A DNA stretch of 64,000 nt, from positions 32,607 through 96,606 of the forward strand of contig JALQPE010002583.1 in the NCBI GenBank assembly GCA_030407315.1. Reading direction: 5' to 3'. A program made the position numbers and the translations under genes. This document shows positions 1-64,000 of this stretch, one piece after another. Source of the stretch: Asparagopsis taxiformis. Its lineage: Eukaryota; Rhodophyta; Florideophyceae; Bonnemaisoniales; Bonnemaisoniaceae. Under the pieces are notes generated by a model. The model was given only the letters and a program-made list of their open reading frames with translations. It was not told where the DNA came from and searched no databases. How positions within the stretch are numbered: position 1 is the stretch's first letter; each line of letters starts with the position of its first letter.

Positions 1-567
1 CCACCGCTTCGTAGTCCACAACCTCTCTGTTGCTCCTTCGCCACTGTGTCGGTGGCTGACCCCCGGACATTAACTTACTTCCCATCAGAAATTTTACATG
101 TTCGTAGGAAACACAAGGGTAATTCCTTTCAGGGATAGCATCATATAACAATCTGCCTTCCGCAACCACCATTTCATCGTGCCTTGGCTTCACAGCATCC
201 GAGTACCGCCACTTTGATACTTCCATCACTGCAATATCCTTTTCCTCCGTCGTCAACCTCACAATTGCATCACCCACATCCTGTCCATTGTGCTCCACCA
301 CACCAGGCGTGTACACGCCATCTCCTCTGTCTACATCGATGCGGTCTCCCACTGACGGCTTACCACTGCAGACAGGATACTGCTCAGGAAGTTTGATTTC
401 CACAACCGTAGCCTTCCACCATATTGCGTCATCGCCAACTTGGAACCATACGTCTATTTCCGTTCCGACACATGGGAGTGCATCTACGGCAGCTGCCCGC
501 TCACGCTCACGACCAGCTTTCGCTTTTCGCTCTGTCGCCTAATTCGCAATGATTCACGCCTAGTCAT
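1..567 (-). pseudogene. Arm-borne gene copy, partial and frameshifted
   Basis: This is the diverged copy of the intact gene at 46369-47172. In reverse complement it encodes an Arg/Glu-rich start, a stretch with WFQVGDD and WWKA, and GDRIDVDRGDGVYTPGVVE, which closely follows the other copy. The start ATG at 567 is conserved, and an in-frame TAG lies just upstream, which supports this start. A one-base loss in an A run about 40 bases into the gene, relative to the other copy, shifts the frame. The C-terminal part lies outside the window. The function is unknown. The paired short acidic-aromatic blocks resemble small chromatin-reader-type folds, but that is only an impression. Confidence 0.6.
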
Positions 568-1563
568 AGTTGCTCCACAAAATAAAGATTCTACAACGCA
601 CTATCTGCAATTTTGTTTAGGACAAGTCTTCGTCGACTTCTTCACTAGATACTACTTCACCCATGTCTGTAACGTCCAATTTTTTCATTTTTATAGTATG
701 ATACGAAATCACTACCTTGTTCCCTACTGCCATACAAGTTGTCAAACAATCTACTACTGCGTTCAAGATACTAGTCACGCTTAAAGCCAGGCCGGAACTC
801 ACTATTCAGGTCAATCTTGTGTATGCGGGAGTGACTTTATTACATAATTTAGCGACTTCGACAGTAACTATGCCGTAGTATGTGTGCTAAAAATCAACAT
901 AGATGGTGCCATTCTTTACTAAGTAATACTACAGAAACTAAACTCAAGTACAATTATCTACTCTTTCGACCGTACCCTACCTATGGTACAACAATGGCCA
1001 TATCGAGATTAGCTAGTTAACGTCATACATTCTGCATTTCGCCTCTTGCATATGATATATTATTCCTCATGGACGCCCACAACGTGACGCTATCGAAGGG
1101 TATGGCGCGTTGGAACAGTCAGTACCAGTCCATCACTCTAGCCTCACTACACTGCTACGAATGCCATCTGTACTACAGACCGGCGTAACCATCCAAGTTC
1201 ATGGTTCGAGTCCAACATGGTACTGTCACACATATGGTTCCCTCGTTTCGTCATTCCAGCATGGAAATTATAAAAATCGTGGAATATGCCACCTCCGGTC
1301 ACTGTCATGACCAACGCGACGTGTCCTTGTCCTTTCTATTGTTATTTTTCCGTACAGTACTGGAAAATTCCACCATGTCACGGTGCTTATACCCACTCCC
1401 ACGGCGCAGTTTCATTCCACTATATTCTTTACGGTATTTCCACTACTTATCTATGGCACGGCGCCGGTAATTTCTGGGATTTTTTGATGGTTTGTCATTC
1501 CACTAATTTCTAATGGTCCAGACCATGAAATTTGCTGGTTTTTCAAAAAATTGCTTATCCTGT
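1..1563. repeat. Left arm of a long inverted repeat (partner 45428-46938)
   Basis: Read in reverse complement, this arm matches 45428-46938 over its whole visible length at roughly 90% identity by eye, and it runs off the left edge of the window. The inner edge is sharp: both copies agree up to the codons for HRISNFLKNQ near 1563 and 45428, then differ completely. The arm contains a gene (1-567, minus) that is also present in the other arm. It is best read as a long terminal inverted repeat of a DNA transposon family. Whether the two arms bound one ~47-kb element or belong to two separate copies cannot be decided here. Confidence 0.75.
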
Positions 1564-1906
1564 GCCGCGGCGTATGCTCCACCCATCGTCTCCGGCGGTC
1601 CCTCGCGCCATCAAACATGTACGGGAACGGGAGGTCCTTGAAGTTGTCCTTAGTCGCAATGTTGCGCACGACGATATAGTCGGCCTCGTCGGTTTCCGGC
1701 AGCTTGTGGTTGTGCAGCGTGCGCGGAAGGCCAACATCGCCACCAGCAGTGCTCACCGAAGCCGTCCGAATATGCACAGCCGCACCGTCCACGTCCGCAA
1801 ACAAATTGACATCGACGCCGCGCTTGAGTCCGCGCGACTCCGGTGACGCGCTCACTTGATCGCCGCAAACCGTTGAAAACAAACTGCTGAAATGCGTATC
1901 CGCCAT
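1451..1906 (-). CDS. Hypothetical protein whose C-terminus reads into the repeat arm
   Basis: About 151 residues starting MADTHFSSLF. I take the ATG at 1906 because the upstream extension is low-complexity. The body has no domain I recognise. A basic stretch (RDRRRRW) precedes HRISNFLKNQ, and from there to the stop the protein is encoded by the inverted-repeat arm. The gene at 44184-45459 ends with the same HRISNFLKNQ before its own stop. Two unrelated cargo genes thus share a 3-prime end that belongs to the element arm. It may be a real element gene or a chance open frame. Confidence 0.4.
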   Translation of the reverse strand: MADTHFSSLFSTVCGDQVSASPESRGLKRGVDVNLFADVDGAAVHIRTASVSTAGGDVGLPRTLHNHKLPETDEADYIVVRNIATKDNFKDLPFPYMFDGARDRRRRWVEHTPRHRISNFLKNQQISWSGPLEISGMTNHQKIPEITGAVP

Positions 1907-2249
1907 GGTTGTTGAGTTGGAAAGGAAAAGAGATGGTTGACGTTGACGTATTGGAGTGATGTGGATGGTATGTTTCACGTTGAAGAATGGTCGTGAACGC
2001 CAATCGCTGGAAATAATAACACAATACAACCGAAATTTTGTTAGGTACAGACCTATCGTGACCGCTGGAATGCAAGAGAGGCAATCGAGATGTGAGTGTC
2101 CGTTCGGAACGGGCCCGAGTCGGGCTCTCGAAACCTGACGAGGTGGCGTGAAGCAGGCAGTGCCCTTGATGTGTAATGTGTTAAAATTACAGCTGTCAGG
2201 CTAGGCGGCTTTTGGGGCGGCTGCGAGCACCCCTTTATCCGGGGGACAC

Positions 2250-2440
2250 CCTGATTTGAGTTAAAATTTGGGCTATTCTCAAAAACATGCACATGTGAAC
2301 ATGTTTTTGAGATGGGAGTGTGCCGTACGGCACAATCGACCCGCCCAAATCGATGATTTTTTGCAATTTTTTTGTGCCCGAAATTTTAGAATTTCTGGGA
2401 TGGCCAGCAGTGCAATCGAGCTGGACATCCACTGGACGTC
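2250..2440 (+). repeat. Hairpin-rich transposon end, copy R1
   Basis: First of four copies of a ~165-190 bp repeat, beginning near CTGATTTGAGTTAAAATTTG. It contains an inverted pair CTCAAAAACATG/CATGTTTTTGAG around an ACATGTGA core, then the palindromic GTGCCGTACGGCAC, then AAATCGATG, and ends at GGCCAGCAGTGCAAT plus a CCACTGGACGTCCA tail. It is the end sequence of the SET-gene transposon family at 3946-6164. Confidence 0.75.
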
Positions 2441-2639
2441 CATTTCAGGTTGGTCGTGAGAGAGTGGGGCGGGACCATGATGGAACAAGGACCAAGACCT
2501 GTCCCTGGCGTATTGAGCCTGAAATCGACCCTTCGTCAGACGCCATTTAGCCTTACAGTTAGTGCTTACAGAAGCCAGTGACAACCCCACTCGGGGCGGC
2601 GGCCGGTGCCTGGGGCCGTTGTGGCCAAATTAGACACCA

Positions 2640-2806
2640 TGATTTGAATTAAAATTTGGGCTATTCTCAAAAACATGCACATGTGAACAGGTTTTTGAGA
2701 TGGGGGTGTGCCGTACGGCACAATGGACCCGCTGAAATCGATGTTTTTTGCAATATTTTTGCTGCCCGAAATTCTACAATTTCTGGGCTGGCCAGCAATG
2801 CAATAG
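2640..2806 (+). repeat. Hairpin-rich transposon end, copy R2
   Basis: Second copy of the family-end repeat in the same orientation as R1, with the same CTCAAAAACATG hairpin and GTGCCGTACGGCAC palindrome. It stops at GGCCAGCAATGCAAT. The piece between R1 and R2 shows no gene, so this is a solo end or a deleted element. Confidence 0.7.
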
Positions 2807-3300
2807 CTATATGCTCTAAACCGATTCTAACAAGCAGAAAAAATCCTCTCCTTCATGAAGATGCTCTCGAATTGAGTGCAATGCAACGGACTCCCTCCAA
2901 GAGAACGACAAAGCATCGTCTTTTGCAAGGCATTTCCGTACGAAAAATAATCGAAAAACATATTTGACTTTAACCTAACAGCTATCGCGAGCACCGTACT
3001 CAGCTATATTTCCTCTGTAATTTCCTTCCTCCAACCAATCAATAGCCGCTTGGTCACAGGCTTAACAGCCTTCCACTATCTGTCCTATCCATCGAAGACC
3101 CTCGGAGGGTTCGATCCAGGCTTTGATCACCCATGATGGGTGTGCAACCCGAGAAATTGAAAATGGAACATATTGCGACAGGGACGAGATGTCATTCAAT
3201 GAAAGAGAAGTTCTCTTTCGTTTACTTTTTTCTAACAAGATTCTAAACGTCTACAAACCCTATGTCGTCCGTCCGTTTTCATCCCGGAGAGATGTGGATG
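2807..3300. other. No recognisable gene
   Basis: Short open frames only, with nothing that looks like a conserved protein. It separates the R2 repeat from the Gly-rich tandem region. Confidence 0.5.
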
Positions 3301-3720
3301 TGAGGTAAGACGCAGTGGTGATGTTGTGTTGATTCCCACAGACGGAGGTGGAGGAGGTGGCTACGGAGGAAGCCTGGAGAACTTGTCCGGTACTGACATC
3401 TCACATGTTGAACATGTGAGATGTCAGTACCCATGGATGAGAAGAAAACCATGTTCAGGTCCGGTTCGGATATTGTTGCCATTAACGGAGGCGGAGGAGG
3501 CGGCTACGGTGCAAGCCTGGAGAACATGTGACTCACATCTCGGAGATGATAGTACCCATGGATGAGAAGAAAAGCATGTTGAGGTGCGGTTCGGATATTC
3601 GATCCATTAACGGAGGTGGTGGAGGAGGCTATGGTAGAAGCCTGGAGAAGAATAGAGTAGTCCTATACCCATGGATCACAAGAAGACGTTGTTGGGCTCC
3701 TTTTCGAAGCCCATTCGTCT
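3300..3720 (+). pseudogene. Tandem Gly-rich coding repeat, broken
   Basis: Three tandem units of about 140 bp each encode a version of PMDEKK-M-R-GSDI--INGGGGGGYG-SLEN. The units lie in different frames: the second opens at PMDEKKTMFRSG and the third at PMDEKKSMLRCG. Each join carries a short degenerate spacer. In the first join the spacer is a 41-bp near-perfect palindrome (3390-3430). Glycine-rich repeats of this kind occur in structural or RNA-binding proteins, but the identity is not recognised. It is either a decayed repeat gene or exon-like repeats. Confidence 0.5.
3390..3430. repeat. 41-bp palindrome
   Basis: Arms of 20 bases (GTACTGACATCTCACATGTT and its complement) surround a single central G. 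It sits exactly at the boundary between two Gly-rich coding units. Confidence 0.85.
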
Positions 3721-3945
3721 CTTGAATAAATTTAGCACCCAAATCATATACGATTGCCGAGTTGACACCCCGTATGTCTCGTTGGTAGAAATAGCAGGGG
3801 TTCCATCACTCAGCTGGCGGGAAGTAGTTACTGATTATATGAGATATGGCTTAGCTCCCGCCAAAACCGATAGCTCTGGGCTCAGGTTCTCCAAATGTGG
3901 TTATACGAATGTGTTCTGACAATGCTAGAAGACGAATATCTGCAT

Positions 3946-4131
3946 CCTGATTTGAATTAAAATTTGGGCTATTCTCAAAAACATGCACATGTGAACATGT
4001 TTTTGAGATGGGATGTGCCGTACGGCACAATCGACCGCCGAAATCGATGTTTTTTGCAATATTTTTTCTGCCCGAAATTGTAGAATTTCTGGTCTGGCCA
4101 GCAATGCATCTGAGCTGGACATCCCCATGTC
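3946..4131 (+). repeat. Left terminal inverted repeat (R3) of the SET-gene element
   Basis: Same modules as R1 and R2: the CTCAAAAACATG hairpin, the GTGCCGTACGGCAC palindrome, the AAATCGATG segment and the CCAGCAATGCA tail followed by GAGCTGGACATCC. It is inverted relative to 5963-6164. Confidence 0.8.
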
Positions 4132-4524
4132 CAGTGGCCGTCCGGATGTCGCTCACCTGGTAAGCGTGATGCACCTGTGACAACCTATGTGACTGCAGTC
4201 ACAGCCGCCATGGCGGCCGTGCAGTACAACACTCAAAGACAGGGAATCACAATCTTTTAAAAATTTTCTCTACCACGTATCCGTCACAAATTATTACCTA
4301 CACCGGTTACCGGTTTCAAGACCTTTCCAGTGCTGTGTACCCGTATACTCTGTTCCGTTCGATATCAACCAGTGTTCCTCACGAAAGAGTGCAAACGTCA
4401 CGAGATACGTCGTCAAATTTGACTGTCTCGCCGAGCGGTCGCCATCCTGTACCGAATTTCCACTCATTCCATTACGACGAATAAGCGCAGGCGCAACAGC
4501 AATCCGATCGTTGACGACGCAACC

Positions 4525-5716
4525 GTGCCAATTCTGCGCGAACCCGCTAGCCCTTGGGAGGATTCTAGTGACATGGGTACACGTCGAAACGTAGGTCGCG
4601 CCGCCCGCGAAACTACTCTCGCTGGCAAAGACTTCCTCCGCCTCTTGCTGGATTTATTCGCCCACTCAAGTTTCGCAGACTTGACGGACAAGCCGGGAGG
4701 TTTCACATACGCGGACCTTGGCGCTTGGGTTGCGCAGGGCACGGAAGAACAATTTGCGGCGCTGCAAGGTCGACTCAGCATGGCCTTCAGCGGTCGTTCG
4801 AAGAATGCTGGAGTCGAGGCGGATGTTGCCGAAATCGTCATGGCAGAGATGAACGTTGAGCGAGCCAAGCAGATTGTTCGTCTGGCATTACCCATTGCCG
4901 AGTTTTCAAGACAGGATGAGCGTATCGGGCAATGGGTTGAGCACTGCATCCTTTCTGGGATCGTGCCGCAGACCTTCCTTATTGGATGTAACATGCTTCC
5001 TTCGCCACTACAGGCGCCGCAGCGCGGGGAACCAAGCGCCTTCGTTCTTGCTCCACCGGAAACGTTCGAGGTATTGATGTATTTCCAAGCGTTGTCTATC
5101 ATCCGAAATCACAACAAGAACCTGCCGCGTCGCCGAATAGGCGACGCGGCCGAAGAGGGGAACGAAGCCGCACGCGTCCCAGCCCATCGGAAAACCACTA
5201 ATCGAGCTTGTTACGTGGTTCAAGTTTTATACCATGCTTGGACCGATGTGGCCTTCGCCGCAAAGTTTTGCTGAACAGACATTTAATGTTGGCGACGAAG
5301 TATGTGCATACTACGGAACTGTTGTGTACTCTGATATGAGCAAGGAGTCGATGAGGTTCGCGTACGGAGAGGGTCACATGGCGGTAACGAAGGAAACATT
5401 CTTGATGTATGCAATCAAGCTGTATGCAACAGCGGAGGACGACGAAAACATCGAGCATCCAATTTGGATTGTTCCGGCTCCGTTCTGTTCGGCGCAGTTC
5501 ATCAACGACCCGCGGTATTTGCGAGGTGAGGACACTCCGGCGGAAGACACCAGGCGGATGGCCAACGTCGAGTTTGTCGAGAACTACAGCAGCGGTTCGA
5601 CGGGGAAGAAGCTCAAGGCGAAGGACCTAGAAAATCCAAAGATCATTGTAGTACGTGCAATCCGCGATATACGTCCAGGGCAGGAGCTCTACGTTCATTA
5701 TGGGACAGCGTTTTAG
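4525..5716 (+). pseudogene. Transposon-borne SET-domain protein, one frameshift
   Basis: Likely a protein-lysine methyltransferase-like protein. Two frames join near 5220-5270. The first (4525-5274) is an alpha-helical region of about 230 residues that I do not recognise. The second (to 5716) contains a SET-type core: NVGDEVCAYYG near the start, then FINDPRY, then ANVEFVEN, then IRPGQELYVHYG just before the stop. In SET proteins the matching blocks are the GD/YxG strand, the NHxxxPN-like loop and the GEEL-DYG loop. The usual NHS is replaced by ND plus a later ANVEF, as in the C-terminus of the large protein at 49201-52698. The N-flank of the SET core is degenerate. It is the only gene between the inverted ends at 3946 and 6164. 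The frame break may be decay or an indel error. Confidence 0.65.
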
Positions 5717-5962
5717 AGCATGGAATTAGGGTCACGAAAGATGTTTTCATTTCGACTACAAATAAAGCTACGTTCCAGAGTTGAAGTATATCATATAATG
5801 CAGCATGTCCAGCCACCATTAGTCCAGGGTGAAACCTATTCGGCAGTACTCACATGTCAAAAACCAATCGTTTACACTCCAGGTGCACTTCGTCCGAGCA
5901 GTGAACCTGACTGCTTGGATGCTGTTATGCGTGCAGATGCAAAATACACGACCAAGTTGAAA

Positions 5963-6164
5963 TGGACGCCCGGTGGATGTCCAGCTCAGTTGCATTGCTG
6001 TCCAGCCCAGAAATTCTACAATTCAGGGCAGAAAAAAATATTGCAAAAAACATCGATTTCAGCGGGTCGATTGTGCCGTACGGCACACCCCCATCTCAAA
6101 AAACATGTTCACATGTGCATGTTTTTGAGAATAGCCCAAATTTTAATTCAAATCAGGACGTCTT
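5963..6164 (-). repeat. Right terminal inverted repeat (R4) of the SET-gene element
   Basis: Reverse-complement copy of R3, ending outward at AATTTTAATTCAAATCAGG. It keeps both palindromic modules. Confidence 0.8.
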
Positions 6165-6295
6165 CCGGACATAGGGGTGCTCGCGGCCTAGCTCTACAGC
6201 TGTAATTGTACCTCATTAAATACTGTTGATGACTGCCTACCGTATACAATCTGGGCTGTTGGCGTATTCTCCGGTACTTGACCTGACCTGAACGT

Positions 6296-6910
6296 TCATC
6301 GCAGACCGTTGTGGTTACCGACACTATTCAGCAATCTTTTTTGTATCTCGTGCAACTCAATCGTTCCATCGCTTCCGGAAAGCTTCATTATGCCGCCGGC
6401 GTATTGCGAAGAAAGCTCCAAAGCCTCCGGGCCCCAGAAAAACCGGTCAGCAGCTGCTGTATCGAGTGCCGACAATCCCGTGCGAAGAAGCGGTCTGGGC
6501 CTACCGGCAGCATTGAACCGCGGTCCGGTAGTCGCAAGACGGACCGGCGCAGAACTGGGGATCCGCAGCGAGAAAGTGAGGAAGGAGGAACGGCGCGGAG
6601 AGAGATGGGGCTTGACCGAGGCAAGCGTGCTCGCAGGGACAGGAACATCATGATGATGACATGATAGTGGCTCAAAACAGTTGGAATTGCGGCAGAGTGC
6701 TATGGCAAAGGTAGTTCCTCCCGGGTTGGCAGATGCGGAGGTGCTGCAGACGGAGTCCCAGCCGGGGGTTCCCGAGACACTGGAGGCTGTGACCCCCACT
6801 GCGCCAACTATGTCGAGTACATCAGCCCCAGCAGGTAATGCAGTCAGGGACCCGAGGATAGCGGCAAGGAGTTGTTTCTGAGCAACGTTCACAGTGATGC
6901 CAACTATCAT
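6296..6910 (-). CDS. Hypothetical protein, doubtful
   Basis: A 204-residue open frame, GC-richer than its surroundings, with a signal-peptide-like hydrophobic N-terminus (AQKQLLAAILGSLTALPAGA). No domain is recognised, and competing open frames exist on the plus strand. It could be a fragment of a host secreted protein or a chance frame. Confidence 0.25.
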   Translation of the reverse strand: MIVGITVNVAQKQLLAAILGSLTALPAGADVLDIVGAVGVTASSVSGTPGWDSVCSTSASANPGGTTFAIALCRNSNCFEPLSCHHHDVPVPASTLASVKPHLSPRRSSFLTFSLRIPSSAPVRLATTGPRFNAAGRPRPLLRTGLSALDTAAADRFFWGPEALELSSQYAGGIMKLSGSDGTIELHEIQKRLLNSVGNHNGLR

Positions 6911-6971
6911 TGGCGGTCAGGTGGTACTGAGGGGAGAGAGCAGCCGGAGTGCGGGCCTCGTCACAACAGAC

Positions 6972-7522
6972 CACTACGGTGTTGGGAATGAAAAAAGACA
7001 GTAAATTTACTGTCTGAGACAGTAAAAATTACTGTCTGGCCAAGACAGTGCGCGGAGACAGTAAAATTTACTGTCTGGAAATTTCAGAATACTGCTGCAG
7101 CAATAAACTGGCACGAAATCTGGGGCAGTACCAAAAACAGTAAAATTTACTGTCCAGAACAGTAAATTTTACTGTCCGGAAGTGTTGCCGCCAGACACGT
7201 ATGTGCAGACAGTACATTTTACTGTCTGAGGCAATGCATTGTATTGTATTACTGCACTGTCTGGTGAAAATCTGTAGACAGTAGTGTAGATAGCAAATTG
7301 TATTGTCTCCGGGTAGTACCGTGCATTGGTTCACAACACTGTCTGGTGGAGTGGACTTGAGAGGAAATAAGGATCATAGTGTTAGTATGGAGGTAAATGT
7401 GAATGGGTGTGGTATAAGACTATAGTAATTGTGATGAAGCTCTACAGATAGTTGGATGTAGGGAAGCTAGATGCTGAATAGAACGTTGTAGACAGAAAGA
7501 TTGGGAGAATTAAACATATCTG
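6972..7522 (+). repeat. Solo arm of the ACTGTCT element
   Basis: Nearly identical and parallel to 43271-43829. It begins at CCACTACGGTGTTGGGAATG, the 3-prime codons of the gene at 42218-43317, and continues through dense AGACAGT/ACTGTCT modules (for example ACAGTAAATTTACTGTC) to a tail ending near TTAAACATATCT. The rest of the gene is absent, so this is a solo or deleted copy. Confidence 0.8.
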
Positions 7523-10251
7523 GTGTGAGGGACGTTGGAGAGTATCATGGAAACGTGAGGGGAATGGTGCGAGTGGGATTAGTGGAGTGATGGGAAATGA
7601 ACTTGGGGAGAAATCGTTCATTTTTGTGACAGCATATTCACTGGCACCATGCCTGCAGCAGACATCACACTGGCAATGTTTTGTATCTGGTTTCACACTA
7701 CGCCGCCCCTAATTTTGATGTGCACGTTGTTGGAAGCATTGCAAAATTCCACCAGACCATCGACGGTCTCCGCAGCGATCGCTGCGGATATCCGTAGAGA
7801 CGACCATTATGGTACGTCTCTTTTGAAACAGCGAGCGGATCCAATTCTATTACGCAAGGCCTTGGTGTTCGTCTCTGCAAATTTGGATTTTGCATGCAGC
7901 TGTTCACACACTCCATTTTCCATATATGAACGTTATAACGTCCGTTAAATAGTGCGCTTCAGCAACGACAAAAGCATGGCAGAGCATTCCGCAACAATTC
8001 AACCACATACTGAGCTATGTTAACATATTGCAAGCGCTCAGTATGAATTGCATTGATCATCTTTTTCAACAACATATCCTTGCACTTCGTGCAGCATAAC
8101 TTTCTTCCCACGTGCATAGTCGCGGCAGTCATTCTCCATATTTACGCAAATCTCGTAAAGTTTTATTGCAAGTGGTACATCGAGTAGTAGCCATTACGTA
8201 CCGTTCGTAATCTCAGTCACAAGCTTCAAAACTTGTCACAATAGAGGCTTTCATCCATTTACCTCGCACATAATTTCCGAGCACGACCAACATCTCTTTT
8301 AATGCACGGCACTCCAGAAGCTATACTATAGTATTTACGCGACTTGAGCACAAGAATATGCAGAAAAGTGTAGGAAGGAAAGGAAGATGGCGATCATTTT
8401 GAAAGGAGAGAGAGTGTGTGTGTGTTTCTGGGAATGTGCAACGAATTGTTTTTGTTGTAGTAGAGGCGGCGGAATGTGAGGGAGTGTTGATATGGACGAG
8501 TGGATAGAAAAGTGTATGTGGTGGGGGAAGGAGGTGTGCAGATGGATTGACGGGATGGGAGGGAGGAATTATGGTGTTGATATGATGGTTGTGTCAGCAG
8601 TCCAGTGCGTGTGTTGGGTGAATCATTGGAGGGGAACAGAGGTAATGGGGTGAAGATGAGAGCGGGATGGGCGTAGTAGTGACGAAGGAGGATGACAGTG
8701 TGCTAGTAAAGGAGTACCATTGAACTTTCAGGTTTGTTGGAGATTGGTGACTTGTCGAGCACTGGCAGCAGGATGGTCGGGACATATTCGGATCTTCGGA
8801 CGAGATTCACTCGGAAACCAGAACGCGAAGGTGGACTAGATGATTTTGGGAGAGGGGGTTGCGGGTGTTGAACAGACAGGCAATGCGCTAGATAAGATGG
8901 CGGACGCGGCGGGGATCTGTGGAGGCCGGTTGAGGCGTTGGTTGGTTTTCGTGATGCGAAACAGCAGTTTAAGCAGGCGGAGATGCGGAGGTTGCAGAAT
9001 ACCAGACGGAGCGTTTTGGACGAGAGAGGAAATTACCCATGGTAGTGGACGTATGTGAGAAGACAAGTCAGAGAGAACAGTTAGGTTTATTTCATCGTGA
9101 GGACTTGAGACGGCGAATTTCATCGTCTCGCAGTTTGACTCGCTCCCAAACTCGTTTCAATTCATCTTCAACAGGCTTGAGTATTTCGCGCTTCAGCGAG
9201 CTACGATCACACCACTCCGACTCGTCTTGCATCTCCGCTAGCTGCAACTCCTCTGCGTGCACCGGTACTTGCCGCTGATCCAGAGGCTGCATTTGCGCAA
9301 CCTCTTCCGAATGCACACATTTTTGCTGTGCAGGTGGAATCCAACACATCTACAAGAGTTTCATCTCGACAGCTCGCGATGTTAATATGCGCGGCATTCA
9401 CCGAGCAAGCGATTCATGTTGAATCTGTTTGCACGCTCAATCACACCTGTGTCATGCCAAAGCAAGACAGGCCTTGTGTCAGATTATGGACTCTCTACAT
9501 CCATGCCGGCATGAAACGGCCGTTACTGGAATGATTTATCGCCGAGGAGGAAAAACGTGCAGGCGATGTACATGCTTGTATTGTTAAATACTAGAAATTT
9601 TCCATTCCATCCCGACGAGCAACACGCTGTTGAACTGCTCTACCGCTGCATCGCATTTATCTTGCTGAAATCTTCTGCACTAGAATGCATGAAATCCGGG
9701 TTGACGAGATGCGAGCCGCTGAGCATTGATCACCCAATCTGCCCGCAATACTTTGAAATTGTTAGGACAGCCTTTAGGTGATCATGCATCTGAGGGACCG
9801 CAATTAAACAATCCACGTTGTAAATTAATATAATATTGAATTGATCCATAAATTTCCATCCGTCTGTCTATCCATCAGTTCTACCATCCATCATCCGAAT
9901 CCACAACTTGCATTCTCTATCGGTATTCTCTCTGCACATCTGCCCAACCATACGACGTCGCAACAGCTGATCTAATAACCTCCGACTCCAATCCTCTCTG
10001 TCTCCAGTACATCTTCACGTCAGCAACCTCCTCAGTCTAACCTACTCCAACCGCTCGCTGCCTCACACTCCCGCTGAAGCTCCAGCCGAAGCTCTCGTCG
10101 CATTCCTTTACACCACCTGCTCTGTTTGAACCACTGACGTCCTCTCTGCTTCACATCTGTCTCCGCTCCAATCATCTCCTCTACACAATCCCTCTGTTTC
10201 TCCCGTTGATATCGATACGAACCCGCATCTGACACCATCTCTCTCACCACT
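7523..10251. other. Gene-poor stretch
   Basis: No gene can be supported. 8340-8760 is purine-rich with GTGTGTGT runs. A minus-strand frame at 9092-9349 encodes a charged helical segment (EELQLAEMQDESEW, then LKPVEDELKRVWERVKLRDD) that looks like a coiled coil and could be a remnant of an element protein. 9840-10250 is pyrimidine-rich and precedes the STAND pseudogene, perhaps as its promoter or leader. Confidence 0.4.
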
Positions 10252-12454
10252 ATGGACACCCATACTACCCTATCCAGCCAATCGCCCTCTACTGCACCCA
10301 TGCCTCCGTCCTCCGTTCATCACCATCTTCACCACCCACCACCCCTCTTCCGTTTCGTCTCACCCCTACGCAGCCCCCATCCCCCAACCATCCGCCTTCA
10401 CGTACCTCTGAATCCTCCCCAAGTCGTCCTCGACTTTTCCCGAAACTCGCACACCCCGGAAAGCAAAGCCAAGACAGCCGTCCTATCCGAAGACCCAAAT
10501 CAAAACGCCATAGCTGTTGTTGGCATGGGTGGCGCAGGAAAAACAACCATCCTGCGCGCCCTCGGCAGACATGAACACGTCTGGGCCAAGTTCAGCGACG
10601 GCGTGTGGTTCATACAACTCGGTCATGACGCCACTGTGCACACGCTTCTGAACGAGATGGAAGATGTTGTCACCGAAGCACTCCCAGATTTCCTTCCCAG
10701 CTTCACCCGACTCGCAGCCAAGTCTAGTAAGCACTCAGATTGATGAACATGCTGACGGACCATCTCGCCTCCAAGCATTTCCTCCTCATCTTTGACGACG
10801 TCTGGGACCTCGACACCAATGTGTACACATTGGTGGAAGAGGTATGTACAGGTGTACAAAAGATGGAGGGAACGTGTTGTAAGGTGTTATCGTCGACGAG
10901 AAATGAGGCGATTGGGCGTGTACATGATCTGTCGATTGGAGTAAGTACTGAAGACTGGCGCGGGGATAGAAGTGTCGATATTGTATGCTGCTACTGTGGG
11001 ATCGACAAAGAGGGGATAGGAAGATTTACGGCTGAAAATCGGGATGCACTAGAGAGGATAATCGAGATTTGTGATGGACTACCGCTGGCACTGAGTGTTG
11101 CTGGGTCTCCAATGCAAGATGTACTAGGAGAGGGATGGGTGGGTGTGTGGGAAATGGAATAGAGGAATACTGGAAGAGTCTGGAGGCGAAGTCTGGACAG
11201 CTTGGAGATGCAGAAAGTGGGAGTAGGCATGGTGGACTGAAGGTGGCGGTGGAGACGAGTTTATGGTCACTTGAGAAGAACATGGATGCGGGAGAGCGTG
11301 ACAGTGGGAGAAATGTTTCGTTCGTTTTGCATTGTAGAAAAGCATAAGATTCTTCCATCGTGTGCGATTGAGAAGATTTGGGGAGTAGGTGAGGGGCTGT
11401 GGGCAATGAGGATGTTTTTTTACTGCACAGTCTTGTATCACTTGTAGAAGATGAGGGTGGAAGGGGCTAGGAGTACGACTGCACGATATGGTGCAAAAAA
11501 ATGTGTGTGAAAAAGGCGGACGAGAAGGAAGGTGTACGGTTCTGGCACAAGAGACTAGTTGATGGATACGGAGCGTGGGTTGTGGGGAATGGAAGCAGTA
11601 GAGATGGTGGGAATAATGGGATGACAATGGGAAGTGAATGTAGACATATTGAATGGTGGAAGATAGACAGCGGAGACGAGTACATAGTTGAAAATATAGT
11701 GCGGCATCTACTCGGTGCTGGACTAGTAATTGAGACACTGGAACTGCTCACCGACTATTGATGGGTAGAGCGAATGAATGACGGCAAGAACCAAGCTCCG
11801 TTTCAAAAGGTGATGAGCGAACTGCAGTTATTGAAGATGTATTTAATGGAGAATGAGAAGACTGAAACAGCGAGAAATGTAACAAGCGACATAGAAGTTT
11901 TAATCAACGTAATGGGGCTCTGCATGGCACCGTATTGCGTGCAAAATCGGGAGGACTGTACATTCCAGTTGTATGGAAGATTGCGAGATGTGAGAAGCGA
12001 GAGCGGAATCGTAAAGCGGCTGGTGTGTAGTATCGACCGGATTGCTGCTAGGAAGTGGACCATGAAGGAGTTGATGTGTTTCCTGGAGCGATTCTGTGAG
12101 AATGGGGAGCGTGGAATGCTTATCATTCCTTTGTTCTATTGGCTGAAGCTGGATGAGTGCAAGGATGAACATTCGCTGTTCAGCATGGTTGATGAAAATG
12201 GACACAGCGTGTTCATCACGGAGGGCTTTCTGCAGCGAATGGTGCAGGAGAAAGAGTATCAAATCGGAGATGTGGTCAAGGCGCTGCAGTCGATGAGGAG
12301 CCTGACTGGGATCGAGAATAGTGAGGGAGTGACGAATGGGAAACCTGTAGAGGACAAGGAGAAACAGAATGTGTTTGTGAAGAGGATAGCGAAGGCGATT
12401 GTAGAGGGGAAGGAGAGGCTGGAAAGTGGAGGTGCGGCTGGTCCTAGTGGCTAA
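10252..12454 (+). pseudogene. STAND/NB-ARC ATPase (APAF-1/R-protein-like), broken
   Basis: Signal-transduction ATPase of the NB-ARC class. The Walker A loop VVGMGGAGKTT lies near 10520, Walker B/kinase-2 FLLIFDDVW near 10785, an RNBS-B-like VLSSTRNEA near 10890, and GLPLAL near 11085, all in the usual order. Downstream, the YIVENIVRHLLGAG and LLTDY region (11680-11760) and the segment near APYCVQNREDCTFQLYGRL (11935) match the linker that follows winged-helix domains in NB-ARC proteins carrying WD40 or TPR repeats. The frame changes near 10735 and 11130, and TGA interrupts it at 11759-11761. No WD40 repeat follows; instead a helical tail ends at 12454. A related tail fragment lies at 19638-19859. 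Such proteins sense ligands and assemble signalling complexes, but this copy is probably dead. Confidence 0.75.
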
Positions 12455-12573
12455 TGCCTTGGAGGGTTTCACTAAATCGAATTGAATTTTTAGTTTTGTT
12501 CAGTTACGCTGGTAAAGAAGTTCAATACGTTCTCGTGTCTCTTGTTCAGGACGACTTGACTGTCTGTGTCATG

Positions 12574-13143
12574 TGTTCTCACCTCTGGTTAGACCCTGTG
12601 CGAGGTTTTTCTTGCGGCGAGTGCAGGGATGTCAATGTACAAGGGCTGTCAGTACGCTACTGGGCGAGTCGATCCGGCACGCTTGCCTCCCCTTCAAACC
12701 CGGGGGTATACGCGCCTTTATGTAGTAAATAGATGGAAGGAAAATTCTACTTTGCGCCGGCTGCTAGCTAGTCAGCCCTAATTCGGGTACGGGAGATCTC
12801 AAACGGCTCGTCGCTTGCCCCGTCACCCGACTGCAGAGTTTGGAAAGAAAGATCCCTTCCTGCCACGCGTCGCCTAAGATCGCTGCTCGTCAGCACGCGT
12901 CTCGACGATCTCCCGCACGGGAGTGCACAACCGCAGTGGTTGTCACCGGCTCTTCGGTGTTAGTGTAGACGAGACACTGTCTCTTTGCAAAGCGGGCCCC
13001 GGAACCAAATCCCTGTCTCGCTTCAGATTTCCGCGACAGAGACAGCACGCCGTGGCGCCGTGACAACATGTCAAAACGGACAGGCCCAGACATCTATAGA
13101 CACTTGTCGCATCCTCCTACATATTCCCAGGTAGCGGGGAACA
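12574..13143 (-). repeat. 3-prime LTR (570 bp)
   Basis: Direct copy of 17955-18523 with TG...CA ends. The 67-codon open frame inside it is identical in both LTRs and is not taken as a gene. Confidence 0.95.
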
Positions 13144-13153
13144 GCCCCCCACG
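13144..13153 (-). other. Polypurine tract of the retrotransposon
   Basis: On the minus strand the bases next to the 3-prime LTR read GTGGGGGGC, a purine tract in the position of the plus-strand primer of LTR elements. Confidence 0.6.
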
Positions 13154-13196
13154 ATAAGTCACAAGCTTTGTGACGGAATCGGAATTCGCTTCACCT

Positions 13197-13800
13197 TCAC
13201 CCCTTCGCGGCTGAATCATGCTTGACACAAGCACGTTGTTCTGCAGTTCCTGTCCGCCTGACTTTTTCCAGGAATTCCTGCACAAGCCTGGGGACGTCTT
13301 CTTGCATGACACCGAATGGCTCCCATTGGGGATCCTCTCCATCGAATCCAGTCCATTTCACGAGTAGCTCTAGGTTTCCTTCGTTGCACCTGATGTCCAA
13401 GATGTCTTCAACCACGCAGTATTCGCCGGCCCGGTAAGCCAAGTATTCATCGAGCTCAGGTGTTTTTTCCATATCGGAGTTCCGGAACAATTTTACGCGC
13501 GTCCCGTGTACGACCGACCGCTCCCTGCTGGTTAGGTCTTCCAGCTCGAAAAGGTAGTCGGAAAGCACCTTGGCTACCCGCATGGGGCCTTGCCACTTCG
13601 CTGCAAGCTTGTTCCCTCGCCTCGACGATATGACTGCACGTAGAACATAATCCCCTTCTTCAAAATTGCACACGCGGACGTTTGTTTTCCGGTTGTGCGA
13701 CAGAACCCGGCGCTTCCGGGTCTGATCGGCGTCTTCGCACACCTTGCGGTGCATTTTCTCTAGGGAGTCTTGAATATTCTCGATATGCGCGACCTGGCGT
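13197..13800 (-). pseudogene. Integrase C-terminus with chromodomain
   Basis: An SH3-like GPY/F segment (AKWQGPMRVAKVLSDYLFEL) is followed by a chromodomain: EYCVVEDILDIR, then LELLVKWTGFDGEDPQWEP, then a helix with VPRLVQEFL. In chromoviruses this domain directs integration to particular chromatin. It ends a short distance before the polypurine tract. Confidence 0.85.
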
Positions 13801-14463
13801 GCGTGCGGTAGCCTCCCGGATAGTCACTAGTTCTGGCACTCCCGCCCGCTGCACCTTTATCTCAGACAGAGGAGAGTCGCCTTTCATAGCCAGGAATGCC
13901 TCCGCAGGAGTGTAGCCTCCTAGGCGTCGGAGGGGGGTATGGTTTAGGATGTGTTGCACGAGCGGGAGAGCGGATGGCCAGAGGTTTGGTGGGAGATTAT
14001 GTTCGGAGAGAAGCGCGCGCAATCCTCGTGACAACTCACGGCAAACCACCTCCACCGTAACGTTTGACCACGGACAGTACGGAAGGGTAAAATGGTGGTT
14101 GCAGCGCAATCTTTCCCGGAGGGACCTGAGAAGGACGTTCTTGAAATGTGGCCCCTGATCGGAGACCCACTGTTTCGCTATCTTGAAAGTGCTAAACCAA
14201 TCCAGGAGGGCCGAAGTTGCGGTGTCAGCATCTGCTGCAGCGCAGGGAAACAGCCTCACATACGAGCTCATACCGTCTTTCAATACCAAGACATAGCGTG
14301 CTCCACACGACGCTTTTCGGATGTAGCAAAAATCAAAATGAAGTATTTCTCCCGGGGCAGAGGCCCGGATTGAGTGGCCCAGGGGCCTAGGGACGCGTTC
14401 GCCTGTCTCTGTGGCGAGACAGTGTAAGCATGAGTCGCAGAATGTTCGCGCATCCGTTTGCAT
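13660..14463 (-). pseudogene. int: Integrase core of the retrotransposon
   Basis: Continues pol in another frame. LYQLGKHFYWTGM leads into FCDSCLHC, the two cysteines of the HHCC zinc finger. The DDE core shows HFDFCYI (first D), VSDQGPHF (second D) and VTVEVVCREL (E), with the spacing of retroviral-type integrases. The frame shifts again near 13800, just before the chromodomain part, so integrase and chromodomain are no longer in one frame. Confidence 0.85.
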
Positions 14464-17400
14464 TCCCGTCCAGTAGAAATGTTTGCCAAGCTGGTAGAGT
14501 GTCTGGCTCTTTTTCCCGATGGCCCCCGATACCCGTGTGAGCCGCTACCAGCAACCTTAGCTTCAGGTTGTCGTCTTCACTTGGGATCCACACCACGCCA
14601 TCCTTGTCCTGCAGTAGTCCGTCCTGAAGCGTGTAATTAGGCGGGGAACGCCCTTTGTATTTCTCCTGACTTCTGCGTATGGAAAGCGGTGTCGGCCAGT
14701 CCAGTTCTTCCTTGTGATTCGTGCTGATCGGGGCATACATTACGGCGCATATCTTTTCGGCGGATACTCGCACTTCCGGGCGTACCGCCCACCTGGTCAG
14801 CATATCCGCCCATGCGTTTTCTTCCCCGGGCAAATATTCGATCACATAGCGATACGCACTCAATTTCAGCGCCCACCTTGCTAACTTATGCGCTGCCTGT
14901 TTGTTGATGCCGGGGTTTCGTCCATATGGATCGAATATGTATTGTAGGTTAGAGTGGTCCGTAAAAATACATGTCTCTCCCATTGAAGTTAAGTGGTCTA
15001 GCCTAACCATGGACTCTACCACTGCGAATCCTTCTTTTTCCACCGTACTCCAGTTGTATGAGCTACCTCTGAAGGATCCGGAGAGGAAAGCCAGTGGTTC
15101 GTGTGCCTGCTCTGAGACTGGCAAGGACATCTGATCCGTTCGGACCTGCGACAGGAGCGAGGCCCAGTGCGTGTCCGACGCATCCGTGAATAAGCATTTG
15201 TTCCAGTCCGGCTTCGGGTGACTCAGTTTCGTTGACTGGGCTATCTGCTGTTTTGTGCCCTCGAACGACTGAGTGTGGGCAGCCCCCCATAGTCCGGTCA
15301 GGGAAACTCGCATTACGGCTTTTCTTGTGCGTTTTCCTGCCTTCGCATAGCATGATTCGAGGAGTTCGTGAAGTGGGGCAGTCAGTTTGGTGAATGCAGG
15401 AATACAGCTGCGCATCCAGCCTGCTGCGCAGAGGAACTGTTGCAAGTGTCCAGCCTTTTCCGGTGTTTTCATTTGTAGCAGAGCTTGCAGCCCTGATGGG
15501 TCGTACCTGACCCCGGTTGCGTCGATGATCTTTCCACAGAATTTCGCCGATTTTTTGAACAGTTCGATCTTTTCGGCGTGTAGTTTCAGGTTGAACTCCT
15601 TACAGAGTTCGAAGAACCTATTCAGGCCCTGCAATAGTTCTTCTTCCGTAGCAGCGTGCATAAGGAAATCATCAAGCCACTGGAGTAGCATTCCGCCAAG
15701 CTCGCTGAATACTAGGGAGGTGGTAGATTGAAAATGGTTTCCCGCGTCCGCAGATCCCTGCAGTATGCGCGTTGGGGTGTATACTCCGAGCGGGGTTTGA
15801 ATGGACATACATTCTCGCGAGTCCTCGTGTAGAGGGAGCTGCCAATATGCATGGCACATGTCTAATTTAGCAAACACTGTGCTGCCTGCGACCGCTGTGA
15901 TCATGCCTTCTAGATCTGGCATCGCAGAAGCGACGGGTATCGTCTCTTTGTTCGGGCCTCGTAGATCCACTGTGAACCTAAATCCCTCGCTTCCGGGCTT
16001 AGGGACAGCTAGTGCAGGGCTGGCCCACTTAGCCCTCGGGTTGGGAAAAACAGCACCAACGGTTTCGAGCTTCTTGATGGTGTCACTCAAGAATTTTCGC
16101 TGGGCAGGTGCATACCTGCGCTGCGTAGCCCTGTTCGGCGTTGCTCCTGGTCGGAGCGTGATTCGGAGGGGCTCTAGGCGTGCCGGGGGATCGGGTCCCA
16201 GCTTCATTCTGAAAATGCTCCTGTATTTGTTTAACATCTCCTTCGCTTTTTGGAGCCCTTGTAGGGAGATTCCCTCGTTTCGAGCCCCGTCCAGGGCTGT
16301 GCGGAGTGCCCTCTGCACATTCGCTTCGCTGTCCAATCCCATTCCGGCCCCTGCGGCTGCTAAGGGTTCTATGGGATCGTCGTCTCTTATTTGTTCATAC
16401 CGCATACTTTGGGAGAATCGTACACTGCTGACTTTGTAGGGCGGTTGCAGTTCGCCTGGGTAGTTTTCGCCGTTCACGTTCGCTGCTAGCCGCTCAGCCA
16501 CGTCCAAGTTGTCCATTTCTTCACGCACTTTCTCCAGGTGGAGATCGAGATCGAATCCGATACACCTCAGCAGGGGACGTCCAAGAATTATTTCGTCCAT
16601 GTCCTGGTTTATCACCCAGAAGTCAACGTTCCTGAGGTGTAGCGGCCCGCAAGCAAGTGCTACGCGCAAGACGTCTACCCTTACCTGCATAGATGCCGTA
16701 AAGGGAACTTTTTTCTTGGACTTGACGGCAGTCTGTAGTTGCCTAGTCTGCGCGAAACGGGTCTTATTGCATGTCGTGCCCGCTTCCTGCATGGCTTCCA
16801 TCACTCTTCTGGGGATAGCACTTATGTCAGAGCCACTGTCGCCTAGTGCTATTTCCGATACACAGTCGTTGATCGTGACCTTGTACCTCGCATCACCCGA
16901 CTTGGGTGTTTTCACAGTGTTCACCCTCCTCCGTTTCTGCATGCGGTATTCTTCCAGGAGCTTCTTTTTTAGGTCTTCTGGGGTCGACTTACATTCGGCC
17001 ACCGGGTGTACTTCATTACACGAAGGGTTTAGGCACTTGTCGCGCCAAAGAGGAAAACGCTTCCCTCCATTTTTTCGCTTAGATCCGCTTGGGCCTCCAC
17101 TCTCGAGTTTCGCTGGGTGCTTCGGTGGCTGCTCGTCGGGCATTTTCTCAATAAAGGGCCTACGAGTATATGAAGATTCTCTCCTTCTCCCCCTTCGGAT
17201 ATTGGGTTCCGATCGCGGATGTCCCTCCACGCGCCGCTGGCTTCCCTCTCTCTTTGCAAACCTCGCGTATTCAACAGATACTTTCGTAACTTCTGTGACG
17301 AAAAACGACATGTCTGCCTTCGAGTCTGTAGTCCAGTACTTGCGCGCATCGCGTATCTCTTCCCGTACGGTCTTTGGCTCTATCTTCTCTATTAACTGCT

Positions 17401-17641
17401 GTATGACTGTTTCCGAAGCTTCAGATAGTACATGCCCCACTCGTTCCCCTCTCAGGGAGGACGCAACTTCTGCGAAGAATTGTAGTACGGATCCTTCAGG
17501 GTCTGTGGTATCAGGGCGAAAAGTAACTTTCCGCAACGCCTGCTTGACGCTCCTGCTTGACGCTCTCGGCAGTGCCGGCCGTCTCCCGTCTCGATTTGGA
17601 GAGTACCCATTCGCGGACGTGATCATCTGTGAGTTGTTCAA
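14387..17641 (-). CDS. pol: Gag(C)-protease-RT-RNase H polyprotein
   Basis: A 1084-codon frame. In order it has a CX4CX3HX4C zinc knuckle (CLNPSCNEVHPVAEC, near residue 200), the aspartic protease motif LGDSGSDISAI near 265, and a reverse transcriptase with LDMCHAYWQLPL and the catalytic LQWLDDFLMHA near 652. RNase H follows, with LFTDASD near 820 and FTDHSNLQYIF near 898. The frame enters the integrase zinc region (GGHRE) and then leaves it through a frameshift at an A5 run near 14510; the continuation is at 13660-14463. The order PR-RT-RH-IN is diagnostic of Ty3/gypsy. The long antisense open frame at 16509-17681 is only its shadow. Confidence 0.92.
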   Translation of the reverse strand: MNNSQMITSANGYSPNRDGRRPALPRASSRSVKQALRKVTFRPDTTDPEGSVLQFFAEVASSLRGERVGHVLSEASETVIQQLIEKIEPKTVREEIRDARKYWTTDSKADMSFFVTEVTKVSVEYARFAKREGSQRRVEGHPRSEPNIRRGRRRESSYTRRPFIEKMPDEQPPKHPAKLESGGPSGSKRKNGGKRFPLWRDKCLNPSCNEVHPVAECKSTPEDLKKKLLEEYRMQKRRRVNTVKTPKSGDARYKVTINDCVSEIALGDSGSDISAIPRRVMEAMQEAGTTCNKTRFAQTRQLQTAVKSKKKVPFTASMQVRVDVLRVALACGPLHLRNVDFWVINQDMDEIILGRPLLRCIGFDLDLHLEKVREEMDNLDVAERLAANVNGENYPGELQPPYKVSSVRFSQSMRYEQIRDDDPIEPLAAAGAGMGLDSEANVQRALRTALDGARNEGISLQGLQKAKEMLNKYRSIFRMKLGPDPPARLEPLRITLRPGATPNRATQRRYAPAQRKFLSDTIKKLETVGAVFPNPRAKWASPALAVPKPGSEGFRFTVDLRGPNKETIPVASAMPDLEGMITAVAGSTVFAKLDMCHAYWQLPLHEDSRECMSIQTPLGVYTPTRILQGSADAGNHFQSTTSLVFSELGGMLLQWLDDFLMHAATEEELLQGLNRFFELCKEFNLKLHAEKIELFKKSAKFCGKIIDATGVRYDPSGLQALLQMKTPEKAGHLQQFLCAAGWMRSCIPAFTKLTAPLHELLESCYAKAGKRTRKAVMRVSLTGLWGAAHTQSFEGTKQQIAQSTKLSHPKPDWNKCLFTDASDTHWASLLSQVRTDQMSLPVSEQAHEPLAFLSGSFRGSSYNWSTVEKEGFAVVESMVRLDHLTSMGETCIFTDHSNLQYIFDPYGRNPGINKQAAHKLARWALKLSAYRYVIEYLPGEENAWADMLTRWAVRPEVRVSAEKICAVMYAPISTNHKEELDWPTPLSIRRSQEKYKGRSPPNYTLQDGLLQDKDGVVWIPSEDDNLKLRLLVAAHTGIGGHREKEPDTLPAWQTFLLDGNANGCANILRLMLTLSRHRDRRTRP

Positions 17642-17906
17642 TGCTCGTTACTCCCGGGAACATCGAGAGTGTTACCATTGAAAGTAGCAGATCGGTAGAG
17701 ACACAGGCCTTGTAGCCAGGGGTCCGAACTGGGTTGTATCGTCCGGCACCTTCCTGCCATTCTCGCGCATGTCGTCGGTATTCCTCGTATTCTTCCTGGA
17801 AGCGAACAACATCTTCGGTCCTTATGCGTTTTAGTCTCGGCGCAACAAGGGCCTGGATCATCCCTTGCGGAGCAGACATTTCTCTACGCCCTCGCAGTCG
17901 AAGCAC
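17511..17906 (-). pseudogene. Gag N-terminal part of the retrotransposon
   Basis: Helical protein starting MLRLRGRREM, about 110 residues, which then passes by a frameshift near 17545 into the long pol frame at the shared ESVKQ. It is the capsid-like N-terminal part of Gag; the zinc knuckle lies in the next frame. The frameshift could be decay or an indel error. I would not call it programmed without a second copy. Confidence 0.7.
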
Positions 17907-17954
17907 AGGGCTTCCCCAAGGCTTTGCTCTTTACCTGATAAAGAAAAGGGCTTT

Positions 17955-18523
17955 GTTCTCACCTCTGGTTAGACCCTGTGCGAGGTTTTCTTGCGGCGAG
18001 TGCAGGGATGTCAATGTACAAGGGCTGTCAGTACGCTACTGGGCGAGTCGATCCGGCACGCTTGCCTCCCCTTCAAACCCGGGGGTATACGCGCCTTTAT
18101 GTAGTAAATAGATGGAAAGGAAAATTCTACTTTGCGCCGGCTGCTAGCTAGTCAGCCCTAATTCGGGTACGGGAGATCTCAAACGGCTCGTCGCTTGCCC
18201 CGTCACCCGACTGCAGAGTTTGGAAAGAAAGATCCCTTCCTGCCACGCGTCGCCTAAGATCGCTGCTCGTCAGCACGCGTCTCGACGATCTCCCGCACGG
18301 GAGTGCACAACCGCAGTGGTTGTCACCGGCTCTTCGGTGTTAGTGTAGACGAGACACTGTCTCTTTGCAAAGCGGGCCCCGGAACCAAATCCCTGTCTCG
18401 CTTCAGATTTCCGCGACAGAGACAGCACGCCGTGGCGCCGTGACAACATGTCAAAACGGACAGGCCCAGACATCTATAGACACTTGTCGCATCCTCCTAC
18501 ATATTCCCGGGTAGCGGGGAACA
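17955..18523 (-). repeat. 5-prime LTR (569 bp)
   Basis: Matches 12574-13143 almost base for base. The sequence inside the element next to it (minus strand AAGCCCTTTTCTTTATCAGG) lacks the usual TGG start of a tRNA primer site, so the primer is unknown. Confidence 0.95.
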
Positions 18524-19637
18524 TCATGATGTGGTCGAAGAGGGTGAGCATCGAGGCGGGAGTATGCGACGATATAATCAGATGGCGATGAAGTGCGGGC
18601 ACGATTGATATTCTGTGACTACGAGTTTTGCGCAACGGGAGGAGGACAGTGCTACAGATCGTATGCGTAGGGGTAATGGATCATTGCGTTGCGTCGAATA
18701 ATACGCGGAGCGAACCGACAGATCCGGCCCATGGACTGGTGTGGCGGTTGTCGTCTCATTCATTCAAATGATGGGATGTGCAGTGGACGACTCGTGGGAC
18801 AATACACTTCGGATGGATTGCGATAGTATGGAAGACGCTCTTGTCGCAGCGCTATGCGATTTGCAGACACTACTCGCAGGATGGGTCGGTCGACTACGGA
18901 TGATCCGGCTGGCGGGGACAGCTTTTTCTCTATCGGGCTGGTGCGTAGCGCTAACTTCGAAGAAAACGCGGCGATCGAGGGCGGGGAGAGACGCGCTTAC
19001 TTGATCAAAGACCCGTTTGGAGATGGACTATCGGCACAAGCTGCTGTTGGTTGAGTCAAGAACGGGGAGAAATAAGCGGAGGAAACCTTGGGAACATGCT
19101 AAATGTTCGAAACAAGGCGCGATAGATGCGCGAAAAGGAATATTTTCCGAACTTGCTAAATACAGAAATCCGTTCCGCAGCGCAGCGTGGTGTATGTCTT
19201 GGTACGCATCTACAGCGGAGACTAAATTTGTCTGCCACAGCGCCACACCAACCCATCCTTCGCTGCCGCTGTCATCGTTCCCCGACCCGGACCGCAACCT
19301 GCTTCGCTAACAATTAGTGATCCCGTTAGGCTGCTATTTTCCGAGGAGGTGGCGCACTAGCATGGCGCGAAATGATCTCCTTTTGCCACCATAGGGAATG
19401 CTGGCGAATGCGCCCATTATGGATCCAACATTTCTCGTTTGTGGTTTTTTACGCCGGAGAGGCTTATGCTATGCCGATATTGTCGCCGACCACATTGTAT
19501 TTTGCACAAGATGATTAACGTAATATGGGTTGCTGGGTTGGCGTAATGACACTGTCGCCTCAAGATGCGGTAAGGAAGCAGGCTATGAAAGAACTGGTGT
19601 TTCTCCGGAATGATTCAGTATAGATTGCGAATGTGAG
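18524..19637. other. Flank of the retrotransposon, no clear gene
   Basis: It carries several short overlapping frames, including plus-strand pieces at 18741-19004 and 19017-19310 without recognised domains. Given the fragment just downstream, some of it may be remnants of a second STAND gene. Confidence 0.35.
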
Positions 19638-19859
19638 ATGATCACCAATGCTGTTTTCTATTGGATGGCGCTTGACGATTGTAGGAATGCGAATAGTCTG
19701 TTCGGCATGGCAGCTGAGTATGAGCAAAGTGCGTTTATCGCTGAGCAGCTCAATGGACATGCTGCCATGATGGGCTTCTTCATCGGTGTTGTGACTGGGG
19801 CAGTGACCGGCAAGGGGATTATTGAGCAGTTGAAGATCATCTTTTCACCGCTGTTGTAA
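19638..19859 (+). pseudogene. Fragment related to the STAND gene tail
   Basis: ITNAVFYWMALDDCRNANSLF and the helix after it align with LIIPLFYWLKLDECKDEHSLF near 12120-12180 in the STAND pseudogene, including the following FI-E spacing. It is therefore a 73-codon piece of a paralogous copy. The rest is gone or unrecognisable. Confidence 0.6.
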
Positions 19860-20796
19860 GTGTAATGACTAGTGCAGATGTTGTAGATTAGGTTTGTAAT
19901 GTACATGTGCTGCAGTGATCTAGATTGCACATGTTAACATGACTAGCAATTGCTAGTCTAGTGCGGAATAAATATCGTACCCATGGACTGTCAGGTATCA
20001 TGTGATGAGAGTATTGGAACGTTGTACTAACTTCGTGTGTTCTCGAATCGCGGATGTACATGGTGGAATAGAGTGGATTTTATGTCAATCAGGCTGTCGC
20101 CTGAAGACGAGAGATAAAGCTGCTGTACCTATGGTGGATGCAAAGTTGGCATCTGGATATGCAGAGGATGAGAGGATGATATGTTGTTGACACTGATATC
20201 AACTGCACGGATGGTTACTGTGTAGCTAAATTTCTTCATTGGCGAACTTGTGCCAAGCTGCCATAATCATCCATTGGCAGACGCAAGGCACCAGCTAGAT
20301 TCCATACTTGGTTCTCAACTGCCATACCGCGCAGCGAAAGCAGTATACTCTAGCGCAGCTGCCTTTGAACGCACATGAATTCCCTTTCGATATCTACGGC
20401 TATTGACCTCCATCACCCGTTCCACACACCTGGCAATCATGCAATACGACTTCGTCATTCCAGACCCCATGTATACCACCATATGCCCAGACGTAGCATA
20501 GCTCCCAGACTGACCACAAAGTACCTTTGCGACAACATGTGCCTGATACACTAGCTCAGGTTTCGCCATGTCTGAGAGTGCCCGAGTATCGACAAATACA
20601 TTGCTCTGCGGGGAAGGAGCTGCAGTAGTTGCAGGACTTCGGGTGACGGTAACAGACTATGAGCTGGTGCGGGAGGACGGGATTTCAGGACAAGCTGTCG
20701 GAACTGTAATTACTCTGTTTTCTTACAGTAAAGTCATCGTTAAGGCGGGTTTTCTTCTTCAGGACAAGCTGTCGGAACTGCTATTCTGTTTTCTTA

Positions 20797-20988
20797 CAGC
20801 AGAGGCAGTTTACCCAGGTTACTTACAGCAAAGTCATCTTAACGATGACTTTGCTGTAAGAAAACAAAACATTACAGCAAAGTCATCGTAACGATGACTT
20901 TGCTGTAAGAAAACAAAACATTACAGCAAAGTCATCGTAACGATGACTTTGCTGTAAGAAACCATGGTAAACCAACTTCTCTGTAAGC
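20797..20988. mobile_element. Modular foldback/MITE element M1
   Basis: Outer ends CTTACAGCAGAGGCAGTTTAC and GTAAACCAACTTCTCTGTAAG are inverted. Inside are three back-to-back 37-39 bp palindromes (20822-20860, 20872-20908, 20921-20957) of the type TTACAGCAAAGTCATCG plus its complement. No coding capacity. Confidence 0.8.
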
Positions 20989-21029
20989 ATATGAGAGGGA
21001 CTGATGTTTCTCACTCGGGAAGAAGAAGG

Positions 21030-21770
21030 AGACGATTTCGGACCCCGCGAAAAAGGCTGCAAAGTGGTCTGAAAGGGTTGGGGTGGTTCTAGGGAGCACT
21101 AAAACTTGTTTTAATTGCACTCAAAGCTTCTCGCTTGCGTGGAGGGGCTAGAAGAATTCATCGATTTTTGGTCATCAGATTCTCACAACTGGAGATGTGA
21201 TGGTCAAAATTGAACTTTGTCCGAATGATGTGCAAGTGGTCTGTAAGGGTTGGAGTGGCTCTAGGGAGTATGGAAAAGTGTTCTATGAGTTCGTAAAGCT
21301 GCTGGCTTGCGCATTAGGGCTGACAGAATGCAACGATTTTTGGTCACCAGATTCCCACAACTGGAGATGTGATGGCCAAAATTGAACTTTGGCAGAACGA
21401 AGTGCAAGTGGTCTGGGAGGGTTGGAGTGGGTCTGGGGAGTACTGTAACCGGTTTTATTCGCCCTGAAAGCTGGTGGCTTGCGAGGTAGAGCTTCCGGAG
21501 TTCACTAATTTTTGCTAGCCAGATTCTCACAACTGGAGATGTGATGGCCAAAATTGAACTTTGTCGGAACGAAGTGCAAGTGATCCGTTAGGGCTGGAGT
21601 GGCTCTAGGGAGTACGGAAAAGTGTTTTATGCGTCCGTAAAGCTGCTGACTTGCGTTGTAGGGATTCCAGAATGCATCGGTTTTTGATCACCAGACTCCC
21701 ACAACTGGAGATGTGATGGCCAAAATTGAACTTTGTAAGAACGAAGTGCAAATGTTCTGGATGCCTTCAA
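21030..21770 (+). repeat. Tandem repeat, 172-bp period
   Basis: The phrase CACAACTGGAGATGTGATGG occurs at 21184, 21356, 21528 and 21700, exactly 172 bp apart. The rest of the unit (CAAGTGGTCTG...GGGTTGGAGTGG, AAGCTGCTGGCTTGCG) repeats in register. About four units are present, each a few percent to 15% apart by eye. Confidence 0.9.
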
Positions 21771-22426
21771 GTGGCTTGGAAGCGTACTCTGGACAAGTTT
21801 TCGGACCTTGAAGAGGCTCAACTGCACAATGCTGATATCGAAATGAAACATCCATATAGTCCATTTTTAACTAGAACTGCTGGAATGGATTGCGTAGTCT
21901 ATAGAGGAGCAATGTAGTTATATAATAGAGCCAGAAGCATGCCTAAACAACCTATCTCTCATGTCTCTAGTTCTCCTTCATCATTCCAGTCTCCCTTCCT
22001 GTGACGCACTGCGCCTCTGGTGTCACTTCACACGCCCCTCCTGTGCATTAAATGCCTGTCTACCACTTCCATATTCTACTCATACCACCACCTTCATTTT
22101 ACCCCATGCCTACCATCCTATCCTTTACCTTCTGTCCTTCAATCCTAGGCTAACCTACTTCATAACCATCGATGTAAAGTGAATATCTAGATTCCTAGCT
22201 ACTTGAGAGTATAGTTTATTATAACCGGAAACGGACGGTTTTGTATAGTCAATGTGCTACACAGCACCAGGAGTAGATTTTGCGCATCGATAATCTATGC
22301 TTGATATTGGAGAGACCAGCTTCTTGTAGCCTCGGAAAATGTGCAGATAGTACCTTTCCAGAGGTCCTGGAGGTGTTCACACCAACTCTAGTCCATTTTA
22401 ACGAGTTTGAGTTTCGACCGCCAGCC

Positions 22427-22477
22427 TGCATTTTCTCACGACAGAGATTCTCAGAATCTCTGTCGTGAGAAAATGCA
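22427..22477. repeat. 51-bp perfect palindrome
   Basis: Two 24-base perfect arms (starting TGCATTTTCTCACGACAGAG) around a 3-base centre TCA. Only this tandem unit has it as a palindrome. The third unit has a single arm-like copy (CTGCCGTGAGAAAATG). Confidence 0.9.
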
Positions 22478-22681
22478 TTTTCCCACCACCATGGTGGTTG
22501 TAATTTTGCGTGCTCCTCTCGCAATACTGAACATTTTAGGTAGTTTAGGCCGGGTGAACAAGACAAAGATTGCTCTTCAAAGCCGCCCGAAGCCGTCGAA
22601 ACCATCCTTCCACAATGTTCCCGACTTCACAATTCCTATCTCACCCCTCCCAAGGTGAGAGAGGGACCAAGGTACCAGCCG

Positions 22682-23030
22682 CTTACAGCTGAGGCAGTTT
22701 ACCAGGGATGCTTACAGCAAAGTCATCGTTACGATGACTTTACTGTAAGAAAAGAAAACATTACAGTGGGCTAAGGATTTTACCGGGTGAAAAAATCACC
22801 AAGAATTTTTTACCGGGTAAAAAATCGTGGCTACTGTAATGAAACGTTTACTTACAGCAAAGTCATCGTTACGATGACTTTGCTGTAAGAAAAGGAAACA
22901 TTACAGTGGGCGAAGAATTTTTACCGGGTAAAAAATCGTGCCTGCTGTAATGTTTTCTTTTCTTACAGCAAAGTCATCGCAACGATGACTTTGCTGTCAG
23001 CACCCGTGGTAAACGGCCTCAGCTGTAAGC
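22682..23030. mobile_element. Modular foldback element M2
   Basis: Outer ends GCTTACAGCTGAGGCAGTTT and its inverted, slightly diverged partner GGTAAACGGCCTCAGCTGTA. Inside are three AAAGTCATCG/CGATGACTTT palindromes alternating with TTTTACCGGGTAAAA modules. The larger size comes from an extra palindrome-plus-ACCGGGT module. Confidence 0.8.
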
Positions 23031-23717
23031 GGTCTTGCTTCACCCTCTCTCTCATGTATCTTATCCTGCTTTATCCCAGCCTATCCCAACCTCCCTTCCT
23101 GTGTCGACTCCGGCGTCACTCCAGCCGACCCTTCGGTGAGTGGAATCCTTGTCTACCACCGCCACAGTCTACTCATACTATCCCCTTCATGTTGCTGCGT
23201 AGCTACCCTCCCATCCTTCCTGATAGTCCTACAATCCTAGGCTTGCCTACTTACCAACTATATTAGTATAGAAGACAGCTAGATTCCTAGTAGCACAAAT
23301 CTATAGTGTGCTAAAAAGGGCAATTTGGTGTGGCCACTGTGCCACATGGCACCAGGAATAGAATCTGGCCACGGATACTCTATGCTTGATCTCAGAGAGG
23401 ACAGCTTCGCCCATGCTCTGAAAACGTGCTGTCAGTACCTTTCCAGACGTCGTGAAGGTGCTCACACCAGCTCTAGTTCATTTTAGGGAGGTTGAGTTTC
23501 GACAGTCAGAATTTCACTGTTGACAAAATTGTGTTTCAAGTTTTGTGCACTCCTGCCGCTGTACCAGGCAGGGTACCCCGCACAGATTAGGTGAGCACGA
23601 CGCAGAGTGCTCCCCAACGCCGCCAATAGCCGTTCAAACCATCCCTTTGCCATGTTTTCCGGCTTCACAATTCCTTGCTCACCCTTCCCAAGGTGAGGTA
23701 GGGACCAGGCTCCCAGC

Positions 23718-23933
23718 CGCTTACAGCTGAGGCAGTTTACCAGGGATGCTTACAGCAAAGTCATCGTTACGATGACTTTGCTGTAAGAAAACGTTTTCAT
23801 TACAGTGGCCGAAGAACTTTTTACCGGGTAAAGAAACCATGGCTACTGTAATGATTTGTTTCCTTACAGCAAAGTCATCGTAACGATGAATTTGCTGTAA
23901 GCATCCCTAGTAAACTGCTCCATCTGTAAGCCG
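23718..23933. mobile_element. Modular foldback element M3
   Basis: Shorter relative of M2, with two AAAGTCATCG palindromes and one TTTTTACCGGGTAAA module between GCTTACAGCTGAGG-type ends. Confidence 0.8.
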
Positions 23934-24271
23934 TTGGTCTCAACCCTCGCTCTCATGTCTGTTGTCCTCCATCATCTCCACCTCCCTTCGCCCTGCGCAC
24001 CGCGTCTCTAGTGTCACTCTGCCCGCCCCTTTGGTGCATGAAATACTTCTCTACCACTGCCATAGTCTTCACATACTACTGCCTCTATACTTCTGCATGC
24101 CTACCCTTCCTTCTTCCTCTCCCGTGCTAGGCCCAGAGCATATCCTACTTCCTGAAAATCACTGTACAGTGAGGAAGTAGAATACTAAGCAGATCACTAG
24201 AGTACACTGCAAATGTAAGGAGCTATGGTTGGTGTGGTACCCAGCACCCTACCTCCTTCATGAGTAAGCTT

Positions 24272-24310
24272 TGGTCGCAGAATTCTGCGACCATAGCGGT
24301 TAACCGCTAT
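24272..24310. repeat. Two adjacent perfect palindromes
   Basis: TGGTCGCAGAATTCTGCGAC plus CA (22 bp), followed by ATAGCGGTTAACCGCTAT (18 bp), sharing a base at 24293. Confidence 0.9.
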
Positions 24311-24647
24311 GCTAGATTTCGGTGAGGAAAGCCCCCCGCATGCTCAGGAAAACTTCTGATAGTACCTTTCCAGCGGTCTGGGATGTACTCCAGACCTTTT
24401 CTAGCTCTTTTCAGCGAGGTCGGATATCGGCCGTCCGAGTCTCTGCCGTGAGAAAATGGTGGCACAAATTTTGTGCACTCTTGCTGCGATATCATGTATT
24501 GCAGCCAGCTCAGACCCGGTTGAGCGTAACGCAGACTGCTCCCCAGAGCCGTCAACACCCGTCCAAACCAACCGCTCGCGATGTTCCCGACTTCACACTT
24601 CCCTTCCTATCCTTCCCAAGGTGGGAGAGTGACTAAACTCCCAACCG

Positions 24648-25147
24648 CTTACAGCAGAAGCAGTCTAGAATAGATGCTTACAGCAAAGTCATCGTTACGA
24701 TGACTTTGCTGTAAGGAAACGTCTCCATTACAGTGGCCGAAGAATATTTTACCGGGTAAAAATTGTGGCTGCTGTAATGATTTGTTTCCTTACAGCAAAG
24801 TCATCGTAACGATGGCTTTTCTGTAAGGAACCGTTGCCATTACAGTGACTGAAGAATTTTTACCGGGTAAAAATCACCAAGAATTTTTTTATCGGGTAAA
24901 AATCGTGGCTGCTGTAATGATTTGTTTCCTTACAGCAAAGTCATCGTAACGATGACTTTTCTGTAAGGAAACGTTGCCATTACATTGGCGGCAGAATTTT
25001 TACCGGGTAAAAAATCACCAAGAATTTTTATACGGGGTAAGAAAATCGTGACTGTTGTAATGATCTGTTGCCTCACAGCAAAGTCATAGCTACGATCGCT
25101 ACCATGAATTTTCTGTCAGCGCTCCGTCGAAACTGCCACTGCTGTAA
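24648..25147. mobile_element. Modular foldback element M4
   Basis: Longest copy, with four AAAGTCATCG-type palindromes (the last degenerate) and several ACCGGGTAAA modules. The ends are decayed, starting GCTTACAGCAGAAGC. Confidence 0.75.
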
Positions 25148-25152
25148 TTACA

Positions 25153-25187
25153 GAGAATGAGGAAGGCTTAAGCCTTCCTCATTCTCT
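25153..25187. repeat. ~34-bp perfect palindrome
   Basis: GAGAATGAGGAAGGCTT and its complement meet without a spacer. It marks the right edge of the palindrome-rich block. Confidence 0.85.
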
Positions 25188-25318
25188 CAATGTTGCAGAC
25201 GAAGACGACTGCGTCATTACGCTCATCGCCTTCTTGTTCTATTCCAGTACCGCCCGCCATCGTTTCCTCTCTTGCTCATAAGGAACTTAGTATTTTATAT
25301 CTCCTGCGATACAATACT

Positions 25319-26200
25319 TCACTCTCCAGCTGGAAGGAATGCATAAAGGCAACTTCTCAAATTGTTTTTCAGCAGATGTGCCGTCTGAAAGGGAGTTTTC
25401 TCGCTCATCAGTGAAAAGTAGTACTTCTTCTCCAGTCGTTCGTTTCCCTGCATTGAATCTCCTATTCTTTTCCCGGGGAGGCTCAGTCTCATTTGTTTAT
25501 CAGGCATACCGGGTTCAGAGCATCTTGGGTTATCTTTTTCGCTTCTTATCCAACCTGGACTTGTTTTCATCGCTTCCACCAGAACTCCTGCTTCTTCCCG
25601 ATTTATCCTCGTCCACTTCAGCATCTTCATTTCCTTCCTTATCCGGGCTAGTGCTGTTAATTTCTGGCGTCCTGATTCGAAGTTTCAGTATCACAGAGCG
25701 GTTCTGCACAACTTCAACATGGTCTCCTTTTCCAGCCGGGTCTATGTCCATGCGACCACTATTGTCCAAGTTGATTTCCACGCTTTGCGTATCGCTTCTA
25801 TGTTTCCTTCCCTTAGGACGATCTTCTCTGACAATCCTTCCCGGAGAGTTATCCCTAGCACGACGCTCCTGTTCTTTTTGGAGCACAGCAAAACGTTTAG
25901 CAGGACGTTTCTGTTCTCCGACTCTTGCTGCAGCAAGACAGTCTGCTGCTTCTTTTGAGGTTCTGAGAGGTGCCTCTTCTACCGCTTCAGCAACAGCAGG
26001 ATCAACTCTTCAGCCACGACAATTGGAGTGATTTCCTGTTCTTGCTCCACAAGAGCAGAAACTTCCTGTTCTACTTCTGCGACAATAGATTCTTACTCTT
26101 TTCCTTTTTGCACCAACAACAGCTGCTTGTTCTATTTCTCTGGGGGTCATACGACTCCGTTCTCTTTCCTCTTCGGCCTTGGTAAGATGAATTTCCTTTG
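25319..26200 (-). pseudogene. Hydrophilic coiled-coil-like protein, broken
   Basis: Read on the minus strand, overlapping frames give a coherent charged protein. It starts near MTPREIEQAAVVGAKRKR, continues through EAVEEAPLRTSKEAADCLAA, RFAVLQKEQERRARDNSPGR and MDIDPAGKGDHVEVVQNRSV, and ends in a Lys/Ser/Asp-rich tail. At least two frameshifts are needed. Composition suggests a disordered nuclear or element-encoded protein. No domain is recognised. Confidence 0.4.
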
Positions 26201-26453
26201 CCCCTGTGGGGGTTAAGGCACAACTTGGGAGAAGGTGTTCCGGTCGAAGGTACCTCCGAATCCCTGAGGTGGGGAGCGGAGGGTAGTTTATATAGACTAG
26301 GAGGTAGCTCTAGGAGGGGTAGAATGAAGGGTAACTACGAGGAGCTACGAGGAGTAGGCATCGGGAGATCAACCAATAGGAGAGGAGAATGGGAGATATT
26401 GTTGGTGGTGGCGGATCTGGAAACGGTCATAAGGAGAGTGTGACAGGGAGGGC

Positions 26454-26514
26454 CACGTGTAAGAGTCCAGCAATGTAACACGTGTAAGAGTCCAGCAATG
26501 TAACACGTGTAAGA
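26454..26514 (+). repeat. 25-bp tandem repeat
   Basis: CACGTGTAAGAGTCCAGCAA plus TGTAA occurs at 26454 and 26479, with a third partial copy at 26504. Confidence 0.9.
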
Positions 26515-26579
26515 TGTCGGCAGGAACCCCTGACACGTGGAAACCTGGAGCCGGGCGCGACCGGGCCCCGCAGGGCGGC

Positions 26580-26890
26580 TTACAGTGTATGCTTACATTT
26601 CTTACATGTAAGCTTACAGTTGAAATTTCATTGAAAAACGAGGTTTCCGTCAGTTACAGTTGTAAGTTACCTGTCATACGGGCGTATGTGTGTAAGTAAC
26701 CCTGTAAGTGGGGCGAAAGTGGCTGAAAAAGCCATGTAATCTTGTAAGTAACCGTGTCAGTCACATGACAGGTGTTGTAAGTGTATCATAACATGTAAGT
26801 AGCCTGCTCAAGTGTCTCCTAGGTGGTGTAAGCTATGTGGAAAGCTGTAAGTAGCCTCGTAGGAGTGGTTACTGTAAGCTTCCCTTGTAG
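26580..26890. repeat. TGTAAG/CTTACA cluster
   Basis: More than ten copies of TGTAAG or its complement, mostly as TGTAAGTARCC-like phrases (for example TCTTGTAAGTAACCGTG, CTGTAAGTAGCC), in 300 bp. It resembles subterminal repeats of a DNA transposon end. The matching end was not found. Confidence 0.55.
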
Positions 26891-26964
26891 TTGGGAGCTT
26901 TGGTCTCTGTGGAATGTTACTATCTTATTGGTTGGTCGGGGTATGGTGTTATAAGAACAGGAAT

Positions 26965-27388
26965 CTAGTGTTTACCATGAGGTCTAGAGGGCTGATCCCT
27001 GACAGCCCCCGTAGCATATTCCAGTTTGTCATAAAATCTGTTTGTAAACATCCCGTTCCTGGTTCTCATACTTCTTCTGTCTATCACGTCGTCATGAAAC
27101 TCAACAAGGACGAATAAAATGCGCTGTTCAATGCGATGATCAGTATCCCCGACCCCTTTCGAGTTTTCTGCTACCAAATCTGTTCGCACGAATTGCTCCA
27201 TCGTTGCAGACTTCTTCAACCACTTGTGAACGACTTCTGACATTCACTTTGCGAGGATCAACTTGCATTTCAGGCGAACTGTACTGGGAAGTAGAGATCA
27301 TTGTCTCGCTAGCTGAGGGAGAATTAATCTTCTCCACTACTTCTCTGCCACTACTTTCAACCCTTATAAAACCTTTCCAGGGTTTCAT
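26965..27388 (-). CDS. Hypothetical protein, low support
   Basis: Two minus-strand frames (27140-27388, 26965-27243) could join through a frameshift at NVRS/SEVVHKWLKK into about 140 residues with VRTDLVAENSKGVGD and RILFVLVEFHDDVIDRRS. The continuous hydrophilic and hydrophobic pattern supports a decayed gene. The identity is unknown. Confidence 0.25.
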
Positions 27389-28382
27389 TCGATCAGATGA
27401 ACTGGTTCACCACAATTATTTGTCCTATGTTTATTACTTTCTGCTGAATTATTGTTATTGCTATTTTATCCGGGCTGGACCTACTCAAAATGGTTTTGCT
27501 TGTATCGCATTCCCTCAAGACAAACCTGTCAAAGACGTATCCATTTCCGTTTATTACGCAGTGATGCTCCAAAAACTAATACTGAATCTGATTTTCTCAT
27601 ACATGTCGTTCCTACTCGTATACTATACTATATTCTCGGCCCTATTCACAATGTGAAAACACGATCTCTCGTTTAATCGTACTCGGTGTGATATCTTAAA
27701 TTAGCATACATTTATTTATTAAAATGCAGATTCACTGCTCGCTTGCAACATGAAAATCATAAATTTTTTTCCACACCGCTTTTTCCTAACCGCCACCATC
27801 TACGTGGCCCACTTTGACTGCCTGCCAAGTGTGCTCGGAGCATACAATGACGTCATCGATATATACAATCCACATCATCACTGGAAGCGCGGACTCCTCG
27901 TCCAGGAAAGTGCGCCATTTTTCTTACTCTTCACCTCCCCCTTTCCTGTAGGCCCCATATGCTAGTGTTTTTCCTATATTTCTGTAGTGATGACGTCATT
28001 CTAGACCATAAAAGGCGGTCGAAGATACGATCATGTGCGCCTCTTCTGCCAGATCATGTGCTTCCAAGCATAATTCGCACTCTAGCCATCGTTTTACTGG
28101 GCCTCCCATCCCACCGCTCTGTTTCAAAATTATCCCTCTATTGTTCTCCTACACGTCTTTTCCGCCCGTAGAGTACTACTTAAACGACAGATTCTGGAAA
28201 TCCCTGTTTCCATCTCCATATCCGTCGGAAAACGAAGCAACAAAAATTATGGTCTGGAAGCGGTATAGATGGAACGTCACCAAATTTCACGCCACTAACC
28301 CAGTATTCTATTCGTTTTCTCAGGTTTCCAGTCGGTGAGTTTTCCACTTCTCCTTTCATTTCTCTTTCTCTCTTCCCACTTC
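27389..28382. other. No supported gene
   Basis: AT-rich, with scattered short frames and several TGACGTCAT-like motifs (27849, 27990). It forms the left flank of the large element. Confidence 0.4.
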
Positions 28383-29773
28383 AACACTGATTTGGTGTAT
28401 TTCGGGTGAAAATTATTTTAATCGGGGAAATTCTAAAATTGGTCAAGCATGTTGAGCATCATATCGCCGGAAAGTTGCATTGCCGCATATTGCAGTGGTA
28501 GTCATCTTATGTGTCCCGGACAAAAATTTGTCAAGGTATCACTGTTTCCGTTATATGTGCTTGACTGGCAGTGATTTCCAATATTTTTGTATTAATTTGG
28601 ATTGTAAATTATTTATTTGATGCAAGAAGTTTTGTAAAATTTGATGCAAGAATGACATATCATATCCTGGTGCAATCATGCTAGCCGCTGGATTTGAGCA
28701 GTCACTCTTGCATTTGAATCATCGAACGACGGTTGAGCTGGTGTCAATAAGTCGAATTGCTGCTGAAGGTATCGATTCTGGCTTGTTCCGTCCCTCCCAC
28801 TTCATGTGCTCTGTGCTCTCCATGTTGAAAACGTATACACACATTCATGCATTGTTTGCCTCTGTCTACTTGCAACGCCAACACGACTTGGTCCAACGAT
28901 GCGATGCGATTCAATGTCGCAGTAGCCCAAGTTGTCGCTTGCAACACGCCAACCAGCAACGACGTCTCGTTCCATCGCAGCTCTTCGACACAATGGAGAC
29001 CAACGAATTGATAGAAATTGCTCTTCTGCTCGCGCTCATCTTCCTTCTCTACCTCGCCAATTTCCTCGCCGACATCGGCACCTTTGACGAAATCCAGGTG
29101 CTACGTGGCCTATTGCAACCCATCCTCGTCGCAGTATCCCAACAGCGCGCCGCGCAACCGAGTCTGTCGCCCGTCATGCTGCAAATCGCGCAGCAGGTGT
29201 GCGGCCACGGCGTGGAGGAAGGCGCCGACAGCATATTGGGCACCGATCGTCACGAGATTCAACGCGTGCGTTGCGTCGCGTCGCGTTCGCCGCGGCGAAA
29301 TGATAGGCATCTACTACGCGTCCGTGCATCCATTAATGAAGAACTGCGCCGCATTACAGGGCGTCGTGATCGACGTCGGGGAGCATCGCGTTTCAGAGGC
29401 GTCACGGGCAGAGTGGGCGAAGCGACTCGCCAGAAAGAACGCTGATTTATCAGTCCAAATCGTATCAATACCGGACATGCTGCAGATTGCGTCGAGATTT
29501 CACGGCCCTATGTCCGAGGAAATCGCCCACTGGAGGGTGTATAGAAAGTTGATCTGGAGATTACGCACGACAGGCGAGCGGTATACGCCGCATCCCATGC
29601 AGATCATGGAGTCCACATCCGTTCGCAAAAAGCGTGTCGTTTCCTTGATATCTGTCGCAGGCGAGATTCAGGTGACGACTTTGTGACCGTCGTACATACG
29701 TATCATCTTCGTGATACTTGCTGCCATTTGCACGCGATAAGCTGTCCGAAAGACATGTCATCGGTGATAAACT
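28383..29773 (+). repeat. Left 1391-bp terminal inverted repeat
   Basis: Inverse copy of 39568-40958. The edges are sharp on both sides: the inner edge is at GTGATAAACT, after which the copies read TTGCAAATCC and GGGCAAATTGG. Confidence 0.92.
28993..29686 (+). pseudogene. Repeat-borne membrane-anchored protein, left copy
   Basis: Starting at METNELIEIA, a strong transmembrane helix (ALLLALIFLLYLANFLADI) is followed by a soluble helical region (FDEIQVLRGLLQPILVA). After a frameshift near 29240 comes GEMIGIYYASVHPLMKNC, then VSIPDMLQIASRFHGPMSEEIAHW and a basic tail ending at 29686. The sequence is GC-rich, unlike the AT-rich outer part of the repeat. The frameshift is present in both copies, so it predates the duplication, or the two frames are separate products. 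The family is not recognised. The longer ATG at 28678 is possible but adds a low-complexity leader. Confidence 0.5.
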
Positions 29774-30697
29774 TTGCAAATCCATCGTTTTCCCCACAGT
29801 CAGCGCTCTGGTCGTGTAGCAAACTCAGTCCGGCCAATTTCCGCCGATCCTCGTCCCTGATAGCTGTAACTGCTGTGTCGAAACCAGGGTATTGGAAAAA
29901 CACAAAACTAAGCCGCTCCTGATCCGTGAGTATCACCCGATGCAAAGGAGTCCGCAGACGTCCGCTCGTAAATAGACTTAGAAAGTCAGAGCAATTCACA
30001 ACCATAGTATCCTCCATGGGCGGCACATCATGCCATTCATCTTGCACACAGATTTGCAGTGCCGATTTGCTACCAGTTTTCTGTGCCATAAGCGTCGCGA
30101 ATCCCCAACCCGTATGTGCAGAAGACCCAGTCATATGTTTCTCAGCACTCTCCGTCCTGTGGTAATGGAACGGTCGTAGTAGAGATATCGACTCCCCTTG
30201 ACGACAGAGTGTTCGTAAATCTGCTATTGGCCTCGGATCATCCGTCCATGTCGTCATGATTGCGTCTACGAGGACAAGCATAACTCTGTTCATGAAAGAA
30301 AGTAATGCATCAAAACTGTTCTTCATGAGCATATCTGGTGTAGATCGTTTCCAAAACGGCCATACATTTTCTGATTCCAGCGCGTTTTGTGGAGTGCATC
30401 CTCCATTGCTCCAGTCGTACGACCAGCTGAAAGCTTCTATCCATTCGATTGTTTGCGCCCTTGATTCACAAGCTGTCTTGATGTAGCCTCTTGTGACACC
30501 AGCGGCAAGTCCTTTTAAAGCCGCTGACTGTTTCTCCTGGAGAGGTCGTTGGAAAAAGGATGTGCCTCTGAGAATGCAGGAGCGACAAATTGTTGAAGAA
30601 GGCAACGAATTTCCCCGCCAAACTTGAGATAGGCAATTCCGGAGATTTGGAATGCAGAGAACACTTTGGTGGATGAGTTCTCACACAGATAACTCAC
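29703..30697 (-). pseudogene. 2OG-Fe(II) oxygenase-like protein with HxG instead of HxD
   Basis: Related to the isopenicillin N synthase superfamily (Fe(II)/2-oxoglutarate oxygenases). A start near 30697 gives FQISGIAYLKFGGEI, the usual N-terminal strand. A frameshift near 30555 leads to the long frame to 29703 with GYIKTACESRAQTIEWIEAF, SLLRPFHYH, SSAHTGWGFATLMAQ, a PPMEDTMVVNCSDFLSLFTSGRLRTPLHRVI core and RLSFVFFQYPGFD. The distal His (LHRV) and the RxS for 2-oxoglutarate are in place. The proximal triad reads H-T-G where family members have H-x-D; GGT for GAT would be a single-base change. The 3-prime end runs about 70 bp into the left inverted repeat. It is either an inactive copy or a halogenase-like active site. 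Confidence 0.7.
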
Positions 30698-30926
30698 TTA
30701 ATTTGTTCTCTACTCTGGACAGCTCATTTCTTAGTTTTAGTAGCGAAGCAAGCTTATCAATCTGATCCTGATTCAGCTCCTTCCCTTCCTTTCGACTGTT
30801 TTCCAACAATTCAATCGTTTGAAGCTTCTTCTTCAGCTTCTTAATTTTCTTTCCAGCAACCTCCACAGAGTCGATATCATCGACGCTAGTAGTTGACAGT
30901 TCGACCTTTGGCGGCACGCCATTCAT
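30681..30926 (-). CDS. Small coiled-coil protein, eIF2A/PYM-tail-like
   Basis: About 81 residues if the start is MNGVPPKVEL at 30926; the longer frame begins at 30962. The core KKIKKLKKKLQTIELLENSRKEGKELNQDQIDKL, split by charged residues, matches the helical pattern seen at the C-terminus of eIF2A and in PYM (KLKKKL-IE-L---GK-LN-DQ--K). The match is by eye only. The minus ATG at 30924-30926 overlaps the plus ATG at 30925-30927 of the DnaJ-type gene, sharing CATG, so the two genes are head-to-head. Its 3-prime end overlaps the start of the oxygenase gene by a few codons. Confidence 0.45.
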   Translation of the reverse strand: MNGVPPKVELSTTSVDDIDSVEVAGKKIKKLKKKLQTIELLENSRKEGKELNQDQIDKLASLLKLRNELSRVENKLSELSV

Positions 30927-31328
30927 GGTCGTAGACCAGACAGCCGTCATCACACTCGCCACTATGGCCGTCAGTAGTGGCGGCGGGATCGGACTCGTGG
31001 CATGGACCGAGAACCATGGGAAGCGAACTGAACGACGTCAAAATGTTCAAATCTGCGTCGAATGTCTGGGTGAGACAGTCGTGCCGTGTAATCTGTGCAA
31101 TGCTACCGGTAAGGATCCTCTGAATGAGGCCAACGTGTGCTCCTACTGCAACGGCAAGGGGCATGTGCAATGATTTAATTGCAACGGAACTGGCATACAG
31201 CCGCGTTTTCTTGATAGGTTGGTTTCATCTTTTCCACTCTGTTCAAACCGCGATTTTGCCGATGCACTAACCGCCACTTTTCTTTCATTATCTCCCGCAG
31301 ATTATCACCCGACGACTTTAAGGATTAA
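30925..31328 (+). CDS. DnaJ-type zinc-finger protein, one intron, in-frame TGA
   Basis: Membrane-anchored cysteine-rich protein of the DnaJ central-domain type, common in plastid-bearing eukaryotes and thought to act as a chaperone or thiol-dependent assembly factor. An N-terminal hydrophobic segment (VITLATMAVSSGGGIGLVAW) is followed by CVEC, CNLCNATG, CSYCNGKG and, after TGA at 31171-31173, FNCNGTGIQPRFLDR. The fourth repeat expects CxxC, so TGA stands where a Cys codon (TGC/TGT) would be. An intron at 31218-31300 (GTTGGT...CCCGCAG, with a CTAAC branch-like site near 31267) restores the frame to LSPDDFKD and TAA. It is the clearest intron in the window. Confidence 0.7.
31218..31300 (+). other. 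83-nt spliceosomal intron
   Basis: GT...AG ends, a pyrimidine-rich 3-prime end and TGCACTAAC about 30 bases before the acceptor. Removing it joins CTTGATAG to ATTATCACC in frame and produces a plausible short C-terminus. Confidence 0.75.
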
Positions 31329-31504
31329 CACAGACGGGCAAGCACCGTGGCAAATTCCAGTGCAGTGATGTAGATAATGAGCTTTACAATATATTGTACC
31401 TGCACTACACCTTGGAAGCAGCTCCCTTCTTCCTCTTCGACAACATGGATTGCTACTGCTGAAACCATAAGGGGTCCTCCATTTCCGCGCGTCTCCTCTC
31501 CTCA

Positions 31505-32116
31505 TCAAACTCCTGATTCAACGGAACATTCACCGCCGCCGCAAACAGCAACTCCGAAATCAGAATTCAATAGTAAGACAACAACGTGGCCGCAATCGAA
31601 GTCCGAAATCTGCCTGTCGCCGCCCATGATCAGCGGCTGGCACAGCGACGCAAACGCCGAGACCGTCAGTAGAAAATACGCCGGCGTCATCAGCCGCGTG
31701 CGGAACGGCGCCGCCCTGGAGCGCGACGTGCCCGTGCTGAGCGTCTCCTCGCGCAGAATGGAAACGGCGGTGAGCGACGGCGCGTACAGCATGCATGCGA
31801 TCAACACGCAGACGTTGAGCACGCCCGTGTAGTAGAAGGCGACGATTTGCAGAATGATCATCGCGACCACGCCGGTAATCAGCATTACGAACGACAGTGC
31901 GCGAAGGAAGTAGGAGCATAGCGCGTGGCAGAATCCGTCAAATTTCGCGTGGATACGTCCAAGAAATTGCGCAAACCATGATGAACGCTCGGAGACACTC
32001 GAAAAGCCGCGTCGAGATGTGGCGCTTGAATCCGATGGCTCGATGGCCCCAGATGGTTCTACCACCTCCCCGGATAGAAGCGGGACTTTATCGATGGCTG
32101 CTGCTGTCGCGTCCAT
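31505..32116 (-). CDS. Multi-pass membrane protein, unknown
   Basis: A 203-residue protein starting MDATAAAIDKVPLLSG. A Ser-rich soluble N-terminus is followed by about four hydrophobic segments (LSFVMLITGVVAMIILQIVA; LNVCVLIACMLYAPSL; TPAYFLLTVSAFASLC; a weak last one). The gene is GC-rich compared with the surrounding AT-rich DNA, like the neighbouring DnaJ-type gene, which suggests a host gene. The C-terminus (VVVLLLNSDFGVAV) may lie past a missed splice site. Function not recognised. Confidence 0.55.
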   Translation of the reverse strand: MDATAAAIDKVPLLSGEVVEPSGAIEPSDSSATSRRGFSSVSERSSWFAQFLGRIHAKFDGFCHALCSYFLRALSFVMLITGVVAMIILQIVAFYYTGVLNVCVLIACMLYAPSLTAVSILREETLSTGTSRSRAAPFRTRLMTPAYFLLTVSAFASLCQPLIMGGDRQISDFDCGHVVVLLLNSDFGVAVCGGGECSVESGV

Positions 32117-32976
32117 GTTGTTTTTTTTATAGATGCTTCGGATGCAATGCCAGTGCCCGTGTCAGGATATCGGTGTCACAGCTTGGGACATGCGGAGCGC
32201 GATTTGCTCGTTCTACTGGGAGAGGCCCAATAAAAAAACTCGTTACCGAATGATATGTGAATACATCGAGAGATTTCCATCAGGATTTACGGCCGTATAT
32301 CTGAAATGGTAGAGATACTACCGCACAGTTTTCTGCCTTTTCTGTTTGTAATCATTTTTAGGAGTCAGCAGATCTATCTACATCTGCAGGAAAAGTCCAG
32401 GAAGAGAAGCTAGGCATTCATCCTAGTTTCAAAGAAGTAATTGATGTGCCCAATCTCCTATCCAGACTTTCAGTGTATGCAGCCTTATTGAAAATTTGGA
32501 ACCTGGTGATTACTGCCGAGCTAGTCAGTCTTCGATTTTTCTTGAGAACATACGGCGCAGATTCTTTGATCAGTCTCTCCCCCGCTGCATAGATCGTGCA
32601 CTTTTTTGGAGCACTTCGTACAGACTGAAAGGAGACGCTCCGGTCGTTGTGCATCAGCATTATCTGCGAGAATGCAGAACTCTCTTGATGCACAAACTAC
32701 GGATTCTCGTGGTATGGAAGGAGAACATTGGCGTGTTTTGGGTACTTCGAATTGTTCCCTATTATCGAGACTTTCAATGACACTTTTTGGATCCGAATCC
32801 TTCGCTCGTAGTCGTGATAAATTTCGTGAGTCTAATCGGTCCGTACGAATACCCTTTCCTAGTCTCCATTCTGTATTATTGTTTTCCTCGCTGTGCTCTT
32901 CGTCAAGTGCATCGGTATCTGGGCTGCATGAGCTGGATCCAAACCTAGACAGAAAACTTTTAGTTTCGGACTGTAA
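32117..32976. other. Intergenic, no supported gene
   Basis: Short frames only. It contains the 3-prime side of the methyltransferase gene (minus) and the promoter side of the membrane-protein gene. Confidence 0.4.
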
Positions 32977-34701
32977 CTACCCAATTTCCATTGATCTAGA
33001 CCTTGTGTTTCGTGAGGTTTGTGAAGTGTTCTTCATGTCCTTCGCGCACCTCATTAATCGATCTCTTGCTAGAATAAAACAATCCCTACTCTGTTCCACA
33101 AGCGTACATGATCGTCTTGTCGCCAGACAGGCAATACCAGTAGTCATTGTACCTGCATAGGTGTCCAGGACATTCCCCCCTTCGGGAGCAAATGTAGTCA
33201 TGATCTCAGCCAACAAGAAAGGGTTTTTCTCCTCCACTCGCACGCGAGCTCTACTGCTCGGGTAGGTCAGCTTGTTCCTAACAATCGGAATATTATCAAT
33301 AACGTTGAACTTGCGTTTGTGGGAACTTCTGAGAAGACAGTACTGCGACTGGAGGTTTGCTTTAAACCCAGAAGGGTGCTGCCCGGAACATCTGCCCACA
33401 AGTGCAAAGTCTACAGCATTTTGGGGGAATGTGTTATTTCTTGTCCGTTGCAATCCAGAGCTCTCTTTGACAAAGGTCAGGGGATGTTGCATTACACACA
33501 TATCAGTTGTACGGAAAGCATTAAACCACCTGGGTAGCAAATGAAATGAAGAGAAAATGACAACATATCCACCTGGCTTAACCATTCTTCTCGTGAACTG
33601 TACAAAAGCTTCCATCTCTGCATCATCGATATAGTCCGTATAATTGGCACCTGTGTTGGAAGAGTTCGGTTTTAACATGTAGGGAGGGTCAGTAAGTACC
33701 AAGTCGAACTTGTGTTCCTCTGATACAACTGTGTTGCGGTAGTGTTGCCAGGACATTTGATAGCAACTTATGTTCTGGGATCGAAGAACGGAAATCCCAT
33801 CATTCTTTTCTGCTGCACCACCAGTATCGAGTCTCTCTGATGTTTGAGTGAGAGGCCGAGAAGTAGGATCTGCAGTGGACAGTTCTCGCATAATTTTCTC
33901 CCCGTCATCCTCATTTTCGATTGGTTCATTAGAGGAATACTTCTTTAGGCCGTCGTTTTGGCCATCTCTATGAGCACATTGAGTTTCCGGATCCTTATTA
34001 GATTGTTCTAAGCCATTTGATTCATGCGATAGTGGTCCCGCATCGCAATCTTGATTCACAACTGACTGCTTTTCACAACTAGTTTCTTTCTCTTCTGAAT
34101 TCTCTGAAGCATACGGTTGTGTTGTAGATTCAGAGGAGCTGGGTAAATTTCCAGATTTGAATGTTTGTTGAGGCTCAGCATGTCTTTGTTGATCTCTCCC
34201 GCACTTGTCCCTGTATTTCTTCATTTTCCACTTGAATTGGGATGGGAAAGAGTTCTGATATACTTTGAGTAGAGAAGGAAGTATGTCAACATCATTTCCA
34301 GAATTGCTCAAGACCTCTTCATCCAAAACTGACGTACGAAGTAGATTCTTCTTGACGACTTCCATATCTTTCGGCCATGAGTCTGATTCCAGGAAGCCTT
34401 GAAACTTCTCTGCCTCATGCCGAGCAGCCTTTGCTGCAACGGCAAGCTTTTGCATGACTGCGGCTGGAATGGTACGGAAATTGTTCTGCTTGCAGTACAT
34501 TTGCGCACGGTACAGGGAATTAATTTGATCTTCCTCAGAAGAATTCATGAATGCAGACGCCCCTTTGAGAGTATTGGTGGATATCATATCCCTGTATATT
34601 CTGCAGTCAAGAGAAGGAAATGGATTTAGTGAACGACCCTGTGTGGAAGCCTTTTGCTTCTCATACGACCTTGTTAGCTCAGGATGCTCTCCGTTTACCA
34701 A
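32977..34701 (-). CDS. DNA (adenine-N6 or cytosine-N4) methyltransferase, beta class
   Basis: A 574-residue protein. The first ~300 residues are helical, then low-complexity and acidic. The methyltransferase domain starts near 320: FDLVLTDPPYMLKPNSSNTG (catalytic DPPY near 337), then MVKPGGYVVIF, then near 495-515 ARVRVEEKNPFLLAEIM and NVLDTYAGTMTTGIACL (S-adenosylmethionine site), then CTLVEQSRDCF. The DPPY-before-SAM-motif order is the permuted beta arrangement typical of bacterial and phage N6/N4 DNA methyltransferases (N6_N4_Mtase family). The ParB-like frame lies directly upstream with only a frame change between, so they may be one ParB-methyltransferase protein. The substrate site is unknown. 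It may mark element DNA. Confidence 0.85.
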   Translation of the reverse strand: MVNGEHPELTRSYEKQKASTQGRSLNPFPSLDCRIYRDMISTNTLKGASAFMNSSEEDQINSLYRAQMYCKQNNFRTIPAAVMQKLAVAAKAARHEAEKFQGFLESDSWPKDMEVVKKNLLRTSVLDEEVLSNSGNDVDILPSLLKVYQNSFPSQFKWKMKKYRDKCGRDQQRHAEPQQTFKSGNLPSSSESTTQPYASENSEEKETSCEKQSVVNQDCDAGPLSHESNGLEQSNKDPETQCAHRDGQNDGLKKYSSNEPIENEDDGEKIMRELSTADPTSRPLTQTSERLDTGGAAEKNDGISVLRSQNISCYQMSWQHYRNTVVSEEHKFDLVLTDPPYMLKPNSSNTGANYTDYIDDAEMEAFVQFTRRMVKPGGYVVIFSSFHLLPRWFNAFRTTDMCVMQHPLTFVKESSGLQRTRNNTFPQNAVDFALVGRCSGQHPSGFKANLQSQYCLLRSSHKRKFNVIDNIPIVRNKLTYPSSRARVRVEEKNPFLLAEIMTTFAPEGGNVLDTYAGTMTTGIACLATRRSCTLVEQSRDCFILARDRLMRCAKDMKNTSQTSRNTRSRSMEIG

Positions 34702-34736
34702 CTCGCCAATCTTCTCAATGACATCCCTTGAGAGTT

Positions 34737-35462
34737 TCAGGACACACCCTGCGAGCTGTCTCTGAGTGCTAGTTGACCTTCCTGGCCCCCTGCGTAGAAA
34801 TCAGCTACTGCAGAAACGAAACCCTTGGGAAGCTTATCACCTTCTAGACATTTGTCCCGCTTCAAAGTATTAGAATCTTCATAGAGAGACTTCATAATGT
34901 CAAAGACGGTAGTTTTTATAATGTAGGACTCTTCCTGTAGAGCATTCCTAGCTCGGGCATAAGCGCGAAGCTGATCCAAGGGTGATGCTCTTATACAGAG
35001 AACTGTCCAGCTGAAGCCTGCCCATTGTTCAGGAATTTTTTTCATCAGTCTTTGGATGACTAGAAGCCGATGGAGCCCATCAACAATTCCAAACCACACA
35101 GGAAACTTTGCAAGTTCCTTCTTTGACTCCTCGATACTCATCCCACGCTCCTCAATGAGATATGATCTCGGGTAGCTGCAGAAAGCACCTTCAAGCTTAA
35201 CTACAACAGCCTTGTTCCCTGCTGCACTTAAACCTCCTTCGACGATAGCATTGTTAGCACCACCGGTGAAACTATGCTCGAGACGATCAAGGCCTGATGG
35301 AGAGACATGTCGAATTTTCGTTAGCGGAACGCAGGATCTTGGATCCACTCGAACTATTGAAGCACCTTCCTCCATTTCGCCAAATAAAGGTTGTATCTGC
35401 TTGATTTGCATCGCGGTAGTCTCCTTTGTAGGCTTTCTTCTTCCCTCAGCCTTTCGGACCAT
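34737..35462 (-). CDS. ParB-like N-terminal domain, likely fused to the methyltransferase
   Basis: A 241-residue frame starting MVRKAEGRRKP. The ParB/Srx fold motif is KFPVWFGIVDGLHRLLVIQRL (G-HR near residue 120), preceded by LTKIRHVSPSGLDRLEHSF and followed by a helix with LRAYARARNALQEESY, the position of the N-E helix in ParB proteins. It ends in GGQEGQLALRDSSQG. In the next frame the sequence continues QRQLAGCVLKLSRDVIEKIGEL into the start of the methyltransferase ORF, so a frameshift near 34760 probably split one long gene. ParB plus DNA methylase fusions are known from phages and plasmids, where ParB is a CTP- or DNA-handling domain. Confidence 0.7.
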   Translation of the reverse strand: MVRKAEGRRKPTKETTAMQIKQIQPLFGEMEEGASIVRVDPRSCVPLTKIRHVSPSGLDRLEHSFTGGANNAIVEGGLSAAGNKAVVVKLEGAFCSYPRSYLIEERGMSIEESKKELAKFPVWFGIVDGLHRLLVIQRLMKKIPEQWAGFSWTVLCIRASPLDQLRAYARARNALQEESYIIKTTVFDIMKSLYEDSNTLKRDKCLEGDKLPKGFVSAVADFYAGGQEGQLALRDSSQGVS

Positions 35463-36895
35463 GTTAGGAGTCGTTGAACGTTCTATGATTGTGATCGTCT
35501 TGAACGTTTCCGGGTATTATGAAAATAAACGCCTTATTCCTGAAGATGCTGTTAAATCAATCAATCAATGTGCTGGTCGAGCTCGATGTTTTGTGCTTAA
35601 GATTGCAGTGCATGAGCGGTCTCCTTATCATCGAAATTATTTACCGAGATAATAGCTCTCGAATGCCCCCGGCAGGAGTATCAAAGAAGTCTAGAAGCCA
35701 GTCCAGATGAAGCAATCTCAGCTGGATCCACATACGATCAAGGATTCAGAAGAGAGCTAATCTGTTGCAGAAACTTTGTGGGCACAACATGGCATGTTCA
35801 AATGTTGATGTGTGACACCATGAAGGTCTCAAACTACCGTCAGTAACAGGATTTCGGTTCTCTTTTACTGTAATTTTCGTATGATATAACTCTTGATACG
35901 TAATCATTAGACTGTTCAACTCGCGAGTTGACACGTGACTCTGAATACATGTATTTTCAGCTTCGAGAACGGATCTATCAACCAATATTGAAAATGTGCC
36001 ATCTGTGACGTGTCTGTTCTGAAGCGAATACCTTTCACGTCACATGTTGCAATCACAGGTATGATTTCGTGTTCGAAGATAGAATGTGGACACAATAACA
36101 TAATGGTCTCGTATAGGTCCAAAATCGTTATTCAGTCCAGACCTTACACCAAATACGGTACCATGCTGAAATGGCCTCTTTCCATTGGCAAAAGGAAACT
36201 GTCAATTTCCAGACCCATGTGACAATATTGAAAATGCTTGAAAGATGACATCACCAGGTCTCGAGTTAATATGACGTGAAGAAATCAGTACCAATCTAGT
36301 ATGTGTACACGGTATTCCCGCCGAAGATGTACTATTTCTGACCGTAGAGATAAAGCTTCGCTCCACTGTCGTTTACATGTATAACTTCTAAACAGTCTAC
36401 TTGGCGCCATTGAATGCAAACTCACCCATATTTTTTGTCCCGTTCATGTAGCAAATTTCTCCGGAGAGGGAGCTTGCATGAAAAGTCATCATTCAGACAC
36501 CAAACGTGTCCAACTTCTACATTCAGTTTCAGTGCATCGCTTTTGTGGAGAGAAAAATTCTGACAAAGTTGCTTCATGACATCCAGATAAACAACTAAGT
36601 GATGGCTGACCTAGATCGTAACGATTATTACGTGACGTAATCGTATGATCATGGGGCAAGGAGCTCGAGCTCAGATTTGATCAATCGAGCGATATGTACC
36701 GTGAATACGGAGACGAAACGCACGGACCAATGAATCCATATGCTGAATTTATTCATCTCTTTCAAGCTCATGTATTGAGCAATTACATTACATCCAGACT
36801 AAGTTTAGATCGATCATGGTGACCATTGGATTTGTTAGTGTGAACGCTTAAGCAAGACATCTGAGCCTGGATGAATATAAAGGGAGAGATTCTCT
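35463..36895. other. Divergent intergenic region, no gene seen
   Basis: 1.4 kb between the ParB-methyltransferase unit (minus) and the transposase (plus). It likely holds both promoters. A short near-repeat CAATATTGAAAATG occurs at 35983 and 36222, on the same strand. Confidence 0.4.
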
Positions 36896-39418
36896 ATGAC
36901 TCTTCAGCTCTCCTTGTCTAAATATCCAGATCGTCAGCGTGAAAGACAGAAATTACTACGGGTACATCTGTTGATTTCCGAATCATCCTTATCTTCACTC
37001 TCTATGTCGATCGCCATCGTCAATGATCCTCCAGGATTAGACACCCAGTCTTCTGCGCGGCTTCGCTTGTGTTATAGCTTCTCCAATGTAGAAAGTTCGG
37101 AAGATTCCTCTATTTCCACTGACAGTGAAGATCGGAGTACCCTGAGAGGTCAACTACGTACCCTTCCTCAATACAATTCGAATTCAAGCACTACCAGGAA
37201 CGAGGAATTTATTTCTCTTGTATGCAAGCCGAAAAGTGCGTTGCTGCCAAAACGCCGATACAGCATGAAAACAAGGAGTCCTCGTATAGCCCCCATTAGC
37301 TCTCTCAAAAAGTGGAGACTTGAGCAGTCTCGATCAACTGTCAATCCGTTCAAAGAGACGAGAAAATGCTGTGTAAAGCTGAAGTGCTTCAGGAAGATTA
37401 CCGATAATGACGCAAGTGGCTTTGTATTTGAACAATACAAGAGAATTATGGGAATGGACCGAGAGGAACGAAAAAGAACTTTAATTTCCATGTTCATGAT
37501 CGAAGAAGGGACATTTCGCTTTAACAATGAGCGTGTTTGCGGAGAATTCCTTCGTATCGGTCTCGGATTCTCTAGGACACTACAGAGTTGCGTAAAAGGT
37601 ACCTCATTTGCTCCTGCATCACGGTCTGTAGTAGCACTCCCGAGGGCTCCCAGTAACACTCTCTCACACAAGGCATCTATAATACTTTTCTTGGAATCTC
37701 TTGCTGACACGACCGCACAAATGATGCCTGACAAAGACGAGAGGCACTTACCAGCATTCAGGAAGACAGCAGTTTATCAGCAATTCCTCGAATCCTATGA
37801 GGAATATGATTGTGATGGATCCTTGAGAAGTCCTCCATCTCAGAGTTACTTCTTGACTATTTGGAAGCGGTACTCTTCCAATATCAAAGTTCGCAAGCAT
37901 CATCGCTTCACAAAGTGCTCGGAGTGCGAAATTCTGAGATCTGAGTTAGACAAGTGTGGTTTAAATGAAAGCCGTGCCAGGCCACTGAGAGAACGGCTTA
38001 AGTTGCACTACGATTATATCACACGTGAACGTGTAGCATATTCCATGAAGGCAAAAATGGCGGCCCGAAACCCTACAGCTTACTGTTCTATAGTTATTGA
38101 CGGTGCAGACCAATCCGCCTTTGGGTTGCCTCATTTCGTCTGCGACACAAAGTCATCTCGAGGAGAGAAAATGAAGGTGAAGTTAGTTGGCTCACTCGAG
38201 CATGGTTCAGTGAACAATTTAACTTTGCTGCTTCTAACTGAACAATTCGAAACTGGAGGTAACCACATAATCGAAACACTCCATAGAGTCCTTCAAATGA
38301 AACACGATGCTGGAGGACTACCAAAAACACTATTCTTACAGCTTGACAACTGTACGAGGGAAAATAAGAATAGATATGTGATGGCATATATTGAAACGTT
38401 AGTGAGCCGAGGAATTTTTGATGAAGCACAAGTTTCGTTCCTTCCAATCGGTCATACTCACTCCGATATAGACCAATGTTTCAGTTGAACTTCTCAGAGG
38501 TTGCGAACAAACGAGGCTCTTGATATGGAACAGATGATAGAGCAACTGAAACTCTGTTACAATCCTACACCGGTGGTTCTACGTATGAGACACGTCGCAA
38601 ACTTCTCCGCCCTGTGCAGTTTGGAAAACTGCCTACTTAAGGTTCCACCATTCAGCCATTACCGTTTTTTCAGGTTTACCAGAACAGCTCGGGTGGTTCA
38701 GAGAATCTCTGTTGATGGAGCCCCTGCGTATGGTACAAAATGTGCAGTGCGAGTAGCTTGCAAGGATGACTGGGTTCCTCTCGATGAAACTTCTCCAGAG
38801 TGCGGGTTCCTCAAATTCCCGCCAAACTTCAAGAATACCCCTTCCAATAGACTTCGATCCCCCGATAACGTGATCAATGTGAACAAATGTCTGGAGTCGA
38901 GCGAGGAAAGAATTTCTGATGCATCTGTGATGCGTTCTTTACGAGAGATGAGAGATGAGATTTATAATGACCGAGACGATCCGTTCCATTGGGACCTGAA
39001 CACATCATTCGAGATGAACTGTATCAAAGATGCTGGAGATATCGAGGAGGAAGATCAGTTTGTCAATATTCTACCGAGTATCGGATTTGAGTCTTGTCCA
39101 GGAGAAATGCTTGCGATAAAGACTTCTACTCCATCATGTCCCTTCTGGGTAGCTGAGGTTCTTTCTATATCCGAACGAGCAGAAGATGATGCAGCAACGA
39201 AACTCAGAATCAAATGGTACGAACCGAACACGAACGACAAAGATATCTTCACAGCAAGGTATTCTCCCAGTATGACAACAATGGGGAAAAGAACAGTCCC
39301 TTACATACAAGAAGTTGGTGTTCAGACTGTTTTGGTAAAGTTTGGACGATTGAAGAGAGATCGTAGGATCAGTGTGAAAGATGCCAAGAGCATCCGAAGC
39401 TCTCTGGGCATAGCGTAA
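36896..39418 (+). pseudogene. DDE-type transposase-like protein, in-frame TGA
   Basis: RNase H-fold transposase-like protein of the kind I recall as DUF7869-type. Acidic residues sit in VIDGADQSAFGLPHFV (near 401), LQLDNCTRENKNRYVM (near 480) and FLPIGHTHSDIDQCFS (near 520). A zinc-binding-like CSECEILRSELDKCG lies near 340. At 38486-38488 TGA interrupts the frame. It continues in the same frame through RHVANFSALCSLENCLLKVP, FSHYRFFRFTR and a C-terminal segment CPFWVAEVLSISER...LRIKWYEP, which has the look of an SH3/BAH-like reader and is common in this family. It probably moves the element at 28383-40958. The single TGA is the only break seen, so it is either freshly dead, an assembly error, or read through. 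Confidence 0.7.
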
Positions 39419-39567
39419 GTGCAAGACAGACATTGAAATAAAATAGTTTAACGCAATAAGAGACTGAAGTTTTGCTCCACATGGAAGTTTTATATGTAGA
39501 TCCTTGCCGTAACTTCATGTGCTCCTTCCATTTCATTTCGCTCCCGTACATATGTTCCAATTTGCCC
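39419..39567. other. 3-prime flank of the transposase
   Basis: Short noncoding stretch up to the right inverted repeat, with AATAAAATAG near 39437 as a possible polyadenylation signal. Confidence 0.4.
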
Positions 39568-40958
39568 AGTTTATCACCGATGACATGTCTTTCGGACAGC
39601 TTATCACGTGCAAATGGCAGCAAGTATCACGAAGATGATACGTATGTACGACGGTCACAAAGTCGTCACCTGAATCTCGCCTGCGACAGATATCAAGGAA
39701 ACGACACGCTTTTTGCGAACGGATGTGGACTCCATGATCTGCATGGGATGCGGCGTATACCGCTCGCCTGTCGTGCGTAATCTCCAGATCAACTTTCTAT
39801 ACACCCTCCAGTGGGCGATTTCCTCGGACATAGGGCCGTGAAATCTCGACGCAATCTGCAGCATGTCCGGTATTGATACGATTTGGACTGATAAATCAGC
39901 GTTCTTTCTGGCGAGTCGCTTCGCCCACTCTGCCCGTGACGCCTCTGAAACGCGACGCTCCCCGACGTCGATCACGACGCCCTGTAATGCGGCGCAGTTC
40001 TTCATTAATGGATGCACGGACGCGTAGTAGATGCCTATCATTTCGCCGCGGCGAACGCGACGCGACGCAACGCACGCGTTGAATCTCGTGACGATCGGTG
40101 CCCAATATGCTGTCGGCGCCTTCCTCCACGCCGTGGCCGCACACCTGCTGCGCGATTTGCAGCATGACGGGCGACAGACTCGGTTGCGCGGCGCGCTGTT
40201 GGGATACTGCGACGAGGATGGGTTGCAATAGGCCACGTAGCACCTGGATTTCGTCAAAGGTGCCGATGTCGGCGAGGAAATTGGCGAGGTAGAGAAGGAA
40301 GATGAGCGCGAGCAGAAGAGCAATTTCTATCAATTCGTTGGTCTCCATTGTGTCGAAGAGCTGCGATGGAACGAGACGTCGTTGCTGGTTGGCGTGTTGC
40401 AAGCGACAACTTGGGCTACTGCGACATTGAATCGCATCGCATCGTTGGACCAAGTCGTGTTGGCGTTGCAAGTAGACAGAGGCAAACAATGCATGAATGT
40501 GTGTATACGTTTTCAACATGGAGAGCACAGAGCACATGAAGTGGGAGGGACGGAACAAGCCAGAATCGATACCTTCAGCAGCAATTCGACTTATTGACAC
40601 CAGCTCAACCGTCGTTCGATGATTCAAATGCAAGAGTGACTGCTCAAATCCAGCGGCTAGCATGATTGCACCAGGATATGATATGTCATTCTTGCATCAA
40701 ATTTTACAAAACTTCTTGCATCAAATAAATAATTTACAATCCAAATTAATACAAAAATATTGGAAATCACTGCCAGTCAAGCACATATAACGGAAACAGT
40801 GATACCTTGACAAATTTTTGTCCGGGACACATAAGATGACTACCACTGCAATATGCGGCAATGCAACTTTCCGGCGATATGATGCTCAACATGCTTGACC
40901 AATTTTAGAATTTCCCCGATTAAAATAATTTTCACCCGAAATACACCAAATCAGTGTT
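39568..40958 (-). repeat. Right 1391-bp terminal inverted repeat
   Basis: Inverse copy of 28383-29773, with a single amino-acid difference noticed in the gene it contains (VGERRVSE instead of VGEHRVSE). Confidence 0.92.
39655..40351 (-). pseudogene. Repeat-borne membrane-anchored protein, right copy
   Basis: Mirror copy of 28993-29686 in the opposite inverted repeat, with the same transmembrane helix, the same frameshift and the same C-terminus. METNEL starts on the minus strand near 40348-40351. Its presence in both repeats means the element carries two divergent copies facing inward. Confidence 0.5.
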
Positions 40959-41547
40959 CTTCTCCAATTCTTTTCTGCTCTGCCTGTGAGTACATATTTC
41001 GATTTGGGATGCAATGGTATTTGTTAAGGTACGTTATTCTCCTGGTAACCAAAAGTTTTCCTCTCCAATTCAACGTCACTAACTTGTTTCATTTCACTAC
41101 ATCATTTTTTTCTTCTTCTCTTCATTTCCTAGCTTATTCATGCAGCTCAATCAGTTGATAGATTTGTAGACTTTTCTAGTAGTTTTAGTTTTACTCGTCA
41201 GAATAGTGTTAGTTGTAGTAGAAGTAGTTTTAACGTAGGGATAGTTTACTCTCAATGTAGCCTGCGCAAATAAACAAACCCAGAGTGAAGCTTCCCATAT
41301 TGCACCCTCTTAGATTTCTACCTATCCTACCGCTTGTACCTCTCTCTAGCTCATAGTCACTACGAAACAAAAGATCCTAGCCGTACAATTGTGTCCATTC
41401 CCACGTAGATACCGTCCATGCCCCATCCTCATAGCACTACAACTGCCTCCCTCTACCCCAAAAAGATGCCCACGACAGCATGACGCTCCATCTCATCCAC
41501 CACTCCCAGACACCGAATTTTACTATATCAGGACACTACTTTTACTG
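40959..41547. other. No supported gene
   Basis: AT-rich sequence between the large element and the 35-bp tandem array. Confidence 0.4.
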
Positions 41548-41830
41548 TCTCCAGATGCTGCCCAGGGCAGCACGAAATACTGTCTCCAGGTGCTGCCTAG
41601 GGCAGCACAAAATATTGTCTCCAAGTGCTGCCCAGGGCAGCACAAAGTACTGTCTCCAAGTGCTGCTCATGGCAGCACAAAATACTGTCTACAGGTACTG
41701 CCCAGGACAGTGAAAATCACTGTCTCCAGGTACTGCCCAGGACAGTGAAAATCACTGTCTCCAGGTACTGCCCAGGACAGTGAAAATTACTGTCTCCAGG
41801 TGCTGCCTGCAGCAGGGCCGCGCACTGTCC
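41548..41830 (+). repeat. 35-bp tandem array (about 8 units)
   Basis: Units begin with TGCTGCC or TACTGCC at 41556, 41591, 41626, 41661, 41696, 41731, 41766 and 41801, exactly 35 bp apart. Each unit has a small palindrome (TGCTGCCCAGGGCAGCA or a variant ACTGCCCAGGACAGT) followed by ACTGTCTCCAGG. It is part of the left arm of the ACTGTCT element. Confidence 0.95.
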
Positions 41831-42217
41831 GCTCATCCTATCTGAGACAGTGCACCATGTTGGTTTCATCTGTTGTCCCAGGCAGCGTATTTCACTATCC
41901 GGCCATGTTGCCTTGGCCAATACAAAACACTATCCGCCAACACTGCCCAGTACAGTAAATTACATCATATCCAACTATTGAATAAATCATTAATTTTTAC
42001 TGTCTCCATTCACTGCCTCAGACAGTACTGTGAGACAGTGTTTTTTACTGTCTGCAGACAGTGTTCCGTACTGTCTGCCAGACAGTGCAAATCACTGTCT
42101 CCAAGTGTGGCATTAATTTTCATTTGCCGCATAGTGATTTTTACTGTCTCAGACAGTAAAAATCACTGTCTCGCAGTACTGTCTGAGGCCCCCTTTTCAA
42201 CACCGTAGTGACTGTCA

Positions 42218-43317
42218 TTGGTGCCAAATATGCGCGTAACGCCCCCGCGACGTCAGGCTATTGGCGATGGAGGACATCATATTCCCGATAGCGTGCGAGA
42301 TGGGGGGACGGTGAGGGCAGAGAGGTTGCATCCGCCGGAATCCATCGATTTAATGGCGAGTCGCATCAATGCGCAGAAGAAGAAGATCGCGGAGCTGGAA
42401 AAAAAGTGTTTAGCCAGGACATAGCAAACAAGGCGCTCACCACGGAGATAGTTGCGTTGGAGGCTAAGGTGAAGACTCTGCAGGCGGAAAATGCCAGCCT
42501 TACTGCAATTGCGAGAACAGGTAGAATCAGTGATCACGGTGGCGGTAAGTCGAAAATACAGAAAGCCATTCCTGTGAAATACCTTGGAGTTCTTAGGGCG
42601 GTTGAGGAAAACCTGACAAAGTGGTGCAAGAACGAGACTATGGAGCTGGACCCTATAGCGGAACAAACACAGAGACGTTGGACTGGACGTACCATCGAGG
42701 TAGAGCCGGTAGAAGGGACACTTTGGAGCGAAAACGGTGTAGGATATATTGCTACCCCTCCGGGCTATATCATCAAGAATCTGCAGTGGTATACACCTTC
42801 GTACAGGGACGAGAGTGATCTGCTGAATGACTTGGTGCGACACGTACTGCGTCAAAGTCCGTGGTGTGATGTGTTTTCCGATGAGGAGCAGCGTGTGTGC
42901 TGTCAAGAGGCTGTGGCGGGGAGCAAAGAATTGAAGGTGAACGTGACGCAGAAACTGTCCGACGTGATGAGTGCACGGAAGCGTAATGCGAGGGACAGAT
43001 TGTTCGGTTCGCTGGGGTACACGAAATTAATGTCTAGATGCACGATGCTGACGACGCGAGCTGAGATGGACGAGCGAGAGGATCAAAAGCGCGAAGCGTC
43101 TGAGAAGCTTTTGAAACGAGAAAGCAACGGTGATTTGGATATGGGGAGGTGGCGAACGGCACCGTTCTCAGAGCTGCGATACAGCAAAGGCATGGTTCCT
43201 GACAGCTTCGAAATGGAAGTGAATGGTGATGCATGGTTTGACAACCGAGTAACTGTGAATGTGCTGGACATCACTACGGTGTTGGGAATGGAAAAAGACA
43301 GTAAATTTACTGTCTGA
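42218..43317 (+). CDS. Element protein with N-terminal coiled coil, one frameshift
   Basis: Starts at MVPNMRVTPPR (42218). A frameshift near 42410 leads into the long frame ending at 43317. The N-terminal region is a coiled coil (RINAQKKKIAELEKK, then EIVALEAKVKTLQAENASL). The middle has a WTPSYRDESDLLNDL-type segment. The C-terminal part has VTQKLSDVMSARKRNARDRLFGSLGYTKL, which lines up with ...KSRDHVRNRFIRDLGFVLY in the gene at 44184-45459. It looks like a DNA-binding or structural element protein. No known domain is recognised. Its last codons (DITTVLG) lie inside the repeat arm. Confidence 0.6.
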
Positions 43318-43829
43318 GACAGTAAAAATTACTGTCTGGCCAAGACAGTGCGCGGAGACAGTAAAATTTACTGTCTGGAAATTTCAGAATACTGCTGCAG
43401 CAGTAAACTGGCACGAAATCTGGACAGTACCAAAAACGATAAAATTTACTGTCCAGAACAGTAAATTTTACTGTCCGGAAGTGTTGCCGCCAGACAGTAT
43501 GTGCAGACAGTACATTTTACTGTCTGAGGCAGTGCATTGTATTGTATTACTGCACTGTCTGGGTAAATCTGTAGACAGTAGTGTAGATAGCAAATTGTAT
43601 TGTCTGCGGGTAGTACCGTGCATTGGTTCACAACACTGTCTGGTGGAGTGGACTTGACAGGAAATGTGGTGCATAGTGTTGGTGTGAAGGTAAATACTGG
43701 AATGGTGTGTGGTATACGACTATAGTAATTGTGATGGTGCTTTACAGATAGTTGGGTGCAGGGAAGCTAGATGTTGAATAGGACGTAGAATGAAAGATTG
43801 GGAAGATTGAACATATCTCTTTTGTCTCA
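43271..43829 (+). repeat. Right arm of the ACTGTCT element
   Basis: Parallel copy at 6972-7522 with about 95% identity in the ACTGTCT part. It starts inside the 3-prime codons of the gene at 42218-43317. Confidence 0.8.
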
Positions 43830-44183
43830 CCGTAAGGAGAGAATGTACAGAGTAGCTATATTATGTTGAGTTTAGCATTTCAAATTATACTTATCTATCT
43901 TTTCATTGAAAGTGTCGAGTAGGAGACGTCAGTCTGGTAGCGAGGTGTGGTATGCACAGGACGTGGGTGGTGGCAAAGGAAAGAATACGCACCATCCACC
44001 ACTAAATTATGAAAAATAACCGTTACGGAGCACTGGGAAGCATTATTATTATGTAGAGTAGAACAGGATGGATGCATCCACTGGAATGATATTTGCTACA
44101 ACACTGCTGTACTAAGCGTGACATCCTTCCTTCAAAGCACTTCTCCACTTCTCCTTTTAGCAAACTCCAATTGCAAGTTCAAT
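43830..44183. other. Intergenic spacer
   Basis: No gene is supported. It leads into the start of the gene at 44184. Confidence 0.4.
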
Positions 44184-45459
44184 ATGAATCCCGAAACCTC
44201 CGTAAGCATCGCCGCATTTTCCGAAATAACGCGTGAGGGCTTTTCGAACATCACTGCAGAGCTGAAATCCCTGAGTGATAAAATGGATGCCGTCGAGAAG
44301 AGCACCATTCAATTACGCGAGACTCTCGGAAATGTCGCCAAGACTGTCTCCATGCTAAACACCGATATGCAGGAGGTCAAGAGCATCGTCGATGGGCTTC
44401 TGAGCCAGGGACAAGGACATCCGAAGAAGATCGCCTCCGAGAAGGACAGGGAACGTCTCCGCATTGCGCAGGATGCGGAGAAATCGTTCACATTCGAAAT
44501 GGTGTGTGCTGTGTGCTGTTGTTCCAACGTACACGAAGGCAATGGTGGATAAGAGGGATAGGCATTTCAACGGATGCCAGCTAATCAATACGCTGATGTT
44601 CGCCAGGCAGAGCAATGAGCGAAAGGATGTGTTCAATAGGACGCTTGCCGGCCGGAACCACATTGAATTGCGCTGCCAAGTTGTGACCTCTTTAATCAAG
44701 AATACGTGTCAAAACAATTCTTTCAGAGAGGGAGGAGACCGTTCCAGCTCCAATGGAACGTCGGAAGGTATCGAACGGTGGAGGGCGCGGGGGTATGTGA
44801 CTACCGGGACCATTGAGGAGACAATTCGCGGAACGGACTCTGCTCGCATGGATGGAATGCATGGGACGTCCGAGGGAAGTGATGGGGCCGCTCGAAAGCA
44901 GAAGCGAAGAAAGGTTGGTGACAATGGGCCGTTGCACAGAAAGGAGGTAGGCATCACTGTGACGAAATCGGCACTGACGGCAGTGACCGGGTTTATGAAC
45001 AAGTCCAGAGATCATGTGCGAAACCGGTTCATCCGAGATCTTGGATTCGTTCTATACAGTGGGTTTCAAGGTTCAGTCCGAATGGAGCATCATTTGCACG
45101 ACGGTGGGCTGGACATTGAGTCAGTTCCAAGTCTGTACTCGGCGCAGAGGAAAATGAACGCAGCGGAGCGTGCAGCAATGGATGACAAGAATATGAAGAT
45201 TCTTCGCGACTTCATTGCAGTGCGAAAAGAAATGCTATTCAAAGTCGAGTACGAAGTTCAAATAATTGGAGAACCGGACAAGAGGTTTTTGACTAGGAGG
45301 ATCAATTTAGTAGAGGTTGCACTGAACTTTGCAGTCGCCTACACGCAATGTTCTGATAAGAACATGTTCCTGCGACGTTCAGAATACTCCTTGCAATTCA
45401 TCTACATACTTGCATACGGGTTCCGACACAGAATAAGCAATTTTTTGAAAAACCAGTAA
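44184..45459 (+). CDS. Element protein, coiled coil plus shared C-terminal region
   Basis: Starts at MNPETSVSIAAFSEITREGF (44184) with a heptad-rich helix (LKSLSDKMDAVEKSTIQL, then TVSMLNTDMQEVKSIV). A frameshift near 44500 passes into the frame to 45459. Next comes a Cys/His-rich segment (EMVCAVCCCSNVH), a basic nuclear-localisation-like KQKRRK, and SRDHVRNRFIRDLGFVLY, which aligns with the gene at 42218-43317. The last residues HRISNFLKNQ are encoded by the long inverted-repeat arm that begins at 45428. Probably a DNA-binding element protein. No catalytic motif is seen. Confidence 0.55.
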
Positions 45460-46938
45460 ATTTTATGGTCTGGACCATTAGAAATTAGTGGAATGGCAAA
45501 CCATCAAAAAAATCCCAGAAATTACCGGCGCCGTGCCATAGATAAGTAGTGGAAATACCGTAAAGAATGTAATGGAATGGAACTGCGCCGTGGGAGTGGG
45601 TGTAAGCACCGTGACAGGTGGAATTTTCCAGTACTGTACGGAAAAATAACATTGGAAAGGACAAAGACACGTCGCGTTGGTCATGACGGTGACCAGAGGT
45701 GGCATATTCCATTATTTTTGGAAATTCTATGCTGGAATGATGGAACGGCGGAACCATATGTATGACAGTACCATGATGGACTGGAACCATGATCTTTGAT
45801 GGTCACTCCAGTCTGTGCAATGGATGGCAGCCGTAGCAGTGCAAGGACGGTAGAGAGATGGACTGGTACTGACTGTTCCCATGTGATATCCACGTAGATG
45901 AAGTCACATTTTGGATGTCCATGAGGAATATGATATCATATGGAAGAGGAGAAATGCAAAGTGTATGGCTTTAACTATCCTATCTCGATATGGTCATTGT
46001 TTTATCATAGATAGGGTATGGTCGAAAGAATGGAACCATCTACATTGATTTTTAGCACAGATAATACGGCTTGGTTACTATTTTAGTCGCTAAAGTCTGT
46101 AATCAAGCCACTCCCCTATACACGGGATTGACCCGAATAGTGATTTTCACCCTGGCTTTAAGCGTTAGTAGTAACATAAACGCAGTAGTAGTGTAGTTGA
46201 CAACTTTTGTGGCAGTGGGGAACATTGTAGTGATTTCGTATCATACGGTAAAAATGCAAAATTGGACGTTACGGATATGGGTGAGTAGTATTGAAGAAGT
46301 CAACGAAGACTTTTCCTGAACAGAATTGCAAATTGTGGGCTCTAGTATCTTTATTTGGTGGAGGAACTATGACCAGGCGGGAATCATTGCGAATTAGGCG
46401 CCAAAGCGAAAAAGCAATAGCGTGTCGGGAGCGTGAACGAGCTGCAGCTGTTGATGCACTTCCGTCTGTCGGCACCCAAATAGAGGTATGGTTCCAGGTG
46501 GGGGACGACTCAATGTGGTGGAAGGCTGTGGTAGTGGAAATGAAACTTCCCGAGCAGTATCCTATTTGCTCGGGTAAACCATCAGTGGGTGACCGCATCG
46601 ATGTGGACAGAGGAGATGGCGTGTACACGCCCGGAGTGGTGGAGCAGCAGGGTCAGGATTTGGATACTGCAATTGTGAAGTTGGTGACGGAGGAAAAGGA
46701 TATTGCAGTAACGGAAGTGTCAAAGTGGCGGTATTCGGATTCTGTGAAGCCAAGGCATGATGAAATAGTGGTTGCAGAAGGCAGATTGTTATACGATGCA
46801 ATTCCTGAAAGGAATTACCCTTGCGTCTCCTATGAACACGTAAAATTTGTGCTGGGAAGTAAGTTAATGTCCGGGGGTCAGCCACCAACACCGTGGCGAA
46901 GGAGCAACAGAGAGGTTGTGGACTACGAAGCGGTGGGA
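45428..46938. repeat. Right arm of the long inverted repeat (partner 1-1563)
   Basis: Homologous in reverse to 1-1563. Homology is visible to 46938, where the left copy meets the window edge, and it probably continues. It contains the gene at 46369-47172. Confidence 0.75.
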
Positions 46939-47172
46939 GTAGAACATCATGTCGAATCGGATGGTGAATCTGAAGCGATGTCCCCGCAAAAGAAGAAGCC
47001 AAAAGTGGAATCGGTACTTGATTCCAACACATACAGTGGCATGGAGAAGAGGCTGAGAACACTAGAAAGTATTATTCTTTCTGGAAGTGGTGGCGATCAT
47101 CGGATGGTTTACGATGGGAAAGTTCCAATAGAACCTGCACTCACGTCCACTGGACCGGTTCTATATACCTAG
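46369..47172 (+). CDS. Arm-borne protein, intact copy
   Basis: About 267 residues from MTRRESLRIRRQSEK. I prefer this ATG to the one at 46291 because the other arm (1-567) conserves it and has a stop just upstream. The N-terminus is basic. Next come WFQVGDDSMWWKAVVVEM and VGDRIDVDRGDGVYTPGVVE with D-D-AIVKL, two short beta-rich blocks resembling tandem Tudor/agenet-like repeats by eye. A conserved-looking middle (EVSKWRYSDSVKPRHDEIVV) precedes a basic nuclear-localisation-like QKKKPK and a coiled-coil C-terminus (MEKRLRTLESIIL). It may be a chromatin-binding or element-maintenance protein. No enzyme motif. Confidence 0.6.
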   Translation: MTRRESLRIRRQSEKAIACRERERAAAVDALPSVGTQIEVWFQVGDDSMWWKAVVVEMKLPEQYPICSGKPSVGDRIDVDRGDGVYTPGVVEQQGQDLDTAIVKLVTEEKDIAVTEVSKWRYSDSVKPRHDEIVVAEGRLLYDAIPERNYPCVSYEHVKFVLGSKLMSGGQPPTPWRRSNREVVDYEAVGVEHHVESDGESEAMSPQKKKPKVESVLDSNTYSGMEKRLRTLESIILSGSGGDHRMVYDGKVPIEPALTSTGPVLYT

Positions 47173-47612
47173 AAGGCAATCACCCCCCATGAGGTAGTCA
47201 CGGAGGTCGATGTGACCCCATGTAACACGCAGAGGGAAACCATCATTCCCGAAATTACCGGTAGGCGCCATTGTAAGGGCTGTGGTGAATAACCCGTGCA
47301 GGCAAATTGCAATGCGATAACATGCCTGAATTGAATGGGGTTCGTGACAGAGCATCTCGAGTTGTGTACATTGGCAGAAACTACACAACAATATCATAGC
47401 TAATGTAAGAAAAGAAAAAGAACAGACGGCCAATCTCTCAACCGGGGCCTTTGTACCTGCATTGCAGGAGCCGTCTACGGCGCCGCTAACCTGAACTTTG
47501 TAAGTAACCTGAATGTGAAGCTCAGGTCGACTCAAAATAAAATCCGAGAAGATATCATCATTTTTGGAATAGACAGCTTGAGACTCATCCCCTGTGCCGT
47601 AAGCTTTCGAAG
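47173..47612. other. Intergenic, no gene seen
   Basis: Short frames on both strands without recognisable content. Confidence 0.4.
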
Positions 47613-48734
47613 TTATCGGAATTTTTCAGATGGACACATATCCAATGCAGAAATGTCATTGTCAGGCGAAAGAGAAACTTTAGCCTGCATATCTCGATGG
47701 ATGAGGAAGAATGCATGTTTGACTAATTCCATTTTCATCTGCTTCCGGGAAGTATTGAAAAACTGTGTGAGCTGCCGCAGTGCCGAAGTAACGATCGGAA
47801 TGGACTGTAAGTCCGAAGGAGAAAGATTAGATACACAAGAAGACGAAGATGAGGAAGAACCAGTACGGCGCTGTTCTCCTTTAGAACCCGAGAGTCGGTG
47901 ACGTTTCGAATAATTGATTGGTAGAGTTGTGGACTGTGGCGCAGGTCGATCTGTTTCCGTTGGCATCGAAATATCCATGGCATGGAAAAGAGCCCGCTGC
48001 GAAATCTGCAACCAAGCAGGCTTATTGATTGGCACGATGGTTGCATTGCGAAGTGCGTAGTCACGAGAAATGGTATTGCTGTTCAGGTCATCCTCCTCCC
48101 CAGGGTCAAGGGTACCAGAATTCCTCGTCGCCGAATCCTTCCATCGCACAATTCTGTCATTTGCCATAGAAATAAACGCAGTTCCGACAATAGCACGTTT
48201 CAGGAACACATGCTTTTTCCCTACAGCTGTTCCAATTAGGGATTTCTTGGACTGCCTGACCTCAGAATTAGAACTGGATGTCTGAGAGAAGGAAAGGGAA
48301 GCCAGAAGCAAAGTAGTGCAGGAATCTTCATTTGAACACGGTACAGATGTTGCACAGAACGAGTTTGGGGTAACAGAGGTTTTGATGAACTCTGCAATGG
48401 TTCGAAACGCGACGAACCTGGATGTCACAAGTCTGTTGTTGAAAAGAGAGGACACCAGAGTGGTAACTTGTGCTGATTTTCTTGAACGCTCTTCCAGAAC
48501 CACAGGTGGAACAACGTTTGTACCAGCTGCAGCAGAGGCCATATACCGAATGCAGGCTAGTTCCATTTGAACAGATGAAAGAGAATCGCGGAGGTACTGT
48601 TCAAGGTAGGCAAATCGTTCCTCGAACTGCGCAAACCTGGTTAAGGATAGTTCGTCTCTCATGTCAGCCTGGAATAAGGAGATCTTCACAGATATGTTTC
48701 GTAACGTCAGAGCTACTGGGATGAGGTATTCCAA
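47613..48734 (-). CDS. Hypothetical element protein, 373 aa
   Basis: Open frame starting MEYLIPVALTLRN. It has a helical N-terminal part (FAQFEERFAYLEQYLRDSL), a Ser-rich middle and a basic segment KRHRLSGSKGEQRR before a poly-Ser run. The C-terminus has LRQLTQFFNTSRKQMKMEL. The coiled-coil, Ser-rich and basic layout is like other element proteins here (42218, 44184). No domain is recognised. It is on the same strand as the MTase-SET gene and next to it. Confidence 0.45.
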   Translation of the reverse strand: MEYLIPVALTLRNISVKISLFQADMRDELSLTRFAQFEERFAYLEQYLRDSLSSVQMELACIRYMASAAAGTNVVPPVVLEERSRKSAQVTTLVSSLFNNRLVTSRFVAFRTIAEFIKTSVTPNSFCATSVPCSNEDSCTTLLLASLSFSQTSSSNSEVRQSKKSLIGTAVGKKHVFLKRAIVGTAFISMANDRIVRWKDSATRNSGTLDPGEEDDLNSNTISRDYALRNATIVPINKPAWLQISQRALFHAMDISMPTETDRPAPQSTTLPINYSKRHRLSGSKGEQRRTGSSSSSSSCVSNLSPSDLQSIPIVTSALRQLTQFFNTSRKQMKMELVKHAFFLIHRDMQAKVSLSPDNDISALDMCPSEKFR

Positions 48735-49200
48735 GATGAAGAGTTATCCAGTAGAATGGTGGTAAAGGTAATTTAAGTTCGGAACTTGTACGTTTATTGA
48801 AGAAGGGAAGGAAAGGGGAGAGATCGAAACGTTACAAATGCTACGTGTTGTAACCGACCTATTCAATTTGTAGAAGTAGGAAGAGATAAAGGAAGCTGTG
48901 GAACCGTTACGAATGCACCGTGCCGTAACGGTCGTAGATCTAAATAAATGGTGTGGTACAATAACTGTTTAAATTATGCTTAATTTCGGACGGGAAAATT
49001 ACTCGAGTAAAAGAGATCTAGACCTGAACATTAGGTAGATCAGGTCCTCGTCCTGTTCACGGGAAAGAAATGCACCTAATCATCGCGGATGTTAGAGGGA
49101 ATGAGGAGATAGAACATACTTTGCCTATTTTACTATTTGCGGGGTAATGGGAAGCAGGGAGAACATGATGTAGGTGTGAAAAACGCCAATGCGTTCCTGT
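48735..49200. other. End region with TTACTCGAGTAA
   Basis: No gene. At 48999-49010 TTACTCGAGTAA followed by AAGAGATCTAG matches the end code of the hairpins at 53249 and 57999. A small inverted pair GACCTGA/TCAGGTC surrounds 49020-49045. It is a plausible left end of the composite. Confidence 0.5.
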
Positions 49201-52200
49201 TTAAACTGAGAAGTAGTCATTACCATATTCTATGAACAGCTCGGAGCCAGCAGAGATCGGCACGTTGGCAGTAACACAGACAACTTGATAGTTTGAGACA
49301 GTATTCTCGTCGAGGAGCTCTTGAACGGGAGACGAGAAACTAACGTTAGCTGCGCGTGAAGGACGTTCAGTTCCCTCAGCTGGATCCACAAAGTTGGGGT
49401 CATTGATTTTCGAAGCGACACAGTACTCGAAAGGGACGACAAATATGGGGCTTCCAGAAGTAGAAGGAAGCAAACAAGATATATTCGAATCCTTGATTTG
49501 AAGAGCGTAGCTTCTGAAGCGCTCCACGGTAAATGCTGTGGGACCTGTTCCAAACGTCTTGCCTTTTGATTTATAGAGATCTCTGTAAACCAATGAACCG
49601 AAATAAAATCCAACAATGTCACCAGGGTCGATCTGGCCTCTGGCAAAAAGACCGTCACCAGCCCCCGGAATAGTTGAGGGCGCGACGTACACGTTGTGTG
49701 CCATGGCATCAATGGAAAGCAGAAGATTGTTGTCAATGGTGGACAGCATGTCGAGAAGTGATTGAGGCCATTTGTGAACTGGAAGGTCGCCCAGTTGTTT
49801 GTATTGGTCTGGGATACCCCACATGCTAGTAAGGAAACTGACGAGGTGGGGCGGAAGTCGCGTAGCAACTGGCAAACCTGAGGTAGGCTTTGAAACCGTA
49901 CCCTCCTCGGAAACCGGTAGATGTGATGAGGCGAGTTGTTGTAGCGAAGGATTGGAGAGCTGAGCAAAATTACAAATTGCTACTTGACGCAGAAATGCAG
50001 TATGAACTCTCGGAAGAGATAATTCAAAGCAATCTTTGTACTTTTCACAACCGACAAACCGCCTATACTGACCGTGGCGCATGTTAAGGCAAGCGACTGC
50101 AGTGGAGAATGTTCCGGCGAACAAGTCGACAACCAAATCTCCCTGGTGTGAAAATCGCCCAATTAGTTCCTGCAACAAACCAACGAGCTTCTGCTCCGGG
50201 CGCAGTACCTTGTTCTTCTGTTCCGTTTGGTCGAAATATTTGACAGTCTCTGAAGGCGATATCCTTGGAATGTTGTCGATAATATTTGTCCATGCTCGGA
50301 ATCTGGTTGGGATGTAACCGGCATTTTTATAGTTCACCATCGCCCATCCTTTTCTTCCCTTTCCGAGCTTTGTAGCATGTACAACCAGCTCAGACATATT
50401 CATTAAACTGGTCGTAAATCTATATGGCGGAGAAGTGAAATGCGTTGGGCTCCGAATACAGAAGATAGGCTGTGAATCAACTGAAAACATGGGAGTGTTC
50501 GTAGAAGTCTTGACCTTTCGGAGTTCGTAAACCCAGTTGTAGAAAAGGGCAGCAGATGTGAAGATGAGAACATGACCACCCTGTCGTGTTACCTTTGCGA
50601 TAGTTGCCACTGTGTCCACGATTTCTTGTTGGCGGAGAATGTCATACGCTGAATTCTCTCTCCCAGCTGTTCGTCTCGAATTATACGGTGGATCTGTGAG
50701 AACCAATTGGGCACCCTCTACAAGCTCCGGTTTTGCAGGAATATCAATGCGTTCATAGGTCTCAAGAAGATCTCTGAAACTGCAATTGATTGTGTGTAGG
50801 CAAGAAGCCTTCATGTTTTGTAGGTTTGCTGGAATTGAAACAGGGTCTCCGAGACGCATAGATTCGATGTCTAAGGACTCGGCAGTACTTGTGTCTGATG
50901 GCCTTCTATGAGCGCTCACCGGCTCAGAAGTGCGAGCTGACTTTGCAGGAACATCAGTTTCATTACTGTTGTCCAGTCGCTTCCGTTTGACACCTGTATC
51001 CGTGTTTTGTTCTATGGATGGTGACGCAGGAACGGGAGCGAAAGATGTATCAGCTTCTCCAAAAAGCTCCTCGTTTGGTTCAGGAGTCGATTGTGGTAGT
51101 TCAGAGTTTCTGAAGGCCGTGAGCTGCCTCTCGACGTTTTGAAGGCCAGGAATAGAAGTGAACCTCCCAGAATCAGTTTCTATAGAATCTTCCTGTGCTT
51201 CGAATGCGCAAAGAAACGCGTTTTGTTTCGGAGAAGAAACGGTCTGGTCAAATAGTTTTCGATCCTTAGTAATATCTGTAATGTGTGCCCAGAAGGAGGA
51301 GGCGCAGAGGCGCATCTGAGCGTCTTGGAGGACGGAGCGATGAACTGCTCGATGGGATATACTTTTGGCATGCTGCAACTTTCGCACGGCCCCTCTGCCA
51401 TGCAATAACGTCTTTAGCTCTCGAAGAGGAGAGAACCCCCTTTCCTCTGAGTCTAGCACATGGTACTTGAACATGCGCTGATCATAAAGAAGATAAGGTT
51501 GGAGAAGTTCCTCGGCCGTTGAAACATCCAGTGCACGAGCCAGTGTATCCCATGCCTTCACGACCACATGAATAGCGTAGCCGAGGCGCTGAGCGGAAGC
51601 AGGAGATTCCTTTCTGATCAATACAGTTCGATTAGACGAGGACCTTGTTCTCGGCCTCACCGGGGTGGCTTTTAAATCTCTTTCCATTTGTAGCATAGCC
51701 ATGAGAAATATAATCTTCTCGAAAGCGGAAGAAACTCTTGGAGTAGCCCAGTTTCCATGGTCCGTAGTTCGTAGCTGGGTATGCGCAACAAAGAATTGGC
51801 AAGCCAGAGTCTGCCGCACGAATGATTCACGACCAATTGAAGACCGAGACGCCGTGTGCACTGAGTGGAAATACTGTGCAACGGGAAGAGGTTCCGAACC
51901 TTGGCTGTGGAGGCTTTGGCTGGATGGTAACTTTGTGGTTGTTCTGTGCTCTTCTACAACGAACACTGGCGTGAAGAGAGACATTGATAAGTCTTGTAAG
52001 GAACAACTGGTCAGGAACATATCCCAAACCCTCGTGTCTACGTCGTTAGACCCCTCATCGCATTCCGAAGACGAGAAAGTGCGGAGGGACTGGACGATAT
52101 TGAAGGTATGACGATGGTAGGCCTTCCCAAACCAATCTTCCATGACAGCGACTGCCGCAGGCGGAAGCTTTGATTGGAACATGGCCTTGACAGCAGCTCG

Positions 52201-52698
52201 AAATCCTGGGAGGGTGCGATGTGCAAGGGGAACGTTATCCTCATTCCTCTCCCGATCATGCCAGTAGTCACGAAGGTATGCAAGTATGGCAACTGATTCA
52301 GTGAAGGGAACCCGTCTTTCTCTCCTGAGGATGTGATAAACAATAGAGATCAGTGTGTGTGGCTCTGAAGAGATAGACTCGTAGCTCATGCGTACTAAAA
52401 ACCGTGAAGTTTTCGTGCGGGGGCGCGACCAGATCTCCTCACAGACGTCCATGCCTCCGACAAGGGTGACATCACCATTTTCAGTGATAGATCCGTAAAG
52501 ATGGAGTGCATCAAAGTCCAGAGACACTCGGGAAGAAATGTCTGAAGCTGCAGTACCAAAACCTTCAATTGCTGGTATAGAAACAACACGAGCTGGATCT
52601 ACCCATATGATAGTTCCGTCTCCATACAAGTCCCCTGGATTGGTGGGGCCACGCTCGCTTGCAGAGATAACAGCCCCATGTTTCATTGTATCAACCAT
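49201..52698 (-). CDS. DNA methyltransferase-SET domain fusion protein, 1165 aa
   Basis: One uninterrupted frame. Residues 1-600 form an N-terminal helical region without a recognised domain plus an acidic linker. Near 655-700 is a beta-class DNA methyltransferase: GAQLVLTDPPYNSRRT (DPPY near 667), then VTRQGGHVLIFTSAALFYNW. Near 840-870 is DLVVDLFAGTFSTAVACL (SAM motif) with VGCEKYKDCF. A linker follows. The SET domain fills 1000-1165: VAPSTIPGAGDGLFARGQ, DIVGFYFGSLVYRD, SKINDPNF, RAANVSF and ISAGSELFIEYGNDYF just before the stop. The NHxxxPN loop is again altered to ND plus AANVSF, as in the SET gene at 4525-5716. A protein joining DNA and histone methylation is unusual. It lies between the end code at 48999 and the hairpin at 53249. 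Confidence 0.88.
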   Translation of the reverse strand: MVDTMKHGAVISASERGPTNPGDLYGDGTIIWVDPARVVSIPAIEGFGTAASDISSRVSLDFDALHLYGSITENGDVTLVGGMDVCEEIWSRPRTKTSRFLVRMSYESISSEPHTLISIVYHILRRERRVPFTESVAILAYLRDYWHDRERNEDNVPLAHRTLPGFRAAVKAMFQSKLPPAAVAVMEDWFGKAYHRHTFNIVQSLRTFSSSECDEGSNDVDTRVWDMFLTSCSLQDLSMSLFTPVFVVEEHRTTTKLPSSQSLHSQGSEPLPVAQYFHSVHTASRSSIGRESFVRQTLACQFFVAHTQLRTTDHGNWATPRVSSAFEKIIFLMAMLQMERDLKATPVRPRTRSSSNRTVLIRKESPASAQRLGYAIHVVVKAWDTLARALDVSTAEELLQPYLLYDQRMFKYHVLDSEERGFSPLRELKTLLHGRGAVRKLQHAKSISHRAVHRSVLQDAQMRLCASSFWAHITDITKDRKLFDQTVSSPKQNAFLCAFEAQEDSIETDSGRFTSIPGLQNVERQLTAFRNSELPQSTPEPNEELFGEADTSFAPVPASPSIEQNTDTGVKRKRLDNSNETDVPAKSARTSEPVSAHRRPSDTSTAESLDIESMRLGDPVSIPANLQNMKASCLHTINCSFRDLLETYERIDIPAKPELVEGAQLVLTDPPYNSRRTAGRENSAYDILRQQEIVDTVATIAKVTRQGGHVLIFTSAALFYNWVYELRKVKTSTNTPMFSVDSQPIFCIRSPTHFTSPPYRFTTSLMNMSELVVHATKLGKGRKGWAMVNYKNAGYIPTRFRAWTNIIDNIPRISPSETVKYFDQTEQKNKVLRPEQKLVGLLQELIGRFSHQGDLVVDLFAGTFSTAVACLNMRHGQYRRFVGCEKYKDCFELSLPRVHTAFLRQVAICNFAQLSNPSLQQLASSHLPVSEEGTVSKPTSGLPVATRLPPHLVSFLTSMWGIPDQYKQLGDLPVHKWPQSLLDMLSTIDNNLLLSIDAMAHNVYVAPSTIPGAGDGLFARGQIDPGDIVGFYFGSLVYRDLYKSKGKTFGTGPTAFTVERFRSYALQIKDSNISCLLPSTSGSPIFVVPFEYCVASKINDPNFVDPAEGTERPSRAANVSFSSPVQELLDENTVSNYQVVCVTANVPISAGSELFIEYGNDYFSV

Positions 52699-53126
52699 CG
52701 CGCCTTGAATATAGCAATAGAAGAGGAAAAGAAGGCAGAATCCGAAATGAGGTCGATGGGTCGGTGGCAGCGGAGGTGCTGGTAAGAAAAGGACCGCAAA
52801 TTTGAAATCGTAATTTGTGCATTCCTCGGAACAATCTGTAAAGTGCTATGGAGAGGTCGCGAGGACATGCATGTCAGCACCTGACATTACAAGGGTTGTC
52901 CATGAAACTATGAGAATCCGAACTGAACGGTTGGAAGTATCGTATTAGTGAAATCGGGGTCTACTGCGGAGGACTCTAAGCTGGCTAATACACTGCTTCC
53001 ACCAGTTCACACCTCATTCACTGTCTATGCGAAATACAATTTTCGTGGAAGACATCCCACACCCTTCTAGAACGGTTCTCATGATATTAATACCGGAGCG
53101 GATCGATGGAATTGAGCGTGAAGGGC
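52699..53126. other. Promoter side of the fusion gene, no gene seen
   Basis: Short noncoding stretch upstream of the MTase-SET gene, up to the palindromes. Confidence 0.4.
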
Positions 53127-53205
53127 GCACGTCTCGAATTATAGCGCTATAATTCGAGACGTGCCACTTGTGGTAAATTGCGCGCGCAATTTCCCACAAG
53201 TGGCA
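53127..53205. repeat. 38-bp perfect palindrome followed by a 44-bp near-perfect one
   Basis: 53127-53164 is fully self-complementary (centre TAGCGCTA, flanks CGTCTCGAATTA). It overlaps 53162-53205, arms TGCCACTTGTGG and CCACAAGTGGCA around AAATTGCGCGCGCAATTT. Confidence 0.92.
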
Positions 53206-53248
53206 TGGGTGGGACAGCAGCGAACGAACGCGAACAGGCGATTTCGGA

Positions 53249-53381
53249 GATGATAAATTTTGGTAATTTTTCGGGCTCCAAAAATTACTCGAGTAAAAAC
53301 TGATCTAGTCTTTGTCGGGAGCTAGATCAGTTTTTACTCGAGTAATTTTTGGAGCCCGAAAAATTACCAAAATTTATCATC
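53249..53381. repeat. Perfect 60-bp-arm hairpin, left end
   Basis: Arms 53249-53308 and 53322-53381 are exact complements over all 60 bases, with a 13-base loop. The arm includes GGGCTCCAAAAATTACTCGA and AACTGATCTAG. It is one of the most perfect inverted repeats in the window. Confidence 0.95.
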
Positions 53382-53922
53382 GACGGAAAAGGCGCTGTGG
53401 AGGTGTTCTGGTCGTAGGGAGCAGTGCCAAGGCACACCTGAGAACCGTTATATCTAACGAGAACAAAAAGATACTGCACTTCAGCACTGCGCGGAAAAGG
53501 TAGGTAGGAGAAATAAAAGGGTGTGAGGCTCAATAAACGGTTCGTGTAGCTGCATTCAGCACATGTCTGAAGAACATTGACTAACTGGAACAAGTCATGA
53601 ATGGTTCAGGACTACTTCCGTTGTATTAATACTTGCTGAGATAGAGTCAGTTTCCATTTCTTCTTTTCTTATTGATAATATACGAGTCATGAAAGGTGTA
53701 TGTAGTTCGGTAACTTTTCGAGATTGCAAAATTACCGAAATTAACATTTTTATTCGAACTGGCGCTATGACCGTTTATTCGATTCAGGTTGGACCATGCG
53801 CCAATAGAAACCGCTCGCGCGGTCTGAATTTTTACGCACAGTTTTGGTGTCCTTCCAGTTGGACAAATTTGTTGTTAATACATTGTCCCTCGCTGGCTAG
53901 CTGATTAGTACTCCCCTGCTAC

Positions 53923-56900
53923 TTGAAAGGCATACCGCGTTACTCTGGTACCGTTTCAATCGTCAGCTATTCGACCCTCCTTGCGATCCCAACCATGAGC
54001 CTACGTCCCCGCCGAGGGGAAGCTTCTTCCAGCGCACGTCAACTAGTCATTCCTGCGATGTCACGCTCCGTTGCTTCTTCGTTGTCGAATTACGTTTTCA
54101 AGATGATCAAGTTGCCTATTCTGGACATATACGTCCCCGATGAAACATCCCGGGAAGTTGACGACTCTCATGTTGACTTGTTGTTCCGCAAGATGGTTAT
54201 GGAAGGCTTCCAGACCTCTGCGGTGGGATGTATCACTGTTGTTTCCCTACCCTACCAATCCAGTGGAAGCCGCTATTACATCGTGGACGGACTCCATCGT
54301 CGCCGTGCTCTTTACGATGCAAAGAAAAAGGGTGGAACGTTTGGCGTCTGTGGTTGACAATGTCCCAGTACAAGAAGCTCAAAGACCTGACGGAGAAAAG
54401 ATGACAATGGAGGACATGCTGTACCTCAGTCAGCGTTTGAATGAACTCGTCCACACGGTGTTACCGACCACAGTTCGAGATCGTATCCACGCGATCATTA
54501 GCATTTATAACTGCAATGTTAAATATGCCCGACCCGGTGAAAGAACTGTCGCTGATATGCCTGCATCACAGGTTGCGAACTGGTTCTTCCAGCGCCACTT
54601 CAGCGGTATTCTGAAGAAGAGCACGGTATCTTCTATAGTGAATGTGGCGTTGAACATGAGGCGTTCACCCCGCACATACGCTGCGTACAAGGCTTGCTCA
54701 GGAAGAAAGGAAAACGAAGTTGGAATCAGTCTTTTAATTCTCAAGGACACTGCTTTTACAAGGGCGGAGGATCGTGCCAGTGAGCTAATGGTCAGTGCAT
54801 TCACTACCGCAATGTCCAACTGCTTCCCACCTTCGGTCGTGTCCCGTCTTTCGACCTTCGGACGTACTTGACCTACATTCAACAATATTACGAAGTCATT
54901 CGTGAGATGGCACGTGCCAGTAACCTGTCGACCGAAGACATCGCTGACCTCGAAGACTTGGAATCAGACGGAACGGATATGATACCAACGTGGAAATCCG
55001 TCTACAAACGTATGATTCAATACGAGGAAGAGCCCGTGCCGAGGAAACCCGAAAACCAGGAGGCACGGCTGGAGAGTTTTCGATCCGTTCTTCGAGACCG
55101 CTTTGGAATTCAGTCCACTCGCCAGGTTTCATCCGAATCACACGGCCCGGATGAAGAAGAAGACGGCAATGGAGAAAACAAGGGGTTCAAGACAAGCGCC
55201 AAGGTGGCGAACCAGTCACTCAAGCTATTATGCAAGCTTCGCAGTCGACTGGTGCTGCTCAACCAGCGACGAAGACTACGGGTGCTTCGAGACATGAACG
55301 TCGTTTAACCCAATTCGAAGACGTTATCATGGAACCTCTCCCAATCCCCATCTCTTCTGATGACGTCGTTATCGACGAGACCGTCGAGGAACTACCGTCC
55401 ACTCCCCATCAAAACAGGTGATACCCGAAACCAGCGCTGGGTCGGATGACGACATGGAGATTTCCAAGGATGCACCTGAGGAGGATGCACCTGAAAAGGA
55501 TGCACCTGAAAAGGATGCAGATTCTCCACATCCCGAGCAACTGGGCTCCGAGGACGAGAACCGTTCTGAACCACCCGACGCGCATTCCACTCCCTCTTCA
55601 CGGAATGAAATTGGTGCGGATGGTGCGGAAGATGGCACAGAAGTTCAGAAAGCTCCGGATTCAGCGTCGAAGGGAGCAAGTAAGACTGTATCTAACATCA
55701 CAGTCAGCCGCATACCGCGTGACAGTACTACTCCACGCCCGTTTCCATGCTCTTTGGGAGATTACTGCGCTTTTCCTGGAAGTGCCGCTGTTCATAAATG
55801 CACCGCTTGCGGAATTAATCCGGTTCACAATCTATGTGACTATGCGCGAGTGCATCATCTCATCCCAAGGAAGTACCTCGCTGCAGGGGAGCGTGATATG
55901 GTCTTCGTTTGTTCCAGGAAATGTTACGATGGTGGGAAAGATGGTGACCCACCATCTTGGAAGCCGCCAGCGGGAGTAACGGAACAGGAAGCCTGGGAAG
56001 GGGATGACTTCAACCCATATGCGAAGGCCAGTTCCAGTACTGATTCGGTGGAAAAACCTCAGCAGCCCTCTGAACCCGCTCCTCAACAGACGGGGGCGAA
56101 GAGGAAATTTCCTTCTTCTCCAGGAGCTCCACCGCGAAGCGGCGAGCTATATCATCCCCCAATCTCTCTCTTTCCCTTCCCGTCTTACTCGTTCAAAGGC
56201 TAGATCTGCTGCTATTGCTGAGCACATCGCGTCACTTGATTCCCCATCTACTCCTTCGGTTACTCCTCGGTCTGCCTCTGGAACAAAGAAGACGAAGAAA
56301 GCAGCAATTGCTTTAAAGCAAGTCAAGCAAGGTAATGATGAGGGAGGAAGCATGGACGGCAATGAAGACTCCGGAGAAGAAAAAGAAGACGAGGATCAAA
56401 TCACTCCTACGAGGTTGCAATCCAAAGGTTTCAAAGTACATCGGTACGAGGATCAGCAGCCTGAGCCCCCATCATTTTTCACCAGTCATACTTCTGTAGA
56501 GGAGGCTGCTTCAATGGTGCGTTCCATTTCCAGTTTGCTGCATCCGGAACACCGCTCGGGATTTCATGTAACGGAGGGTGAGGTGGAAGAGTTTCAGCAG
56601 GATATAGAGTCCGTGGCAGGGGATACAAGTTCTTCAAGATTGGTTTACTTCGAGCGTGCCAGGGCCCGATTGGACTCTCTTGGTTATGTCGTCCTTGACG
56701 GCATCCTACAACCATCCGAGCTCAGCTCTACTATCCACAAACTCCTCGACTCGTTTTGTAACATGTTCGTAGATGGGCAGGATGGTGCTTGGGGGCCCAT
56801 TCTGAATTCGGGTTCTTCCGACCAGGATGCGCGTGGTGGCCCGGATGAACAAAGGTTCATGACCCCATGCAAGGCTGTAGTGGAAGATCTGGAAAAGGAT

Positions 56901-57607
56901 TCTACTTCCACTCTCGCGAGAGACAAGGCGGCCTTGGATGTTTTCTTTGCTATCATAGCAGAAAAGTTGCATCTAGAGGATTCAACTCCGTCTCTGGACG
57001 GATTTGAAAAAGGCCCGAAGCTCCAGTTCGGGAAGACAGGGCTCAGGTTGCTTCTAACTGGATCTCGTTGCGAGCGCCAAGTCCCACATCTCGACTTCGT
57101 CTACCCTGGTCCTCCGTTAGAAGACGAAAACCGCTTCAACGGGACTCCTATTCCATTTCCGGATTATTCATTCATCGCTACTGGTGCAATGGGCACTCCG
57201 CTTATTGTACGGCCGCGAAGCCATGCATTCCTTAACGCTCCCCATCGATCTGCAGCGGCCATATTTCCCCTTCTCAAGCCAGAATTGGTATGGATCCCAC
57301 CGTATTCTGTTATAGTATGTCGTGGGACCTCGAGCACAGCGGCCCGGGATGGAAAGATCACGAGCTGATGAAAACCAAGCTTGGGAAGAAATACAAGATG
57401 GTTTATCCTCATCATATTAGGGCCCACACCATGGCAATTCGGGAAACATCGGTCTTAGTCAACGATCTAGTCTATGCACCGTTGAAGGACTCGCGTCCGT
57501 CGCAAGGCTCAGTCCAGTATGTACGACCCCACGACGTCGAGAGTGATACCAGCTCTTCTTCAGCTGGCAGTTCTGGGAGGATTACATGGAAGTCTAGAAT
57601 CTGTTAG
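53923..57607 (+). pseudogene. ParB-like / PHD-like / 2OG-Fe(II) dioxygenase chain, broken by frameshifts
   Basis: Adjacent frames give one continuous protein of about 1200 codons with about six frame changes (near 54340, 54850, 55220, 55420, 56180, 57330). Order: ParB/Srx-like YYIVDGLHRRRALYDAKKK with a YLSQRLNELVH helix. Next is a helical part and an acidic repeat (tandem DAPEKDAPEK). A Cys/His finger follows, CSLGDYCAFPG, KCTACGINPVHNLC, then VCSRKC, of PHD type. A Ser-rich linker leads to a dioxygenase with RQVPHLDFVYPG (HxD) and VIVCRG. After a one-base shift, DLEHSGPGW (distal His) and HHIRAHTMAIR (2OG Arg) complete the triad. In the family the HxD...H set binds Fe(II). The layout suggests a DNA- or chromatin-modifying oxygenase. 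It is either decayed or hit by indel errors. Confidence 0.7.
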
Positions 57608-57998
57608 TTACCCGTAGACATTAGTTGATCTCTCGTATTTCAACGATTCTGTTGCTTGCTGCAACCAGTTGACTATTCCATAACTCTACGATATGTCTTC
57701 ATAAACCGTCTCTTTTTTCATTCTATACATCAACTCTCCCAGCCAACCTGAGCTGAACAAACAGAGCGTGATATTGAAATATACCTGTCCTGTCCCTTCC
57801 TCCATGTACACCTCCCTTCTCGTAGATACTTGTCTAGCTTTTAGTTACAGTTACAGTTCTATCATCTTTTAAAGCAGAGTAGAAGTAGGCTAGAACAAAG
57901 GTTTGGGACCTCTCATACTACTCCTCAGGTGTGCCTTGGCACTGCTACCAACGACCAGAACACCTCCACAGCGCCTTTTCCGTGGATGATAAAATTTG

Positions 57999-58102
57999 GT
58001 AATTTTGCGGGCTCCAAAAATTACTCGAGTAAAACTGATCTAGCTCCCGACAAAGACTAGATCAGTTTTTACTCGAGTAATTTTTGGAGCCCGAAAAATT
58101 AC
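57999..58102. repeat. Hairpin, right end
   Basis: Same hairpin sequence as 53249-53381 with small differences (TTTTGCGGGC against CCCGAAAAA, and one A lost in GTAAAACTG). Inner neighbours mirror 53382-53444. Confidence 0.9.
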
Positions 58103-58431
58103 GTTCAATTTTTTCCAGTAATTTTCGCACCTCAAAAGTTACGAAATTTCAGCATCTCGCAACATGTCTTTCTCACTGTTCAGCGAATGTCGAATAGAGT
58201 ACTATTAAAGGAATCCTATTCGACATTGAAATTTTACTGTTCGCTTCAGGTATTACGGAATCGTATTACGTAATATGAAAAACTCTTGTAACGGTATTAT
58301 GTGAGTGACTACTCAGTACCAGACTGCCCTCAACTTATGGTTGACCAAACGATTTCGTCCTAATCGAAACCATCCACTGTCTCTGAATCCATTTCCATCT
58401 TAGAACACCTTCAGATTCCAGTTGTCACTTC
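58103..58431. other. Leader of the transposase with a small hairpin
   Basis: AATGTCGAATAG at 58186-58197 and CTATTCGACATT at 58216-58227 form a perfect 12-bp hairpin stem. No gene. Confidence 0.7.
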
Positions 58432-61400
58432 ATGGGAAGACCAAGGAAGCCCCGTTCCGGTCTGCGCCTTCGTTACAACACTGTTCCGCATCACCATAAC
58501 CGATCTAGACGTTCGACGTCCAGAACCGTATCTGATCCTTTTGCACTTCGGCAAGATGACTCGAGACCCTTTCAAGTCGATCGAGTTGCCTCATCCCTTG
58601 ACTCACTCGCTACTGCACCAGGATCCGAGCCTAGTCTGCGATTACCCCTGGAAAGCCCCTCCGAAGTAGTTCCTACTTCGATGTCTCCCGAAGGCCTACT
58701 TCCGCAGGAAGGTAGCATTGCCTTCGCAGACAGCGATGGTATCCAATATATCGTTCCCCTGCTTTGGAAGGTCATCAAGTTTTAAGTACTGTTGAAGATG
58801 AAGTCGTTTCCGTGCCATGCAGCGAGAACGCGACCAGGGGGCCTACTCATGACATCGAAACTGATAGAAGAGGAGGTTCCGAACATTATCCTGGCCATAT
58901 TGATGAAGATGATACACATCCAGAATTTAATGATGTGTGTGCTGAAGATGAAGACCTTCTTCTACAAGAAATGACACAATCGAAGCTTCTCCTCTCGTCC
59001 CCTTTCATCGAGGATACCTCGAATCCGCTCAAGGCACGCCAATATATGACGCAATGGACAACTCTGTATGCAGTAGCGAAGTTGACCGGATCCACGAAAT
59101 GCACTGCCGCAGATCTGAATGAAGATCGCGTTTTGTTCGATTTCGCAAGGAAGGGTTCAACTGAAAAGCACGTTCAGAAAGGGCTACCTCATTATTCTAC
59201 GATCACCCGAAAAGTTAGACCATGGCTATTCTTCAACGCCTGGTTGCGTTCGGAAACGGTGTATTTCCCCGTGAATGTAGACCGCAGTGCAGCACGTATG
59301 GCATCTCAGGCCATTTTGCGAAGAAGCAAGATTGAACAGAACACCGCTGGCCAAACTGCACCAGTACTAATCGTTCCACCAAGTGAATACGCCCGAGAAG
59401 ACATATCTACTCCAGAACTGTTCGATCTTGCCTGGCGCCATAACGTAGCCTCCAAGTCATTCGAATCTGATGGGGTACCAACTATACATGGAAACATATA
59501 TACGTCGAATCTGGGAAATTCAGAGAGCGCTTCGTGAAAGGACAAAACCACTCTCTCAGTGCTGAGGAGATGGATGGTACACCCATCACTGCTTTCGGGG
59601 GTGGTACTGTCCAGGTCCGAGTTACCACTGGTCAACAAGCCAACCATCTGGACCCTAGAGCCGCCTCCTGCTTTCAGAAGAAATCAATTTCCTCCAACTC
59701 AGATTCTTTCGTGGCTTTCACGTCCTCTTCATGGGTGAACAACAGTAAGGCCTCTGATCAGCAGCAGTCCGTTTCTCCTCCCCTCCTTCGGGCCTGGTTT
59801 GGTACTCCGCAAAAAGTCCTTTGAGCAATTCGCTCGACCTGGAGATCATCTCACACTTTTATCTCCTGCTTCAGGATGTAACTTTACGTATACTACTGGG
59901 CAGCCTTTCATCGTCGGTCTTATAGTCAGCTCTCCGGGTCCCCCGTCTCCATTTCGCAAACTCATGTTCTTCATCAATTCTGAAGGACTTTACACTAATA
60001 TCGGTGGCAGTCGTGCGATTAACAATGTCATTTTATTGAGTCAGGGCACGAATACCCTTCCCTGCCATCCGACAAGTATCCGTGGTGTTCTCGACTGTGG
60101 CACCACATACTATGTCTACCCTTTTCTTTTGTACTGCGATGACTTCAATGAGGCCTCTGGTAAGAGTGGTAGTGCTGGAGGATGTTATATGATCCCCATG
60201 GGGCTGCCCCTGGACTGTCGCCGGAATAGTTCTGCAGTGCGTATTATCGGTGTCACTGGTCCCGGTGTAAGTACAAACCATATTCTTCGACATATCTCTC
60301 GCGACATAATCCAGGGATGTACGACTGGTTTCCATGACGTAGATCCAGAGGGTAACGATTGCATCATTTTCCTGGACTTTGTCGGTTTTGTATCAGACTA
60401 TCCCGCATGTTCCCATGTTCTCGATGTCATGGGACACAATGCAGATTGTCCATGCCACTTGTGTTTCTTCGTCAGAGGAGGTAAACACGGGAAACATTCA
60501 CAGTTCGGGTACGACACCAGTCTTCATTCTAGTTCGGATTCTCTATTCCGTACTTCAGAGAGAACTCAGGCAGTTCAGTCATCACAAAGTACGGTGAGCA
60601 TCATGAATACCTGGGAATGAGGAAAGTGCAAAGCGCTACTGAAACTCCAATGCTTCTTATAGAGCAACTGCTTGATGAAACTAGGTCTAAAGGCCTCGTT
60701 CCATCTGGCACACCCCTTGGTATGGATTCTGTGAGCATCCCTGTTGTTCCCGCTATTATTGATTCATACCGTTCCACATTTATTGGGATCGACCACCTCC
60801 TCCAAGGGCTTGCTAAGGATGCCCTGGACAATGCTTTTTCGTGCCTGCCTAGTGATGGTAGTAGAAGGATGGCAGAAAGTTTTATGGTAGATGCCCTTCA
60901 CGTCCTAGGTCTCACTAACCAGAAGAGGATATATAACTTCACCTCGGGTGAAACAAATACAATGGGAATCTCGGACAGATTTGCTTTACTTCTAGTCGCA
61001 GATCACTGTTTTGGGTTGGCTCTGAGCTTCCAGTCCGGGGAGTCTTCAGAAGGCTCTGGAGCAAGGTCTATCCGAGCTTCCGAGAAGCAAAGAGAACTTT
61101 CCCTAGAACTTGTTCGATTGCTATCCTCAATCGCCGCAGCTACTTATTTTCTACCTCGTGTCGATATTGACGGCATAGAGTCAGTACAGAGCGCGACCGG
61201 ACTATCGGCAGCTAAGCGTTTTCGAAAACTGCAACAGCTTTCGAAAGATTATGCAAAACGTGTAGATGACCTGCTCGTAACCGTTCCTCCGAGAAAAAGG
61301 AGTACGGTACCATCAAAGAAAAGAAACTGAAAGGAGACGGCTCTGTGGTAATTGACGCCGACCAAAATGAAGTTGAACAGAAGACTACGGGATTCAGGGC

Positions 61401-61830
61401 AAGGAAGCTTTTGGACAATAAGCCAAACTTGCATAGACTCATTGAAGCTTTCGAACACACGGTTCCTCTACTCAACCATGCTCGTCAGGTGGCTGAACTT
61501 TCCTTCGAAGCAACCCACCAACAGATGAAAAGAGGACTTGAAAGTTCGGGAGGTGCTGACAGGCAGTTGGATGCAATGATGGCTGCACTTGGAAACCACT
61601 GGAAGGGAAGGCTCAACCTGGCTCTCAACAATTTTTCAAATGCGCCACCAACTTCTGTTCAGCGAGATATCTCGAAACGATTCTTTCTCCGGGTCTTGTT
61701 CGGACGCGACCATTGTAAATCGATGGAGGATATCCCAGCAAGCACTCTACATGATCTTCGGCAGGACCCACTTCTCGAACATCTCAGGAAGTCTTCTCTC
61801 CCATGCTTCTCATCTCCTTTTTCATATTAC
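58432..61830 (+). pseudogene. Tnp2/KDZ-like transposase, broken by frameshifts
   Basis: Frames at 58432, 58764, 59534, 59799, 60617 and 61345 join into one large protein. The N-terminal part is low-complexity with RKVRPWLFF. The core has YVYPFLLYCDDFNEASGKSG and GCYMIPMGLPL (the P-Y-DDF...GGY-IPLG pattern of Tnp2 and KDZ transposases). Then come FLDFVGFVSDYPACSHVLD with MGHNADCPCHLC (zinc-binding) and IGIDHLLQGLAKDALDNAF. The C-terminus has KPNLHRLIEAFEHTVPLLNH and ELSFEATHQQMKRGLES, typical of the end of this family. Assignment to KDZ rather than CACTA is uncertain. Several frame changes make it non-functional as read. Confidence 0.7.
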
Positions 61831-62707
61831 TTTTTGGTCTCCTGTGCGTTCCATATCAACCAGCAGGACTTCACCTGTTCAACAATTCAGATACTTTACA
61901 CATTTCTGGAATACTTTGCAAAGGTGCTCGACTTATTTCTATGCACCCTGCTTGCTCCACACCATTCTCTGGTACATCTAGAGAGTTTTTCAAGTGTCAT
62001 GAAATAGCTTCCGGGTGTGTTGTACAAGCTTGCTACTCGAATTTGCTAAATTCTAAGATCTTACAGAAGACTTCTTCACCCTCCTTCTGGGCTGTAGATA
62101 CTGTCTTCGAACCGGCTTCGGGACAAGAACACGTCCTACCTCATCTCTCTACGAAGGACAGATCTTCCGGCGGAATTAATCCTCTATCTTATGCAATTGT
62201 GCATTGTGTTTCCAAGAATAACTCCGATAATTCTAGTTTTACTGTGAATAGGGATTCAGGTTCCTGGTTCCTCCCTCTTACATCCGGGTTCGAAAGGTTG
62301 GCTTGCTGCACAACTGCACTCCGTCACTTTGCAAAGTGGACAACAGGAGTGGAAGAGGAGGGATAACGCACGGTGGTCCTTCTTTCACAGAAGGAGGTTC
62401 TTTCTCTTTCATTACCAGAGCGGATGGTTATCCGCCAAGGACAGCGTAGAAATCTATGAAATTGTGTATTCGGTTTGGTTCGTCCTGTCAGAATGCTTTT
62501 TCTTGGATTCACTCATTCCTGTTCTACAGATACTACTTTTTGTACTTCTCCAGCCGAATATATGACTTTATTCCTTTCCGCACTCGTAAACTTGCACCTG
62601 TTTGTCGCTAGACTACTTCCCTATCCTTTTCCGACGTATTTATTCCCCAGTCTACCTTCAGCTTCCTTATCCATTCGTTGAACTACCGTCAACCTGAACC
62701 AGCTGTG
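61831..62707. other. 3-prime flank of the transposase
   Basis: Short frames only. I see no gene between the transposase C-terminus and the end hairpins. Confidence 0.4.
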
Positions 62708-62811
62708 CTGCAGTAAAAAGTGATCTACCAAATGCATCTTCCTAGATCACTTCTTACTGCAGTAAAAAATGATCTACCAAATGCATCTTCCTAGATCACT
62801 TTTTACTGCAG
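62708..62811. repeat. Two tandem CTGCAG hairpins
   Basis: Units 62708-62762 and 62757-62811 each read CTGCAGTAAAAA-TGATCTA, loop CCAAATGCATCTTC, then the complement ending in CTGCAG. They share CTGCAG. The TACTGCAGTAA plus GATCTA pattern parallels TTACTCGAGTAA plus GATCTAG at 48999, 53285 and 58021, so this is probably an end of the neighbouring element. Confidence 0.85.
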
Positions 62812-64000
62812 TAACTAGTCATTTTTTCTAATTTTTCATCATTGGCTCCTTAGCCTGCAATACACGTTTCCGCTCACAAGCGTGCAGCTATACGCCAGTG
62901 TTCTAGTTCATGACGTGTCCATGACGTGTCCATCTCGAGTCCATGCCGTGTCCATGAATCATCGATGATTTGTCTCTGATTTGTCAGTACGAAAAGCGCG
63001 CGCTTTCTCACTACGCAAGTGAAATACGCGACCTCTGGGCTCACTCTGCAGCAGTATTTAAGGCTTGCGTCACGCTAAGCGCATCGTCATCGCCTGTCGC
63101 ATGGAGCACACCACCTACGCAGGATGGGGTCGCGGTGTGCAATCGCATCCCTACGGATGTGGTTCCGCCCCGCGGCCTCATCCTTCGATAAGGTTTTCCA
63201 GCTCATTTAGTCTTTTATCCATTCCTCCCACTGTCTTTTTCTGCGGTTCTTCGTTGTTCTTCTGCTAACGTACTTTGCTGCCTTTCCTACTTTCTGTTTC
63301 GTCTTTCTCCAGGGCTACTGTCATTACTACGTTTTTCTAACTTCTAATCGAGCTTTTGGCATACCGTTTCTAGCACTAACCACTGTGTCATCCACTTCTT
63401 TCCATCTCTGTGCCAGCAGAAGTTTCTGGGTTCTCTACAATACGTTTACTAAAGCTCTGGCTGCACTATCAACGGTATGTTCTCTCGCTTCTAATCATGC
63501 TTCTAGCGTTGATGAAGTTACATTCCTAGCACTAACCATTGATTCATCTATTCTTTTCCTTCCAGGTGCCAACAGAAATTTCTGGCTTCCCCTCATCTCT
63601 CTTTTCATGCCTATATGTATTTGTAGTTACTTTATGTAGAGCTAGCGTTTTGCGTTTAGTGTCTACCATGGTAGCGTAGTTCATAGTTCCTTAGTGCAGT
63701 GTACAGATGATCTTCATGTCGTGAAAATTTTGGCGTTAGCTGCCCATTTACCTATTCCATATCCACTACACCATATCGTAAATCTTGCGTGCCCGCTACT
63801 GGCTGCACCCTAGTCTAATTCTTTATCCCTATCCAGATTTCCATTCTTCCTAGATATCGTTTCAGTCAGACCTATCCGTCCTGCAGTTTTCTCCGCAAAA
63901 GTGCGATGTGCCGCCCATTCTACCTTTCAGTTTCTACCCAGAGCGCCCACCGGTATAACCACTCTACCCAGTGGACATGGACCACGCCCACCCGACGGTA
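62812..64000. other. No supported gene
   Basis: Repeated GACGTGTCCATG phrases at 62912-62956. Otherwise short pyrimidine-rich frames without recognised content. Confidence 0.4.

Follow-up and report, generated by a model that had tools for sequence, protein, structure and literature searches.

A predicted DNA methyltransferase and a putative SET methyltransferase joined in a single open frame of a likely mobile unit

Could one protein, encoded by a single uninterrupted frame, mark both DNA and lysine, and is the gene for such a protein carried by a mobile element? The question is raised by a frame in the window, i.e. the whole stretch of 64,000 nucleotides that was analysed. An initial annotation, made without database searches, had claimed here a single 1165-codon frame containing a DNA methyltransferase and a SET domain, situated on a transposon-like unit. 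It had proposed a profile search as a check; in this search Pfam found both N6_N4_Mtase and SET, each above its curated cut-off, and the frame with two domains was thus borne out. The gene, its domains and two related frames located elsewhere in the window are as follows.

49201..52698, (-): single frame of 1165 aa (open reading frame and translation, Pfam, codon use, motifs, fold comparison)
50020..50709, (-): N6_N4_Mtase domain, residues 664-893 (PF01555; DPPY 669-672, DLFAG 858-862)
49222..49659, (-): SET domain, residues 1014-1159 (PF00856; 33% identity to the SET frame 5141-5713)
32980..34800, (-): second frame for a beta-class DNA methyltransferase, carried by element 28383-40958 (Pfam E 2.1e-11)
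5141..5713, (+): second frame with a SET domain, carried by inverted-repeat element 3945-6158 (Pfam SET, E 2.1e-5)

The fusion protein, read from the (-) strand, is thus made of an N-terminal region (residues 1 to ~620), a beta-class DNA methyltransferase (~625-910) and the SET domain (1014-1159).

The methylase part scored 48.4 bits in the Pfam family PF01555 (N6_N4_Mtase), whose cut-off is 26.7 bits (E 1.5e-12). A catalytic DPPY ahead of the SAM motif is the beta-class motif order, and in the motif scan DPPY (669-672) does precede the SAM motif (858-866). The two motifs had been expected near residues 667 and 856, respectively; DPPY was found at 669-672 and DLFAG at 858-862. The fold comparison done with the full-protein model was informative for residues 627-905 only; RsrI, titled beta class, was among the fold matches of the methylase, and as modelled this part fits bacterial N6-adenine enzymes. 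The family match, the motif order and the model fit together uphold the claim of a beta-class methyltransferase of phage or bacterial type. Given the DPPY motif, its putative activity is most likely of the N6-adenine type. The SAM loop reads GTF, whereas most other rows of the alignment have GSG; one bacterial row (L055) likewise lacks the second G.

Relatives were found at 27 bacterial loci and 30 viral-contig loci. A tree of 40 rows was built from the fusion methylase, the second methylase of the window and 38 of these 57 loci; the remaining 19 were omitted because they were near-duplicates or had a motif region that was odd or incomplete. The two window methylases, which share 24% identity (E 3e-15), were split from all other rows by a branch with support 98/97, present in 97% of 200 bootstrap trees. 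Both of them are on long branches, and long-branch attraction may have contributed to their pairing. The SET pair was seen in none of 89 candidate stretches of viral contigs, and the whole fusion protein was recovered in 0 of 3 cases in viral contigs and in none of 31 cases in genome contigs. No record covered 80% of the fusion protein among the best 15 of 212 matched phage records, nor among the best 8 of 26 matched plasmid records.

The C-terminal SET domain named in the initial annotation was located at residues 1014-1159. The match covers positions 1-105 of the 105 in the PF00856 profile (E 7.2e-5); the score, 23.6 bits, exceeds the cut-off of 22.4 by a small margin of 1.2 bits. GAGDG is at residue 1012, YFGS at 1032, IND at 1098-1100 and the end motif GSELFIEYG, which is complete, at 1151. 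In most SET domains the usual motif of the SAM pocket is NH; IND replaces it in both SET frames of the window. Since the H is also absent in some active SET enzymes, membership in the SET family by profile stands despite the IND. The SET part aligned to the frame 5141-5713 over 160 positions, of which 33% were identical (E 6e-18). A profile of these two rows, compared with PDB, produced weak matches to chains of KMT5A, EZH2, LegAS4 and SETD7 (best E 1.3e-4), and almost none of the matched chains had one stretch passing alone. The AlphaFold2 model of the SET part, made from two sequences only, had a mean pLDDT of 31. Judging from sequence, we take the SET domain as real and as a putative methyltransferase.

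One could argue that the DNA methylase is the sole working domain and that the SET part is degenerate or a structural remnant; the protein would then be a transposon-associated adenine methylase comparable to the ones of DIRS elements. The SET score barely above the cut-off and the IND in place of the usual NH are in line with a remnant, as is the methylase that scores far better and models well. Still, the second SET frame shares both the IND and the one-third identity over 160 positions, as members of a kept family would, and the GSELFIEYG motif is whole. We consider the loss of SET function rather unlikely, if a serious contender.

The surroundings of the gene bear on the question of mobility. 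The initial annotation had pointed to a mobile source, given an end code at 48999 and 53249, and the features concerned are these.

48970..49043, no strand given: end palindrome in a diverged copy; TTACTCGAGTAA lies at 48999 (similarity search)
53249..53381, no strand given: palindrome that may bound the fusion unit on its right and the neighbouring element on its left
53263..58102, no strand given: neighbouring element with inverted ends (repeat comparison, Pfam)

Exact copies of TTACTCGAGTAA were observed at 48999, 53285, 53334, 58021 and 58069. The palindrome at 53249-53381 is 133 bases long and 91.7% self-complementary, loop included. The left copy (48970-49043) aligned to 53254-53330 with 71% identity over 77 columns (E 6e-8, for a search of two short targets only), and when one strand of the window was scanned in tiles, it ranked third among the distinct places, with a score of 23 (99th percentile of tiles). 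The end code is a real sequence at both places, but the two do not make a clean pair of ends: they are 71% alike, and the right one is shared. Pfam detected no transposase family in the eight frames selected from the stretch 44464-57368, a scan that leaves short and antisense frames outside and a non-autonomous element still possible; the same eight frames beside the fusion gene showed no reverse transcriptase, tyrosine recombinase, or Harbinger- or MuDR-type family. What holds of the transposon-like unit is the presence of related ends on both sides, the left one diverged and the right one shared with the element 53263-58102. Better, though indirect, evidence of mobility is that both domains have relatives on other, better-bounded elements of the window. 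We judge from this context that the fusion gene likely belongs to a mobile unit.

The element 53263-58102 has inverted ends of 180 bases (96.7% alike), each with a palindrome around TTACTCGAGTAA; no target-site duplication was seen on comparing its flanks. It contains a ParB-like frame (weak evidence) that is interrupted by frame changes, a Cys-rich frame and others that matched nothing in Pfam; its frames are broken in several places over 53923-57368. A Cys/His finger pattern is present within this element at 55748.

The element 28383-40958 is bounded by 1399-base inverted repeats (99.7% alike) with CTTC on both flanks. It carries a 2OG-Fe(II) oxygenase frame (Pfam E 1.6e-14) and two frames with DUF7869 matches, one with E 8.5e-35 and one, below the cut-off, with E 3.1e-4. 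A single in-frame TAG (32977-32979) parts the second methylase from a downstream Cys-rich frame, finger-like by eye. The ParB-like label given to the frame 34740-35516 of this element and to 53923-54357 comes from a DGLHR motif and weak scores only; 34740-35516 had no match in Pfam, PHROG, NCBIfam or phage sequences.

The inverted ends of the element 3945-6158, which carries the second SET frame, are 184 bases long and 94% alike, and no target duplication was seen at its flanks. Its end repeat occurs twice more, near 2245-2430 and near 2632-2804. A chromodomain LTR retrotransposon occupies 12574-18523 (LTRs 99.5% identical, TCATG duplication); this retrotransposon and the SET frames indicate that the window is eukaryotic in character.

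Several other repeats and frames were observed in the window. The segments 1-1567 and 45424-46936 are inverted repeat copies (83%) with a conserved 'WWKA.VVE...VGDRIDVDRGDGVYTPGVV' frame that is Tudor/agenet-like by eye; the copy scanned had no Pfam match. Palindromic repeats of the CAGACAGTAAA...TTTACTGTCTG type cluster at 42008-43561 around a 341-aa frame, also without a Pfam match. A direct repeat links 6972-7521 with 43272-43818 (93% alike, 553 columns), and short inverted and direct repeats are densely packed over 20793-25187. An NB-ARC frame is located at 10210-10740 (E 5.2e-7), with more open frames following it up to 12451.

The fusion frame could instead belong to the host, as an original gene or as one that settled there long ago, and simply lie between elements, with the flanking end-like sequences left by other insertions. 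Such an origin would agree with the poor pairing of the left and right end sequences, the right one being the end of the next element, with the absence of a transposase from the frames scanned and with a long intact frame adjoining broken element genes. It fits less well with the relatives that both domains have on other elements of the window, as well as with a length of 3.5 kb that needs no intron. We regard a host gene as unlikely.

The frame 49201-52698 starts with ATG, ends with TAA and has no internal stop across 1165 codons; from the stop frequency of the 64-kb window itself, the expected number of runs of this length is 1.7e-16. Codon use in the parts 1-630, 631-905 and 906-1165 correlated pairwise at 0.47-0.61, while the two shifted frames of the same DNA correlated with the three parts at 0.07-0.27; the C-terminal part had the lowest agreement with the other parts (0.47-0.49). 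About 120 residues of open frame separate the N6_N4_Mtase match from the SET match. It is very unlikely that two formerly separate element genes were joined by chance read-through, or that a stop or a frame break between them was lost through an assembly error: although other element genes of the window are broken (53923-57368 in several places, 32977-32979 by one TAG) and the C-terminal codon use agrees least with the rest, the ~120 residues between the Pfam matches are open and there are zero frame breaks in 3498 bases.

In the fusion unit CpG is not depleted and GATC is not enriched, which neither supports nor tests 6mA. No tRNA was found by ARAGORN (bacterial code), and Rfam gave no match.

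Residues 1-620 of the fusion protein had no Pfam match above cut-off; a match to PPP1R35_C at residues 436-560 (E 0.033) was below it. The structure model of this region is of low confidence, and comparison of residues 1-299 with PDB gave nothing better than E 0.42. A ParB-like N-terminus was considered and dropped as unsupported. Residues 28-140 are by eye alike to the ParB-like frames of the other elements; the alignment of residues 1-260 was unsupportive when set against shuffled sequences (z 0.2-0.7), the profile comparison with ParB gave no match for residues 1-260 and 1-299, and the model there has low confidence.

The explanation we favour, with about even confidence, is a gene carried by, or captured beside, a eukaryotic mobile element, in which a beta-class DNA amino-methyltransferase of phage or bacterial descent has been joined to a SET domain. 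We infer that the fusion protein is a dual writer associated with a mobile element. Counting against this explanation are the lack of a clean end pair and of a transposase in the frames scanned, the SET score only 1.2 bits above cut-off and the mean pLDDT of 31 in the SET model; with the IND for NH in the SET domain and the GTF for GSG in the methylase SAM loop, either domain may or may not be active.

The proposed working assumes that both domains would be active and that the long N-terminal part would guide the protein. The methylase part would then methylate DNA, presumably at adenine, either within the element or where it is inserted. The SET part would methylate a lysine on some chromatin protein close by, in the same place as the DNA mark. 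The paired marks might set the chromatin state for copying or expression of the element. The outcome could be an element either kept expressible or held quiet; the sequence does not tell the direction.

Taking the window as a whole, one could speculate that it holds a mobile-element family with a phage-derived adenine-methylase core that swaps chromatin modules on and around the core, a possibility that we put forward tentatively. Its members would possibly include the methylase-SET unit (49201-52698) and the element 28383-40958, with methylase, Cys-rich frame and separate 2OG oxygenase. Further members, equally tentative, might be 3945-6158, with SET alone, and 53263-58102, with ParB-like and Cys-rich frames. 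If this module swapping were true, such elements would supply a DNA-and-histone code of their own, with a single protein as its writer. The usual coupling of DNA methylation to lysine methylation goes through separate enzymes, each reading the mark made by the other. With both writers on one polypeptide the coupling would be covalent and testable in a test tube. It would also extend the cases of mobile elements gathering tools for writing or erasing chromatin marks, such as TET/JBP and SET genes, as reported in PMC12730594.

Among known systems, the bdelloid rotifer N4CMT combines a PF01555 methylase with a chromodomain (PMC8885841). Its motif is SPPY, its chromodomain is a reader rather than a writer, and it is a settled host gene; the fusion protein has DPPY together with a SET domain and lies in a likely mobile setting. 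The rotifer paper reports no eukaryotic homologs of that enzyme, and PMC12344493 reports no PF01555 hits in three proteomes; on these two accounts, PF01555 enzymes appear to be rare in eukaryotes.

Phytophthora HarbingerS and MuDR transposons with SET genes are named in PMC12730594, citing Repbase reports. They resemble the fusion unit as DNA transposons carrying a SET gene; they differ in that the passage naming them mentions no DNA methylase, and no Harbinger or MuDR family was seen in the eight frames here. DIRS1-like retrotransposons encode a methylase domain (PMC3266345, PMC5890265) and are likewise eukaryotic mobile elements with a bacterial-like adenine methylase. They have their own reverse transcriptase and tyrosine recombinase, neither found in the eight frames here, and the passages on DIRS mention no SET domain. 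SymbioLINE-Dnmt, SymbioDIRS-Dnmt3 and KnitGypsy-Dnmt3 are transposon-encoded DNA methylases suggested to methylate their own copied DNA (PMC5890265); these are, however, C5-cytosine enzymes, structurally unrelated to adenine methylases. Precedents for adenine and cytosine methylases borne by transposons are given in PMC5890265, PMC3266345 and PMC6338049.

Phage and bacterial ParB-methylase proteins are described in PMC5512222. They have the methylase family PF01555 in common with the fusion protein and differ in their N-terminal ParB domain, none being detected in residues 1-299 of the fusion protein. In our scan ParB_N matched all four ParB-methylase proteins, three of them above cut-off; the four had been picked from the 57 loci for a ParB-like start.

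The initial annotation knew of no described protein with the methylase-SET layout, and none was met in the literature searches aimed at it. Full-text searches of the literature gave no case of PF01555 and SET in one chain, which is a weak absence. The parts of the fusion are of known kinds, and, as far as such a weak absence can suggest, the union of methylase and SET in one frame seems to be new.
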